The position numbers and the translations under genes were made by a program. 64,000 nt of DNA from Polyporus tsugae (lineage: Eukaryota; Basidiomycota; Agaricomycetes; Polyporales; Polyporaceae): positions 3,851,501 through 3,915,500 of the forward strand of contig JAHRBS010000010.1 of NCBI GenBank assembly GCA_024305745.1, in the 5' to 3' direction. Of the stretch, positions 1 through 64,000 are shown piece by piece. The notes beneath the pieces are model-generated. The model did not search any database. It saw only the letters and a program-made list of their open reading frames with translations, and was not told the origin of the DNA. Every line of letters begins with the position of its first letter. Positions within the stretch are counted from its first letter, which is position 1.

Positions 1-1826
1 AGTTCCAGTTTGGTATGTTGTTGCATTTCTGTTTCGATTGTCGCCTGACCAATGGATTGTGCCCCAAGGCGGACGGATGCTGTACCCCCCGGTTTGTGTG
101 TGTGACCGCACATATTGCAGCAACCAGCGGCTTCTGCGGGACTGTCGTGAGCGGAACAAAGTGTCCTTGTTCACGTTGGACAAGGGCGTGCAGGATGCAT
201 ATTCAGTCCATCTTTACTGCTACGGTATGTGATTCCTGAGTGCCGTCGCTTTCCTGTTACCCATATGAATCTGTCTACGGTTTCAAGCCTGCCAAATGAC
301 ATACCACCACAACTACACTGTGCATAAAGGTGTACGCACCTATTACCCTGGCGTTCCTGAGTGCATTCAAGTTGCCGAACACTTCTTCGTTGAATCTCGG
401 CTCCTGACGCTCTTCGCGAGCTTGTCACTCTTCTCTTGGACGTCCGCAACGAATGCAGCCCACATCTACCACCACTCTCTCTTACAGCTCGACCCCAAGC
501 AATACTCTATTGCATGGTACAAGCTATGTGCCGAACATGTATGGAACGGATATGTTATCCAATCACTCCTTCGTGACGCCGCCGGCCACGGGTACATCCT
601 CACTGTCCCACACACCGGGGATCAAAAAGACCGGTTCAACGCTGCGATGGAGGCACAGAATGCATATATGCGTCGGAGTGGTCAGAAGGAATTCACGCAC
701 TGGTGCACGAAGTGCGTCTGGCGTTATGATGAATCAGATGGTAGCATTACCTGTGAGTCTCCGCTTGCTTTCGGGAATTCAAATGAGCTAATACAGCGGT
801 CCAGCCTATGTAGATGCTGTTGTCACTGATGGCATTGAAATCGGACGTCCATGTTGCAGCGTCCGCCACTGTACAGTTCCCCTCACCTCGACGCAAGACC
901 GCTTCTGTCCAGCTCACCATAGCGAGGCTCTGTGCTGCATAGTTGTTGACTGCAGTGCCCCCATTGAACCTGGGTTCCGTACATGCTCTGATGCCACCCA
1001 CCATGCCATCGAGGCCCGCTATCGTCTTCTCAATAAGGCCACCTTTCATCTTCGAGCACGGCTCCAGTGAACAAAGGTCATGCAGCCCAATGATTCAGTA
1101 CATCCTACTGTGCAAGCCGACGAGGTGCTGGGTGTTGATTCTGAAGGCGTGCTCGAGATGGAGGTCCAGAATCCCGCAGCCCCATGCGCAGACAAGCCTG
1201 TAGAGGGGACTCGTCACCTGCGGGCCATGTTTGGACGGTGGCGGACACACAATGAGCAGCTCTTTGTGTGTCCTTGTGGTATCATCATCGCCCGTGACAC
1301 CTGTTACAGCTCCAAAACAGTGCCCCAGATCGCGGTGAGTGAATGAATGTGTGCTCAATATCTCCTGACTGATTTGTGCTGCTAGGAAATGACATGGTGC
1401 CTTTTCCAGGAGCCAAAGTTCTTTCCACGCTTCCTCATTTACAACAATGGGTGTTGTCTATACCTTCACTGCGAAGCGTCAGGCGATATGCTCCACCGCC
1501 ACATCGGAATGCCGGTGGACGTGTTTTACTGGAAATCCAAGCACAAGAAGAGCGATGATGCGTGCTCGAAGCACTGCAACCCGTACAACTTCCCTGAGCT
1601 CCTCCAGGACGACAAGGAGTCATGGTATTTCAACACGTTGATTGCTGAACAAACAAATGTCTGGATGGGTGGGTATCACGCGATCCTTCAGGAGATGACT
1701 GGCATCAAGTATGACTTCTTTCTTGACCAGAGTATCATGGACAAGAATGAGTTGACTTGGGCGAAGCTGGCTGCAGATGGATACTTACCTGGCTACTGTC
1801 CAGATATGCAGTTTACGGCGGCTTGA
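1..1826 (+). pseudogene. KDZ-transposon-associated protein (CxC5/CxC6-type cysteine clusters), 5' partial, with an in-frame stop
   Basis: Exons can be placed at about <38-224, 288-752, 805-1334 and 1386-1826 with GT-AG introns and continuous frame. The first part has spaced Cys pairs and the text GVQDAYSVHLYCYACQ, as in CxC5 clusters. The third exon carries a second Cys/His cluster (CCSVRHCTVP, DRFCPAHH, CSDATHH) as in CxC6. Such proteins accompany Kyakuja-Dileera-Zisupton (KDZ) transposases in basidiomycetes; their biochemical role is unknown. A TGA at 1068-1070 interrupts the frame where no intron of usable length fits, and CGA-to-TGA would explain it, so the copy is probably dead. The 5' end lies outside the window and no KDZ transposase is seen here. 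Family assignment is from recalled motif patterns. Confidence 0.7.
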
Positions 1827-1951
1827 GTCCCTCATACGAATAGTTTTATTTCGCAATCATTCTTTTCTTCTTCCCCTTGGACCTACAACTTGTCATGCCC
1901 GGTTGCAGATATTGGCTTCATTTGATTACTAGACTCGCTTCGACTCAGTGA

Positions 1952-2485
1952 CTACATACAGTACAGCTTGGGATGCTCGCGAATCCTGCGCTGCAGCTCA
2001 CGTGCCCATTCTTCGTTGTGCTGCTTGATCCAGCAGCTGTCAAATGTCTGCAAGTCTGGAAAGATGTTTGAGAGCTGCCCCGTCAGCACGACATCATCCC
2101 CGGCTCGATGTGCGAGAACCTGACACACAGGTGCCAGTGCTCGAGCGCATACCCCCGTGTGACGGGGAATGGGGACCGCATCATGTCTGGCCGACCGAAG
2201 GGCACGCGGAGGTCCTTGTCAAACTCAACTCCGAGGCAAGTTCCAGAGCTCAGGGCACACCTCCGCAACACACAGGAGGCCGTCGAACATCGCACGCGGC
2301 CTGCACGCGAGGACACCCTCCTTCCAGGGCCGCTCGACGCCGAGGTTGAGGGCGGTGGGGTGCAGGAGGCACTTGAAGACCTCAATGAGGAATGTGCCGT
2401 CGACATCCCACAGGCAGAGGATGCTCAATGGGCAAGACTTGAGACGTGGAGATATCTTGGAGTCTGAAGACGTGAGCAGGCGCAC
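1952..2485 (-). CDS. Unidentified gene or gene relic
   Basis: Two protein-like stretches lie on the minus strand: 2485 to about 2160, and about 2140 to a stop at 1952-1954. The second reads CQVLAHRAGDDVVLTGQL and ends in an amphipathic helix rich in Q, E and R. The HRAGDD text recalls motif III of DEDD-type exonucleases, but no other exonuclease motif is visible, so this is only a hint. The two stretches are in different frames and I could not find a clean intron joining them, so a frameshift is possible. It lies just downstream of the KDZ-associated gene. Confidence 0.3.
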
Positions 2486-2966
2486 AAGCGAAGAACGGAA
2501 AGGCGAAAGGATTGTCTACAGCCAAACTCCTCCAGATGAGTAGGGGTAGATGGGCGAAACATGTGCATGAGATGGAATAAGAGGGAGCTGGTGGTACCTC
2601 AATTGTAGCATGCCGCCGCCGCCTCCAAGTGTCATGTACTGTACTCTGAACCAGACAGCAGGTGGTTGTAGAGCTTTGCAAGGACACCATCTGAGTCACA
2701 TAGTCGCAAGGGTGGTGGTCAAATGGAGAGGAATCAGTACACATTGGGGCCACCAGGGAGATCGTAGACGCGGACGAGGACAACTCAAACAGAACCTTCA
2801 TTGACGGTGCACCCTCACATAGCGAAATGCTGCACAACCCCATCGCCCTCCTGGTGCTCCGGTATGAACAATGCGGTGATATTTCAGCCCGCCAATGACA
2901 AATCTACAGAGTACAATACAAAACTACATGAGAGGGTTATCACACGAGTACGGCTACATGCTCAAG

Positions 2967-4441
2967 TCACAGATTGTCTAGATGAAACAGGTCAGCACGA
3001 ATCCATTTTGGCGCGACATATTGACCTCTGGCACACACCCAGCTAGGCTCGTCAAAGCCTCCGTCATACACTCCCTCCGACAAGTCTCCGATCAGCGGAC
3101 ACTTTGAATCAGAATCTTGGGCTCGGATAGTGGCAGGGGGTGATGCCAAGGCTGCGTCCTCCGACAAGTCAATGTCAACTTGAGAAATACAATGCTTGCC
3201 CTTGCATTGCTGGTGTAGTTGAACTGCCATGGAACCAGCTGGGGTTGCTCGTAGTTTGGTGCCATCAGAGTGGTTGTCGTTGAGGGTGAGATCAATGAAA
3301 GTACGAGAGGAGCTCGCAGAACCTCCAGATGAGCAAGACGTATAGGAAGAGAATGTTGCTCGTGCGAAGGAAATAAGGGTTTTGTCGTCAAGCACTGGGC
3401 TCCAGGAGCAGCGTGCAGCCTTCTGATCCTCCAAAGATGCCTTGATTGCTGCATGGAGCTGCACAGCTTCCTCCTCGAGTAACGCTGCGACCTCCTCATC
3501 GGAGTCCAGTGCCAGCCTGAGATCAAGAGAAGAGGAAGAAAAAGTCATTTTCACTTGCTTCGAAGGTCGTGAAGATTCATCTTGAGGATGCACAGGGCGT
3601 GGAGGGGCAGATCTGGAGCCAGAACCCGACAGCGTGGTGGCGGATCGTCCACTGGCAGTATGCGAAGCAGCGGATCGTCCAGAGCGTGAACCAGAAGTGG
3701 CGGACTGTCCGGAGTGCAAAGTGGCCGATCGTCTCGAACGTGAAGCGGTGGATCGTTCAGAGCGCGAAGAGGCGGATTGTCCAGAGCGCGAAGCGGCCGG
3801 TCGCGTGGATTGAGAACCAGAAGGCACCAGCACAGGTCGGTATCATACTGAGCACCTCCGCTGATATATTGGGTTCTGGAAGAGAGGCACGAGCCTTGAG
3901 GTACGCCCGCATCTCCGCGAGTTGCTCGAAGATTTCATCGTCAGTGGCGATATGAACAGGACAGCCACCAGCGAGGCTACAGTGCCGTGAGCATAGCTGA
4001 CGTGTACAGGTTCTGGCAACCTTGGAGGAGCATTGTGGGCTAATTTGGCACCGTGGCGATGAGTGTTCCAAAGTAGATGATGTGGATGATGTGGTCGCTG
4101 AAGCCTGGCTGGACTGGGATAATGAGGGGGATGGCAATGAAGCGGGACTCGGAGATTCTCGGTGTGCCTGCTCCTGTACCGCGACCTTCATATTGCACCA
4201 GCGGTAGTGTGTTTGATCGATCTTGTGGCCATGTTCGTCGAAGTGGTCGCACTGGGCCCATGTATCTGGTCAAATCATGTTTGTGCTGCCATATCCAAGT
4301 TGCAACATACCACAACATAGCTGCGTCCGAAGTTGGGTGACGTGTGGGTCGTACAGACATGAACTTGGAGCTGATTGTGGCAAATGTCGCACCACCACTC
4401 GTTGGCAGGACAAAGCAGAGGACCCCAGGATGTAGACATAG
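2967..4441 (-). CDS. Uncharacterised Cys/His-cluster protein, possibly degenerate
   Basis: A start at 4441 gives MSTSWGPLLCPANEWWC followed by a CxxC-rich, GRF-like patch. The next section, in another frame, holds a compact cluster (CSSKVARTCTRQLCSRHC then GGC..H) that probably binds zinc. The last exon (to 2967) starts with a 24-nt-type minisatellite coding SRSGQSA-like repeats and contains an acidic helix (EEEAVQLHAAIKASLED) resembling a ubiquitin-interacting motif. The frame joins near 4270, 4190 and 3830 lack convincing splice sites, so the model is approximate and may be a pseudogene. The Cys cluster resembles that in the gene at 4811-6347, suggesting one family. Function unknown. Confidence 0.45.
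3605..3815 (-). repeat. Coding minisatellite (Ser/Arg/Gln repeat)
   Basis: Imperfect tandem units of about 24 nt, each containing a variant of GGATCGTCCAGAGCG on the plus strand, encode a series of SRSGQSA-like heptads or octads in the gene on the minus strand. Confidence 0.6.
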
Positions 4442-4810
4442 TAGTAGTAGGGACAAGTGATGGCTGTTTAGAAGAGACAGCGCCGGACGGGGTGCATTGG
4501 TGCGGGTGTCGCAACGGGTTCGAGGGTGGGTTGCGCGGGGCGCAACAATCCCTCCACACCGAGCTATATACCATGACGAAATTGACTCTCTTCACAGAAT
4601 TGTGAGGGGCTACAGTAACCTTGTATTTACAACTTGGGCACCTCGACCGGTCCTTTAGATGAGTCAGGTGGTGTGTGAAGATCTGTCAAGTGAGTTTGGT
4701 AGGATTTCGCTGCTGGACAATCTGAGGCGCAGAGAAAATGTGTGATGCCATATCAAACAAAGCCAGAAATCAACATAGCAAACTAGAAAGGTTGCGTAGG
4801 AACAAATTAT

Positions 4811-6347
4811 CTAGTGTGACCTTCGACCCCTCAGCACCTTCTCCCATCCTGAGAGCAATGGACGGCAGGTAGTCCAGAGCTCATCTGCAGTCCGTGGTTG
4901 TTGGAGAAGATGTGCCCGCTCTACTTCAGTCGAGTAACGCCATGCCCCGTAGTTGCGATAGAATGTCGAGGAGGTAAACGGAGTACCAGGGAACACTTCC
5001 GGAAACCGACCCTTCTTCGGAGTCTTCTTGCCGTCCGCTGGGGTGAGCATCTCAAAGCCCTTTGCCATGTCGCGTGCATACATGCCGTCTGGCCAGTCGG
5101 ACGCACGTGGCACCCAGACAGTCCCTAGAGTCCAGAGAACATCATAGTCAAAGGCATTCGCCTGAATGACAGAGGGAGCGGACAAGAGCGCACTATGGAA
5201 GCCAGGTAGGGTCGTCGACGGAAGCAGTGATGGGACTTGGATGCCAAGGCCGGCAGCGGACGCAGATGCATTGGTAGTATTGCTGGGTATAGCGATCTGG
5301 GGAGAGAGAGACAGTGCCAGTAGAGTTGGCGAGAGAGAAGTAGAGGTCGGAGTGTGGGGGCTAAGCTGAGAGGGACTGAGACGAGGAGTAGGCTGGTGTC
5401 GCACCAGTGACTCGGAACAAGGTTCGTTATCGGGAGAATGGGCGCGCTTGGCAGGACGTTTCGAGCGTGGGGCGATAACTGTGATGATGGGCGTGCCAGT
5501 AGAAGTGCTGCCTGGTGAGGACTTCGGGCTTCCGTGGAGCGCACGATCAGCCTCCTCAATGAAAGCATCAATGTTCTCACAGGATAGAACCCCGGGGCGT
5601 CGGAAAAGGAGAACCTGCTGAGATACAAGAGAGAACTTCCGCGCGACCTTCATAGTCTCCCAGCAACGTGATTCGAGCACGTAGAATTGAACCAAATCGG
5701 TTGGCTGAATGGAAAACAGGGAAAGGACGTCGGCGTGCACGCTGAGATCTAGTGTCGGCCATGCGGCAATGTCCTGAAGCTGGTAACGGATTGGATGTTC
5801 GTGGTCCTGCCAGTGGAATATCCTTTGGACCGCTTTCGCTGCATAGATAAATATACAGACACACCTTATCGAAGAAGAGCAACGTGCACGAGTGCGCTAT
5901 AGCACGATCGTTATCCCGCCGTTGCTGCTCGCCATCTATCAGCCACTCCCATACTCCTCGGCTCTCATCCCAGGCCCGCTTCCACGCATCAGGCATAGGG
6001 GCCTTGAGAGTCACTGGTTGCGGTGCCTCCGAAGCATTCAAATCGTGCGGGACAATCGGTGGAGGCCGGTCGATAGTCCAGGGTCCCGCCGCACCTGTGA
6101 GACTCGAGCGCTGGTTGGTGGTAAAGCCGAGCTTCCGCTGAGCACGACCTCGGTCGTGACCACCATAGCCGCACCAATCGTCTCGTAGGCGGCAGCACCG
6201 AGCGCAAAGCTTTGCTCTGCATGCTTTGGCGATATTCGTATGAGAGCACCCGGGGGCGGAACAAGTTTCCTTCGTAATGATCTGGATAGACAGGGTATCT
6301 AGTGTGAGCTGGGAGGGAACCGGAGCAGGGGTGGATGGTGTCGCCAT
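4811..6347 (-). CDS. Uncharacterised Cys-cluster protein with a conserved C-terminal domain (492 aa)
   Basis: Two exons, 6347-5865 and 5806-4811, join in phase 0 through a 58-nt intron and give 492 residues. Near residue 30 lies a cluster CSAPGCSHTNIAKACRAKLC followed by ARCC and a Cys/His end, likely a small zinc-binding fold. The middle is Ser/Thr/Pro-rich and probably disordered. The last 110 residues hold WPDGMYARDMAKGF, PGTPFTSSTFYRNYGAWR and a Trp-rich end. I have the impression this C-terminal pattern recurs in agaricomycete hypothetical proteins, but I know no function for it. It lies divergent to the DDE transposase (500 bp apart), so it could be a transposon passenger or a host DNA-binding protein; this is inference. 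Confidence 0.6.
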
Positions 6348-6845
6348 AGGTAGGAGCCTGAGGGTGCTAGTACTGTTAGCGTATCCGAAACCCCGCCGTC
6401 TCGCGCCCTCATCCCGCCCCATCCCCGGTCCCTCATGCGCTAATCTCCCGCAACCCTTTACCCAAGTTCGGCCGCCAGACGAAACTAGGATGAGACGAGA
6501 CTTCTGTCGATCGGGTAAGATGTGGCGTTGAAGATGTGGCGAAGAGAACCGAACAAACAGGCGGGCGCTTAGTCCCGGATTCCGCCGTGGGACTGCGGGA
6601 ATGTGGGAATCACGGATTCACGTAAGGTAGGCCCAGTTCAGATTCGACACCTATCACGTGATAATCACATGATCAGTTGTGTCACGGTCGAGAAATTAAG
6701 TGTAGTTATCGAAGGCAGTCATAATTCAATTCTGTATCTAAGTACATGAGGCTACGAGGATGGCTCAATTGGGACCTTACCGCCCCCACCCCCGCCATCG
6801 CTCCCTGCACTCCTTCGACCATCTAGAACCCCACACTGCTTCCCA

Positions 6846-9227
6846 ATGACCTCCGGGCGGAAGCGGGGTCTGTCTTGGACCCTATCGGACATGAGGGATG
6901 CTGTCCGCCGCAAGGTGACAGGCTTCTTCGGCAGGCATGGGAACAACGGAGATATAGCGGCCCTGGCAGACAAAGAAAATGTGAGTACTGCTCAGTAACA
7001 TAGTGGAATGTACAACAACTCACCTGTAACAGCAACCGGTTGATGACTCCAGTCCTGCAAAGCTCCCCACACCTGGTGGTTCGCAACACGGTGGGACCCC
7101 ACGGCGTAGTCTCGTGTCCCTGGTTCAGCAACATGCCGACACAACATTTGCTGAGATCGCGGCACCTACCTGGTCCTCGCCTGGTGCTTCTACCGGCACT
7201 CCCACACTTTCCCGGGCTCCCTCTTCACAGTCACTTCCTTCCACCACCGGCATCTGTTCTGGCACTCAGGCTGCGCCTGCCGGAGAGTCACTGGCGACCC
7301 CCCCGAACACAGTCCCTCCGTCCTCTGGCCCTCATCATGCTCAGACCCGTGTGCGTCAGAATGAGGAACCTAGCTATGGATATCAGCCTCCTCCCCATCG
7401 CGACGTCGCTGAGGCCACTCTCAACGACCTCAAGGCCCTCCTCAGCCCCCGTGACAAGACAGGGAAGCGGCGGATAGAGTACGCGGGCGGTGATGTTCTG
7501 CGGGAGAGGATGGAGAGGATGAAGATGTTTTTGGTACATTACCTGTTCGGGATTGAATGGAAGCAAGCTTCGGTCATCGCTGAGCGAGCGAAGCGTCACA
7601 ATGACTACAGGGCACGGATTGTACGCCGTTGGACACGCGCATTCATCGCCGACCGCCACGTTCTCCCAGTCAGTCTCGCCGGCACCACAAACTCGTCCAT
7701 TCTCGATGATGAAGCTCTCGAACTCGCAGTACTGTTGCACTTACAGGGTATTGGCAAGAACGTGCGCGCCCTCGATATCGTCGACTTCCTTTCCGATCCT
7801 GAAGTTCAAGCCCGCTTTGGCCTCACTGAAACGATCTCCCTGTCAACCGCGCAGGTGTGGATGCACCAGCTTGGCTATCGATGGAAACGTGTCGCGAATG
7901 GTCAATATGTCGATGGTCACGAACGCGAGGATGTTGTGACTTACCGTCAAACCGTCTACATCCCCGCGCTCCAGGCTCTCCGCCCACACCTTCGTCAGTA
8001 CACACCCGATGGAGAAGAGCACACACCTTCCGATCGCGACACGTCCAGCGACTCAGAGCAAATGGCACGCATCCTATGGCAAGACGAGTCGGTCTTCTTC
8101 GCAAATGATCGCCGTGAGCTTCGTTGGGGACATGAAGACGAGAAGGCCACACCCCGTGCCAAGGGCAACGGTGCCTCGCTCATGATCTCGGACTTCTTCA
8201 CGGCGGAGGATGGCTGGCTGTGCTCGGAGGACGGGTCGGAGAGTGCTCGAGTCCTGTTGAAGCCTGGTGCCAACCGAGATGGGTACTTCGACAGCAAGGC
8301 AGTCATCAAGCAGTTTCAGAAAGCTGGAGGGATAGCAAAGACACGGTGGCCGGGAGAGAAGCTGGTCATGGTCATTGACAACGCTCCGACTCACCAGAAG
8401 AGGGCCGACGATGCGCCATCTGCCCGGAAGATGACAAAGGGCCCTTCCCACAACTTCGGCGTCAAGGTCCCTCTCCTGGACGACAATGGAAATCAACTTC
8501 GCGATGCCGGTGGCAAGAAGCCGCTCATGAAGTCTGTTCGAATGGCGGATCCGGTGGGACCTGATGGCACGACCAGCCAGGCCCTCTACTTCCCAGATGA
8601 TCACCCCAACCCCGAGCTCCGTGGTGCCTTCAAGGGCCTGGTGACCCTGTTGGCGGAACGTGGGTACACGAACACTGACCAGCTGCTCCTCGAATGCAAG
8701 GGTTTCAAGTGCCCTACCCCTCCTCCCGATAGCTCTCCACTCGCATTTTACGAGGCCAAACCCTGCTGTTGCCGCCGGCTTATGTACGAGCAGCCCGACT
8801 TTCGCAACGTCAAGAGCCTTCTCGAAATCGAGATGGAGAAGATGGACATCCAGGTCATCTTCCTCCCGAAGTTCCACTGCGAGCTCAACCCGATTGAGCA
8901 GTGTTGGGGGCACGCGAAGCGCGACTACCGCCTCAAGCCGGCGTCCTCCAAGGAGGCGGATCTCGAACGAAACCTTATTGAGTCCGTGGACGCTGTTCCT
9001 GTGAAGTCCATGCGGCGGTACGTCGAACTTGCAACTTCATGGTCCAGTAGCCCTCACTTACAAATTTGAATAGTTTCTTCACCCGTGCACTTCGCTTCGC
9101 TGATGCCTATGCTAAGGGGCTTTCCGGGAAGCAAGCAGCGTGGGCGACGAAGAAGTACCGTGGTCACCGTGTTATTCCTGATACCATTTTCGAGGAGCTG
9201 ACTGCCAATGATATAACTGATGATTAA
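6846..9227 (+). mobile_element. DDE transposase, IS630/Tc1/mariner-like, three exons (757 aa)
   Basis: Exons 6846-6980, 7033-9017 and 9074-9227 join in frame and give 757 residues. The N-terminus is basic, followed by a Pro/Ser-rich linker and a helix-turn-helix-like section. The catalytic DDE triad can be read as D396 (WQDESVF), D494 (VMVIDNAPTH) and E667 (NPIEQCWGHAKRDYR). The last motif is typical of the DDE_3 / IS630-Tc1-mariner group. The frame is intact, so the copy may be or may recently have been active. I could not define terminal inverted repeats or a target-site duplication by eye. No second open reading frame is needed for this class. Confidence 0.8.
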
Positions 9228-9820
9228 TGTATATTTCCCACTCGTTGTCCTACTATTCTGCCACTCGTTTACATTCTTTCGCGCGCATCATATACCCGTA
9301 CACCATTTGCAGCGCATTTCCATACCTTGCAGCCTTTTTGGGAGTTATCGCAACAGACGCCGTTATGTCACAATGTCACAGGGTGTCGAATCTGAACTGG
9401 GCCTACCTTACTTTCTGGAGAGAAAGTGCCGATCGGTGCATGTAAGTAAAACGGCGGTGACTGTGACATGTGAAGGGTGGCTGAAAACGCTGTGCAACTC
9501 ACCACCGACGTGTTGCAGGCGCCCAGTCGATATGATATCTGATCAGCGACTTGGCTCAGCTCAGTGCGATCTTTCCATGAATGTGGGGGGAGTCTTTGCC
9601 ACATCGACTACAGTGAGTACTGGCACATACACACGTCCGAGCATGCTACAACAACTGTCAACAAACCCCGTCCCCAACGAGCCCGCCCCTCGGAAACATG
9701 GTCCAGACATATCCGAAAAAGACAGTGCGCCTGAATCGCAAGAGAAATCCCACACCAGGTGGTACACTCACCCATTCCCCTTCGGACTAGGTCGGGAGGC
9801 GCCCCAGAGCCGCCTAGACG
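9228..9820. other. Intergenic, nothing supported
   Basis: An open frame from 9220 to 9930 crosses this stretch but shows no family motif, runs antisense to a well-supported MARVEL gene at its end and is probably non-coding. Any transposon terminus would be expected here, but I could not identify one. Confidence 0.4.
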
Positions 9821-10686
9821 CTACACGGTCACCGATCGCTCCATCTGCGACGGCGACGCCCACTCGACCATTATCGGCGAGCGCGTCGGACGGACTTTCG
9901 ACACGGCGGAGAGGATGGCGACGACGATGAGGCCGACGAGCGCGATCCACCCGAGCCACGCGAACGCCATCATGGCGGTGAGGATGCGGCAGGTCTCGAA
10001 CTGGGAGCAGAACGACAGGCTCGGCCAGATGCTCTGCGCACGAGAGCGGAGCGGAGATGCCGATGTCGGGGGTAAAGCGAATGTTCGAGGTAACGAAGGA
10101 TACAGGTTCCAGCAGTCCATGGTCATGAGTCGAGTTCGCCATCGCGATGAGGTGGGGGCGCAGACGTACCGTCGAAACGACGCAGCCGACTAGCCAAAGC
10201 AGCCATAAGATCGACAGTCCGGCGAGCTCGACGAGGTTCCTCGAAGCGGACGAGGCTATGAAATTCGGCGCCCATCCCTTTCTGTTGGGCGAGTACATGA
10301 ACCGCTGCATCGTTGGGTAATACCAGAACGGGCCGGGCACTCACACAAGTGGTATGGTGCCGAGGGACATGAGAGAGACGACGAGCAACTCCACGACGAT
10401 GGGATCTGTGGAATACCCATACCGGGTCCGAGGATGAATGGCTTAGCTGGGAAGACCAAGGGGTGCGACGCACCATAAAAGTCACGACCGCCATTCAATG
10501 GATCGCCCCCCGGAAGATGAAGGGTGTAGTTCAGGCGTACGGCCGTGAGGATGAACAGGAGGGCAGAGAAAACCCACTGTCGTGTTTGGAAGACTTGTGA
10601 GGAGGATGCGAAAAGGGGAACTGGAATCGAGTACTCACAAGAACAATGTACAAGGGGAGCCTAATGACGGTATGAAGGGAGTCCAT
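9821..10686 (-). CDS. MARVEL-domain-like four-helix membrane protein (185 aa)
   Basis: Five exons on the minus strand, 10686-10639, 10576-10474, 10405-10347, 10304-10170 and 10033-9821, splice to 185 residues in continuous frame. Four hydrophobic helices are visible: WVFSALLFILTAVRL, VVELLVVSLMSLGTIPL, LVELAGLSILWLLWLVGCVV and MMAFAWLGWIALVGLIVVAI, with Cys-containing text between helices 3 and 4 (CSQFETCR). This layout matches fungal MARVEL proteins, which shape or organise plasma-membrane domains. The start gives a short first exon (MDSLHTVIRLPLYIVL). One intron is only 42 nt. Function beyond membrane organisation cannot be read from sequence. Confidence 0.8.
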
Positions 10687-11594
10687 GGCGCGGTCTACGC
10701 ACTGGCCAGAGAATCCGCACCGACGTCCAGAAAGAGATGGGTGCGGCAGAGGGTGAAATTCAGGGAAAGGGAGCCGTACTTAGCGGGGCCCAGCTAGCCC
10801 GGCAATCGAAGCGGCCCCATCGCGATGGATGGTCTGTTCAACGTTATGCCCGACGAGGCCGGCAGGGGAAGGGGAGATGTTCTGGAATATAGTACGGTTG
10901 TCATGGTGCGTGGTCGACATAAGATAACCGTCTGAGGTTCCAGTGGCCAGAGAAGACGTACGTCTCCACGCGCGTGTGACTTGCAATTCAAGGGACAGCG
11001 CTGGTTGGACTCGCACCAAGAGAAAAAAATACGAGGAAGGTCCACTGATTCGGCCTTCAGGGTGGTATCGGGGAGGCGAGTCCAGAGAATCCGTCTAGGT
11101 CAGAAGGGATGAGTCAAGAGCACCTCGACTTGCCAAACCAGCCAAGGAGCATTTTGTACTCGGCCATGTCCAAGGTTTACGTTTGCGTTCCACTTATGTA
11201 AACGACCTTAAGGAGCGGACGGCCTGTAGAGAGACATTTAGAAGTCAACGTATAGTAATTAGAAAAGAGCCGTTATGATCAAAGCCAGCTTGGTCGAATA
11301 CAAGCGACGGGGATTCGTTACAGAGACCACGATGGCGGTGAGAAAGGAGCAGGATCGCGCGCTTCCGCTTGGCCGGTCGCACGCTCTCCGTTCTCTTCCG
11401 CCACGTCCTACTCACAAGGAATCAAGTATACCCTTCTTCCCGTTCCTCTATGTCTTTGCTCTGAGACATTTCTACTCTTCGTCTCTTCGATACGTCCCTG
11501 CTCGATTCATTTCGGCCTTTTCTCTGCCCGGTTGGGTCCACGCTCGACTTCTGCACTTCATATTGAATCCCTCCGCGATCGCCGAACTCGAACG
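10687..11594. other. Intergenic, nothing supported
   Basis: Shared upstream region of the divergent MARVEL and YIH1-like genes. The stretch 11400-11590 just before the YIH1-like start is pyrimidine-rich, as is usual for fungal promoters. No protein or RNA gene seen. Confidence 0.4.
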
Positions 11595-13214
11595 ATGCCC
11601 TCCACCCCCTCCACCCTCGCAGACCTCATCGCCCAGCTCTCCGCGGACCCGGATCCCACACGCGAGTCCATCGCGTCCGAACTCGGCGGTGCGCGCCCTT
11701 CCTCTCCCCGCCCACCGTCCGCGCAGAGCGCTCATCATCCCTGATTTCCACCCCACCCCCGCATCGCTCGTTCCCCCGTCCGTCCATCCATCCATCGCGC
11801 CCACGACGACGGACATGCAGTCCTTCAGAGCATCTACGGAGAAGACGCGGTGAGCGTCTGGAAGCCCTCGTCGCGCGCGCCCTCTCCCGGACCCGATCGC
11901 GATCCAAGCAGCCAGAGCCCAAACCCAAAGAGCACTGAGCCCCCGGGTACGGTACGCTACGAGGTCACCCTCAGGTACGTTCGAACTCCCTGTGCTCCTT
12001 GTGCTCCTTCCTTGCGCGCCGCGATGCGTCTGGCAGAACGGCTCATTCACCACCACCCACGCGCGGACGTAACGTAGCATCGAGCCGGACCACCCCGACC
12101 CCGATCCCGCCCCGCCCTCCGGATCCCACCCCGTGAACATCCTCGTCTCCCTCCCCCCCACCTACCCCGCCTCCGCCCCTCCCCAGCTGCAGCTCCTCTC
12201 GCGCTACATCGGCCCGTACGGCGTCGACGCGCCGTTGTTTGGCACCGTCCTGCGCACGTACATCTCGCGGGGCGCGGTCGAGTGGGTCCCCGGGGCGGAA
12301 TGCGTGTTCGACGGGCTGGAGTGGGTCAAGGAGCGCTGTGTCGAGTGGATGGGGGAGCGGCTGAGCGAGAGGAAGGCGGGCGAGCTGATGAGGGAGGACG
12401 GACGGGAGCGCGAGCGCGCGCGTGGCCACGATGGCCATAGGGAGGATGGGGAAGAGGCCCACGAGCGAGATGGGAAAGGCGGCGGTGGGATGGTTCGCGC
12501 GGTCGAGGTCCAGGTGGTCGACGCCCCGGCGGAGATGCAGATGCCGCCTGGGATCATGATCGTGGAGGCGGAGCCGATCCAGGATCGGAAGAGCTCGTTC
12601 GTCGGGCGCGCGTGCCGCGTTACGGATCCATCGCAGGTATGTTCAAACTTCACGCCCTCCCTCGTTGAGTAGTTCTAGTTCTCGCGTCGCTCACACCGAA
12701 GTGAGCAGGTTCCGATCATCCTCGCTCATCTCATGTCCGACCGCCGAATAGCGCGTGCCGCCCACCCGATCATTAACGCGTGGCGGTGTCGTGTGGGCTC
12801 TATCCCTATCCTTCACCAGGGTGAGTACGCTGCGTGTCGCTCGACTCGTCCTCTCGCCCTCAGCTCAACATGTATGTATGTGTAGACAATGACGACGATG
12901 GGGAGACCGCGGCCGGAGGACGTTTAGCGCACCTCTTGCAGATTCTGGTACGTGTCAAAGAGCGATGGCTGCTTTTTCTTCACACGCGGTGCGCCGAGGC
13001 TGAGGCTGGCAATCTCGCTATCCAGGAGGTCGACAACGTCCTCGTAATCGTGACGCGCTACTTTGGCGGCATCCACTTAGGACCGGACAGGTTCAAGCAC
13101 ATCAACCAGGCGGCGCGCAACGCGCTCGAGCTTGGGGGGTTCCTAGACGTCCCGGACGACGATCACGGCGGGCGGAGACACGGGAAGCCCGGAAGGACGA
13201 CGGCGAAGCGATGA
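11595..13214 (+). CDS. YIH1: YIH1/IMPACT homologue, Gcn2 regulator (389 aa)
   Basis: Six exons, 11595-11688, 11821-11974, 12078-12636, 12709-12820, 12886-12947 and 13026-13214, give 389 residues. The N-terminal half is an RWD domain (LQSIYGEDAV, VNILVSLPPTYPASAPPQL), which in YIH1/IMPACT binds Gcn1. The C-terminal half is the IMPACT/UPF0029 domain (DRKSSFVGRACRVTDPSQ, VTRYFGGIHLGPDRFKHIN, ARNALELGGF). The family keeps Gcn1 from activating the eIF2alpha kinase Gcn2 and so damps the amino-acid starvation response. The protein is longer than yeast Yih1 because of an Arg/Glu-rich linker between the domains. All exon phases agree. Confidence 0.9.
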
Positions 13215-13235
13215 TGATGATGATGATGATGATGT
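13211..13235 (+). repeat. ATG trinucleotide microsatellite
   Basis: About eight GAT/ATG units begin at the stop codon of the YIH1-like gene and extend into its 3' UTR. Confidence 0.9.
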
Positions 13236-13484
13236 TGTGTGCGCAGAGGATACGGATACAGTAACACAAAGGTCTCTCCGACGGCGACTCGGAACCCAGC
13301 GTCAGGGCCTGAACGGCTCACGTCGGTACTATCCTTTCGAGAATCGATTTCGATAGAAGTACAAACCCCGGTACATAGACCGACAGATGCTACCTACAAT
13401 TATATTATATGCATTATGCTTGTACTTATACGTCCACGGAGGGATCGACACAAGAACAAGAACGCGGCAGCGGGAACCCCGAGG

Positions 13485-14865
13485 TTATTCACGAGTGTAT
13501 GGCGGGGGAAGCACGACCGGGTCTCCTGCCCCCAGCCGCAGCCCAGAATCGACCGACTGCATCACCTGCGGCTGGACGTCGGCGGCCTCGCTCCTCCCAG
13601 CTTGCCCGCCCGCCCCCGAACTTCGTGTCGATGGGGGGTCGCTCGAGCGTATTCGTTCTGTCGGCACACTGTGACTGTCGGCGGCTGACGTTGAAGGTGG
13701 ATGGGCGCTCGGAGGCGGAGGTAGACCGGTATGCGTGGGGAGGGGCCCCGACGCGCTCACGGTCGTCGGCGGCGGCAACGTTAGCGTCGCGGAGAGCGTG
13801 GGCGTCGACGCGCTCGCCATATGCATCATCTGCTTTTGAGAGGGCGGGGAGGAGGCTTGGGGGAGGCTCGTCTCGTCATCGGGACTCCGCCAGGAACCAA
13901 ACGGTCGGATCGCTGTTACGCCGGCGGACGCTGTCAACGTTCAATGTTCAACGTTGGCACATTGCCAATTGAGACGACAGGTGCTGATAAGGAGACTTCT
14001 GACTTACAGGGGTCTGCGTTGACGTCGACGTTGAAGGGGCTCACGCCTTTCCTGCGTGACCGCCGTCGGCGGAGGTAGAGGAGTAGGAGTGCTAGCGCGA
14101 GCACGAGTGCTACGCCGCCGATGATTCCTCCGGCGATGGCACCTACGTGATTGTGGGACGTGCCAGGCGTTACGGTGGACGCGTTTGAGTTTGACGGCGA
14201 TGTTTGGGTGATGGTCGGAGCCGCTGTGGTGGAGGTGATTGGCGATGTGGACGGGCCCCGTTGATTGCTGGCTGGCGCAGTGGGAGTGGAAGAGGTCGTC
14301 AGCAACTGCGAGGAGGCGGATTGTGAGGAAGAATGCGAGGAAGACGGGGTTGTCGTTGTCGTTGTTGTCGAAGCGGCGGAGGGGATATACTCGATATAAT
14401 CGAGCCAGAAGACATTCGGGCTCGTCCCATTGACGTTCGTGACGACGAGGGTATGATCGCCAGGCGCGAGGCTTTTGGAGGAAAAGAACGTCACGTTCAG
14501 CTGGAAGAGGCCGGGCGCGATGACGGGTGCCGTGTAGAATCCCGCCTCGACGCCGTCGAGCGCGTAGAGCGTGGTGGGGATGCCGTGGACGTCCACGGAG
14601 CCGAGAGACCCGACGACTGACACTTGGGTCCCTGCCGTGCATTTTGTTTTGTTTCTTCAGTCAGCAGGACGCGTCGAGGAGATGAGGCGGAAACCGCGCA
14701 TGACGTATACGTACCGGTGAAAGTGAAGGACGCGGTCAGGCCTGCGGCTGCGGCCCCGTGCTTTGTGCCGTCGAGCTCTGATCCGTTCACGAATGCTTGC
14801 CACCCGGGGGAGTACTGTATGCGAGGGTCTGCATCGTCGACGAGAACCCAGCCAGACGAGGCCAT
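13485..14865 (-). CDS. Single-pass membrane glycoprotein of a local family, C-terminal PPxY (400 aa)
   Basis: Exons 14865-14715, 14631-14008 and 13912-13485 splice to 400 residues. Order of parts: an N-terminal beta-rich-looking domain (VDDADPRIQYSPGW, GTQVSVVGSLG, NVTFF, VVTNVNGTSPNVFWLDY) with N-glycosylation sequons; a Ser/Thr-rich stalk; one hydrophobic helix (GAIAGGIIGGVALVLALALL) followed by RRRRSRR; a disordered cytoplasmic tail; and the end DSGLRL...LPPPYTRE. The PPPY end is a canonical ligand for WW domains such as those of Rsp5/NEDD4 ubiquitin ligases. There is no obvious N-terminal signal peptide, so the transmembrane helix may act as signal-anchor. Paralogues lie at 18037, 30533 and 33185. 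Function unknown. Confidence 0.8.
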
Positions 14866-16680
14866 GATCACCCAGGACAGACGAATAGGTGTGGGTGGTG
14901 GGAGGGAAGGGTGGGAGTAGGAAGGAGCTCGAGAAATGCCGCCAAGCTTATACACGGTGCAGTGACAGAACGACAACTGGTCATGGTGTCCCGTTCCTGG
15001 ATTGGATTCCCCACCTTTGATAGCATGTGAAGCTAAGTATGCGTGAGTAGGGATCGATTTTGTGCATACCGCACACGTTTTGGAAACGGAGTGCCAATCA
15101 CGTCCGTCGGCGACCTGTCCTGAAAATGAAATTATGTGAATTTCACCTGCATGCAGAAACACTGATCCTTGATCTAAGTCTTGGTCGGGTCGTATCTGCT
15201 GGACTGGGGATGTGTCGGGTACATTGCGGTGATAAGCAGAGTACGTTATCATTCTCGCGGTTTCATGTCCACGGACGAGTGTTGCACTGCGGGTTCGAAA
15301 AGCAATAAGTACGGATAATCGATGCACTGGGAACTTTATCAGAACATGCATGCCCACCATTGTCATGACGTTATTTGCAAATCTTGGGGATTATTCTCTG
15401 TCCTCATCATTTCATGCAATCATCGCAATCAGGTTCAATCAGAGTCAGCAAGAACGCACCCAATGGCTTCTGCCTTGGCGAATTCGAGGGGCGGCGTCGG
15501 CTACGCTCGACCACTACGGAGATGCAGACATGAATAAGTAGAGGGCTAAGGGGAATAGTGGAACTGGGAAATCGTCGACGACAATACACATTGTGGCCGC
15601 GAAGAGTGGTACTAAGTAGTAGGTTACTACCAGGATGAGGAGGACCGTAAGTTCGCAGTTCCTCCGGCGTCCTTGGGCATGATTAGATAAGCTCTGCCAC
15701 AGCCCGGTTCGTCCTCCTCATCTTGGTCTTTGGCCTGGTCAGCGACATGTCAATATTCACAGAACGTTCGGTCGACGCCTTCCCTGCTTCAGGATACTGT
15801 CTCCCCCTGCCGCGTCATCTAGATCTCGACCAGGACGACGCTCACTCTCACTGTTATCGCGACGTTTGTTTCCGCATCTGACGATTCAAAAATCCGTGCA
15901 TATGGGTTACGGACCGACTCGGACGGGTTCGGGGGCAAGGATGGTCTGGTGGTGAGTTCCATATCTGGTTCGTCTGCTTCAACAAGCACTATCCCGCTTG
16001 CCCTACCGTTGTAACCACGGCGCCCTCGCGGAAGCCCTTGCACCGTTCGCCTCCCTTCGTACCCTGAAACTCCACCTCGTTCGGCAACCCTCGCATTTTC
16101 AACGAGCCCCCTGGCTGCAGTCGGAGGATCTTTCCCTGTATTCTAACAAGTACTTAAGTAATAATAGCGTAGGAAGCCGTGTCCGCTGCTATGTGACACG
16201 AGGTCTGGATGTAAATGTTCATAGATGGCCCGAGGCGGTCACTGTCTTGGCGGTCGACTCATTGACAGCCCTCTAGTCAATGTCCGTGACGTTGCTCTAG
16301 TATGTGATGGTGTTATGCTACCGTGGTGCGTCCGTTTGACATTAAATATTGACTCTTCGCCCCAGAATTCGGACCGTCTACCCTGGGACTTCGCAGTGGC
16401 TCCGGTTCCATGACTTGAGCCATGAATATTCGGACACACGGTCATTCGGACCACTTCTCCTTGAAACCGATTCAACGTTCAGGTAATCCTTCGATCCTAG
16501 CAATTTATCGTGGTCAGAGTGATGTTAATCGCTTCATGGTTCTCGAACTAGAATGTACGGCCGCGAAAGTAAGTACTACTACTACTTGCGGTCAGCGTTG
16601 AATGTGCCGACCTCGTCGGTGCCAGCTTGTCGCGCATGAATGCATGAATGTCCTAGGTCGGCCAGCAGCTCGCTGAAGTC
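14866..16680. other. Intergenic; possible F-box/LRR relic near 15800-16480
   Basis: No intact gene. Short plus-strand stretches such as ALAPFASLRTLKLHL (near 16030) and PGTSQWLRFHDLSHEYSD (near 16390) look like pieces of a fungal F-box/leucine-rich protein, but they are in different frames and cannot be joined convincingly. Confidence 0.3.
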
Positions 16681-16689
16681 GCCTAGACG

Positions 16690-16696
16690 TATAAAA
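16690..16696 (+). promoter_or_regulatory. TATA box of the DUF5648-like gene
   Basis: TATAAAA lies 99 bp upstream of the ATG at 16789, a normal distance for a TATA element followed by a short 5' UTR. Confidence 0.6.
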
Positions 16697-16788
16697 GCGG
16701 TCCCAAGGTGCCAGGAGAGACCAGGTCCAGCAGTACCCCGTCCTACGCCCTACGACTCGTCCAGCCCAGTCCAGTCCCTACAATCACC

Positions 16789-17405
16789 ATGAAGTTCGCT
16801 CTTGCCGCCGCCTTCATCTCCGCCGTGGTCTCCGCCGTCCAGGCTCAGTCTGAGCCCGCCGCGCCTGCTCATCTCCAGGTGAGCCCCGTCCGACGTAGCA
16901 TCCCCCGCTTACACCCTTTGCTGACCGTCGGCGGTGATCGCATGCATCACAGCACCACACCTGCTGGTACCCCACCGTCCCCCTGCTCCGGGCCTACAGC
17001 CCCTCCGCCAAGGACTACTTCTACACCACCAACGCCACCGAGATGCAGTACGCAGTCACGCACCTCGGCTACGACCAGGAGGGCGACGCGGCGATGATCC
17101 ACGCGGAGCAGACCCCCGTCACCATCCCGCTCTACCGCCTCTACAGCGCGGGCGGGTCCGACCGCGTCTACACGACGGACGCGTACGAGCGCATCATCGC
17201 CGGGGAGCACGGGTACGCCGAGGAGGGCGTCACGGGCTATGTGTACGGGACGCCGCTGTGCGGGACGGTGCCGCTGTACCGGATGTACAGCGGCTCGGGG
17301 ACGGACCACTTCTACACGACGAACGCGGAGGAGAGGGACAACGCGGTGAAGAACCTCGGGTACACCGACGAGGGCATCGCGGCGTATGTCAACCCCCAGC
17401 CTTGA
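16789..17405 (+). CDS. Small secreted protein with DUF5648-like repeats (180 aa)
   Basis: Exons 16789-16878 and 16953-17405 give 180 residues. The first 20 residues form a clear signal peptide (MKFALAAAFISAVVSAVQAQ). Three repeats follow, each with the pattern VPLYRLYS..(S/T)DHFYTTN..E...A...GY..EG..GYV, as in DUF5648. Bacterial and fungal proteins with this repeat are extracellular; the fold is probably a small beta-propeller-like or lectin-like unit, but the ligand is unknown. A TATA box precedes the gene. A possible role in the secretome or wall is inference from the signal peptide only. Confidence 0.8.
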
Positions 17406-18036
17406 GCCTTGAGCCTTGAGGTAAGTTTTTTTCAGCGTCGGCATGGGGTGTTGACCGTGCTGGAGCGTTGAAGCGCTGTTCACCGCAGGTTGTTCAACTT
17501 CAACATTAATATTCTGGGCGGTGGGACATGAAGGGATGTCAGCCAGTCGTTTCCCCTGACCGCGGGTGTGGAGAAGAGTCACTCCTTTGTTTGCATGGAC
17601 CGCCTGCCATTCTTTGCTTCTAGTGTATCTCACCCAGCCTCAGCAGCATCGGGCGAATAATGGATGCCATTTGCCAGCCTTACAAGCTTTCGAACGACGA
17701 TGCCCAAGTTCTGGTGACCGATGACGATTCCGACTCCGAGCCGTCCTGCGTACTTACTGAGTCGCACTTGGCAGATGCTTCTGGGGTCTACATTAATCGT
17801 TAGCAAAGCCTCCAATGCGGCGGTCGATCATATCGATCATAACTTGAGGTCCTCGAAGGCGTTGTTCTGTCAAGTCTGTCTGTCTTGGTGCTGCCCATCA
17901 GGTTGCTGCCCCATCGTTGGCTTAAAAATGTTAGGACCCACATCCACGAGTCTATTCAGGTTGATTCCTGTATCGCTCACCAAGACAACGAAAAGCCCCC
18001 TGACTCGACGTCGACATGATTGGAGTCGCAGTCTGA
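17406..18036. other. Intergenic, nothing supported
   Basis: Short direct repeat CCTTGAG at 17401-17419 just after the stop codon; otherwise no gene or element recognised. Confidence 0.4.
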
Positions 18037-19052
18037 CTACTGCATGTCTGGCGGAGGAGCTGCAGGCTCTGTGTCACGCCGTCGACGAAATGGCATCCTT
18101 CGAATACCCACCGCAGGGGCCGAATCGGAGCGTTGATAGGCCAAGTCTGGCTGCGTCGACTGGTGCGACAGAACCCTTCCAGGGCCTATACTCGATTCCG
18201 TCATGACATACGGCCCAACTGGAGTCGGAAACGACGACTCTTCGATTCCGAATATCGATTCAGAGGTCACGGTCGGGTCTGTGTGGTTGTGGTGGGTGCC
18301 CAAGCATCGAATGGCTGAACGTCTGTCGCCGCTGCCGCTGCGTCTTGGGTTGGTGAGATTGACCCCGGAAATGGAATGGAAAAAAAAATAGAACTTACCA
18401 CTGGGGGCGACCGCAGCGAAGCTATGGGCGCGATGGCGCCGGACCAACCACCACAGCAGCGAACCCATGACCAATGCGAGACAACACCTCCGACAATGGC
18501 ACCGACCTTAGAATCATACGACCCCTTTGCAGGCTGTGACCTGGCAGGCTGAAGACTCGCGGAGGTGGTCGCAGACTCCGAAGGGATAGTCGGGCTAGTC
18601 GGAGACGGAACAGATTCAGCGAAGAGGATGTAATCGAGCCATACGACATTGGGACTCGTGCCGTCGACGTTCGTAATCACGAGCGTGTGGTTCCATTACA
18701 TCGAGGGTGAGGGAGTTGAAGAACGTCTGCTTGAACGTGAAGATCCCAGAAACTAGCACTGGGGCTGTGTACGTGTCGACGGGGGTGCCGTCTATGGTAC
18801 CGGTACGTTATCGTTGGGAACCAACGACGCTAAGAAATGTCTCCGGTAATCCGTAGCATTTAGGTTGTCGCGCATGGGGGATGATTCAAAGGCGACTCAC
18901 CTGTGAAGTTGAACGTAGCTGTCATCCCGGCCGTATCCGCCCCCTTCACCTCCACTCCACCCATCACGACCTGCCACCCGGCTGAGTACTGAATCTGTAG
19001 ATCGAAAACTGTCCACGAAAGTCAAGTTGTTAGGCCAGCCGGTCCTTGACAT
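18037..19052 (-). pseudogene. Broken paralogue of the PPxY membrane-protein family
   Basis: The minus strand carries the family's N-terminal domain (IQYSAGWQVVMGG, TATFNFTG), the core (TFFNSLTLDV, VITNVDGTSPNVVWLDY) and a Gly-rich start of the membrane segment (GAIVGGVV). Reading frames shift at least twice: near 19010, where one extra base separates TFVDS from the IQYSAGW stretch, and near 18695, where TLDV and the NHTLVITNVDG stretch lie in different frames. After VGAIVGGVV the membrane helix does not continue cleanly. The C-terminal exon (to 18037) is open but lacks the DSGLRLY...PPPY end. No intron with usable splice sites explains both shifts, so I call it a pseudogene. Strand matches the paralogue at 13485-14865. 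Confidence 0.65.
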
Positions 19053-19490
19053 TACGCCTGGCCCCAGAAGGGAGCCAAAGAGATAGAGATGGAGAAAAAG
19101 GGGGGAAAGTCGAAAGAAGGCCTGCTTGCTCATAAACTATGGACGAAGCTGGCTCGGCTTTGCCCAGGATTTACATATCTCCGAGCGCACCAGATGCATT
19201 GGAGAGCTTCGTGAACGCACGCGGTCCGCATGCGGCCGAAGAGCTTACGCTAACGTTCGTTGACCAGCGCCGTGTGAGAATAAGGATGATGTTGAAGGAG
19301 AATGGTACATACGGGGCAAGATTCGGCCAAGGTGGTAGCACGACGGGCAATAGCGGATACCGCAGGCCGGTCATATCGCGTTCGGTCTTCGGCCCGGACG
19401 GTGGAACCCGGCTCTCTCACGTATGACCTCGCCATCGTCCACGACCATCCTCTCAACGTCCCTACTTAAACCATTACGCAGCTGCTCAGC

Positions 19491-21889
19491 ATGCGACCTC
19501 CCCATCGATTGGCATCTGTCTCCCTCGCCTTCACCTCCCGCCTCAAACTCCAGTTCATCCCCCGCCACCCCGCCTTCCGTTACCGCATGGCCAGCACCTC
19601 TCCTGTGCGCACGTATCCCACCCTCTCCAACGCGTCGCGATACTGAACGGAGCATACAGTTCGGCTTGAAGGAGCCGTCACTCGTCCACCACCAAGCGTA
19701 CATCGACGGCAACTGGCTCGACGCGAACGAAGGGGCGGTCATCAGAGTCACCAGTGCGCTTCCTTTCTCTCCCTCTCTCGTCTCCTCTCGTCATTTATCG
19801 CCGTATCGCACGCACAGACCCAGCTACCGCTGAGGAGCTGGGGACCGTGCCGGAGATGGGGTTGGCAGAGACAAAGCAGGCCATCGACGCCGCTTCGAAG
19901 GCTTTCAAGACGTGGAGCAAGACTACCGCCAAGGTACGTCCATACGTCGCCTGCTCGTATTCCGTACGTTGAGCAGGTGTGTCGTGCAGCACAGGCACGA
20001 TATCCTCCTGAATTGGTACGCGCTCATGCGGGAGCACTCGGACGACCTCTCACGGCTGATTGTGAGTCCCTCGTGGTTACAAGCCTCGTCGGCCGGCGTT
20101 CTAAACGGGGATATTAGACACTGGAGAATGGGAAGCCATTCGCGGAGGCTAAAGTGAGTTATCCTGGTGACATCGAGTTTCATTCATGTTGATGGTATTC
20201 TGCTAGGGCGAGAATGCATATAGCGCATCGTTCGTGGAGGTACGTCTGTCCATCGCAGTCCGTGGTCGGCTTGGCCTGAGAATTGACACGTCCGCAGTGG
20301 TTCGGTAAGCGGAACTCGCAGTAATCTTCCCGCGCATCTCACAAGATCCGTGTATGCAGCTGAGGAGGCCGTCCGGACATATGGCGGTGAGTGCACGTCG
20401 ACGCATCCACCATGCTCTCCGTGTTCTAACGCCTAACATCTATATCTTTTTAGAGGTCGTCCCTTCCGCGTTCTCTAACATTCGCAATGTCGTCGTGAAG
20501 CAGCCAATTGGTGCGTAGTGTGTTGTTCCCCCACCCCCTTCGCTCATGGTCCTCATGCACGATCCCAGGCGTGGTGTGCGTGCTCGTCCTCCAGCCTTGC
20601 CTTTGAGATGGGTCTGACGTCATTCGATAGCTCGATCTTGACGCCATGGAACTTCCCGTCCGCGATGATCACCCGGAAGCTCGGCGCTGCTCTTGCAGCC
20701 GGCTGCACGGCCGTCATTAAGCCGCCACCGGAGGCACCGTTCTCTGCTCTCGCGCTCGTCGAGGTGCGTTCTGGACATGATTGATTGACGGCGGCTGGTT
20801 GTCGCGCGTCAACCACGTCGCGCTGGACTGACAGATGTGGTTTTGCGCAGCTCGCGACTCGCGCTGGCGTGCCGCCTGGAGTCATCAACGTCGTAACCAC
20901 ACAGGCGAACGTGGGCGAGGTTGGCCGGGAGATGTGCGAGAACACCGCGGTAAGGAAAGTATCGTTCACGGGTAGCACGCCGGTTGCCAAGCTGCTGTAC
21001 GGCCTGGCGGCGAGCACCCTCAAGAAGGTGTCTCTCGAGGCGGGTGGCAACGCGCCCTTCATCGTCTTTGACGACGCCGACATCGATGCGGCCATCGAGG
21101 GTGCGCATATGTATCATGTCCCGTCCCTTGAGTGCACTAACGTGCTGTGCCCGCAGGCGTGATTGCGTGCAAGTTCCGTGGCACGGGCCAAACATGCGTA
21201 TGCGCGAACCGTATATACGTCCAGTCCTCCGTGTACGCGGAGTTCGCCTCGCGCCTCGCGGAGAGAGTCGCCGCGTTCAAGGTCGGCAACGGCCTCGACA
21301 AAGACACGTACGTCCCACTCACCACCGCCGTGCGCGCGCGCTACTGACCCCCAGAACAGGACGCACGGCCCGCTCATCCACGAACGGGCGGTCGAGAAGG
21401 TCCAGCGGCACATCGACGATGCCATCGCGCAGGGCGCGCAGCTGCTCGTGGGTGGCAAGCGGCTCCCTGGCGCGGGCTCGTTCTTCGCGCCCACGATCCT
21501 CTCGGACGTCCCTGCGGGCGCGCTCGTGAACAAGGAGGAGACGTTCGGGCCGCTCGCGGCGCTCACGCGGTTCGAGACGGAGGAGGAGGTCATCCGGCTG
21601 GCGAACGACGCGCCGGTCGGGCTCGCGGGATACTTCTTCTCGCGGGACGCAGGGCGCGTGTGGCGCGTCGCGGAGGCGCTGGAGGTCGGGATGGTTGGGA
21701 GCAACACGGGCTTGATTAGCCAGGCTGTGATCCCGTTCGGGGGAGTCAAGGAGAGCGGGCTCGGTAAGTTGTTCTTATTCTGTTGTGCGGGCCGTGCCAT
21801 TGCTGATTCGTGTGTTTGCAGGTCGCGAGGGCGGGCATGGGATCGACGAGTACATGAACGTCAAGTTGATCGCTTTTGGCGGCCTGTAA
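19491..21889 (+). CDS. UGA2: Succinate-semialdehyde dehydrogenase, probably mitochondrial (522 aa)
   Basis: Fifteen exons can be placed: 19491-19604, 19660-19753, 19818-19933, 19990-20061, 20118-20153, 20207-20239, 20298-20304, 20360-20386, 20454-20510, 20569-20575, 20631-20763, 20851-21100, 21157-21307, 21360-21763 and 21822-21889. They keep one frame of 522 residues. Aldehyde dehydrogenase motifs are complete: ILTPWNFP, general base E295 in SLEAGGNAP, nucleophile C329 in [11 protein letters not shown], and KEETFGPLA. The overall match is best to NAD(P)-dependent succinate-semialdehyde dehydrogenase, the last step of the GABA shunt. The chosen start gives a basic, acid-free leader ([19 protein letters not shown]) like a mitochondrial presequence; an in-frame ATG at 19423 without the first intron is the alternative. 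Confidence 0.9.
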
Positions 21890-23135
21890 AGGGAAGCGGC
21901 TGGCAGTCGGCGAGAGAATCGAAGGCGAAAAGCGCCGCGTCAAGTGCGTACATACAGGACTTGGATGGATCTGTTATTATCACACTAGGCTTTTTGATAT
22001 TGTACTGTTAGCCACCGACACATACGCACATTTCTAACACCACACTGTACGGAACACATCATTGGCAACAATCTGAATTCCGTCAGTCAAACACAGCGAT
22101 TATCCCTTAAAGTTATACAACGGGATAGAATGCGAAGGCGACTTGAATTTGCCCTGTGTCTCGAACACTCAAGGCTCGGTCCCGAACGGCCTTGTGCTTG
22201 ATGGAAGCATTGCGCGAGCGGTACAATACGTTCGGCCAGGTGCCGGAGATGGCGCGACGCTCATCTCTGTAAAGTCGTACATCCGGGCGTCGATCCTTCG
22301 CGTGGAATAAACCCATCCAAGTCGGCATCCACCAGCCCTGGTGTAAAACACGGCTGGGCCTTGTATTCTCGCCCGAGGAAAAAAAACACGTCCATTTCGG
22401 TTTTCCACGGTACGTACCTGCAACCACGGAACATCTGTTTTCCGTGGCCGTTTTCCGGGGGCGGAAGGCGCACAATTAATACCCCACGCCGAGAGGGCCC
22501 ACTCCTTCAAGGTGGCCGCAGAGATAGTCGGACATTGACTCGGTGTACACAATATGACAATGTATTCTGTATTTGTATGTTGCCAACTGTGGCAGTCAGC
22601 TGTACATGTGCTTCGAGCAGGGATATCGGTATTACAGGATAAGTTACAGTAACACAAGAACCGGGTATAGTCCATACGAACGAAACACTAATAAGCAACG
22701 AAAGATCTCGGAACGATTCTAGATAAAGCATGAAACTCGTATCCAAGCACCAAGCACCCGAGGTAAGCAAAGCTGGTCGTGAGGTGAAGACGCCGACGCT
22801 GACAGAGCAGGACCCAAGTAAGTAAGTCAAGTCACCGATCTCCAAAAACATCCTCTTCAGCCGCAGATCTGTCCTATAGCCCACACCGCGGCACCGACAG
22901 CCAGCCACATCACGCCAACCCCAGGCCCCGCGCAACACGTATCAGGAATCGCCGCCGCGGCGCTGCGACGCGGATGCAATGGCAGGCGAAAGTTCCCAGC
23001 CCAGCGAATCGGTCCCGGCCAGTCCCCCAGTTCCCCAGACCCAAGCCTCCAGTTCCGAATACCCAAGGTATGTAGTCGACCACGCTCCCCCGAAGCGATC
23101 GCGAACAATGCGCGCGCACCCTGCTGCTGCGCCTA
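21890..23135. other. Intergenic between two convergent genes, nothing supported
   Basis: No convincing coding stretch. The 3' ends of the dehydrogenase and the DUF6699 gene face each other across 1.2 kb. Confidence 0.4.
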
Positions 23136-24155
23136 CTACCGCCCCGACTCGACCGCGAGCTTCATCTTCGTGAACCCGTCCGGCCCGCTCTCGCGCATGA
23201 TCCCGCGGAACATGTACCGGTCCCCCAGGTAGTCGACGCGCCTTACGCCCTGCGCCTCCTCGAACGCCTGCGGGCTCGGGAAGTGTCTGCAGCGCCGCGT
23301 GTACGCCGCCGAGACCTCGTTCATCCGGCGCGCGGGCAGCCGCACCCAGTCGCTCTGGCTGATCCGCCGCTGCAGCGTCTTGTAGATCGCCATGAGCACG
23401 TCGTAGACGGTGATCGGCGCGTCCTCGGCCTCGCGCGGGGACACGGAGAGGAACGGGGAGCGCTCGCGCGAGCGTTCGCGCGGGGTGGTGTGCTGCTCGA
23501 GGTTCACGGGCCAGTCGGGGACGGCGTCGCACTTGATCGTCATCCGGTACACGGGCGGGTGCGTCGCGGGCTCGAGCAGCTCGTCGAGCGTGAGCGGGGT
23601 GCCGGACGTCTGGCCGAAGGAGGTGATGCGTTGCGGGTTGAAGGAGTGCAGGGAGAGATCGAAGAGGAGTTTGGGGCCCGCGGCGCTCTCGCCGTTGAGC
23701 AGAGGATGGATCTGCGCCGTTTGGGACGGGCTGGGTTGGAAGGCCATCGGGGCCGCCATTGGTGCGAACATGGTCGGGAACGTCACCCAGGCGGGCTGGG
23801 GAAGGCAGGTGTCGGAACGCCGTCTCTGATGGGTGAACATAGGAGTGGGGGCGTGTTGAGTGGGAAGAGGGACGATGGGAGGGAGTGGGGTGACGATGAT
23901 CGGGGGCGAGGGGAAGGGCGCTGGGTTTGGGGAAGGACCGAGGCTGGCGTGCCAGGAAGGTCGACGTTGACGTGGAGGGAAAGGCTCGCGGTCGTCATCG
24001 AAGCGGACGCGGCGCTCAGGCGGAGGGGGGACGAGAGGGGTAGGAGGGAGGGATGTCATGGGAGGGATGAAGGGTGAGACGTACGGTTGGTCGTAAAACG
24101 GCATCATGTACGGCGTCGGGTAGTAGAACTGAGGGTAGGCATATTGGTGAGCCAT
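23136..24155 (-). CDS. DUF6699-domain protein (339 aa)
   Basis: A single uninterrupted exon. Residues 1-150 are rich in Pro, Tyr and Ser (MAHQYAYPQFYYPTPYMMPF at the start) and probably disordered. The C-terminal part from about residue 180 contains PLTLDELLEPATHPPVYRM, ITVYDVLMAIYKTLQRRI and a final VDYLGDRYMFRGI, the pattern of the basidiomycete-specific DUF6699. The domain is expanded in agaricomycetes and has no assigned biochemical role. A TATA-like element lies 61 bp upstream of the start. Confidence 0.8.
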   Translation of the reverse strand: MAHQYAYPQFYYPTPYMMPFYDQPYVSPFIPPMTSLPPTPLVPPPPERRVRFDDDREPFPPRQRRPSWHASLGPSPNPAPFPSPPIIVTPLPPIVPLPTQHAPTPMFTHQRRRSDTCLPQPAWVTFPTMFAPMAAPMAFQPSPSQTAQIHPLLNGESAAGPKLLFDLSLHSFNPQRITSFGQTSGTPLTLDELLEPATHPPVYRMTIKCDAVPDWPVNLEQHTTPRERSRERSPFLSVSPREAEDAPITVYDVLMAIYKTLQRRISQSDWVRLPARRMNEVSAAYTRRCRHFPSPQAFEEAQGVRRVDYLGDRYMFRGIMRESGPDGFTKMKLAVESGR

Positions 24156-24215
24156 GTTTGCTGAGATGAGTAGGGGAGGTGAAGAGATAGGACGAGGAGG
24201 CGGGGAAAGAGGGCT

Positions 24216-24223
24216 CTTTTATA
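24216..24223 (-). promoter_or_regulatory. TATA box of the DUF6699 gene
   Basis: TATAAAAG on the minus strand, 61 bp upstream of the ATG at 24155. Confidence 0.55.
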
Positions 24224-27200
24224 GCAGGTAGGGAGATCGAGATGCGGTTGTGGACAAGAAATGTGGGTCTCAGATCCACAGGCAGAGAGGTATGGGCGAA
24301 ATTGGGACAGGGAGATGGCCGTGTTAGTCGGCGAAGAGAGAAGTGGTGGATGCGCCAAGTGTGGGCAGTGAGCTGGCTGCGGTCGACGCGGTGGGACGAA
24401 TGGCGGAGGTGCACTGGGGGAGGTAGATTAATAAATAAGTGGGATTTGAATTTTTGTGACTCGGGCGTTCCTGGAAGCATCGCGACATCGCATCAATGCG
24501 TAACAAAGTTGGAAGGTCGGAGTTGACAATATTAATATTCGTGTCGAGCGCTGAGCGGGAGAAGACGTGGCTGCAGAGAGCGTGGCCGGCGGGGAGGGTC
24601 GCACCGCGATTGGCGTGGAGGATGGAGTCGATAAGAATCAGCACCGCCCACCCCTGATCAATGCAGCATCCCGACAGAGATCGTCCGAGGCCGTACTCGC
24701 TGTGCCAGATTTGGCATGTGCGCCGGACCAAGGGAGCGGGGGATAGCAACATCCGCTGTCAGCGAGTGCGTAACAACAATGGGAACGCACTGGTTGCTGG
24801 TTCACCTCAATCGTCGAGACCTCGACCGCGCGGAGTCTGTACGCTCTCGAGAGCGGCTTGAGAGCGCGGTGTGAAATACTCTTGATTGACCTGTTTGGGC
24901 CGCTGATAGGTTGTACGACAGGCCTTACCATTGTCGGCCAGTTGGGAGGAGGGAGTGGTTTCTGGTATGGGAGTCGCAGGGCCAGCGGAGCCGGCGGGCA
25001 AGAAAGGTGCTGTGGCAGTGTTTGGAGGCGGTACTCGCTCTCCCGCGCTTCAGGCTAGTGACCGTCGGGCTTCTTCTTCCGGTCTCTCTCGACTTCACCG
25101 AGCCTCCATCCCCCCTTCACTGCTTGTGGTTATCCGCAGGACATATGCAATCGGCTTCATATCTCTCTCAACCATGTCATCGCCACGGACGCCGGCCTTT
25201 TCGTGACCCCGACCTCGCCCCCGCGACTGGCAACTGCACGTCCGACCATGAGAGGACTATGAACAGATCTTCCACCTGTACCGCCAACACGTATTCGTGG
25301 CGTCAAGCTACTCCGATCCGTTGCGGAGGTTGGCGCACATTCTCGGCATGTACTCGTCTATAGTATTCAAGTTTCCAACGGACCCTTCGATCGTGCTCAC
25401 CTGACGACTACCACCGAGCCCGTCTTCTGTGCCACCCGATGCTCACGCTTAACTGCGTTTCATGACCGCCGCAACCGTTATCGGCGGTTCGCTCTCAGCG
25501 TCCGTGTTCCGCGTTCGATGGCCCTGGTTTTTGGTATCTTCGATGCACACCAAGGTCGGCGTGGCGCAAATCTTTTGAAACTTTTGGTGAGCTTCTCATA
25601 AGTCATCGTTGAAGAATTAATGTTGCTGCAACCTAACCACAATCTATCAGACCACATCTTCCAAAGCTTCCGATGGCCCGCGCCTCATCAGCTTCTTTGC
25701 TCCGCACGCGCAATCGCCCAGCTCCGCTCTGAGCCCCCCGATGGCAGCACAGTCCTCGTCTGAGCACATTGCCTGGTCTGCGCGAACGCTGCAGTACGTG
25801 CCTTTAGGTCCAGACCTTCTGAAACCAATGCAGTGCTGACCCGTTCACCGAGATGTTATCGACAGACTCGAAGCTGCGCCGCAGGTCCCGAAAACGCACC
25901 TGTTTCACCAAGGTCGGCAGGCTAGAACTACGTTAACGGCCAACTTTGGTGCGTCTGGCGTCCGCCGTCAGGCCCCCGACGGTGCCCCGCGGCGTCAATT
26001 GTGGTTGACTGGAGACAGTGCGCCTAAAGCGCCGAACGAGACGGCGCGTTCAGTACTCAGTTGCAAGGTCCGTAATGGAGCATATACATGTACCTCTCAC
26101 GTCACGTCTGATCTGAACCGCGAAGCCCGCCTTCCAGTTGGCATGCTCTGCACCCATCCCACTCGATCAGAGAGACGCCTCGCCCCGCCTCAAGGTTCTC
26201 ATTCTCCCGAATCTCGGGGCGCCGGGTTTGTGTCTCTACGGGACGTTCCGATTGGACTTCCAGCGGTGTAAACCATCGCCACCACATACTAGACCTTCCA
26301 AGGTGTCGACGTTGACGTTGAGCAAGTGGCCACCTCTGCGCCCGGTGATTCCTCGATGAACCTTCGCGACTCGATCCTCCATTAGTGGCACTTGCCAAAA
26401 CGAGCGATTGTAGTCGAGAAGTTTCGAATGTCAGGGTGCGCGACAGCCTCTCTCCCCATTCACTTCAGCACACTAGACTGAGAAATATTTGCAGAGCACA
26501 AGGTCAGCCCGTTCAATTCGGAGAGCTATTGGATGTTGACTTACGTATAACAGTAACATGGACTCCGCCGCCCGACCCAACGATCTCGCCTGGCTGCCAC
26601 CCCCTGGAAAGACGACGGAAGCGAGAAATTCGGCGCTGACACCCGGGGGCCGCCTCGCGAATGCAACCATGGTGGTGATTTGCATTTGCGAGAGAATTTA
26701 GAACCAGCGATGGTGCGACAGCCTTCCTTCTGCCGCCGCAAGCCTGAACGGCGGTCCACGGCCCGCTTGCGCGCACTCGTGTCGCGCGCTCGCCGCCTGC
26801 GGTACTGGCAATATCATGATAGTTGTGGGTCCTCATGGGTGCCCCCTGGGCACGTTTCGGTCACCTCGCGCAACGTGGTGGGCCGTTATCATTATCTGCA
26901 TCATTTGAGGCATGGCACTCGGTCTCACGCGCAGTGGCAACGTGTAGCTGACCTGTACTGACACGGTTGCGGACCGTTCGGGTACTACTGACATTCGTTA
27001 ACCCCACCCTTCGGTTTGGGCGGTCCTTCTCGATACTTGTCCTTCGTGGCCGCTGTGGTTGCTTCTCCGCAACCCTTTCGATCCATAGGACAGCCATGGA
27101 TATCGGGGAGGATGGTCCGCCTGCTTCGCATCAGTACCCCATATCAGAATACGCGGCGCAATCGGTGAGTTTGGATATCACAGCCTGGTTATAACCGCCG

Positions 27201-27750
27201 GCACGAATGTCGGAACCTGTCCATACAGCGGTCACGCCCTGTGTCTGTATGTGTCTGTCCACTACCCCATTTCGGAGTCGTCTGGGTGAGACTCACAGGT
27301 CGTCCACCCCCGAATAGGCTTGTTCTATCTCTTGTCTGTGTCCACGTCGTGTGCATGGATCCAGATCACCTCATCGTACACCAGGTGAGTCTGATTCAGC
27401 AACTGAATAGGAGCCTGATCTCTGTTATCTATGTAGCTTCATTCGCCGCGACCAGTAGGGTGGAGATCCGTCTCTGACGACGCCTTTCTGTCTTCCCGCT
27501 CGCGTGCCAGATAGCCATCCAGCGTTCAATTGTACTAGTGCTGTGGCCGAACTCTAAACTCACAAGATTCAACGTCTCCATCGCGCTTTAGTACGCCGTA
27601 CCTCGTTTCAATCTAACCAATTGCTTCTGTCTCTGTCCGACCCGGGATATCTAGCGAACGGTTTATGCACTGCCGTTCTGTGAGCGTTGCTAGTAGGTCT
27701 CGCTGAGAGACGAGCGGTCGAATGTCATTATTGATCATATTCCTTGTCGA
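24224..27750. other. Gene-poor stretch, no intact gene
   Basis: Several protein-like fragments occur, for example DYEQIFHLYRQHVFVASSY near 25260 on the plus strand, but none extends into a gene with sensible splice sites or a recognisable domain. This may be decayed coding DNA. The missing N-terminal exons of the ZIP-like relic downstream were looked for here and not found. Confidence 0.4.
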
Positions 27751-28830
27751 ATGTGTGTACCAAATTTGCACCCCTCAGCCGCCCGGTTTGGACCTACTGA
27801 ACCCACTCGTCGTCTCCAGACATCTCAACAGCGTTCGTCGAGATACCCCTCGGCACCCTCGACGCTGACGGAATCAATAGTGCCATCTCCCGCCGAGTCC
27901 ATCCAGATGGAGTTCGACAGCCCTCTCCCATCGCACCCCGCCATTCTCGTCCAAAGCCCACACGACTCCTCCACCGCATGGACCGACGGCCTCCCCGCTA
28001 CAGGTACAGGTCCACCAGACGCGCGCCCCATCGGAGGGTTCGACAAAGTCGGCCATCCCTCCTCCGCCGCACACCCGCTCGCTGCCCCGGAGCTTGTCGA
28101 CGAGGAGGTTCAGCGGCCTCCCTCTCACCATTCGCACTCACACTCACAGCCGCACTCCCGTTCACATTCCCCTACTCTAACGTCCGAGCGTGCGCCTCTG
28201 CGCGGAGACCCGCAAACCCGTTATTCCGACCTGGGGACGCTCAGCTACGGTGCGACGCTCCCGCGCGCTGCCAGCGCACACGATAAGCACACCCACGCAC
28301 ACGCACATACAGACGCGTCGGATTCGTTCTTCTCTGGAGGACACCACCGGCACGAGCCGCGCGACGCCCACGCAAGCCACCACGCCCGCGTGTCGCGCTG
28401 GCGCTTCCTCGGGATCTCCTTCCCGTGGTACAACGGGAATGGGGCCGCGGTGGGGGCAGTACCGGAGTCGGGAGGCTTGGTGAGTGCGGATGCGGATGTG
28501 GGGACGGAGGATGGGCGCGGGCGTGCATATTCGGACTCGTATGTCCCTTCGCATGACGGTGCACACATATCGACGGCGCCAAAAAGCAAACCGACGACCC
28601 CGCCGACCAGTCTTCGCCCACATAGGCATGGACGGGGACAATACAGCGCCTCGGCACGTGCGCGTGGCGGACGAGGAAAACGGATTGGAACAGGGCGGGG
28701 ACGAGATAACGAAGGCGGGAAGGCAGAGGCAGGTCATCGGGATCCTGGTAAGCACCTTGTCGTGTCCGCGCAGTACGCCGCCAGGATGTGGGACTTGTGC
28801 GCACAAAGGCCGCTCGAGTACTTACTCCGC
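27751..28830 (+). pseudogene. Probable relic of a ZIP-family metal transporter
   Basis: Two frames carry the signal. From about 28120 a His-rich stretch (SHHSHSHSQPHSRSHSPT, then HDKHTHAHAHTDASDSFFSG and GGHHRHEP) looks like the cytoplasmic metal-binding loop of ZIP (IRT-like) transporters. In another frame, from 28610, DEENGLEQGGDEITK and GRQRQVIGIL match the text that precedes transmembrane helix 4 in fungal ZIPs. The stretch SELTVLV at about 28830 resembles the next helix start, but the membrane segments themselves are missing and no upstream helices 1-3 are visible. I therefore read it as a decayed gene. The 479-codon open frame spanning 27751-29190 is not a gene as such. Confidence 0.4.
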
Positions 28831-29190
28831 ATCGGAGCTCACTGTCCTCGTCCGATTCCGCGGGATCAGGTCGGACCTGTGTCTAGTGCTCGTGGTTCGA
28901 GTGTTCACCTCTTCCAGCCCGAATTTTGCTTGATGTCACCGATCTCGTCTGTGGATTTTTATGCCCTAATGTCGGTCATCTACAGGTATTTCGTCCGCTG
29001 CCTTCCGTTCGATGTGGAAGGTTCGACCACCTGCCAGTGCGTCGACCCTGCTCATACCGTCGTATGGAATAGTGCTGTTCGGGCTCACCGGTACGCCCTA
29101 ACGTCTTCGCACTGCCAACGCGCTCTTCCTCGGCCTGCAGGCAAATTGGGTGCCTTTACCACCAGCGAGGTCACGTCATTCACGGTTTAG

Positions 29191-30532
29191 TGCGTGCTCG
29201 AACGCGTTACGTACCATTCAAAGGGGTGCGTCGGGATAACATCATGAGCGCATTGTGGCTGAATAGCATCGTACTCACTTCAGGCAGCGGAGGGGTAGGC
29301 TACGTAGACTGTAACGGCTGGAATCTTCGGTCGAGGATACGAGAAATACTGTATGTGATTGCGCGCACTGCCTGGACTGAGACTCGTCGTCAGTAAGCCA
29401 GTATTATCGCGGATTGCCGCGTGCCGAGTCGGGTGATATCGGCTGAAGGGCGCTTGTGTTGCCAAATTGAATTAGACGCGCAAAGGGTGAGCCTGCCACT
29501 CGACGTTGATCCTCCTCCTCAACTTTAAATTCACGGTCGTCATTCAAATGACCCCCATCAACTAGTGTCCACATCCTTGTACTTGTCTCTACAAGCACAC
29601 CGCGACCGTACATACTTTAAGATTGGTGTGGAAGATGAGCGAATAGAGCCTTTGTCAGCGTGAGTAAATCTCTCCCCGGGCCTCGGATGTAGGCACCAGT
29701 GATTTATAACTGATTGGATAGAACCGACTACGCTGCGCTGTTCACGAAGGGTCCAGCGCTCCAGCACCTGGCCCGAACCACAACAGTGTTCTAGATCCCC
29801 TGTTCCCTTCGTAAACTCCTTCGTACTCGCCTTCCTATGCGAGCTGAGCTTGGAATGCTTCGAACAAGTAAGTTGTTATCCCTACACAGCCCTGTGCAGT
29901 CTGCTGACGTGATATCATATAGCTGTCCCCAAAACGCATGCTCGAGGTGCCGAACACGGTTGCCTTTCTGCTCTCTCAGACCTTGAGCTATCCCACGGTC
30001 TCAATCGGCTTGGCCTCACCTAAGTACCCTTGACAGATTCCGAAGGGTGCGTCGCCGGACGTTCCTTCCCCACTTCTGTCAGCCCAAAGCGGGAACAGGA
30101 GCTCATTCATCGACTAGTTTTTGTTTATCAATTACAGGTCCTCGTCATGGCTGTGGCGCCTTCCTTTGCCTCTGTTGCATGTGTAAATGCGGAGTTGTCG
30201 AGGTAACGGGATGTCTTGCTTCTCAGGTCGGTACTGTATTGCCAAATCCTGCATGGCGTATCTGATGATTACATCGCCAGCGCGGGCGCCGCCAAACGCG
30301 CCGGGAAAGCGGGGATTCGTTCAGGAACATGTTTATCACCGGCTCAGATCGCAGTCCTCGATGCTCATTGTCGATGCGTATTAATATTATCGTCTCTCGT
30401 CCCTTTCTCCTTCCAACCCCGTCCACCCTGCGCAGAATCTTGCAGGCTTTCGCCCTCCCGCACCTTCCCTTGCCCTTTATTGACTGGCGCCGCGTCCTCA
30501 TCCTGCGTGCGGGGCCTGTGCCAGGACAGGAG
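29191..30532. other. Intergenic, nothing supported
   Basis: No coding motif or repeat recognised. The last part is the upstream region of the membrane-protein gene at 30533. Confidence 0.4.
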
Positions 30533-32103
30533 ATGTCATCCCCGACGTTGATCGACGACACGAATCCCGTGGTTCAGTACGAGGCGGGATGGATCTGGGA
30601 CCAAAATGTCAACGAGGTCGACCACACAAGGCACGGTGTTGCCATTGAAGGGCTGACAGCATCGTTGAGCTTTTATGGTGAGCGCGCCCACAGGTCCATC
30701 AACGTTCAACTCATCAGTGATATGGCGCTCAGGCTCCGGCGTTCAAGTGGTAGGAACCCTCGAGCCTACTGATCACTACGGTCAGCCAAGTACCACGTAC
30801 AAGGTCGATGGGGATCTTGTAGGAACCTACAATGCGCCGTTCACGGCCTCTGGGGATACGCGCTTCAACGTGACGTTCTTTTCGAAGCTCGATCTCATCC
30901 TCGACAACCATGAGGTCGTGATCACGAACGTGAACGGCACGAGCCCAAACACCTTCTGGCTCGACTACTTCCTCGTCTACACACAACCCGTGTCCTCCAG
31001 TGGCACTACCACCACTTCGACATCTACGTCAGTCACTCCTTCCCACTCTCTGACCAACACACTCGTTCCTACTGTACATAGTACTTCTACTACTACTACC
31101 ACGACATCTTCCTCAACCACTGTGGCGCTCACAGCATTGGCGTCGCCATTGTCCACGGCCTCATCTTCTCCTTCCTCATCGTCATCGTCATCGGCTTCAA
31201 CTGACTCGACCACTTCCCTATTCAGCGGCACCACGACTGCGCCTTCGCAATCGAATGCCCCCACAACAGCGAGTGGTACATTGTCCGCGACCGGTGTCTC
31301 ACCAGCTTCAGACACGTCGCAGTCTCCGGAGCATTCAAATACTGGCAAGGTAGTCGGGTGTGTGGTCGGCGGCGTGGTGTTTCTCGCGCTCCTAGCACTT
31401 CTGTTCTTCTGTGTACGACGACGACGCAGGGTACAAGACAGTGAGTTGCCCCAAATACAATCCCGATCATTGACTGAACGGTTACGCAGATATTGAACCA
31501 TTCACACCTCAAACTCGCGAACGTGCTTCGTCCAGTGGGACACTATTCTCAGGCGGAGGGAGCCCCGTCGTCAAGGTTTCCAAGGTCCCCGAGCTCTCGT
31601 TCGCCTCATCCACCGCCCTTACCTCTCCCACCACGTCCCCGTACCCACCAACCGCCTCGTCGGCGATGTCTGGGCAACCGTCAGAATACGGCGCACCGAT
31701 CGCCGCAATCGGCGGCGCACCAGCAACAGCAGGAGCTTCAAGTCACTCTCTGATCTCCCCACCGCCACGCGGGCCTTTGCCCGCCGAGATGAAACTCCAG
31801 GAATCTATCTATGATACCTCACCGGCGCGCATTGGCAGGAGCCCCCTCTCGCTCTCGCCGCCATTGGGGTCCGTGAGCGCGAGCGCGATCTCGAGCGACT
31901 ACGCGCCCTCCTCGGCTCGGACTCTAGCTCCCGCGGACACCGAGGCGTCTCGCGCGCGATGGTACGCACCCGCGCAGCAGCAGTCGCGCGCGCAGTCGCT
32001 CCTCGGCCTGCTCTCATCGCGGGGCCGGCGCAGGCAGGACGAGGATTCGGGGCTGCGGTTGTACAACGAGCCTGCGTTGCCGCCGCCTTATACTGCGGAC
32101 TAG
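30533..32103 (+). CDS. Single-pass membrane glycoprotein, PPxY family member (488 aa)
   Basis: Exons 30533-30677, 30733-31440 and 31490-32103 give 488 residues with the same exon pattern as the paralogues. N-terminal domain: IDDTNPVVQYEAGW, VDHTRHG, GVQVVGTLEP, FNVTFFSKLDL, VITNVNGTSPNTFWLDYF. A Thr/Ser-rich stalk of about 130 residues follows, then a membrane helix (GCVVGGVVFLALLALLFFCV) and RRRRR. The tail ends EDSGLRLYNEPALPPPYTAD. The DSGLRLYNE plus PPPY end is shared with the gene at 33185, pointing to a conserved cytoplasmic function such as WW-domain or Rsp5 binding (inference). No classical signal peptide precedes the N-terminal domain. Confidence 0.8.
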
Positions 32104-33184
32104 TGGGACATTAACATTCATCTTGTGTGGACTCGGCCGGCTGGGACGGACTTTGTATTGGGGTGAGGTTTGTCGTCTTTCATCTCTGGGTCTTATTTGT
32201 CGCTGAAAGCTATTGTTTGAAGATAATTACAGGCGGGTCGTGTTGGAGTCTAGGTTGTGTCGTGAACCGTGCGCCGTTACGGTCGCCCTTGTAGGGATCG
32301 AGGCCTTCCGTCGCGCCTGCATCTGTTTGGCGTGGTGCTCTGTCTCCGTTCGAGCAACGTGCAGTCATGATGGCGGACATTCTATCAAGAGGACAGGACA
32401 GCTACTTCGCTCGAAGGATGCGACTCGCCTGGCTAAGCTGTTGGAAGGCCCGTGATATCCGTGGATCGGAAGGTGAATGTATCATGTTCCTTGACCTGGT
32501 GCAAAAGATCGATCGTTGTGGTTCTCGGTAGGGGACGTCGGGTTTGATGGCTGTAAGTTGTAGTTCCGTCTATTCGGAATGATTCATACTCTGCCCTTCA
32601 GTCGTTCTCACTGCCGCGTCGACCGGGCAGTGCTCAGACTGTGTTGCGGGTGCGTGTAGGTGTGTTGACCTCCCTCCGTCTTTGCGAAACAACGGCGCTT
32701 ACATGTATCTTCAAGGTCCGTCGAGTCAGTCGGATCCCACCATCTCTCTCAGTTGCAATGTCCTCCTCAGGATCTCTCACGGTGAGGTGCTTGCTCATCC
32801 CACGGTCGCTGAGACGGCCCTACTCGTTCGGGAGCCTTGATCCGTTCTGATCTTCTTATCGCGGGGTGAGAACGGATCAAGGCATACTTTCCTGTCAACT
32901 TTGACCACGCGCCACGAGACTATGTACTTTCGCTGGAGTGACGGTGCGCGACATCTCCTTCCATAAGTATGTGACGTCTCGCAGCAGCGATTGGTTCAAG
33001 TTTCAACCAGACAGAACGCTATGCCGTAAGGTTCCCACACGGACCATTCAAGTAAACGCGGGCGGGCATTTTTCATCAAAGCCTAACAGGTGCCTGAGAT
33101 GACACTTGTAACGTTTCCCCCCACTGCCCGACGGGCCCCTTGCCTCTTGCGCTGTCGAGCAATCGTCTGTATGAAGCGTCCGCC
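32104..33184. other. Intergenic between tandem paralogues, nothing supported
   Basis: No gene or element recognised. An inverted 12-bp match (GAACGGATCAAGG / CCTTGATCCGTTC) near 32832-32884 could form a hairpin. Confidence 0.4.
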
Positions 33185-34427
33185 ATGTCCTCCCCAACCC
33201 TCGTCGACGACAGCAACACCGCGGTGCAGTACTCCCATAACTGGACTTGGGTGCCAAACCTCGTGCCGGAGGTGGATCACACAAGACATGGCGTATCGGA
33301 AGCGGGTCAGACGGCATCCCTCACGTTCACAGGTGAGAACTCCCCCCAAAGTTCACGTAATGTGTATCTTCGCTGAGAGTGTTGCGTAGGCACTGGGATT
33401 CAGGTCTTCGGCACACTCGAGCAAAGTGATGTCGCCGGACAGCCGACTACGCAATACGCCATCGACGGTAGCGTCGTGGTGACCTACACCGCGCCGCTCA
33501 CCCCGTCAGGTCCCTCGGTCCTGAACGTCACCTTCTTCTCGAAGCTCGACCTGTCTCCCAATGGAGACCACACGATCGTCATCACGAACGTGAACGGGAC
33601 TAGTCCCAACATGTTTTGGCTGGACTTCTTTCTCGTCTACACCTCCCCCTCTCAAGACCCGGCAGGATCATCTTCTGGCGTCGCAGCCGTTACAGCTACG
33701 CCCTCCAGCGGCTCCGGATCCAAAACCATCAGCGTCAAGACAGCTGGGGCGATCATAGGTGGCGTAGCCGGGGGACTTGTTCTCATAATCCTCCTCCTAG
33801 TCGCGTACATCGTGCGGATGAAATCCCGCCATAAACGCTCTGCGAGTACATCCCTTCCACAGCTTCAGGTTCCCCCATCCGTTCTGTACGCTCACCACTG
33901 AAGCAGGACTCATTCAGCCCTTTAACGCGACGACTGAAGATGGAACCACCCCGGTAGTTTCTCCCAGGCGGAAGGCTGGCAGCCCACCCATCCTGCCCTC
34001 CCCTACCGCGTCCGAGTCTACAGCTTTGGCCGGACCATCGTCTACGGTCATGTCCTCACTCGGACCTGTGGTCCCGATTTCCGCAAGCAGGGTGAACGTA
34101 GCGTCCAGCACCGGCGCACTGCCGGAGAACGGGGCTTCCGCCGCGTACCCGGCGGAAGATGGAGAGAACACGTCTGGCAGCGATTATACGGGCGCGGGCC
34201 TCCTCGCTCGTCCGTCGCATCACGACAAACCTGGGCCAAGCCGCGCACCGGATGAGGCGTTGTCTTTAGCGCGGAGTCTGCTTCATGCGGTCGCTCGTGG
34301 GCAGGGAGGGGGACGACAGGAGGACGCGCCGAGGGAGGTTGCTCCGGCTCGGAATGCAGTGGCTATGGACTCGGGCTTGCGACTGTACAACGAGGGGATG
34401 CTGCCGCCGTCGTACAGCTCTTCATGA
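33185..34427 (+). CDS. Single-pass membrane glycoprotein, PPxY family member (378 aa)
   Basis: Exons 33185-33332, 33390-33868 and 33918-34427 give 378 residues. The N-terminal domain is very close to the gene at 30533 (VDDSNTAVQYSHNW, VDHTRHGVSE, GIQVFGTLEQ, LNVTFFSKLDL, VITNVNGTSPNMFWLDFF). The Ser/Thr stalk is short (about 25 residues). The membrane helix is AIIGGVAGGLVLIILLLVAY, followed by basic residues. The tail ends MDSGLRLYNEGMLPPSYSSS; PPSY still fits PPxY. It lies 1.1 kb downstream of its paralogue in the same direction, a tandem duplication. An inverted copy of its last exon lies at 41915-42330. Confidence 0.8.
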
Positions 34428-34707
34428 ATTGGATCAGCGGTGAGTACGGAGTACGCACCGATTCTTGGTACTCGGAATGGCTTTAACTGATCGTATCTCC
34501 ACAGGTCGGTTCGGACTTACCTCGACATAATACACTGGACAGTGCGAGGCACGTATTTATATAGTACATGTAAATATTGGTAGACACGACCTCCCCCACA
34601 AATCTCGCCGTTGTAGGATCTACCCATAGGATGCTGCTGTAACCCTATAATTCCCTTCTTCGCACTTCACCGCCTTCCCTGGGCACTTGCTGACTGCCTC
34701 GTCCACC

Positions 34708-35690
34708 TTATTTCTGGCCTGCATTCCGGAAGCTGCGAAGTGCTGTCATCGTGTACTCGGGCTGGTTGGGAATTTGCGATGCGCGCGGATGCTGAGGCAG
34801 GGCAACTAGAGGGGCTGGGAGCCTGCTGGCGACTGGACGTTGGGACTGGCTCGCGATCACGGGGTCGTCCGACTTGCAGAGCTTGAAGGTGTTCTCGAAT
34901 ACGCTGAACTTCAAGTTGAGGATGGCGTCCCAAGTCCACATCGTTCAGCACAAGCAAAATCTCGGCATTCTCTTCGAAAGTGAGCTGTAGCATCTCCTGT
35001 TTGATACACATCAGATTGAACAAAGGAGAAACTTACCAGTTGACGGTAGGTTGTCGGCTAAATCGCTGTGCTTGTCGGCTTCCGACCTACCCACTCCGCG
35101 TGGTCCTGCCAACAGCAGTAGTCGTAGCCTGCACATCATAGTGATCATATGAATACGCCGTGATACTGATACTCTTTTGGTTTCATTTACCAGGTCACTT
35201 GTGGAGCCCAACCGCATCCTATATATGCGACCCATGCGACAATGAGGAGGATGGGTCGAGGACTTCGCGGGGTATCGCTACCTTCTTCCGACGTAGGTAA
35301 AAGGGGAGCGTCTCCAACCACTATGGCCACACTCACTATCATACAGATCCCGCTTCGACGTCGGAACTGTCAAACCCGCGTTCCTACTACCGATATCCGT
35401 ACCTGATCCTTCAATACCCTGCCGTCTCGTATAGCCTCGGTGGCCATTGTGCCTTGCATCATATGCTCGAGACTTCCCCAATAGTGTCTGTAGAGCCCCT
35501 TGTGTCTTTCGTAATCCTTCGACAAATTCTCTCCTGGCACTTGTACGGCTTCTCTAGTCCTCAAACCAACCCAACACCCTCAAGCAAAACCTCCGCCGTC
35601 TTCGGTCCTTACCTGCCAATCGAGCGGACCTGCCACAACGCCGGGGATTCTTGCTTCTTGGGCCCTTGACGCGATCGCTCGCTGAAGCTA
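34708..35690 (-). CDS. Unidentified spliced gene or relic
   Basis: Protein-like minus-strand stretches occur in order: NLSKDYERHKGLYRHYWGSL (near 35500), RLLLLAGPRGVGRSEADKHS (near 35090), EMLQLTFEENAEILLVLNDV (near 34980) and a Pro/Arg-rich end stopping at 34708. The second stretch resembles a P-loop (GPRGVGRS in place of GxxGxGKS/T) but lacks the Walker lysine. Exon joins are uncertain because the phases do not all agree. No family recognised. Confidence 0.3.
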
Positions 35691-35857
35691 CAAACTGGAA
35701 TTGTCAATGCGTTCTCACTGCACATCTTCCGCCCCACTTCTGTCCCTCACTTCTGCACACATAAAATGTGCCCACCCTATGCATCGCCCTGCACGCTCGA
35801 ACACCGGCGTCCCTCCGCTCAAGTGCTAACTGCCAAACCTCCACTCAACCCACTGGC

Positions 35858-36634
35858 ATGACGCTCGCCATCATCCTCGTCACACTTACCCTCGCCCATA
35901 CTACCGCCCGCGCAGGCTTTGCGCCGCCCTCCATCCCGCTCGACTGGACGACGCTCTCGCCCTGCGTGGTCGACAACCCTGCGCGGATCCTTGCGGGCGA
36001 CATCACGACCGTCGTAGATGACAACACGCCCGCGTCCTGCATCACATCGTGCGCCGTGCTCGGGTTTGGCTACGCCGGCGTCGAGTTCGGCGACGAGTGC
36101 CACTGCGGGACGGGCCTCAAGGCCGCCCTCGACAACGGTCCCGAGGCGGTGTGCGACATGGCGTGCACGGGCGACCCGACTTTGGCATGCGGGGGTGCAT
36201 GGAGCATTGAGGTTCGTATCCCGCCGTCATTTTTCTCGCAGACGGTGGGCGTTCCTATTGCGCGACAATACTGACGGAAGACGTACCGCGTGCAGGTGTA
36301 CACGGTCCCCGCCTTGCGTCCGGGGAGCTGGGCGTACCAAGGGTGTGTCGTCGACACCGCCGCGACGCCGGCGTTCGCCACCTCCGCGGTGCAGACGGTC
36401 ACGTCCAACTTCGACCTCGTGAACCAGTGCCTCCAGGCCTGCTCGCACGCAGGATTTATGTTCGCGGCCGTAGAGAACGCCGGCGACTGCTTCTGCAGCA
36501 ACGACGGGATCGCCGCGGGAGCGTCGACTGCGAACGAGACCGAGTGCAACTCGGTGTGTCCTCTCCCGGGCGACGCTGGATTCGAGTTTTGTGGAGGTGT
36601 GGAGCGGCTGAGCGTGTTCAAGTTCACTGGGTGA
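35858..36634 (+). CDS. Secreted WSC-domain protein (230 aa)
   Basis: Exons 35858-36211 and 36296-36634 give 230 residues. The first 19 residues form a signal peptide (MTLAIILVTLTLAHTTARA). Two WSC domains follow, at about 25-120 and 130-228, each with the Cys pattern C...C...C..C (SCITSCAVLGFGYAGVEFGD, CHCGTGL, CDMACTGD, ACGG; then QCLQACSHAGFMFAAVENAG, CFCSND, CPLPGD, FCGG). WSC domains bind wall polysaccharides; in yeast they belong to cell-wall stress sensors. Here there is no membrane helix or catalytic domain, so it is likely a free extracellular or wall-bound carbohydrate-binding protein. Confidence 0.85.
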
Positions 36635-36774
36635 TCGATGGTCATGGACATCGCTCTTGGGCTTTCGTAACACCTGGTTCCAACCGAAAAAAACTAGTGA
36701 TTAGTCATCCCTCCAGATATCCGATACAGACATGTTAGTACATACGGGGAGAATAGCAAAAGGTCCGCACACAT

Positions 36775-39597
36775 CTAGTCATCGTCCTCCGGCTCCGGCT
36801 CGACGTCCAACTCCGTCTCCTCCGTCTCCTCTCGCGAGCTCTCCCTATCTCTGTTGTGATCCCCCACTCTCACGCCAACGCCGAACCCACTGGTGACCCC
36901 GTTCACAACCCGCCCGTGCTCATACCCCCGCACGCCCGCCCGCACCCGCTCCGTAACGACCCTCTTCACAGAATCCCACACCGCCCCGCTCTCGAAGAAC
37001 CGCCTCTTCTTCCCACTCGCGCTCCCGCTCAACACATGCCCATGCCCGCACCCGTCGTCGTCGTCGTCGTCGTGCTCCAGCGCGATCTCGCGCTCGAACT
37101 CGGGCGGCAGCCGCGGCACGTCGAAGTACTTCGACGTGACGATGCTCATCCGCTTCCGGCCACTGCGGAGGCGGCGCGACGAGCGCCGGCGTCTGGAGTG
37201 CGAGGACTCGCTGTCTGAGTCGTCCGAGGTCGACTCGGGCTCAGAGTCGGTCTGGTCGGACCGGTTCTGGATGTCGTAGACGTGGCGGGCGTGCTCTGTC
37301 GCAGCAAGCAACGATTAATGAGGACCAGAACGAAACGAAATGAAAGAACAGCGGACGTACGCGCCAGTCGCTCGTCCAGGTCGTCGATCGGCGCATGAGC
37401 GTGGACGCCGCCGAGACCGAGGTGCTCAGCAAGGCCCTCGCGCGGGACGGCGTGCATCTGCACCGAGGGCGCAGGGTTGAGCTCCGACAGATACCTCAAA
37501 CATTGTTCCCTGTACCGTACCACGCATCAGCCTCTCGCACACGACCGACGCTTCACTATGCAAAACGCGCGCACCGGATCTCACCGAGCGACCCGTCCTT
37601 CAGGTTCAGGTCCTCCAGGTTGCTCTCTTGCACCTCGAGGCGGTACCGCGGGCCGAACCACTCAAAGTACTCGTTCCAGGGCAAGTTGGGGTCGATGTCG
37701 CGCTCGATGCCAAGCGCGCATGCGGTCTCGTAAGTCCATGCGCGCGCGACGTTCTTCACCGTATACCCGCCACCGCCGACGAGCATGAGCGGGATGTTCT
37801 TGGAGCGGACGTACTGGACGCAGTGCCCGTGGCCATGCATGGTGAGGTTGAGGCCGCCGAGCTTGTCGCCGGACAGCGAGTCCGCGCCGCACTGGAGCAC
37901 GATCGCGGATGGGCGGAAGACGTCGAGGGTTTTTCGAAAACCTGTCGCGGTAGGGCAACGTCGTGAACGGAAGTCGCGGAGCCGTTAAGGTAGAGTTGCA
38001 AGACGTACAGGTTCGAAGATGCTCTTGTACGCTCCGTCGGTGATGCCATCTTTTAACGGAACATTTACGGCGTACCCCATTCCCTTACCCCCGCCGCGGT
38101 CCTCGAGGAGGCCTGTTCCTGGGAAGAACTCACCGAACTTGTGGAGAGAAAGAGTCATGACGCGGTCAGTCACCCAGAACGCCTCCTCGACGCCGGCGCC
38201 GTGGTGGCAGTCGATATTGATGTACAGGACACGGGGGACGTAACGGAGCATCTCGAGGATACCGAGGACGATGTCGTTGATATAGCAGAAACCGGACGCC
38301 TCGCGCTTCTTGGCGTGGTGGAGGCCGCCTGCCCAGTTTATGGCGATATCGGAGTGGCCTTCCATGAGGCGATTTGCGGCAGCTATTGCGGGGCACGGTA
38401 CGCGAGATAAGGACACAACATTGAAGCGGTGGAGAAACACGACGGGCACGATAGACGGTTCGGGAGTAGGGAAACGGAGAGGAAACTAGTGTTGAACTTC
38501 CAAGTTTCTTTTTGGTTTTCGGGGTGTTTTTGGGAATATAGGATTCCGCGTCTGGCTGGCTATGGCTACGGCCATGGCCATAGCCATAGCCATAGTTGAC
38601 TATGATGGTCGCTTGGACTCCGCTTCGAGTCCGCCAAGCCGCCTATCGAGAAAAGTCAGAAACCAGTGAAGCGGCCTCGGCCACTCGCACGGAGCACGGC
38701 AGGGGGCGCAAAGTCACTCCCTCCTGACCTGAGGCCACTGAGAATTCCGGGAAAATGCCAACTGGTATGCTTCATCATTTTATTGCTGAATCTCCAAGAG
38801 CACAGGGAACTTGGGAGGAGGTAGATGCTGAGGGAGGGGAAGGAGAAAGACGCCGTACAGCATCGACGCGAAGGCGCCGGACTCAGCTACCGAAAAGGGA
38901 TTCTCACCATTTTCCCGCTGAGAATCCCTTTTCGCAGCCATGGCTATAGTCGTAGCCAGCCAGGCGGGGAATCTAATATCCTGGTGTTTTTAGGTCATGT
39001 AAACGTGTTGTTTTCCTCAGCTCGGAAACACCCCGGAAACTACCAAGAAACTTGAAATTTCCACTCAAGTTTACACACCGTTTACCGACTCCCGAAAGAG
39101 GTGCCTTGCCCGTCGTGAAAGACGAACGTACCGATCGAACCCCCGGCGGATATGGAGGAGAATTCAAAGACACCTTTGAACGGGGGATTGTCATCTCCAA
39201 CGAGGAAGCGCGAACCTTGATATGTGAGCCTGCGGGCGTTGTCTGGGGTGACTCTGGAGAGAAAATTGACGTATTCGTCTGTGTGGAAGCGGGTCATGGC
39301 CTCGGGGGTAGCGCGCTTGGGACGCTGAGAGTGGAGCGGGCAGAATGATTACTGGTAGGTCGGGGATGCGGTTGTGGGGAAAGAACGTACGAGGACGTGC
39401 ATTTTTGGAAGCATGTCGTATGCCTGCACGAGTTCGTGGGTGATGCGCATCCGCTGGGGCTTCATGGCGTGGTGGACGCCGTAGGAGTAAGCCCCGACGT
39501 CGGCTGGGAGGAGAAATCGGATGGGAAAAAGACAGACAGGTAGGAGGACGTAATCACGGTCATAGTAGTAAGAAACCCTCCTCTTGGACGTATCCAT
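36775..39597 (-). CDS. Class I (RPD3-like) histone deacetylase lacking both charge-relay Asp residues (586 aa)
   Basis: Seven exons, 39597-39558, 39503-39391, 39324-39132, 38382-38005, 37941-37575, 37509-37361 and 37295-36775, give 586 residues in one frame. The deacetylase domain covers about residues 5-380: [47 protein letters not shown] (H137, H138), zinc ligands D173 and H175, CGADSL and [13 protein letters not shown]. In the zinc-binding loop the usual DxDxHHGDG is N171-I-D-C-H-H-G-A178-G, so both Asp residues that polarise the active-site His pair are replaced. The C-terminal 170 residues are an acidic and Arg/Ser-rich tail unlike Rpd3. The third intron is enlarged to about 750 nt by a hairpin element. 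The enzyme would act on acetyl-lysine in histones; activity may be altered. Confidence 0.85.
38505..39056. mobile_element. MITE-like inverted-repeat element in an intron of the deacetylase gene
   Basis: The two ends form a degenerate inverted repeat. The left side has CAAGTTTCTT, CGGGGTGTTT and GATTCCGCGTCTGGCTGGCTA; the right side, reversed, has the same blocks in the same order within about 130 bp. No open reading frame is inside. It lies wholly in the intron between exons 3 and 4, which would otherwise be of usual size. Internal copies of GGCCATAGCC-like palindromes flank the inner edges. Confidence 0.6.
38891..38934. repeat. Perfect 16-bp hairpin
   Basis: CGAAAAGGGATTCTCA at 38891-38906 is the exact reverse complement of 38919-38934, with a 12-nt loop. 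It lies within the MITE-like element. Confidence 0.9.
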
Positions 39598-39722
39598 CCC
39601 CTCAGTCGTACAACAAATCGCGAGGTGTCGAAAGTCACGCTGTTGGAGGATGACAGACTAATTGCCAGTAAATCGGTTCGTGAGCAGGTACCGAAGGGGT
39701 TCTATGGCGATCAGATACGCAT

Positions 39723-41759
39723 ATGCATAGGCGAAGGAAGACAGCAGGGCCGAGACGGGGGTTGGTGCTGGTGGCCCAAGTAAAAGCGAGCGGGGAGGTG
39801 GGTGCCCGGTGCAAGCAAGCTGCAAGTCCGTGCCCCGCGGGGTCGTGGTGGGCTGCAGCTCAGATCCAGTCCCGATCGCATCGAGATCCGGCGAGGGAGA
39901 GACCCGGGACACTGCCCGCAACGGCGACTGCAACCAGCTTTTGGCACACTCCGTTCGACCTCGGACGCACTCGTCAGGCAGCACAAGTCGTCTTAGCATG
40001 GTGGTGCGATGAGCTCCTTCAGTCATGGATCCTCGCTGACGTGCTGCGTCTCCAGATACCGTCTTGGCTGCCGCAAGAAGTCCTTCTGACCATCTTCAGG
40101 TTCACCGAACCCCCTTCACGTCTCTACCTACCCGATATACGCACAGGTCCAAGAAATCCTTGGCTAATCTCTCTCGCGACTAAGAAAGCTCTCATTCTCG
40201 TCTCCAAAGCATGGGCTGCCCCCGTCACCGAGTTTCTCTACTCCCACATCGTCCTTAGGAGAATGGGCCAGATTTCCGCACTCGCCCACACCTTCCGCGC
40301 GGCTGGAAACAAAACCCTTCCCAATCTTGTGCGCTCCCTGCATCTCGATATGTGTGTTGTCCTAACCCACTGCGCTGATGTCGTCCGCCAAGACTTCCAA
40401 TACATCCTCAGCCAGTCTACAATGCTCCTCGCCTTCACTTTCAATCCCCATCCCCATCCTCCATTCGACTATGAGTGTGGTCCCCCTCCTGGACAGCTTC
40501 TATCAGAACCTACTGCCTTCAACCCAACTTGGATACTTGACTTCGGCCATGAGTGCGCTGGCAGTCTCCTTGCCCGACTCCTCAACTCCCGCCTTCTGAC
40601 CTTGTCCCTCGGTCTCTCCATCGATGAGGGCAGTTTTAGCTCTCTCCCACAAATTCTTTCCTCCACGCCGCACCTCACCGACCTCGACCTCGGCCAAATC
40701 CTCCCAGGATCCAGCAATGTCCTTCCCGACCCATGGGCGACCCTCCCCGATCTGTTCTTTCCCGAGCTCAAGTCACCTTCCATCTACTGCGACTCTCGGC
40801 CATTCGTCCAATACGTCACCACACAATGGACCATGCCGCGCCTCGTGTATCTCTACTGCAAAGACCACATCCCCATGCGTCTCCTCACAGCCCACGGGAG
40901 GCAGCTGACCTACCTCCACTTCATCTACTCCGACTGGGATTCCCCTTACCCCTCCGCAAACACCCTCCTTCTACCGCGGTTGTACGACCTCTGTCCACGC
41001 ATCTCCCATCTCGTCGTCCGCCTCAGGTTTGAGGAACGCACCGCGCTCAACCTCAACTCCCCCACCCTCCGCTACCTCGACCTTATCCACAAGCCCTCCG
41101 TCGCCGCCTACCGCGCAATCGCCCTCGCGCCCACCGCTCATGCCCCGCAGCTCACGAAAGTCCGCATGGTCATGACCCCGTGCGACTTCTTCCCGCTGCA
41201 TTTCCACCCCTCGCACATGCCGGGCTCGGACCGCGCGCTCGAGGACCTCTCAGATATACCCGGTGCACGCGACTCGGACGAGCGCGCCGACTGGCTGATG
41301 CTCACGACGGGCGGGATCGAAGCATGGTGCCCGGAGGGGCGCGTGCGGCAGCACGCATGGGCGGTCGCGCTCGACGAGCTCTGCGAGGGGACCCTGCCTC
41401 CTGGCGCGGTGGGAGATCCCAGGATTCCGGACGACGACGAGACGGACTCGGAGGGCGTGTACGAGTACGAGTCGCTCCCTGTGAGTCCCGTGGAATCGGA
41501 CACGGACGATTCGGACGGCGATGGCGCAGAGGATGGAGGCGACGACGCCGGTGAGATGGAGGATACGTGTTCGGCGGAGGACGGCTTGGATTCGGATATG
41601 GAGCGCGAATGGTTCGAGGTGGAGCGGGAGATGCCCCCGTACCCGAACAAGGTCGCGTTTGTCGACGACCCTCTGGACTCGAGCCGGGGCCAGTACGACC
41701 GCGAAACGATACTCGAACGCTTTTCCCAGAGCCAGCTTGGAGACTTCCTTCTGGAATGA
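39723..41759 (+). CDS. F-box protein with LRR-like body and acidic tail
   Basis: One long open frame. The F-box starts near 40056 (SWLPQEVLLTIFRFTEPP) and is followed by leucine-rich, weakly repeated text (LTHCADVV, LLTLSLGLSI, HLTDLDLG, LNLNSPTLRYLDL). The last 120 residues are strongly acidic and end in DDPLDSSRGQYDR...LERFSQSQLGDFLLE. F-box proteins of this type present substrates to SCF ubiquitin ligases; substrate unknown. The only in-frame ATG upstream is at 39723, giving an odd 111-residue leader; the paralogue at 42565 starts right at its F-box, so translation here may begin from an unseen spliced exon near 40056. Confidence 0.7.
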   Translation: MHRRRKTAGPRRGLVLVAQVKASGEVGARCKQAASPCPAGSWWAAAQIQSRSHRDPARERPGTLPATATATSFWHTPFDLGRTRQAAQVVLAWWCDELLQSWILADVLRLQIPSWLPQEVLLTIFRFTEPPSRLYLPDIRTGPRNPWLISLATKKALILVSKAWAAPVTEFLYSHIVLRRMGQISALAHTFRAAGNKTLPNLVRSLHLDMCVVLTHCADVVRQDFQYILSQSTMLLAFTFNPHPHPPFDYECGPPPGQLLSEPTAFNPTWILDFGHECAGSLLARLLNSRLLTLSLGLSIDEGSFSSLPQILSSTPHLTDLDLGQILPGSSNVLPDPWATLPDLFFPELKSPSIYCDSRPFVQYVTTQWTMPRLVYLYCKDHIPMRLLTAHGRQLTYLHFIYSDWDSPYPSANTLLLPRLYDLCPRISHLVVRLRFEERTALNLNSPTLRYLDLIHKPSVAAYRAIALAPTAHAPQLTKVRMVMTPCDFFPLHFHPSHMPGSDRALEDLSDIPGARDSDERADWLMLTTGGIEAWCPEGRVRQHAWAVALDELCEGTLPPGAVGDPRIPDDDETDSEGVYEYESLPVSPVESDTDDSDGDGAEDGGDDAGEMEDTCSAEDGLDSDMEREWFEVEREMPPYPNKVAFVDDPLDSSRGQYDRETILERFSQSQLGDFLLE

Positions 41760-41914
41760 CGGTCATGGGTGTCGCTCGTCTCGATTGGATGCGGTATTTG
41801 TGGGGGGGCTCGTGTCTGCCAATATTTACATGTACTGCTACATATCGTCCACGCCGCGCATTGTCCTGTGGTAAGTCCGGATCAACCTATAGATACGGTC
41901 AGCTACCACCCCGG

Positions 41915-42330
41915 GGACAATCGGTGCTACTCCCCGCTCATCTCATTCATGAAGAGCTGTACGACGGTGGCAGCATCCCCTCGTTGTACAGTCACAAGCC
42001 CGAGTCCAAGGCCACGCCCCGAGCGGGCGGACCCTCCCTCAGCCCCTCGTCCTGTCCCCTCGCTCCTTGCCCATGAGCGACTGCATGAAGATGAAGCAGA
42101 CTTTGCGCTAAAGACAACACCTCGTCCGGTGCGCGGCTCGACCCAGGCCTGTCGTGATGCGACCGACGAGCGAGGAGGCCCGCGCCCGTATAATCGCTGC
42201 CAGTCGCGTTCTCTCTATCTCCCGGGTACGCGGCGGAGGCCCCGTTCTCCGAGAGTGCGCCGGTGCTAGACGCCACGTTCACCCTGCTGGCGGAGATCGA
42301 GACCACAGGTCCGAGTGCGGACATGGCGAC
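41915..42330 (-). pseudogene. Inverted duplicate of the last exon of the PPxY membrane-protein gene
   Basis: The minus strand reads almost the same as the last exon of the gene at 33185 (PVVSISASRVNVASSTGAL, GSDYTGAGLLARRSHHD, APDEVLSLAQSLL), continues past its stop into homologous 3' flank, and ends abruptly at both sides. The conserved DSGLRLYNE end is cut by a CGA-to-TGA change after DSGL. No N-terminal domain or membrane helix is present. It lies between the two F-box paralogues. Confidence 0.85.
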
Positions 42331-42564
42331 GGAAGCCGGGGATAACGAACGAGCGGGGTACAGATGTAAAGCAGGCAGAGCAGGGTGACAGTCTACAGAT
42401 GGTCAGCCATGGTCAGCCTCAGTCGAGCGGAGGACAGATCTTCAGATTTGCTCGCGATGATGAACGTTTGAACTTTTAGTTCTTGACTCGTAGCTATTAA
42501 TTTGGTCACACTTTCCCTCCGTCTGCTGACGTTCAGAGGAGAGTACGTGCAGCCTCAGGCTCCG

Positions 42565-44309
42565 ATGTCGACACCCTCGCTTCCCCATGAAGTCCTTATC
42601 AACATATTTACCTACACTCAGCCGCCTCCTTACCGCCACGACCCCTTCATCGGTCATGGCCCACGAATTCCTTGGCTTCAAACGTTGCGAACGAAGAAGG
42701 CCCTCGTTCTCGTATGCCGATTGTGGTCTGCGCCCGCCACGGAGCTCCTCTACTCGGACATCGTCCTTAGAAGAATGGGCCAGATCTCTGCTCTCGCTAA
42801 TACCCTCCGCTCAGACGAGAAACAGACCCTCGCCAGGCTGGTCCGCGCCATCCGTATCCACTCGTGTGTCGTATTGACGCACTGCGCGGACGTCGTTCGT
42901 GAAGCTGACTTCGAATTTATCATCTCCCAGTGCACTGCACTTCTCTCCTTTGCTTTCCACCCACATCCGAGTCCGGGGTTCGGCTGCTCTCATGGCCCGG
43001 CTCTGGACAACTTCCGCTCGAATATGCTGCCTTCAATCCGAACTGGATACTGGACTGTGGGTCTGGCCGCGCTGGAAGCCTCCTCGCCCAACGGCTTGCC
43101 TCTGGCATGCACAGTTTCCACTGTGGTCTTGCCATCGATGACCGCCAGTTGGGCTCCCTTGTCCATATCCTTTCTTGCGCACCACATCTCACTTCCCTCT
43201 CCCTCGGAAACATTCCACCAGCGCGGCATTGCTTGTTACCAGTCTCTGGCCCGTCCTCGCCGCTTCTGAACCTCGTCTTCCCCGCGCTTGCCACTCTTTC
43301 TATCCATTGTGATCATGACTCCAATCCCTCATTCATCGACTATATCCGCACGCAGTGGACCATGCCTCGTCTTGCCTCTCTGATACTCTCATATTGCCCC
43401 ATCTCCTTCCTCGCCGCCCACGGCTCGAAGCTGTCCTACCTCAACGCAGGGTACATGGTCGGCGCAACAGAGCTCCTTGCACGCCTCCACGAGCTCTGCC
43501 CCTCCATCGTCCATCTCGTCTTCGCGAGCCCAACTCGGAACCCGGAGGTCCTCGACATCAACTCGCCCACCCTCCGCTACCTCGACCTCTTCAAGTTCGA
43601 TCCACACACGTCTGTTTCCATCTACAGATCCCTCACCCTCAGCGAGACGACGCGCGCGCCCCAGCTCAGAAAAGTCCGGATGCTGTCCGATCTCGCGATA
43701 CCCTACGCCGACCTCTGCTGCCACCCCGAGCTCATGCCAGGCTCCCAGCGCGCGGCGGTCGAGGACGTCTCGGGCGAACCGGGCGCGCGCGAGTCGGACA
43801 AGCTCGCCGACTGGTTCCTGCACACGTCCGGCGGGATTGTGCACACGCTCCCCGACGGCCTGCGCCGAGTCCGCCAGCACTCGTGGGCGCTCGTGCACGA
43901 CGCCGTCGTGCCTCGCGAGAACATCAGGGACCCCAGAATACCGGTCAGAGACGAGGCGGACTCGGAGGACGAGGACGAGTTCCAGTGCGGCGACCCGTCC
44001 ATTTTGTTGTCGCAGTACCCAGACTCCGAGGGGGCGGATACAGAGTCGGAGGCAGATGACGATGTCGAGGATGTCAGCTGCGGGGACGTAAATGGTGGCG
44101 AGGAGGGTCATGCGCCTGAAGAGTTGGACTCGGGCTCCGATTCGGACATGACGCGTGCGACGCTTCGACGGTGGAGTCCGCGGACTGCCACTTGGTCCTT
44201 CCCCGCATTTGTGGACGACGCCCTGGATTCGAGCCGAGGGCAGTACGATCGCACAGCCATACTCCAGCGACTCTCTCAAAGCCAGCTTGGTGACTACCTC
44301 TTGGACTGA
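42565..44309 (+). pseudogene. Tandem F-box paralogue with a frameshift
   Basis: The start MSTPSLPHEVLINIFTYTQP gives an F-box at once, and the body aligns throughout with the protein at 39723-41759 (LRRMGQISALA, VVLTHCADVV, AFNPNWILD, LDINSPTLRYLDLF, acidic tail, ALDSSRGQYDR...SQSQLGDYLLD). The frame shifts at about 43000: the paralogue has PPPGQL where this copy needs one more base, and no GT-AG intron fits. Unless the base is a sequencing error, the product is truncated after about 150 residues. The downstream frame is otherwise intact for 430 codons, so the break is recent. Confidence 0.75.
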
Positions 44310-44800
44310 GTTCGTGCCGCTGGCTATGGATGGAGATGAATTTCCCTTGCAAGGCATCCGACCTAGTCATGTAGTACGTCAATGCACTATTCAGGATGCA
44401 GTACGACCCGCAAAGGCTTAATCTTTCGCGAACGTCCTGACTCTGGACTTGGGTTGTGCCGGTGACGCGACAACTGTGTGCATCGAGACGGGTGCCTTTC
44501 ATGCATCTTCATTGCTACATAACGTGTACATCGCCATAATAATACATTACGTAGAACACCCGCCAGTGCCCCATGAACTGCGACCGAAAAAACGAGACCG
44601 TCCAAGCCAAAGAAACACACGAGAAACACGCACAAAGCTGCATCAGCTCCCAATCGGTTCCCAGTTCTCTCCGAAGCCGTTGGTCCAAGCGTGCGGGGCG
44701 TCATGTTGTGCATTACAGCCCGCGCGTGCACGTGTGCTCCTGAACCCATCCGTCCCCCTCCATCGGCGCGTCCGTCAGTCACTGGCAAAACGTGAAGCGC
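44310..44800. other. Intergenic between convergent genes, nothing supported
   Basis: 3' flanks of the F-box copy and the L10a gene. No gene recognised. Confidence 0.4.
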
Positions 44801-45693
44801 CTAGTAGAGACGGATGGGCTTGCCCATGGTCGCCTTGATGTGGAGCAACTTGACGTTCTGCCAGTTTTTCTTGAGGAGCGACACGAGGAAGTTGATGCCT
44901 GCGCGCAATGTCAGCATATGGCAGAACCTAGCGTGAAGGACAAAGCGTACTAAGCATGACGTTGGCAAGAACCTGGTCGTCGGACATCTGGACGTGGCCG
45001 ACGGCGACGCCCAAGCAGAGGATCTTCTTGAGCTGGAACTTGATGGTCGAGCGAACCTCAATAAGCTTGTTCTGGAGATCCTCGGCGTGCGAGACGGGGG
45101 TCGGGAACTTGCCAGCTGCAGGAGGACAGGTTAGCATGGTCCGGGAGAGGGTCAGGACGCGAACGTACCCCTTGAGAGACCGGGACCAAGCAAACGGGGG
45201 ATCTGCTTGATGAGGGTGTCGGAGGCCAAGAAAGCGTTGTACTGCTTGGCAAGCTTCTTGACAAGCTTCTTGTTCTTGTTGAGCTTCTTCAAGTCGTCGA
45301 CGGACTTGTACTCAAGGTCGATCTGCTTAGCGCGGTCGATGTCGGTGGCATCTGCGAGAATGCAGATGGACATGCGGGGGCGGGGGACGTGGGGGAGCCT
45401 GCGTTGGTCGCGCGAGTTGGCGCTGCGGCAGAAGGGGGATAACGGAAAGGAAAAACTCACTTGACGGTGCCCGAGAAACGCTTGTCGCGCTGGGGGTTGT
45501 AGTTCTTGAGGCCAATCTGGAGCTCGACGGTCTCTACAAAGTTGCGCTTCTTCTCGCCTAAAGCTTCGGTGAGGAGGTCCTGGATGGAGCCCCGCATGCT
45601 GAGAGCTTGCTTCCGCCGCTGTGCGCGCATTGCGAAGCACACCGTTGTCAGTATCGTGGGCGATGCTGGGGTCGACGGCAGCACGCACCTCAT
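44801..45693 (-). CDS. RPL10A: 60S ribosomal protein L10a (uL1), 211 aa
   Basis: Exons 45693-45689, 45598-45461, 45398-45169, 45115-44951 and 44898-44801 give 211 residues, near the usual 217. Diagnostic text: [56 protein letters not shown] and [20 protein letters not shown]. uL1 forms the L1 stalk of the large subunit and handles deacylated tRNA at the exit site. The first exon is only five bases (ATGAG), with the second codon completed after a 90-nt intron; this is forced by the frame, since no other in-frame ATG with a good context precedes exon 2 except its own second codon. Intron-rich, as usual for basidiomycete ribosomal genes. Confidence 0.9.
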
Positions 45694-45998
45694 GCTTTTG
45701 GATGGGATGGGTGGAGTCTTGAGGGCTGTTCGCGGTTGGAGATACGTCTCTCGTTGCCCCCGTCCACAAATCTTTGGCCTGTGGCTGCCGTGGGAATCAA
45801 CTGTATAGCGTGACACACCGTGACGGACCTCACCGGCGAGCCGCGGTCCGTGTCTCCGACTTGACCTCCATGTGGCGGTGACGCAACTGCCCAGCAAAAG
45901 TAGTCTTTTAAAGTAGTCGGGCCCCAGTACATCCGGCAGGCCGACCAAACGGACACACTAAATTCAATTCAGGTGAGAGTTCAGCACATGCTCTCATA

Positions 45999-46755
45999 TT
46001 ATGCTCCGTGCATCTCACCACCAGTGCAGCGCACGAGCTTCCGGTCGAGCATACGGCCGAGCGTTCCTCCCACGTTCAGTGCCATACCGTGCTCGTCGAG
46101 GGTTAGGTGAGTATCGTCCGAGAACATTTTGCAATTATATGTACTTACAATGCGACACTTACAGTCCAGTATCTGGCCGAGAGATGCGTTCCCAGGTCTT
46201 GGGAACGCCGTCACGCTCAAGCTTCCCATCGTCATCGGAATCGGCGAAAGCCTCGACTGGGTGTCCACCCTCTCAAAGAGGGATCTTCCCAGGTGCGTGA
46301 AGCTGCTGAAGCGTCTATGTCATTGTGGAGAGGCGGCTTGGGGTTGTTGAGTTCCCGTCTACCGTTGCCGTCCGCGCGCGACGCGGCGGTCGTCTCTGTC
46401 ATCTGGTTTCCGGCATAGCCTTTGGGTTAGTAGCGTTGACAATAGCCGGACTGGACTGCTTGCGTAGGTGATGTGACCCGTTGTCTGCTGCCAAGGATGA
46501 GGGAATGGACGTCATCTGGCTTACTCGGGACTAGCATGTGTGGAATGTTAGAGTTAACGCCTCTGATGCACTCTGAGTCTCCTATGAATGTCCCCGCCAT
46601 GGCCTCTGCGGCACTGCTGCACTCACCATCGAGCTCAGTGGTGTGCTGTCGGGCAAGGGTACGCGAGGTACCATATACAGCGCGACCGGGTCTCCGAAGT
46701 CTCCGTTCAAATGGCTATCGCTGCTGTTGACCACATTGAACTGGGAAGCGGCCAT
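45999..46755 (-). CDS. Unidentified small protein, spliced
   Basis: The first exon (46755 to about 46629) reads MAASQFNVVNSSDSHLNGDF, then ALYMVPRVPLPDSTPLSSM, and ends at a good GTGAGT donor. Later protein-like pieces are GTFIGDSECIRGVNSNIPHM (near 46580), ADSDDDGKLERDGVPKTWER (near 46230) and a final exon ending ALNVGGTLGRMLDRKLVRCT... with its stop at 45999-46001. The order and spacing suit a gene with four or five exons, but I could not fix every join. No family recognised; my only inference is a conserved basidiomycete hypothetical protein. Confidence 0.45.
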
Positions 46756-47364
46756 ATCCGGCAGCCCGCGGGATACACTCCTGATGCTGGCATCGCGCTG
46801 GTGGCTCGGGGGCGCTGCGGCCTCGCGTGCGCGTATGTATGCTCTCGATAGAAGCACGATGGAGGTCGGCTCCTGGGTGGGGATTGTAAGGGTGGGATTT
46901 GAAAGGGAAAGAGGACGAATGTGGACGCTTTCCTGCGATCACATTCCGTATCCGATTATCCAAGGACTAGATATAGAGCTAGAGATGCTCTACTAGTCTA
47001 TGATATGAGTACGCAGCTTTCCAGAGAGGGGCAATGGAAGCGTACAGTCGCGCGATAAACATGATAACGCGCTACCCACTTCGCGCATTACCCAACCCGC
47101 GAGAACCCGTGCGTGCAGTGCGAAGATACAGTCAGTCTCGGCTGCAACCTTATGCTCGAGGATTCAGGGACCGAGAACAGGATTACTAACCAGCGCCCTT
47201 GGCAGGCATGGACGGCAGAAACGCAACCTTCAAACATGTACTATCGACCGTTTGTGTCCATGGGTTCCCCCAGCCGGAGGACCGTATCACGACAAGTGAA
47301 GTAGAGCGGTCGATAGCCCCACTTACATATAGTCCTCCGCGCGAGCCGTGCAGCCCCGGCAGCC
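46756..47364. other. Intergenic, nothing supported
   Basis: Shared upstream region of the unidentified gene on the minus strand and the glycosyltransferase on the plus strand. Confidence 0.4.
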
Positions 47365-50300
47365 ATGGACTACGACCGCTACGATGCCTTCCTCCACCAC
47401 ATCTTCAAACAGACGCAAGGCGATGCCTGGTTCCGTCCCAATGAGGACAATATCGCTGTAGGTGTCGCTCTCCGCGTCGAGAGCGGCGAGTATCGCCTGT
47501 TCCCCTACGAGGACCTCGGGCTCGAACCCTTCGAGGCCGCCGTGCGGGTCCTCAATCCGGCAGTCGCTGTCAAGGTTCGCAGTGCAGCTGTCCACGCGGC
47601 GTTCGTTGAAGTGTGGGTCTTGTTGTCATCTTTCATGAGCCAGAGATAGTGGATACTAACCGGATCATCATCGCAGCGGACCGGAAGACAAGTCGATTTA
47701 CATAGACGCAAACACGCGCATTCAGGTGTTGGATACTATGGTCGACCTGCCGACCGCAGACAAGGAGCAGAGCGCGGCTTTTATCGTGAGTGTCCTACCT
47801 TAGGCTCGTGTACGTGTTTCATCTATCCTGGAGCACGAGTATGCCCAGAACACTTCCGTGATGCAACCTGGGTGTAATGACGATGTGCGGCGATTATATG
47901 CCCTCAGACGGTTTCTGCTCATCAGCGCAAACAAACGTCGTGAGCGCGGCGTCCCGCGATCTTCTGGGATCATATGCTTCATTCTTTCGTTCTCTGACGT
48001 TCAGAGACGCTCACCACGTTCTCGGCTTCTGCCTATCACGTTCCTGCGCATACCTTGTGTCTGTTGGTTGGGTTGCTCAAGGCAGTCGGAGGGGCGGAAT
48101 GATCGGGGTCGAAGTCAGCGCACCGGCGCATATACGGACGAGGGCAGGATGGCCGTGGATGGCAGTGATGCCCTCTGGTGCTCTGCGCCCACGACCAACC
48201 GCTTTCGACGACCATTTGCGCGACTCGATGTAGTTTGTGCTTTAACTTTGGCCTTGTTTAGGTTGTGCATGCACAACGGTCTCGAGTGCTCCACGTTTCA
48301 CCGTTTACATATGTTTTGCTCACAAACCTTTTGACCTCGTTCAGCGTGATGAGCGCGTCCTGGTGGTATGGTCGCACTCGATTGACACCATCGTCCCGAC
48401 CTGCCATGACTTCGAGGATCGCCTCATCAAGCTACTCTGGCGTTCTCGCCGCGCAACCTCGGGCTCACATGCGACGAGCTTGAGTAGTCGTCCGGCCAGT
48501 GTGAATGGTGAGCACCTCTTATCTAACGTTCATGCTCCCGCCTCTTTGTCGTCGGCACCGGCCCTGGGTATATGTATGTCGTCTTCTAGTCCTGTCAACC
48601 TACCCATATTTGCCTCGCGCCCGTGCCGTACACCTTCCCATTTCTGTGATCGCCCCTACACCCGCCTTCCATTGACGTTGCGTTCCTCGCCGCGGCGTTT
48701 TCCCTTTCCTGTATCGTATGGCGTCGAGTCATCGCGCTATCTCCCTCCCCTGCGACTTCTCCACCATCCACCCTATGGCCTATGGCCGGTGCTGACGGTA
48801 TGACTCGGTATCTTCCACAGAGTCGGTCTCGGGCCACTCCACGCAACATCTGAACACCCAGGCGTCGTCCAACCAACTGCGTCGCAGTTCCCTGCCCGCC
48901 CTCGGCACTCCGGGTAGGGCCACCCCGCGCGGGGTTTTCGTGGGCTCAGGTGGCGTGCTCGGCATGAGTGCGGACGACCTCGCGCTGGATCACGGAATTG
49001 CGCTCAACGAAAAGGGGGCCGCCCCCTCCGGCCCTATCATAAAGACCAAGCGAACATGGTGGGGCGGGAAGAAGACGGTGACGATAGAACTCAGCGACGG
49101 AGATGTCGAGGCGGGTCCGGAGCCGAGGAGGGCTGTGCTTTTGGCTCCCTTCTATAATGGGCTCGCGGCGGGGTTAAGCACATGTGAGTCGTCGATACTT
49201 TTCGTTTCCGTCCAGCGATGTAATCGCTTTGTTTGGTATTGGGAAGCTGACGGACGTACTTCTGTGCAGTTTTTATCGGCCGTGGTGTGAACGTCCTGCT
49301 CCAGGAGTTTCAGCTCGACGGGAATTACATGCGGTTCGTGCTATGCGCGACCCTTCCCCTCACTTTCTGCGTATCCTGGGTAAGCCTTCCCCTGTGTACA
49401 TGTGAATCCATTTCTGATGCAGTCCGCTCCGGTAGTTTTTTACGCTTCAGATAGTTCAGAACGTCTCCATGTGCATCGGACCAGTTGGCCAATACCACAA
49501 GAACTCGAAGTACTACTCCGCCGTTCCCCCGCGTCCGAACAAGATCGTCGACAACAACCTGCCGCACATTACTATTCAGATGCCGGTGTACAAGGAGAGT
49601 CTGGAGACCGTCTTGTGAGTACCTTTCCAGCTCAATTGACTTCGCGCACTAACGGCCACACGAAGGACACCCTCAATCGAGTCGCTGAAGAGGGCCATGC
49701 AGACGTACGCCCGCCAGGGAGGCACCTCGACGATCTTCATCAACGATGATGGCCTCCGGCTCCTGTCCGTCGAAGAGCGCAATGCCCGCATCATTTTCTA
49801 CGCCAACCACGGCATCGGCTGGGTCGCGCGTCCGAAGCACGACGACTCCTCGCCCGACGGCTTCAAGCGTGCCGGACGGTTCAAGAAAGCATCGAACATG
49901 AACTACGCCCTCGCTCTGTCGCTGAAGGCGGAGAAGCATCTCGCGGACCTCGCGCGTGAGCGGGCGCACCCGTCGACGGAGGGGACACCGTCGAGCTCCC
50001 CACGGACGGGAGAGGAGGTGCGGTACGGGATGCAGTACCGGAACCACGACGGCGAGGACCAGGGCGGCATCAACCGCGGCCAGGGGCAGCGCGTACGCAC
50101 GCGCGCCGAGAGCGAGTCTGGCTCGCAGTTGGACACTTATGACGACCTGGAGGAGAAGGCGCTTCAGATGGCGATCGACGAGGTGTACGAGGCCAGTGGG
50201 CGGCGGTTCCGTCCGTGGGCAGCGAACGGGCGCGCGTGCCGGTTGGGCGAGATCGTGCTGCTTGTGGACTCGGACACGGTTGTGCCCGAGGACTGTCTCA

Positions 50301-51748
50301 GAGACGCGGCGCGGGAGATGGCGGAGTGTCCGACGGTGGCGATCATACAGCACGAGTCGCACGTCATGCAGGTCGCGCATCACTATTTTGAGAACGGGAT
50401 GGCGTACTTTACGCGCAGGATTCACAAGTGCATTTCTCTCGGTAAGTCGTCGTATGCGTCAGCGCTGGAGGTCTGGCCGTGTGACTGACATCGGCGACAC
50501 AGGAGCTGCGAATGGCGAAGTCGCGCCTTTTGTCGGTCACAATGCGTTTTTGCGCTGGAAGGCGCTGCAAGATGCTGCCTTCGTCGACTCCGTTGATGGC
50601 CAGGAGAAGATTTGGTCTGAATCGAACGTGTCGGAGGACTTCGACATGGCGCTTCGTTTGCAGAGGCGCGGGTACATCATCCGGTGGGCAACGTACTCGC
50701 AGGGCGGCTTCAAGGAGGGTGTCTCGCTCACCGTCGACGACGAACTCAGCCGCTGGCAAAAGTACGCGTACGGTAAGCAATTACGTGCATGCTCCGCTCC
50801 ATGTGGCCACTGAGGAAGGTGTTGTGCATAGGGTGTAATGAGCTGCTATTCAACCCGATTGTGCAGTGGTGGAGGAAGGGCCCAATCGCACAACAGATCC
50901 GCCAGTTCATGGGGTCGGGTGCGCCTCTCCACTACAAGTTCTCGATGATGGCGTACATGTTTTCGTACTGTGAGCTTTCTGTTCGTTTTGTGTGCTTGTA
51001 TAGGCATCTCTGATGGTTATGTGCATGACAGACGGTATCTCTGCGGCGATCACAATCGGTATCCTGAACTATGTGCTACTCGGGTTTCAATTTCCGGTCG
51101 ACGGCTTCTACCAGCACAGTTTTGAGGTCTGGCTTGCCGTTACCGTCGTGTTCTTTGGCTCTGGAAACGTCGGCTTTACGCTCCTTGAGTACCGTCTCGG
51201 CCATAAGCCCCTCGTGAGTGGCGTGGGATATGTGGGGAGGACGGTTCACTAACCAACTTTGCAGCTGAGCTCGATGCTCGAGAACATTGCGTGGATTCCT
51301 TTCTTGTACGTCCTTTGACTGGTTATCGGTGGTCGGGTGACTGACTTCAGCGTGCAGTTTCTTCTTCTTTGGCGGACTCTCGATTCCCGTCTCGCAGGCG
51401 ATCTTGGCCCATTGCTTCTCGTATAACATGACGTGGGGCGCAACGAAGAAGGAAGTCGAGCGGTCAAACTTCTTCAAGGAAATACCCAAGATCTTCAAGC
51501 GCTTCTGGTTCCCATGGCTCCTTTCCTGGATTCTCATCGCTGGCATGGTCATCCTCAGCACACCCCTCGTCCCCATTGAGTGGCGCGTTGACGGCTCCGC
51601 CTGGGCCGTTATCTTCCCCCTCGCCATCATAGCTGGCTCTCATATTCTCTTCCCTGTGCGTTCACTCTCATCTCAGTCCATTGCGCTCTCATGTTTACCG
51701 CTTTTCCAGATCATCCTCAACCCCTGGTTAATGGTCTTCTCGTACTGA
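47365..51748 (+). CDS. Fungal GT2-family processive glycosyltransferase, multi-pass membrane (971 aa)
   Basis: Thirteen exons: 47365-47612, 47677-47785, 48345-48507, 48821-49183, 49270-49379, 49436-49614, 49666-50441, 50503-50772, 50832-50969, 51032-51213, 51265-51305, 51358-51655 and 51710-51748; phases agree and give 971 residues. Two N-terminal helices (around LAPFYNGLAAGLS / FFIGRGVNVLL and LCATLPLTFCVS) are followed by a GT-A catalytic domain with FINDDG, the DxD-type VDSDTVVPED (about 592-594), SEDFDMALRL (about 694) and the ELSRWQKY motif (about 733), then at least four C-terminal helices ending NPWLMVFSY. This matches the conserved fungal GT2 enzymes needed for hyphal growth in some ascomycetes. 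The product polysaccharide is not known. Introns 2 (559 nt) and 3 (313 nt) are unusually long. Confidence 0.88.
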
Positions 51749-52771
51749 ACATCCCGAGTAGGGACCCTTTGCGAGGCACATTATCCATACCCTACTCTAG
51801 CTCCCAACAGACGATCCGAGCCTGCTACATGCTTATTCATGCTACTCGCTGACGGACTGCAATCATACTTACCATTGTTCCCTCCGTGTTGTCTGAATGT
51901 GGGGTCGCTCCGTCTCCTTTAGATCGAGACTCGGCCTGACGCGATGGCCCCGCCGTCGACACCAGAGAAGGGTTATGGGAAGATATTCAGTGGATGGACC
52001 CTAGGGTCGAGATAACCCCTAGTCTAGGGTTAAAACCTGGTAGGACGAGCGCTGGGTTGCCTTATAAGGCAGCATGTAAGTAGAAGACAAGACAAGACTG
52101 AGTGAATGAACTCGATAAGCAACTTATCGCTCTGCGGACTGGGGCATGAGCGGCCTGCACCACTGCTAGATTAAGTACATGTGAAAGCTTGGATTGGTGA
52201 TCCAGCCTTCCGAGAAGTCCACTCACTCCACCGTGCTGGTCCGGGAGGGCAGAAAACTTTCACAGAGACATGTTGCAACTATGGGCCTCCAGGAAGGCCA
52301 CCGGACACAGCACCTCTGTGCACATGTGAGACAGCACTGCACCTACCGGTCTGGACCATCCGCCAAATCAAGGTGCCCCTGTGGTAGGTGGCCCTCCAGG
52401 AAGGCCACAAGAGACAGGACTACGTCGGATGTCAGGGACTGGCTAGGGTTATGGGAACATCTCAGCCCTCTATCCCTAGGGATGAAATAACCCCTAGGGT
52501 AGGGTTTAGCCCTCCTAAGCGACCGGCTAAACAGCACTAAGCGCCTGCCTAGCCAGCGCTAAGCGCTTGGCTCCTAAGCGAGGGACCATTAGCGCCAGCA
52601 CCGTACAAAGAGAACAGTAAGTCGGATGTGATAAGGGAGTAAGGAGTCCGGTATTAGCAACTGAGAATCGGAGTGGTAAGTGGACTTACATCCACATTGA
52701 TGGAGTGAGCAAGGAGGATATAAAGAGGATAAGGGTGGGAAGATAGAAGAGAGCGGGGGGCAGAGCAGGGG
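51749..52771. other. Boundary stretch with short direct repeats
   Basis: No gene. A block CCCTAGGG..GA.ATAACCCCTAG..TAGGGTT occurs at 51999-52031 and again at 52473-52506. CCTCCAGGAAGGCCAC occurs near 52287 and 52391. CTAAGCG recurs five times at 52515-52585. This marks the change from ordinary gene space to the palindrome-rich region. Confidence 0.6.
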
Positions 52772-52840
52772 TATCCGTCCTGGACGGACAGCCGAGTATA
52801 GGACCACGCACATGTGGTGGGGCAAGGGCAGTCCCGCAGG

Positions 52841-53328
52841 TGTCCGTCCAGGACGGACAGGTCCGGTGTTAGACCTGGCTCATATTGCAATGATGTGCCA
52901 ACTGGCCTGCATGGTCATTACAAAGCACCTATCTCTTTTGCTTCGTTCAATGCCCCTATTATGCGGTGCATTGATGCATTAACATTAACTGATCTTTAAG
53001 TCTTTATTCGGCTGAATTATTGGTAGACTAGTGCCCATATCTTGTTGTTCTGCCCATCGGTAGTGCGTGTGCGGTCAGGCGTCGGGCCATAGGTCTCCAT
53101 CCTGCACGGACACACTGTGCATGGGGTGCGACCAAGTGCAGTACTTAGCTGATATACTGCTACTAATGAATACTGTCCCGTATGCTAATAACACGGCGGG
53201 GTAAAGACATTGATGCATTGATCAATTGACCACTTAATAGTGGCATTGAACGAAGCAATACTGATATAATAACCTTGCAAGCCAGTTTGCAGCGGGAGGC
53301 AGGACAAGCATCTGAGCTGTCCGTCCAC
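52841..53328. mobile_element. Foldback element 1, centred on a degenerate palindrome
   Basis: The left end carries a full 19-mer (52841-52859) and the right end a half-site (53319-53328). The arms are degenerate inverted repeats around the centre at 53094-53112: for example CCAACTGGCCTGCATGGTCAT on the left against the reversed right arm with CAAACTGGCTTGCAAGGTTAT, and GCATTGATGCATTAA against TGATGCATTGATC. Related in sequence to the elements at 54650 and 56312. No open reading frame. Confidence 0.7.
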
Positions 53329-53459
53329 TTCATTGACTAAGTCCATCTCCTAGACCAAGACAGGCCATGACATTGAGTTACAATATGCAATGCGACAACA
53401 TATTAAGCAATACACGCAGTACAGACACCGTCCTACTTTCTCACCCAAGACATCGGCGC

Positions 53460-54214
53460 TCACGGTGCCGCTGCTGTGTCCCAGTAGACACTGTGCCTGA
53501 CAACAGTGGTCACTGCAGAGAAAACAGTTAGTAACTCTATACCGCGAACAGATCGGGTTGATACTCACACTCGTTGCGACTCGTGATGTCTTCTTTGAGG
53601 TGCGCCAAAAGACGCGCCTTCACCTCCGTGACCTCCGCATCCGCCATGTGCAGCTTGCCCTCCGTCCTCTGGTTCATCTCCTCGGCGTACTCAGCGGCGG
53701 CTTCCTCGGCCTTTCCGCGTGCTTGCAAGTACGTGTGCATCGCTGCGCAGAAGTTGTCTTGCGTCGCCTTCATCCGCCTGACCCGCGTAATGATGGAGTA
53801 TTCCTCACCAAACTCCCGCAGATCCCGAAGGCCAGGCCGCTCGTGATACGGCAGGCTGGCGAGGTGGCTGTACAGCGTGCTGAACTCGCTATCCACATTC
53901 ACCAACGGAGGCAGCGCGCGCACTAGCATTAGGAACGCCGACATCGTGTACGACGCGTTCAAACTAGCAGGCTGCAGCGTCGCGCCTGTGATGGGGGTCG
54001 ATTGTGTAAGTGTGGATGGGTGGCGGGAGACAGTCCGGGTGACGTAGTTGATGACCTCCTGGTGCACAAAGTCGTCGATGAAGCTCATAGCGGTGAGAAT
54101 GACAGTGATGCGATGGCTGCTCTCCCAACTTGCGGTCCCTTTATATTCATCGCCAGGCGGGCTCATCCATGCGGCCAGCACCTCCACGGCCTTCCTTTTC
54201 ACTTCACCGTCCAT
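53460..54214 (-). CDS. Unknown coiled-coil protein, copy 1 of a divergent pair (232 aa)
   Basis: Exons 54214-53569 and 53512-53460 splice through a 56-nt intron with GTGAGTAT donor, a CTAAC branch site and CTGCAG acceptor, giving 232 residues. Residues 1-42 (MDGEVKRKAVEVLAAWMSPP at the start) and about 90-125 (SAFLMLVRALPPLVNVDSEF, LYSHLASLPYHERP) are nearly identical to copy 2. Residues 43-88 differ widely. The C-terminal third is Ala/Glu/Lys-rich with heptad spacing (QARGKAEEAAAEYAEEM) and should form a coiled coil. No signal peptide, membrane helix or known domain is seen. Its intact start, intron and frame suggest a working gene. Function unknown; the context suggests a repeat-associated or selfish gene, which is inference. 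Confidence 0.7.
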
Positions 54215-54649
54215 CCCATAAGTCCTCCCTTCTTGCCGGGGTCTCCATCAACACTCCTTAGTACATTCAAGTCCATCAGGTTCATTCTATACATAGACAG
54301 TCATGTTCCTCGGTACCGTGGAACATCCCTTCCCTTCCTTCCTTCTACAACAGAACACGTAATTCCTATATCAGGCCACTTCGTGTCCGCTTCAGAAGCC
54401 AATGTGGGCGTGAACCTACTATATTGTTAATTGACAGAATATGACGTCCTCCCACACTGTGCTATATGTTTTCTACTCTTTGTGTTTCACCTACACATAT
54501 GTTCTCACTCAATTGTAAATGGGATTGAACTCCTGTGAGAAGTGTGTGACGAGACGGTTGTCGAAGTCCTCACCAGCCGAGTGAGTGTCTCTAGCAGCAG
54601 TCCTCCAAACCTATTCTCGGTTCTACCATCAGTGAAGTTTGTACTCGCA

Positions 54650-54895
54650 ACTGGTGCACATTTATTGTGTTCTACCCGTCTTAGCCAACAATTAAAGAGG
54701 TGAATGCGACACTACTTTACGGCATTAAAGGAAGCTGATTGTAAGACTAAGGGCAGTATGGTCAGGCGTCATGACAGCGGTGTCCGTCCGGGACGGACAC
54801 TCTGCACGGGTTGGGACCAAGTGCGGTACTCGCTGAGCCGCCAAAACAGCAAACGTCTCCAACTGACGTACTGCCACTAATAGATACTGTCCCTT
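54650..54895. mobile_element. Central spacer related to the foldback elements, with a palindrome in the middle
   Basis: The left half (GAATGCGACACTACTTTACGG, GGTCAGGCGTCATG) matches the left arm of the element at 56312. The right half (GACCAAGTGCGGTACTCGCTG, CACTAATAGATACTGTCCC) matches the right arm of the element at 52841. A perfect 19-mer palindrome with central G (54781-54799) sits between. It probably also holds the two promoters of the divergent genes. Confidence 0.65.
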
Positions 54896-55341
54896 GCGAG
54901 TGCAAACTTCACTGATGGTAGAACCGAGAATAGGTTTGGAGGACTGCTGCTAGAGACACTCACTCGGCTGGTGAGGACTTCGACAACCGTCTCGTCACAC
55001 ACTTCTCACAGGAGTTCAATCCCATTTACAATTGAGTGAGAACATATGTGTAGGTGAAACACAAAGAGTAGAAAACATATAGCACAGTGTGGGAGGACGT
55101 CATATTCTGTCAATTAACAATATAGTAGGTTCACGCCCACATTGGCTTCTGAAGCGGACACAAAGTGGCCTGATATAGGAATTACGTGTTCTGTTGTAGA
55201 AGGAAGGAAGGGAAGGGATGTTCCGCGGTACCGAGGAACATGACTGTCTATGTATAGAATGAACCTGATGGACTTGAATGTACTAAGGAGTGTTGATGGA
55301 GACCCCGGCAAGAAGGGAGGACTTATGGGACGGACGGTGAA

Positions 55342-56076
55342 GTGAAAAGGAAGGCCGTGGAGGTGCTGGCCGCATGGATGAGCCCGCCTGGCGATGAATA
55401 TAAAGGGACCGCAAGTTGGGAGAGCAGCCATCGCATCACTGTCATTCTCACCGCTATGAACTCTGTCGACCAGTTTGTGTCCTATGAGCTCAAGGCCTTC
55501 GTCGGCCGCATTGTCACCAGTAACCTATCCCCACCATCGACCCCCATCCCAGGCCCGAGGCCGCAGCCTGTTAGGTTCAGCGCGTCGTATGCGATGTCAG
55601 CATTCCTAATGCTAGTGCGCGCGCTGCCTCCGTTGGTGAATGTGGATAGCGAGTTCAGCACGCTGTACAGCCACCTCGCCAGCCTGCCGTATCACGAGCG
55701 GCCTAGCAGTCGGGCGCTGAGGGAGTTTGGTGAAGAATACTCCATCATTACGCGGGTGAGGCAGATGAACACGGCGCAAGACAACTTCAGCAACGCGATG
55801 CACTCGTACTTGCAAGCACGCAGGAAGGCCGAGAAAGCCGCAGCTCAGTATGCCCAGGAGGTGACCAACGGGGCAGAGTTCGCGCTGCAAATGGCGGATG
55901 CGGAGGTCGTGGACGCGAGGGTGCAACTGTTGGTGTACCTCAAACAAGACGTTACCAGTCTCCGCGAGCATGCGTATTACCCGATCTATTCGCGGTGTAG
56001 AGTTGCTAACTGTTTCTCTGCAGTGACCACCGTTGTCAGGCACGGTGTGTTCTGGGGCTCGACAGCCGCGCCGTGA
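55342..56076 (+). pseudogene. Unknown coiled-coil protein, copy 2; start codon and intron donor lost
   Basis: An open frame of 244 codons is homologous to copy 1. The ATG used by copy 1 is ACG here (55331-55333), and the ATG at 55325 is out of frame and meets a stop at once. The intron donor GTGAGTAT of copy 1 is replaced by CATGCGTA, yet the former intron stays open and rejoins the conserved end TTVVRHGVFWGSTAAP. Conserved blocks: KRKAVEVLAAWMSPPGDEYK, SAFLMLVRALPPLVNVDSEF, EFGEEYSIITRVR. The block after codon 42 is diverged (NSVDQFVSYELKAFVGRIVT). Either a fresh pseudogene or a gene with an unseen upstream start. Confidence 0.6.
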
Positions 56077-56311
56077 GCGTTGATGTCGTCCTCCGGCGGC
56101 CGTCCTCGATACCCTCCAGTGGGCGAGAAAGCAGGCGAAGAGGACGGAGAAGGCGGGAGGAGGGTGCACGCGTGATGGTTGGGTCGGCGACAGCGATGTT
56201 TGGCGGGGGTGTCTGTATTTTGCGCATGGAGTTGGTTGATACGTTGTCATATCGCATATTGTTTTGTAACATAATGTCATGGCCTGTCTTGGAGATGACT
56301 AGTGCATGAAG

Positions 56312-56865
56312 TGGACGGACAGGTCGGATGTAAGGCCCTATGCAGACTGGCCTGCAAGGTTATCATTCGACGCTACTATTAAGTGGTGGATTAATGAATG
56401 CATCAATGCCTTTACCTGGCCGAGTTATTAGCACACCAGTGCGCATTTATTGGGTTCTACTGGTGTTAGCTAATGATTAATAAAAGGTGAATGCGACACT
56501 ACTCTAAGGCATTAACGGAAGCCAGTGGTAAGTTCACGGTCAGTGGTGGGAACACGGTCGGGCGCCATGCTAGAGGTGTCCGTCCTGGACGGACACCACT
56601 AGCGTGGCGCCTGACTGTGCTCCCACCACTGATCGTGAACTAATGACTGGCGTCCGTTAATGCCATAGCATCGCACTCACCTCTTTATTAATCATTAACT
56701 AACACCAGTAGAACCCAATAAATGCGCACTGGTGTGCTAATAACTCGGCCAGGTAAAGGCATTGATGCATTCATTAATCCACCACTTAATAGTAGCGTCG
56801 AATGATAACTCTACAGGCCAGTTTGCATAGGGCCTTACATCCGACCTGTCCGTCCTGGACGGACA
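56312..56865. mobile_element. Foldback element 3, about 550 bp, centred on a perfect palindrome
   Basis: The arms of about 270 bp mirror each other around the 19-mer at 56577-56595. Examples: GCGCATTTATTGGGTTCTACTG on the left and CAGTAGAACCCAATAAATGCGC on the right; GGTCGGATGTAAGGCCCTATG at the left end and CATAGGGCCTTACATCCGACC at the right end. The right end has a full 19-mer (56847-56865), the left end a half-site. The whole element could fold into one long hairpin. No open reading frame. Confidence 0.85.
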
Positions 56866-57473
56866 CCTGCTGCACTGGCCCTGTCCACCACATATGCGTG
56901 CGGGGCTTAACCTCAGCAGTTGGAGTGAATATTAACAACAAACTAAGGGTGTACTTCGCTGTCAAGGCTTCAATTTCGTTATCACATTGCGTCATGAGCA
57001 ACTTATAGGGCAAGAGTCTGCGGGCACTGCGCGAACGACGGTGGTGGCCGACACATTCCTCAAGTACGGATACCATGCACGAAGGTGCTGACATTGAACC
57101 GTAGTCAATGTTCTTCCTCAATGGAGAGGCCTGCCCTGTTGGACTTAGTCCCAGAACCGCAGTATAGCTTCGACGGATATCTCGAACCTCTACTCCGTCA
57201 TGCGCACTCCGCGGCAGTGATATAATGACGTAAGGTCGAAGTCCGAGAACTGGCTGACATCGACCTTTCCTCGGCTGTGGTTTGGCTGGAACCTTACCGT
57301 AAACGGTAGCTTCGCATACCTTCGCTTGTGGGCTAACTATTTTCCCCCTAGGCCAGCTTCCGGACTTCGGCCTTACTTTGTCGTCCTAGCCCTTGCCGTA
57401 AGGAAGGCACGACTCTCACACTTTCGGGATATTTAATCCAGTCCCGACCTCACTGACCCCGCATTGAGTCACG
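56866..57473. other. Intergenic, nothing supported
   Basis: No gene or repeat recognised. GATATTTAAT near 57429 may be the TATA element of the reading frame that follows. Confidence 0.35.
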
Positions 57474-58137
57474 ATGCGCCCCCTCCCCGTAGCGTCACGC
57501 ACCAGCACCAGTACCGACGAGACTGTCCGCCCCCCCGTGCGTCCGCGGGACGTGGATGCTCAGAGCCTTCACCCGCTCTCTGCGGAGGATGCTGACGAAC
57601 ATGGAGAGGATGGGAGTCTCACTTCTACGGAGTCTGGCACCAATGACTCCGGGCAGTGCTCCATTGTTCTCACCAACAACCTCGGGGTCGATTGCTTGGT
57701 ATCTGGGCGGGAGCTTGACGACGAAATTGAACTCGCCAACTACAATGCAACACAGCATCGTGGGGTTAGAATACGCTCACTTGAAAAGGTCAGATCCACA
57801 TGTTTGTCAGGATGCCAACCCCTCTGATGAATATGGTTTGCTAGCTCCCTCCGTGCCGCCCTCCTCCTCTAGGCCCATTACCACCCCCTCCTATTCAGCC
57901 TCTGCCTCCTGTGCGCTTCAGCGAGGCTCCACCTCCTGCTCAGCCTATGGGCATTGTCGACTCTTCTCCCTGGCGTCTTGCAAGGGCTTACAGTCCCGTT
58001 CGCCCCACTACTCGCCTGAGGGACGTAAGCACCCCACCGTAAGCCCAAGTTGTCTGTTTCTAGAGGCGTTTGCTTACCGGAATCTAGCTTTGACAGTGGT
58101 GGACCGTCGAGGGCTATTTCTTTCAAGCGCGAAGTGA
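57474..58137 (+). CDS. Unidentified Ser/Pro-rich protein, tentative
   Basis: The first exon (57474 to about 57788) reads MRPLPVASRTSTSTDETVRP and continues with acidic, Ser-rich text ending at a possible GT donor after RIRSLEK. A later open stretch (from about 57895) reads PIQPLPPVRFSEAPPPAQPM and SSPWRLARAYSPVRPTTRLR before a GTAAGC donor. The composition resembles the gag-like or disordered N-terminal part of fungal mobile-element proteins, but no catalytic domain follows. A TATA-like ATATTTAA lies 45 bp upstream. Joins uncertain. Confidence 0.35.
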
Positions 58138-58430
58138 ATAAGAAACCTTGGTATGATGGATGCTGTTTCCAGTAGGCAAAAACTGCTACAGCTTATCTTG
58201 GCTTGTGAGGATTAGTAGGACGGCCTGTGGGTTACAAGTTGGGAGTTACATTGATTTGTGTTAGGCGAATATTGTGTATAATGTGATGATCTGTCTGGAG
58301 CTTAACGCCCTGAGGTGGCTGTAGCTAATGAGCTGCTTATGTGAACACCACGTAGACGTAGAACTTGATGGCGAAGTAGTGAGTTAGTCATCAACTTTTT
58401 ACTAGATAAAGACGGAGCAGATACACTCTA
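58138..58430. other. Intergenic, nothing supported
   Basis: AT-rich stretch with no recognised gene. Confidence 0.35.
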
Positions 58431-58431
58431 C

Positions 58432-58596
58432 ACCAGTGTACCAATAATAACACACAGGGTGTCAAGACTTGATGTTAATGCGTCTATTGATGCAATGTTT
58501 AATAGCAGCATTGAATGAGAACAAAGCAATACATAGTAATGCCAGTCGGTATAGCATTGTGGTGTGAGCACCCGTCCTGTCCGTCCTGGACGGACA
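58432..58596. mobile_element. Half foldback element ending in a palindrome
   Basis: Similar to the right arm of the element at 56312 (ACCAGTGTACCAATAATAACAC, TTAATAGCAGCATTGAATGA) and ends with the same 19-mer (58578-58596). The left arm is missing. Confidence 0.55.
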
Positions 58597-58814
58597 CCTG
58601 CCGCACTGCATGTGCGTCCCACCATCCTCGGCCGTCCGTCCTGGACGGACACCTGCTACACTGCATGTGCAGGACGGATACCACTGGGGTGTGAGCACCC
58701 GTCCTGTCCGTCCTGGACGGACACCTGCCGCACTGCGCGTGCGTCCCCCGATCCCCAGCCGTCCGTCCTGGACGGACACCTGCCACACTGCATGTGCAGG
58801 ACGGATACCACTGC
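58561..58814. repeat. Two tandem 127-bp units, each with two palindromes
   Basis: Unit 1 is 58561-58687 and unit 2 is 58688-58814. Both start GGTGTGAGCACCCGTCC and end with GCAGGACGGATACCACTG. Palindromes at 58578/58705 and 58633/58760 keep the exact 127-bp period. Each unit ends with a half-site (AGGACGGATA). Confidence 0.85.
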
Positions 58815-59489
58815 TCTGTCACCTGCTGCCATTTACATCTGTACAATTGCGAGTGTGATTCGTCATAATGAAATTCGGCAAGTAATAGTTATTGGATAAC
58901 GAGAAGTTGCGCTAATAACAAGTGGCACGCTGAACAACGACCCATAGAACTTGAACACGCACGAACGGCTGCTTTCACACGTGGCTGGACATGGGCCAGA
59001 CAGGCATGGGTGCGTGGCCGTCCGTCCTGGACGGACAGGTGTCGTGCGAGGGGTGTGTGGGTGCCCGTGCAGCCGTGTCCGTCCAGGACGGGCTCTTCTG
59101 GGTGCACAGCGCCAGCAGCACACACCTGTGATATTCCGCGTGAGCACAGCCTTGAGGATTGATAGACGCGACAGTTCGTCGGGGAGAGGAATGTAGATGA
59201 GCTGGTCGGGAGGGGATCTGGTCAGGCCTGTTCGTCAAAAGGTTTGGAATCCGTCTTGGACAAGGCAGGTAAGCCCTACATCCATTTATTGTACCGCGCA
59301 ATTCAACCCGTGCTGTTCTGTTGAAGGGGGGGTCACAGATTGAGATTAAGAGGTATGGATAAGGTAAACATATGGGAAGATACAGTCCTATCGACAGTCC
59401 AACAAACAATCTCAGCCGTGCGTCGTATCCAGAATGCTATAGTACAGTTGTCCGAGTCAAACGAGAGCGATATGCGAAGAATAACAAGT
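58815..59489. other. Spacer with two more palindromes
   Basis: Contains the copies at 59019-59037 and 59076-59094 (the second with a decayed end). Otherwise the 3' flank of the helicase gene. No coding stretch supported. Confidence 0.5.
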
Positions 59490-62400
59490 CTACTTGCGGC
59501 CGAGCTGACTCGCCTTACCAGGCCGGCCGCTCCCCGCGACCCGCTTCAGAAAAATGTCCTTGGCCTCCATTGGCCGATCGCTGTCGCTATCGTCGCGCCT
59601 AGATGCGCGGCCGCCAGAAGCCCCACCACCACGACCGCCGGCGGGAGAAGAGCCAGAGGCACCCGCGCCGCTCCCAGAGGCACCCGCGCCGCTCCCAGAG
59701 GCACCCGCGCCGCTCCCAGAGGCACCCGCGCCCTCTCCTGCAACCCTCTTCGCCGGTGGGCTGCGACCTTCGGGCGCCGGGTCCACGTCGAAGTCGAAAT
59801 GAAAGTTCTGGGGGAGGGTGACTGCCTGGGCCAGTTGCTCTCTCTCGGCTTCCTCGCGTTTGCGCTTTAGGGCCTGCCTCTCCTTCTTCTCCTTCTTCTT
59901 CTGCCGCTTGGCCTTCTGCTCGTCGTCCACCTCTTCATCGCGATGCCCTGACACGTTGGCCGTGCGCTTCAAGGGGAGAGCGTTGGGGGTGGCGGGGGCG
60001 TCGGGACGGGTCTGACGCGAGGGCCCGGGCTCCGCGCGTGTGTCCTCGGTGCGCGCCGACGATGAGGCCGCTGGTGCCCTCGGTGTAGGCCTAACCTTGG
60101 GCTTGGACACCTTGGGCTGGGGGGCTAGCTCGGGCACGGGCTCGGGCACGGGCTCGGGCGCGGGCTCGGGCGCGGGGTGCTTCTTCTTGTCCTTCTTGCT
60201 GTTCTTCCCCGCCGGCGCAGACTGGGACTGGCGCGATTCGAGCACCACTTCTGGCAAGAGCTTCCTGCGGTCGCGCTTGGAGGGCTGGGTTGGGGCAGGC
60301 TCAGGCTGCTGGTCGTTGTCATCCTCGGGAGCGACCCTTGCGGTGGCGGCGACCTTGCTCTTGCCCTTGGCTCTCGGTTGCTCGGCCTCCTCGCCCTCGT
60401 CAGCGACGACGGCGGGCGACTTGGGCTTGGGCTTGGGCTTGGGCTTGGGCTTGGGCTTGGGCTTGGGCGTGGATGCACGGGTGGAGGCGGGGGGGGCTGC
60501 CTTGGCCTTACCCTTAGCCTTGCCTTTCGGCTGCTCGTCCTCGCTCTCCTCGTCGTCGCTCTCCTTGCTCTCCTCGTCTTCGTCAGCGACGACGGCGGGC
60601 GACTTGGGCTTGGGCTTGGGCTTGGGCTTGGGCTTGGACGCGGGGGGGGCTGCCTTGGCCGCAGGCTTGGCCTTGCCTTTCGGCTGCTCGTCCTCGCCCT
60701 CCTCGTCCTCGCTCTCCTTGTCCTCGCTCTCCGAGCTCTCCTTGTCCTCGTCAGCGACGGCGGGCGACTTGGCCTTGGCCTTGGACGTGGACGCCCGGGT
60801 GGACGCCTGGGTGGATGCACGGGTGGATGCCCGGGTGGCTGCCTTGGCCGCAGGCTTGGCCTTGGTCTTCGTCGCGGGCTCCGGCTCGGGCTCGTCATCC
60901 TCGTCACTGTCATCCCGGAGCCCGGCCGGAAGGAGATGACGGAAGATGGATTCTACAGTACATTAGTAAACAGCTGTTAGAGTCATAAAGATAATAATTA
61001 AAAACTTACTTGTCTGCTTCGACGACTTGGTGAAGGCGGCGAGGAGCGCGTTCTTCGAGAACGAGAGAACGCTCAGGAACATGTCCGTGGCGTGCTCGAG
61101 GCAAGGCTGGTAAACCAACACCTGCTTCTTCTGGGGGTGGCGCCAAATGCGACCGATCAGTTGAAGCAAGTCCTGGTGCGACCACATTTGATCCTGTTTG
61201 GATGTTAGGTAAGAAATAACAACAGTAAGACATAGAACCTTACCAAGGCGACGAGGATGTTGGCCTGGGGGAGGTTGAGGCCCATCGTGCCAACGTTCGA
61301 CAACAGGCAAACACGGGGTCCGTCGCGGTCGGAGTTGCGGAACTTGGCTATGTCCTTTGAGCGCACGGACATGCGCTTGGAGCCGTTGACCTCGATGTAC
61401 TTGATGCCGTAGAAGCTCAAGACCTGCGAAATCAAAGTATATAAGTAATGATAACGACAGAAGAAAAGTGTTAATTGCCTTCGTGATGAGGTGGTTGTTG
61501 GAAGGGAAGGCGACGTAGACGATGATGCGGTCGGGATAGTCGGTTTCGTCGTCGCGCTCCTGCATTTCCCATTTGGGATCCGCCTCCAAGTCGTTGCTGT
61601 CTTGCGAGGGGCGGCGAAGGAGCGGGGCGTTGTCGTCGGCGAGGTGATGGAGGAGGATGTCGATGAGGTTCTGGAGCTTCGTAGAGGTGGTGGCCTCCCA
61701 CTCCTCCATATCTTTCGGCGCCCAGAGCGGGTCATCAAGGAGCTTGTAGTGGAGGTGGCTGCGGCGGAAACGACCGTAGAAAGCCTGGATGAACAGTGTG
61801 TGAGCAACAGTGGAGATGAACAAAGTGTGTCCGTCCCGGACGGACACCGGGGGATGGGCCCCTGCGGTTCAATAACAAATCGACGTGAAATCCACCACGC
61901 CGCATTTCACGAGGTCTCAGTGGAAATCTATCCGTCCAGGACGGACAAGGAGAGCGAGGGGCCTGCCCGATGTCTTCTCGTCTCCCCACGCGCCAATGGT
62001 ATCCGTCCCGGACGGACAGGTGAGAGGGAGGGGCCCGCCTGCCAGTGGTCTCGCGGAGATCCACGACACTCTTGGCGGCATCCGGCCCATAGACAGGAGT
62101 CAGCGCAGAAGTGTCCGTCCCGGACGGACACCTGCAGCCACCGTGCTTGCATCACGATTGCCACCAGTGCGAAACCGTGAACAGGCATCGGCGCACTATG
62201 TGTCCGTCCTGGACGGACACCTCTGACACTCCAGCCTGCCGCATGTTGGGACGCGGCACTGTGCCCCTGTGTGTCCGTCCAGGACGGACACTTCGAGACC
62301 CGGTCGTGTCTCGAAGCGTCCGCCCTGTGTGTCTTGAGTATCAACGAGAACGAGAAGACTTACGTGTCCTTCAGCCTGCGCAACCATCGCGGCAGTGCGC

Positions 62401-64000
62401 GCGGTGTCGTGCTCAGCGACAATCGCGGCTGCTGTCGCCTCCAACACCTCCGACTCCTCGTCCAACGGCGTGAGCATTATTTGTTGGGCGACGTAAGGGC
62501 TCAGCCCCGAGATGGGACGCCCCTCCCAGTCGACGGCGTCCAGGGTGCGGCGGATGGTGTGGCCGTTGAACATCTTGCGAAGCGCGACGGTGTACGAGGT
62601 CATTTGCTTGACCTGCTCCTTCTTGGCCGGGAGGTCGATCTCGCCGTTGAGGATCCCCTGTACGAAGTCGCCGTCCTCGCGAGCGTTGCGGAACTCGATG
62701 TTGGACTTGCGCGCGGCGGCCATGAGCTTCTTCTTCATGTCGACCAAGAGTGTTTCCTCCTCGCAGGCGGGGATCCCGATACACCGGCCGATGTACACCA
62801 AGTCCTGTTAAAGGGCAGTCAGTATGGTCCCACAACCAGCATAAGAAACGTACTTACCAAGGGCGAGTTCGTGATGGGCGTCGCCGTCGCCGCGATGGTG
62901 CAGTGGGAGAGGAGGGAGAGCTCATTCATTGTCGTCCAGTGGTGGCTGGGGTTGCGCATCTTGGCCGCCTCGTCGATGGTGGTGATGCCGAACTGGTAAT
63001 CGTACAGCATCGACCTCATGGGCAGCGCGGAGTCACGTTCGGGCCGCTGGGGAGCGATCTTCTTCGTGTTCGTGAACCGCTGCGAACAATCGGACTCGGC
63101 GGCCTACAGACGTTAGCATGCATATTCAGAAGTTAATAAACAAAGCTGGGCTGCTTACCGTGTACGCGACGAGCAGAACCTTGTGGCTCAGCGTCTGCTT
63201 GTCGTCCTTGAGGTGGAACACTTCGTCCCAGATCGCCATCCTCCCGGACTGGGCCCACTGGTGCTTGTACGGGTAGATGTCGACAGAGCCGAACTTGACG
63301 TACCGCTTGAACTCGAACATCCATTGGTCGAATAGCGGGACCGGGACGATGATGAGGTGGGGACGGTCGGGCAAGTTCCCGTCCGGCGTGTCGCACTTCA
63401 GGCCCTCTGTAATACACACTGTTAGTAAATGCAAGTAACGAGCAGAAAAGGCAAAGACTTACTGAATTGCGGGGGGAACCTTTTGTTCCTCTGGTAGTAC
63501 GCGCGAAGCATCGGGTACATGACTATGGCGCCGACGATCTGGAGCGTCTTGCCGACGCCGACTTGGTCCATGAGGAGGAGGGGTTTGCCCTTGATGATGA
63601 GCTCGCACATCTTCGTGATCCCGACGAGCTGATGCCACCGGGGACCGAAAGCGAGCGCCTTGTCGGTGTTGACGAACTTAGCCCACTGCGTCGGGTCCCA
63701 GGGGTTGACCTCGCCACGCGGATCCTCGACCTCGTTGAACCCAGGGATCTGCTCGTTGTTCAGCCCAAGGCCGGCCCAAAGCTCCTGCGGGTCCTTGTCC
63801 TGGAGGTCCTCGACGCCCGTCAGCCAGTCCGAGAAGTCGAACTCGTCGGCAGCTTCGGCGACCGCGTCGAGGTAGTGTTCGGGGAGGTCGTCCATCGCTT
63901 GCTCGAGCTCGCACAGGACGATGTGCACCGTTGGCGTGTCCGCGAGGGCCTTGAGGGCCTTCAGGAGGCCGGCGGGAATGCCTGTAAATCAAACGCGTCA
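59490..64000 (-). CDS. SNF2-type helicase/ATPase with long disordered tail, 5' partial
   Basis: Exons, 5' to 3': 63981-63463, 63406-63159, 63103-62858, 62804-62364, 61784-61479, 61423-61244, 61193-61010 and 60952-59490; the gene continues past 64000. Superfamily 2 motifs are in order: I LLLMDQVGVGKTLQ, II TIDEAAKMRN, III IAATATPITNSP, V NVGTMGLNLPQANILV and VI QLIGRIWRHPQKKQ. This is the SNF2 layout, though motif II has DEAA instead of DEAH/DEGH. The last exon encodes 486 low-complexity residues: acidic Ser/Glu blocks, (KP)n runs, Ala/Pro repeats and a GAGASGS repeat. The intron 61785-62363 holds six 19-bp palindromes, and the intron after 61479 seems to start with GC rather than GT. The role (chromatin remodelling, repair or element maintenance) is not readable. 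Confidence 0.8.
59640..59740 (-). repeat. Coding minisatellite, about four 21-bp units
   Basis: Units of GAGGCACCCGCGCCGCTCCCA on the plus strand encode repeated GAGASGS near the C-terminus of the helicase. Confidence 0.8.
60421..60640 (-). repeat. Two CTTGGG hexamer arrays coding Lys-Pro runs
   Basis: At about 60424-60468 and 60606-60637, tandem hexamers encode (PK)n runs in the tail of the helicase. The surrounding blocks (KSPAVVADE and DEQPKGKAK) are also duplicated, so a larger segment was tandemly copied. Confidence 0.8.
61785..62363 (-). repeat. Helicase intron loaded with six palindromes
   Basis: Palindromes at 61828, 61929, 62000, 62112, 62201 and 62272 are spaced about 70-110 bp apart. 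The intron is 579 nt; the other introns of this gene are 50-60 nt. Splice sites GTAAGT and CATCCAG are intact. Confidence 0.85.

Follow-up and report, generated by a model that had tools for sequence, protein, structure and literature searches.

Mycobacteriophage stoperator systems are known for immunity specificity, and in transposons of the Spm/En type subterminal repeats are bound by TNPA. In fungal mitochondria, GC clusters and double-hairpin elements are short GC-rich palindromes found in many non-coding places. The subtelomeres of fungi harbor RecQ-type helicase elements, named TLH for the family and UTAS in Ustilago. These carry a multi-copy superfamily-2 ATPase gene beside the telomeres (PMC10817607, PMC7473861), and neither 'palindrom' nor 'SNF2' occurs in the main texts of the two papers describing them. 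The mycobacteriophage stoperator is an asymmetric site for a monomeric repressor, and many copies of this recognition word are found across the element genome (PMC9283540).

Here, we analyzed one genome, that of a mushroom related to Ganoderma, starting from a window (the whole stretch of 64,000 nucleotides under study) on the right arm of contig C13, the right part of which contained a family of 19-bp odd palindromes with the word TGTCCGTCC-N-GGACGGACA, termed type 1 (Table 1). Specifically, 18 matches with up to three mismatches were found in the window, all between 52772 and 62290, against 0.04 expected, and each of 100 dinucleotide shuffles gave at most one. The exact 15-bp core TCCGTCC-N-GGACGGA was present 16 times, the first at 52774. 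This bears out the initial annotation, which had counted at least 16 near-perfect copies at the right end of the window and had described a free central base, outer variants TG, TA, and CG, and copies in tandem units, in foldbacks, and within an intron, all of which we recovered. When odd palindromes with arms of 8 bp were sought blindly, positions 1-52000 gave one (five shuffles, 0-3), while the same type of scan in the right part and its continuation to the chromosome end returned 26 (shuffles, 1-2), 25 of which were the type 1 word. The symmetry of the arms thus extended beyond the window, as it did in the 313 copies that a search of the genome recovered (reversed-pattern control, 0). The even genome-wide distribution that would have spoken against the initial annotation was not observed: among the 217 of these 313 sites that were placed (96 were unplaced), 216 were no further than 41 kb from a contig end.

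Table 1. Palindromes, foldbacks, and gene features in the window (contig C13, right arm; window positions unless marked otherwise)
Feature	Position	Strand	Remark
Type 2 palindrome TGGGCCTCC-A-GGAAGGCCA	52282..52300		Inner edge of block
Type 2 palindrome TGGCCCTCC-A-GGAAGGCCA	52389..52407		
Type 1 palindrome, outer TA	52772..52790		First site of a 218-bp unit, tandemly repeated elsewhere
Type 1 palindrome, exact	52841..52859		
Type 1 palindrome, decayed, 3 mismatches	53094..53112		
Large foldback	53449..56087		Arms 53449-54650 and 54894-56087
ORF in large foldback, first arm	53537-54214	-	No Pfam match
ORF in large foldback, second arm	55342-56076	+	
Type 1 palindrome, exact	54781..54799		Between large-foldback arms
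543-bp foldback	56313..56855		Two-fold center is the palindrome at 56577
Type 1 palindrome, exact	56577..56595		Center of 543-bp foldback
Type 1 palindrome, exact	56847..56865		Right end of 543-bp foldback
Two 127-bp tandem units	58561..58813		Palindromes at 58578, 58633, 58705, 58760
Type 1 palindrome, outer CG	59019..59037		
Type 1 palindrome, 2 mismatches	59076..59094		
SNF2-type ATPase gene, multi-exon	59490..64000	-	Continues past window; start codon C13:3916453; 3' limit (59490) taken from last ORF
SNF2 intron, 579 nt, GTAAGT...CCAG	61785..62363	-	Six type 1 palindromes inside
Intron palindrome, exact	61828..61846		
Intron palindrome, outer TA	61929..61947		
Intron palindrome, outer TA	62000..62018		In C8, two palindromes 68 bp apart here
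Intron palindrome, exact	62112..62130		
Intron palindrome, exact	62201..62219		
Intron palindrome, exact	62272..62290		

The palindromes went with a two-gene element, comprising a SNF2-type ATPase gene and a second gene (gene A), and the genome contained three diverged lineages of this pair, with 43-57% amino-acid identity to type 1. Genome searches recovered eight type 1 copies of gene A at 99-100% identity, alongside relatives on C2 (46-57%) and C5 (47%), and nine type 1 copies of SNF2, with relatives on C2 (49%) and C5 (43%). None of the nine near-identical SNF2 copies was more than tens of kb from a contig end: C3, C6, C8, and C14 each had one, C13 had one at either end, and C16 had one on the left and two on the right. 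Gene A precedes SNF2 in type 1, and follows it in types 2 and 3. Pfam identified only Helicase_C and SNF2-rel_dom in the type 2 SNF2 protein, with no RecQ-type helicase domain, and in the PDB the best matches were with Rad8 and with ATPases of remodelling complexes (E 2e-4 to 0.01). Gene A is constrained, because third codon positions differ most (divergence 0.59-0.61 versus 0.29-0.40 at the others).

Each lineage had one private word. The type 2 word, TGGNCYTCC-N-GGARGNCCA, and the type 3 word, ACCCGACC-N-GGTCGGGT, are likewise odd palindromes, and all three have in common only the central CC-N-GG and one C further out. In the stretches fetched, type 1 sites (2 mismatches) were absent from the C2 and C5 elements, type 3 sites from C8, C2, and the C13 right arm, and type 2 sites (1 mismatch, two free positions) from C5 and C8; by this same type 2 criterion the C13 right arm had only the two sites at the block edge in the window. 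In all three lineages the sites filled the flanks of the genes and a single long intron of SNF2, the position of which was common to the lineages by homologous flanking coding sequence, with seven (type 1), seven (type 2), and six (type 3) sites in the intron. The content of the intron in the third lineage (C5) had been predicted in writing before the sequence was fetched, and the six sites were then found. Coding blocks were avoided: type 1 had no site in 5787 bp of these versus 24 in 3950 bp outside, type 2 one weak site in 8446 bp versus 37 in 5855 bp (by a strict criterion 26 in total, four in the intron and none coding), and type 3 none in 8002 bp versus 23 in 3299 bp. Many sites were upstream of start codons and some were close to gene ends. 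Hence, many copies of an element-specific word lie outside coding sequence, as expected of operators or stoperators.

We consider the palindromes, with a probability of about 0.55, to be two-fold symmetric putative recognition sites of a dimeric DNA-binding protein and, at the same time, the private address code of the subtelomeric SNF2/gene A element. The initial annotation had proposed sites for a dimeric protein as one of two readings, and this one fits well with the independent half-sites, the symmetric flanks of types 1 and 2, and the lineage-specific words at matching places. The latter resemble sets of docking sites that have changed in step with the genes marked by them. The protein is probably element-encoded, and may be the product of gene A or a region of the SNF2 protein outside its catalytic part; gene A in this role is a guess, because it had no Pfam match above the cut-off in the pieces scanned, none in NCBIfam, and no fold match. 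Binding of the words would recruit the ATPase to promoters and the intron of its own element, where it could set the chromatin state and expression of the element itself. Counting against this reading are the gene order, which is not the same in type 1 as in types 2 and 3, the type 1 sites at ends where no type 1 gene was found, and the type 3 flanks without significant extra symmetry. Separate words would prevent cross-reaction between lineages in one nucleus, much as phage repressors recognize their own operators.

It is unlikely, though the best of the alternatives, that the words of each lineage are followed or driven by a host protein unlinked to the element, for instance a rapidly evolving zinc-finger repressor or a factor for silencing or boundary formation in subtelomeres. 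The confinement of placed sites to subtelomeres is consistent with such a factor, as are the 13 of 217 placed type 1 sites at ends where no type 1 gene was found (C5, both ends of C17, and the right end of C3). A single-copy internal locus on C4 has one site each of types 1 and 3, with 249 bp between them; we count it in favor of the main reading, but it could also be a control region of the host. However, one genome contains three words that have so little in common, and each goes with its own gene pair, so that a host explanation needs at least three proteins or one of broad specificity.

The other reading in the initial annotation, that the palindrome spreads as a hairpin or foldback element, inserting as a mobile unit tolerated only outside coding sequence, fits poorly and has a low probability. 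It had been stated that the arms stay complementary, and both arms do fit the consensus, but compensatory change was absent. Across the 37 distinct contexts among 118 type 1 sites, 302 of 333 arm cells paired versus 301.9 with arm letters shuffled (1082 of 2000 shuffles reached this), and in the other two lineages the values were 147 of 162 versus 147.2 and 224 of 279 versus 225.9. The type 1 arms are therefore complementary because both match one consensus, and within each lineage the arms vary independently, as half-sites for a dimeric protein would, and not as mobile hairpins would. Two-fold symmetric flank preferences extended from the center to 27 bp (type 1) and 23 bp (type 2), while the type 3 flanks (29 half-flanks) had no significant extra symmetry; the flanks of the same type 1 site were not more complementary than those of different sites (6.57 versus 6.32 of 20). 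Although some copies are at the centers and ends of foldbacks, longer inverted repeats enclosed just one site per type (of 37 in type 1, 31 in type 2, where the case was weak, and 17 in type 3), and the listed matches of the 543-bp foldback, at least 68 in the genome, were found only in subtelomeric blocks, including all 10 full-length copies among them. Moreover, in the fetched stretches the words kept to their own element lineage, which a mobile unit should cross. What leans towards mobility is a 68-bp unit, an inverted repeat with half a palindrome at either boundary, which separates seven-site from six-site introns and, judged from site counts and a sequence comparison of one copy of each kind, is in three SNF2 intron copies and absent from six. 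Based on site spacing, the C6 and C13-left introns also have paired palindromes 68 bp apart at the place equivalent to 62000. Yet this difference is explained equally by insertion or by deletion between two direct copies.

Similarly improbable is an absence of function, in which local repeats spread and then became uniform in each lineage through unequal exchange and gene conversion. Large near-identical blocks are common to different chromosome ends, some sites are in clear tandem arrays, and concerted evolution of local repeats could also yield lineage-specific words; nevertheless, many of the type 1 flanks are unrelated, and drift is unlikely to have produced the same-intron array, or an odd palindrome centered on CC-N-GG, three times. 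Finally, that the palindromes act as pre-mRNA hairpins in UTRs and the intron, for which the intronic sites and those near gene ends might speak, is very improbable given the many sites upstream of start codons, the strong conservation of a central C-N-G that should be unable to pair in a hairpin, type 2 sense-strand mismatches without G-U bias (C:A 17 and A:C 1 versus T:G 10 and G:T 2), and the lack of any window match in Rfam at gathering thresholds.

A second gene family, with a ParB-like motif (gene B), had a similar placement pattern. Its two words, one a double inverted repeat of 31 nt and the other an even palindrome of 12 bp, are built differently, so that the parallel with the SNF2/gene A element is in placement only. 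We tentatively propose that mushroom subtelomeres may host a class of gene elements (the SNF2 and gene A pair, and the ParB-like-motif gene), each with an orthogonal self-recognition code, that is, a private two-fold symmetric word in the flanks and one fixed intron, co-diverging with the encoded proteins such that siblings address only themselves. This would be a eukaryotic counterpart of phage immunity or plasmid partition specificity. If the elements' own proteins do bind the words, the genome contains naturally orthogonal pairs of protein and DNA word that arose several times from one common ancestor and are linked to an ATPase of the chromatin-remodelling type at the ends of chromosomes. 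It could then be tested how recognition specificity and the matching sites evolve in step while function is kept, and by what means gene elements in subtelomeres regulate themselves and keep clear of one another. The annotation rule, to look in the long SNF2 intron for the palindrome, is usable on any telomere-to-telomere mushroom genome.

Among known systems, the mitochondrial GC clusters are alike in being short GC-rich palindromes in many non-coding places, whereas those herein are nuclear, subtelomeric, lineage-bound, and without arm covariation. The RecQ-type elements (TLH, UTAS, and the RecQ genes of A. bisporus var. burnettii) likewise have a multi-copy superfamily-2 ATPase gene beside telomeres, but the ATPase described here belongs to the SNF2 type, has gene A as its partner, and comes with private palindrome arrays. 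Spm/En-type transposons have comparable arrays of short element-specific words outside coding sequence; here, in contrast, sites are in a fixed intron, and Pfam identified no transposase domain in the gene A pieces or the foldback ORF at 53537-54214. Stoperators resemble these palindromes in that many copies of a recognition word are spread over the element, while the sites described here differ in their two-fold symmetry, their nuclear location in a eukaryote, and their clustering in an intron, and any binder of them is putative.

Matches to the palindrome TGTCCGTCC-N-GGACGGACA (type 1; up to three mismatches) numbered 18 in the window, against 0.04 expected, and all lay within 52772-62290, bearing out the initial annotation's claim that the family is confined to the right end. 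The exact core occurred 313 times in the 43.2 Mb genome assembly, and its reversed control not at all. Distinct sites were placed for 217 of the 313, drawn from three fully listed subclasses (centre C or G, n = 39; outer TA, n = 68; outer CG, n = 44), the genome listing, and the analysed stretches, with the other 96 left out; 216 of these 217 were no more than 40.9 kb from a contig end, a zone comprising 3.5% of the genome, and are thus subtelomeric rather than evenly spread. The one internal site was at C4:276364. Given that the window spans 3851501-3915500 of contig C13, which is 3943075 long, its right edge lies 27.6 kb from the contig end, where TTAGGG repeats are present; such repeats were also found at 12 of 18 left contig ends. 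Elsewhere, the window contained a 651-aa ORF that by eye resembled a DDE-type transposase (7114-9069) and two adjacent long ORFs alike in appearance (39723-41759 and 42930-44309), the first with a best protein match of 88% in Ganoderma leucocontextum, which places the fungus in Ganoderma or among its near relatives; one matched Ganoderma protein was named F-box domain-containing.

The near-identical subtelomeric blocks encode, on the same strand, an SNF2-type ATPase and a second protein, gene A. Genome-wide, gene A was present in eight type 1 copies (99-100% identity, a single internal TGA in two of them) and in single diverged copies on C2 (46-57%) and C5 (47%, matched frame interrupted by one TGA). 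SNF2 likewise had single diverged copies on C2 (49%) and C5 (43%) beside nine of type 1, with 28 to 59% for other SNF2 pieces. Pfam matches of the type 2 SNF2 homologue were Helicase_C (2.3e-9) and SNF2-rel_dom (2.6e-6). The gene A pieces searched had no Pfam match above its cut-off and no NCBIfam match, and fold searches gave nothing usable. Over gene A exon 2 (296 codons), between-lineage differences of 0.39-0.40, 0.29-0.33, and 0.59-0.61 at codon positions 1, 2, and 3 formed the pattern expected of selected coding sequence. A 7.6-kb segment (window 52743-60391) recurred at C13:3918818-3926421, 14.6 kb closer to the telomere, with 99.3% identity, and a pair of ORFs for a protein of unknown family (window 53537-54214 and 55342-56076) occupied the arms of a large foldback, one per arm.

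Each diverged lineage carried its own odd palindrome, or word. Scanning of the analysed ends exposed the type 2 word, TGGCCCTCC-N-GGAGGGCCA and kin, at the C2 end, its general pattern having 27 places in the genome (control, 1), and the type 3 word, ACCCGACC-N-GGTCGGGT, was found in 8 kb around the third gene A lineage at C5, with 35 copies in the genome (control, 0). In the stretches analysed, no type 1 sites were detected in the C2 and C5 elements, no type 3 sites in C8, C2, or the C13 right arm, and no type 2 sites in C5 or C8, the C13 right arm having only the two at the block edge. A further odd palindrome, AAAGTCGA-N-TCGACTTT, was seen twice each at the left ends of C7 and C11 (stretches L011 and L015).

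Locations of type 2 and type 3 palindromes and of the gene B family (C, contigs; L, stretches of contigs taken for analysis)
Feature	Location	n	Remark
Type 2	C2:2918-16762	22	
Type 2	window 52282, 52389		inner edge of block
Type 2	C3:191658		
Type 2	C6:33521		
Type 2	C13:3402121		
Type 3	C5:15385-31413	30	
Type 3	C17:3029473-3029687	3	
Type 3	C13:1521124		
Type 3	C4:about 276613-276614		
Gene B	L024:6174-9713 + L033:2745-2881		C13 right end
Gene B	L005:931-4752		
Gene B	L021:1030-8614		
Gene B	L035:386-2671		

The words were concentrated in equivalent positions. Six type 1 sites were located in the 579-nt SNF2 intron of the window (62363-61785), and the homologous C2 intron (about 11667 to 11061, between coding for AQAEGH and AFYGQFRR) had four type 2 sites under a strict criterion and seven under a looser one. 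For C5, we predicted in writing beforehand a long homologous SNF2 intron containing type 3 palindromes (about 22.5-23.5 kb) and further sites upstream of the gene; the intron, delimited by donor 23325 and acceptor 22683, had six type 3 sites (22770-23217), and two more lay upstream of the gene within the analysed stretch. With zone limits that we drew from homology and ORFs, coding blocks including short introns held 0 sites in 5787 bp, 1 weak site in 8446 bp, and 0 in 8002 bp for types 1, 2, and 3, long introns held 7 (C8 copy), 7, and 6, and all non-coding zones pooled held 24 in 3950 bp, 37 in 5855 bp, and 23 in 3299 bp. Because gene order differs between types (gene A precedes SNF2 in type 1 and follows it in types 2 and 3), site placement follows the genes rather than a frozen block. 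Among type 1 intron copies, seven sites were present in C6, C8, and C13 left, and six in C3, C13 right, C14, and three copies on C16, the difference being an inverted-repeat unit of 68 bp with palindrome halves at its edges (L012:9438-9524 versus window 62000-62018), which reflects either a dyad-centred insertion or a deletion between direct copies.

A spreading hairpin, the first of two readings initially offered, was not sustained by the test for compensatory changes: paired cells approximated the shuffled mean in all three lineages (type 1, 302/333 versus 301.9; type 3, 147/162 versus 147.2; type 2, 224/279 versus 225.9), and sense-strand mismatches had no wobble-pair bias. The two arms vary independently in every lineage and behave as half-sites rather than hairpins; each type 2 arm tolerates any base at position 4 and takes C or T at position 6 irrespective of the opposite arm. 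The second reading, sites for a dimeric protein, fits these independent half-sites and the two-fold symmetric flanks of types 1 and 2, a pattern short of proof of binding. Preferences beyond the palindrome edge included +1 C, +3 T, +7 G, and +16 to +18 CTG in type 1 (65 half-flanks) and were at +3 T, +6 G, +12 G, and +14 C in type 2 (55 half-flanks); none exceeded threshold in type 3 (29 half-flanks). Between lineages both arms have changed jointly, retaining a CC-N-GG centre and C at arm position 5, which would be the trace expected of a dimeric protein with shifting specificity.

One internal locus carried two words. At C4:276364-276630 (L038:1864-2130), a type 1 and a type 3 palindrome were 249 bp apart, the nearest contig end being 231 kb away. 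No long ORF overlapped the pair, and genome searches placed neither SNF2 nor gene A on C4. Composition-based expectations for the whole genome were 0.33 type 1 and 0.027 type 3 sites. For one of two internal type 3 sites to lie this close to the single known internal type 1 site, the probability was about 2e-5, a post hoc figure that presumes none of the 96 unplaced type 1 sites to be internal. The pair may be a host target for both factors.

The words, their lineage links, their placement, and the half-site statistics are direct observations from one genome and parts of its chromosome ends. From these we infer binding, the identity of the binder, and an effect on expression. That the palindromes are protein-binding sites at all is quite probable. 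Our main reading, held at a probability of about 0.55, is that the words are docking sites recognised by the element's own DNA-binding dimer together with the SNF2 ATPase. Docking would direct both to the element promoters and long intron, where the ATPase would set the element's chromatin and expression; word and protein would have altered together in each lineage, rendering the lineages independent of each other.

A separate subtelomeric family, gene B, has a motif that by eye resembles ParB (FLSGxHRxEA) and comprises two lineages with 28% identity. At C1, C5, and C17, clusters of TGCGAG-N3-GCAG-N5-CTGC-N3-CTCGCA (21, 25, and 16 matches with up to three mismatches in the analysed stretches) occupied the region upstream of the gene as well as the interval separating coding blocks 2 and 3. 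In that interval the C13 right-end gene instead had GTCCGCGCGGAC repeated 12 times with a 25-bp period (3933600-3933911), with further copies on C13 at 3929156 (one) and 3938245-3938381 (five). Between this shared pair of coding blocks, each gene B lineage has its own private dyad array, with words constructed unlike those of types 1-3.

RecQ-type helicase genes are described in fungal subtelomeres in PMC10817607 and PMC7473861, the main texts of which do not contain the term "palindrome". Among literature titles and abstract openings, a scope with most subscription journals outside it, we found no lineage-private palindromes in such subtelomeric elements. The nearest working analogue is the mycobacteriophage stoperator system, which differs in that its sites are asymmetric and its repressor is monomeric (PMC9283540).
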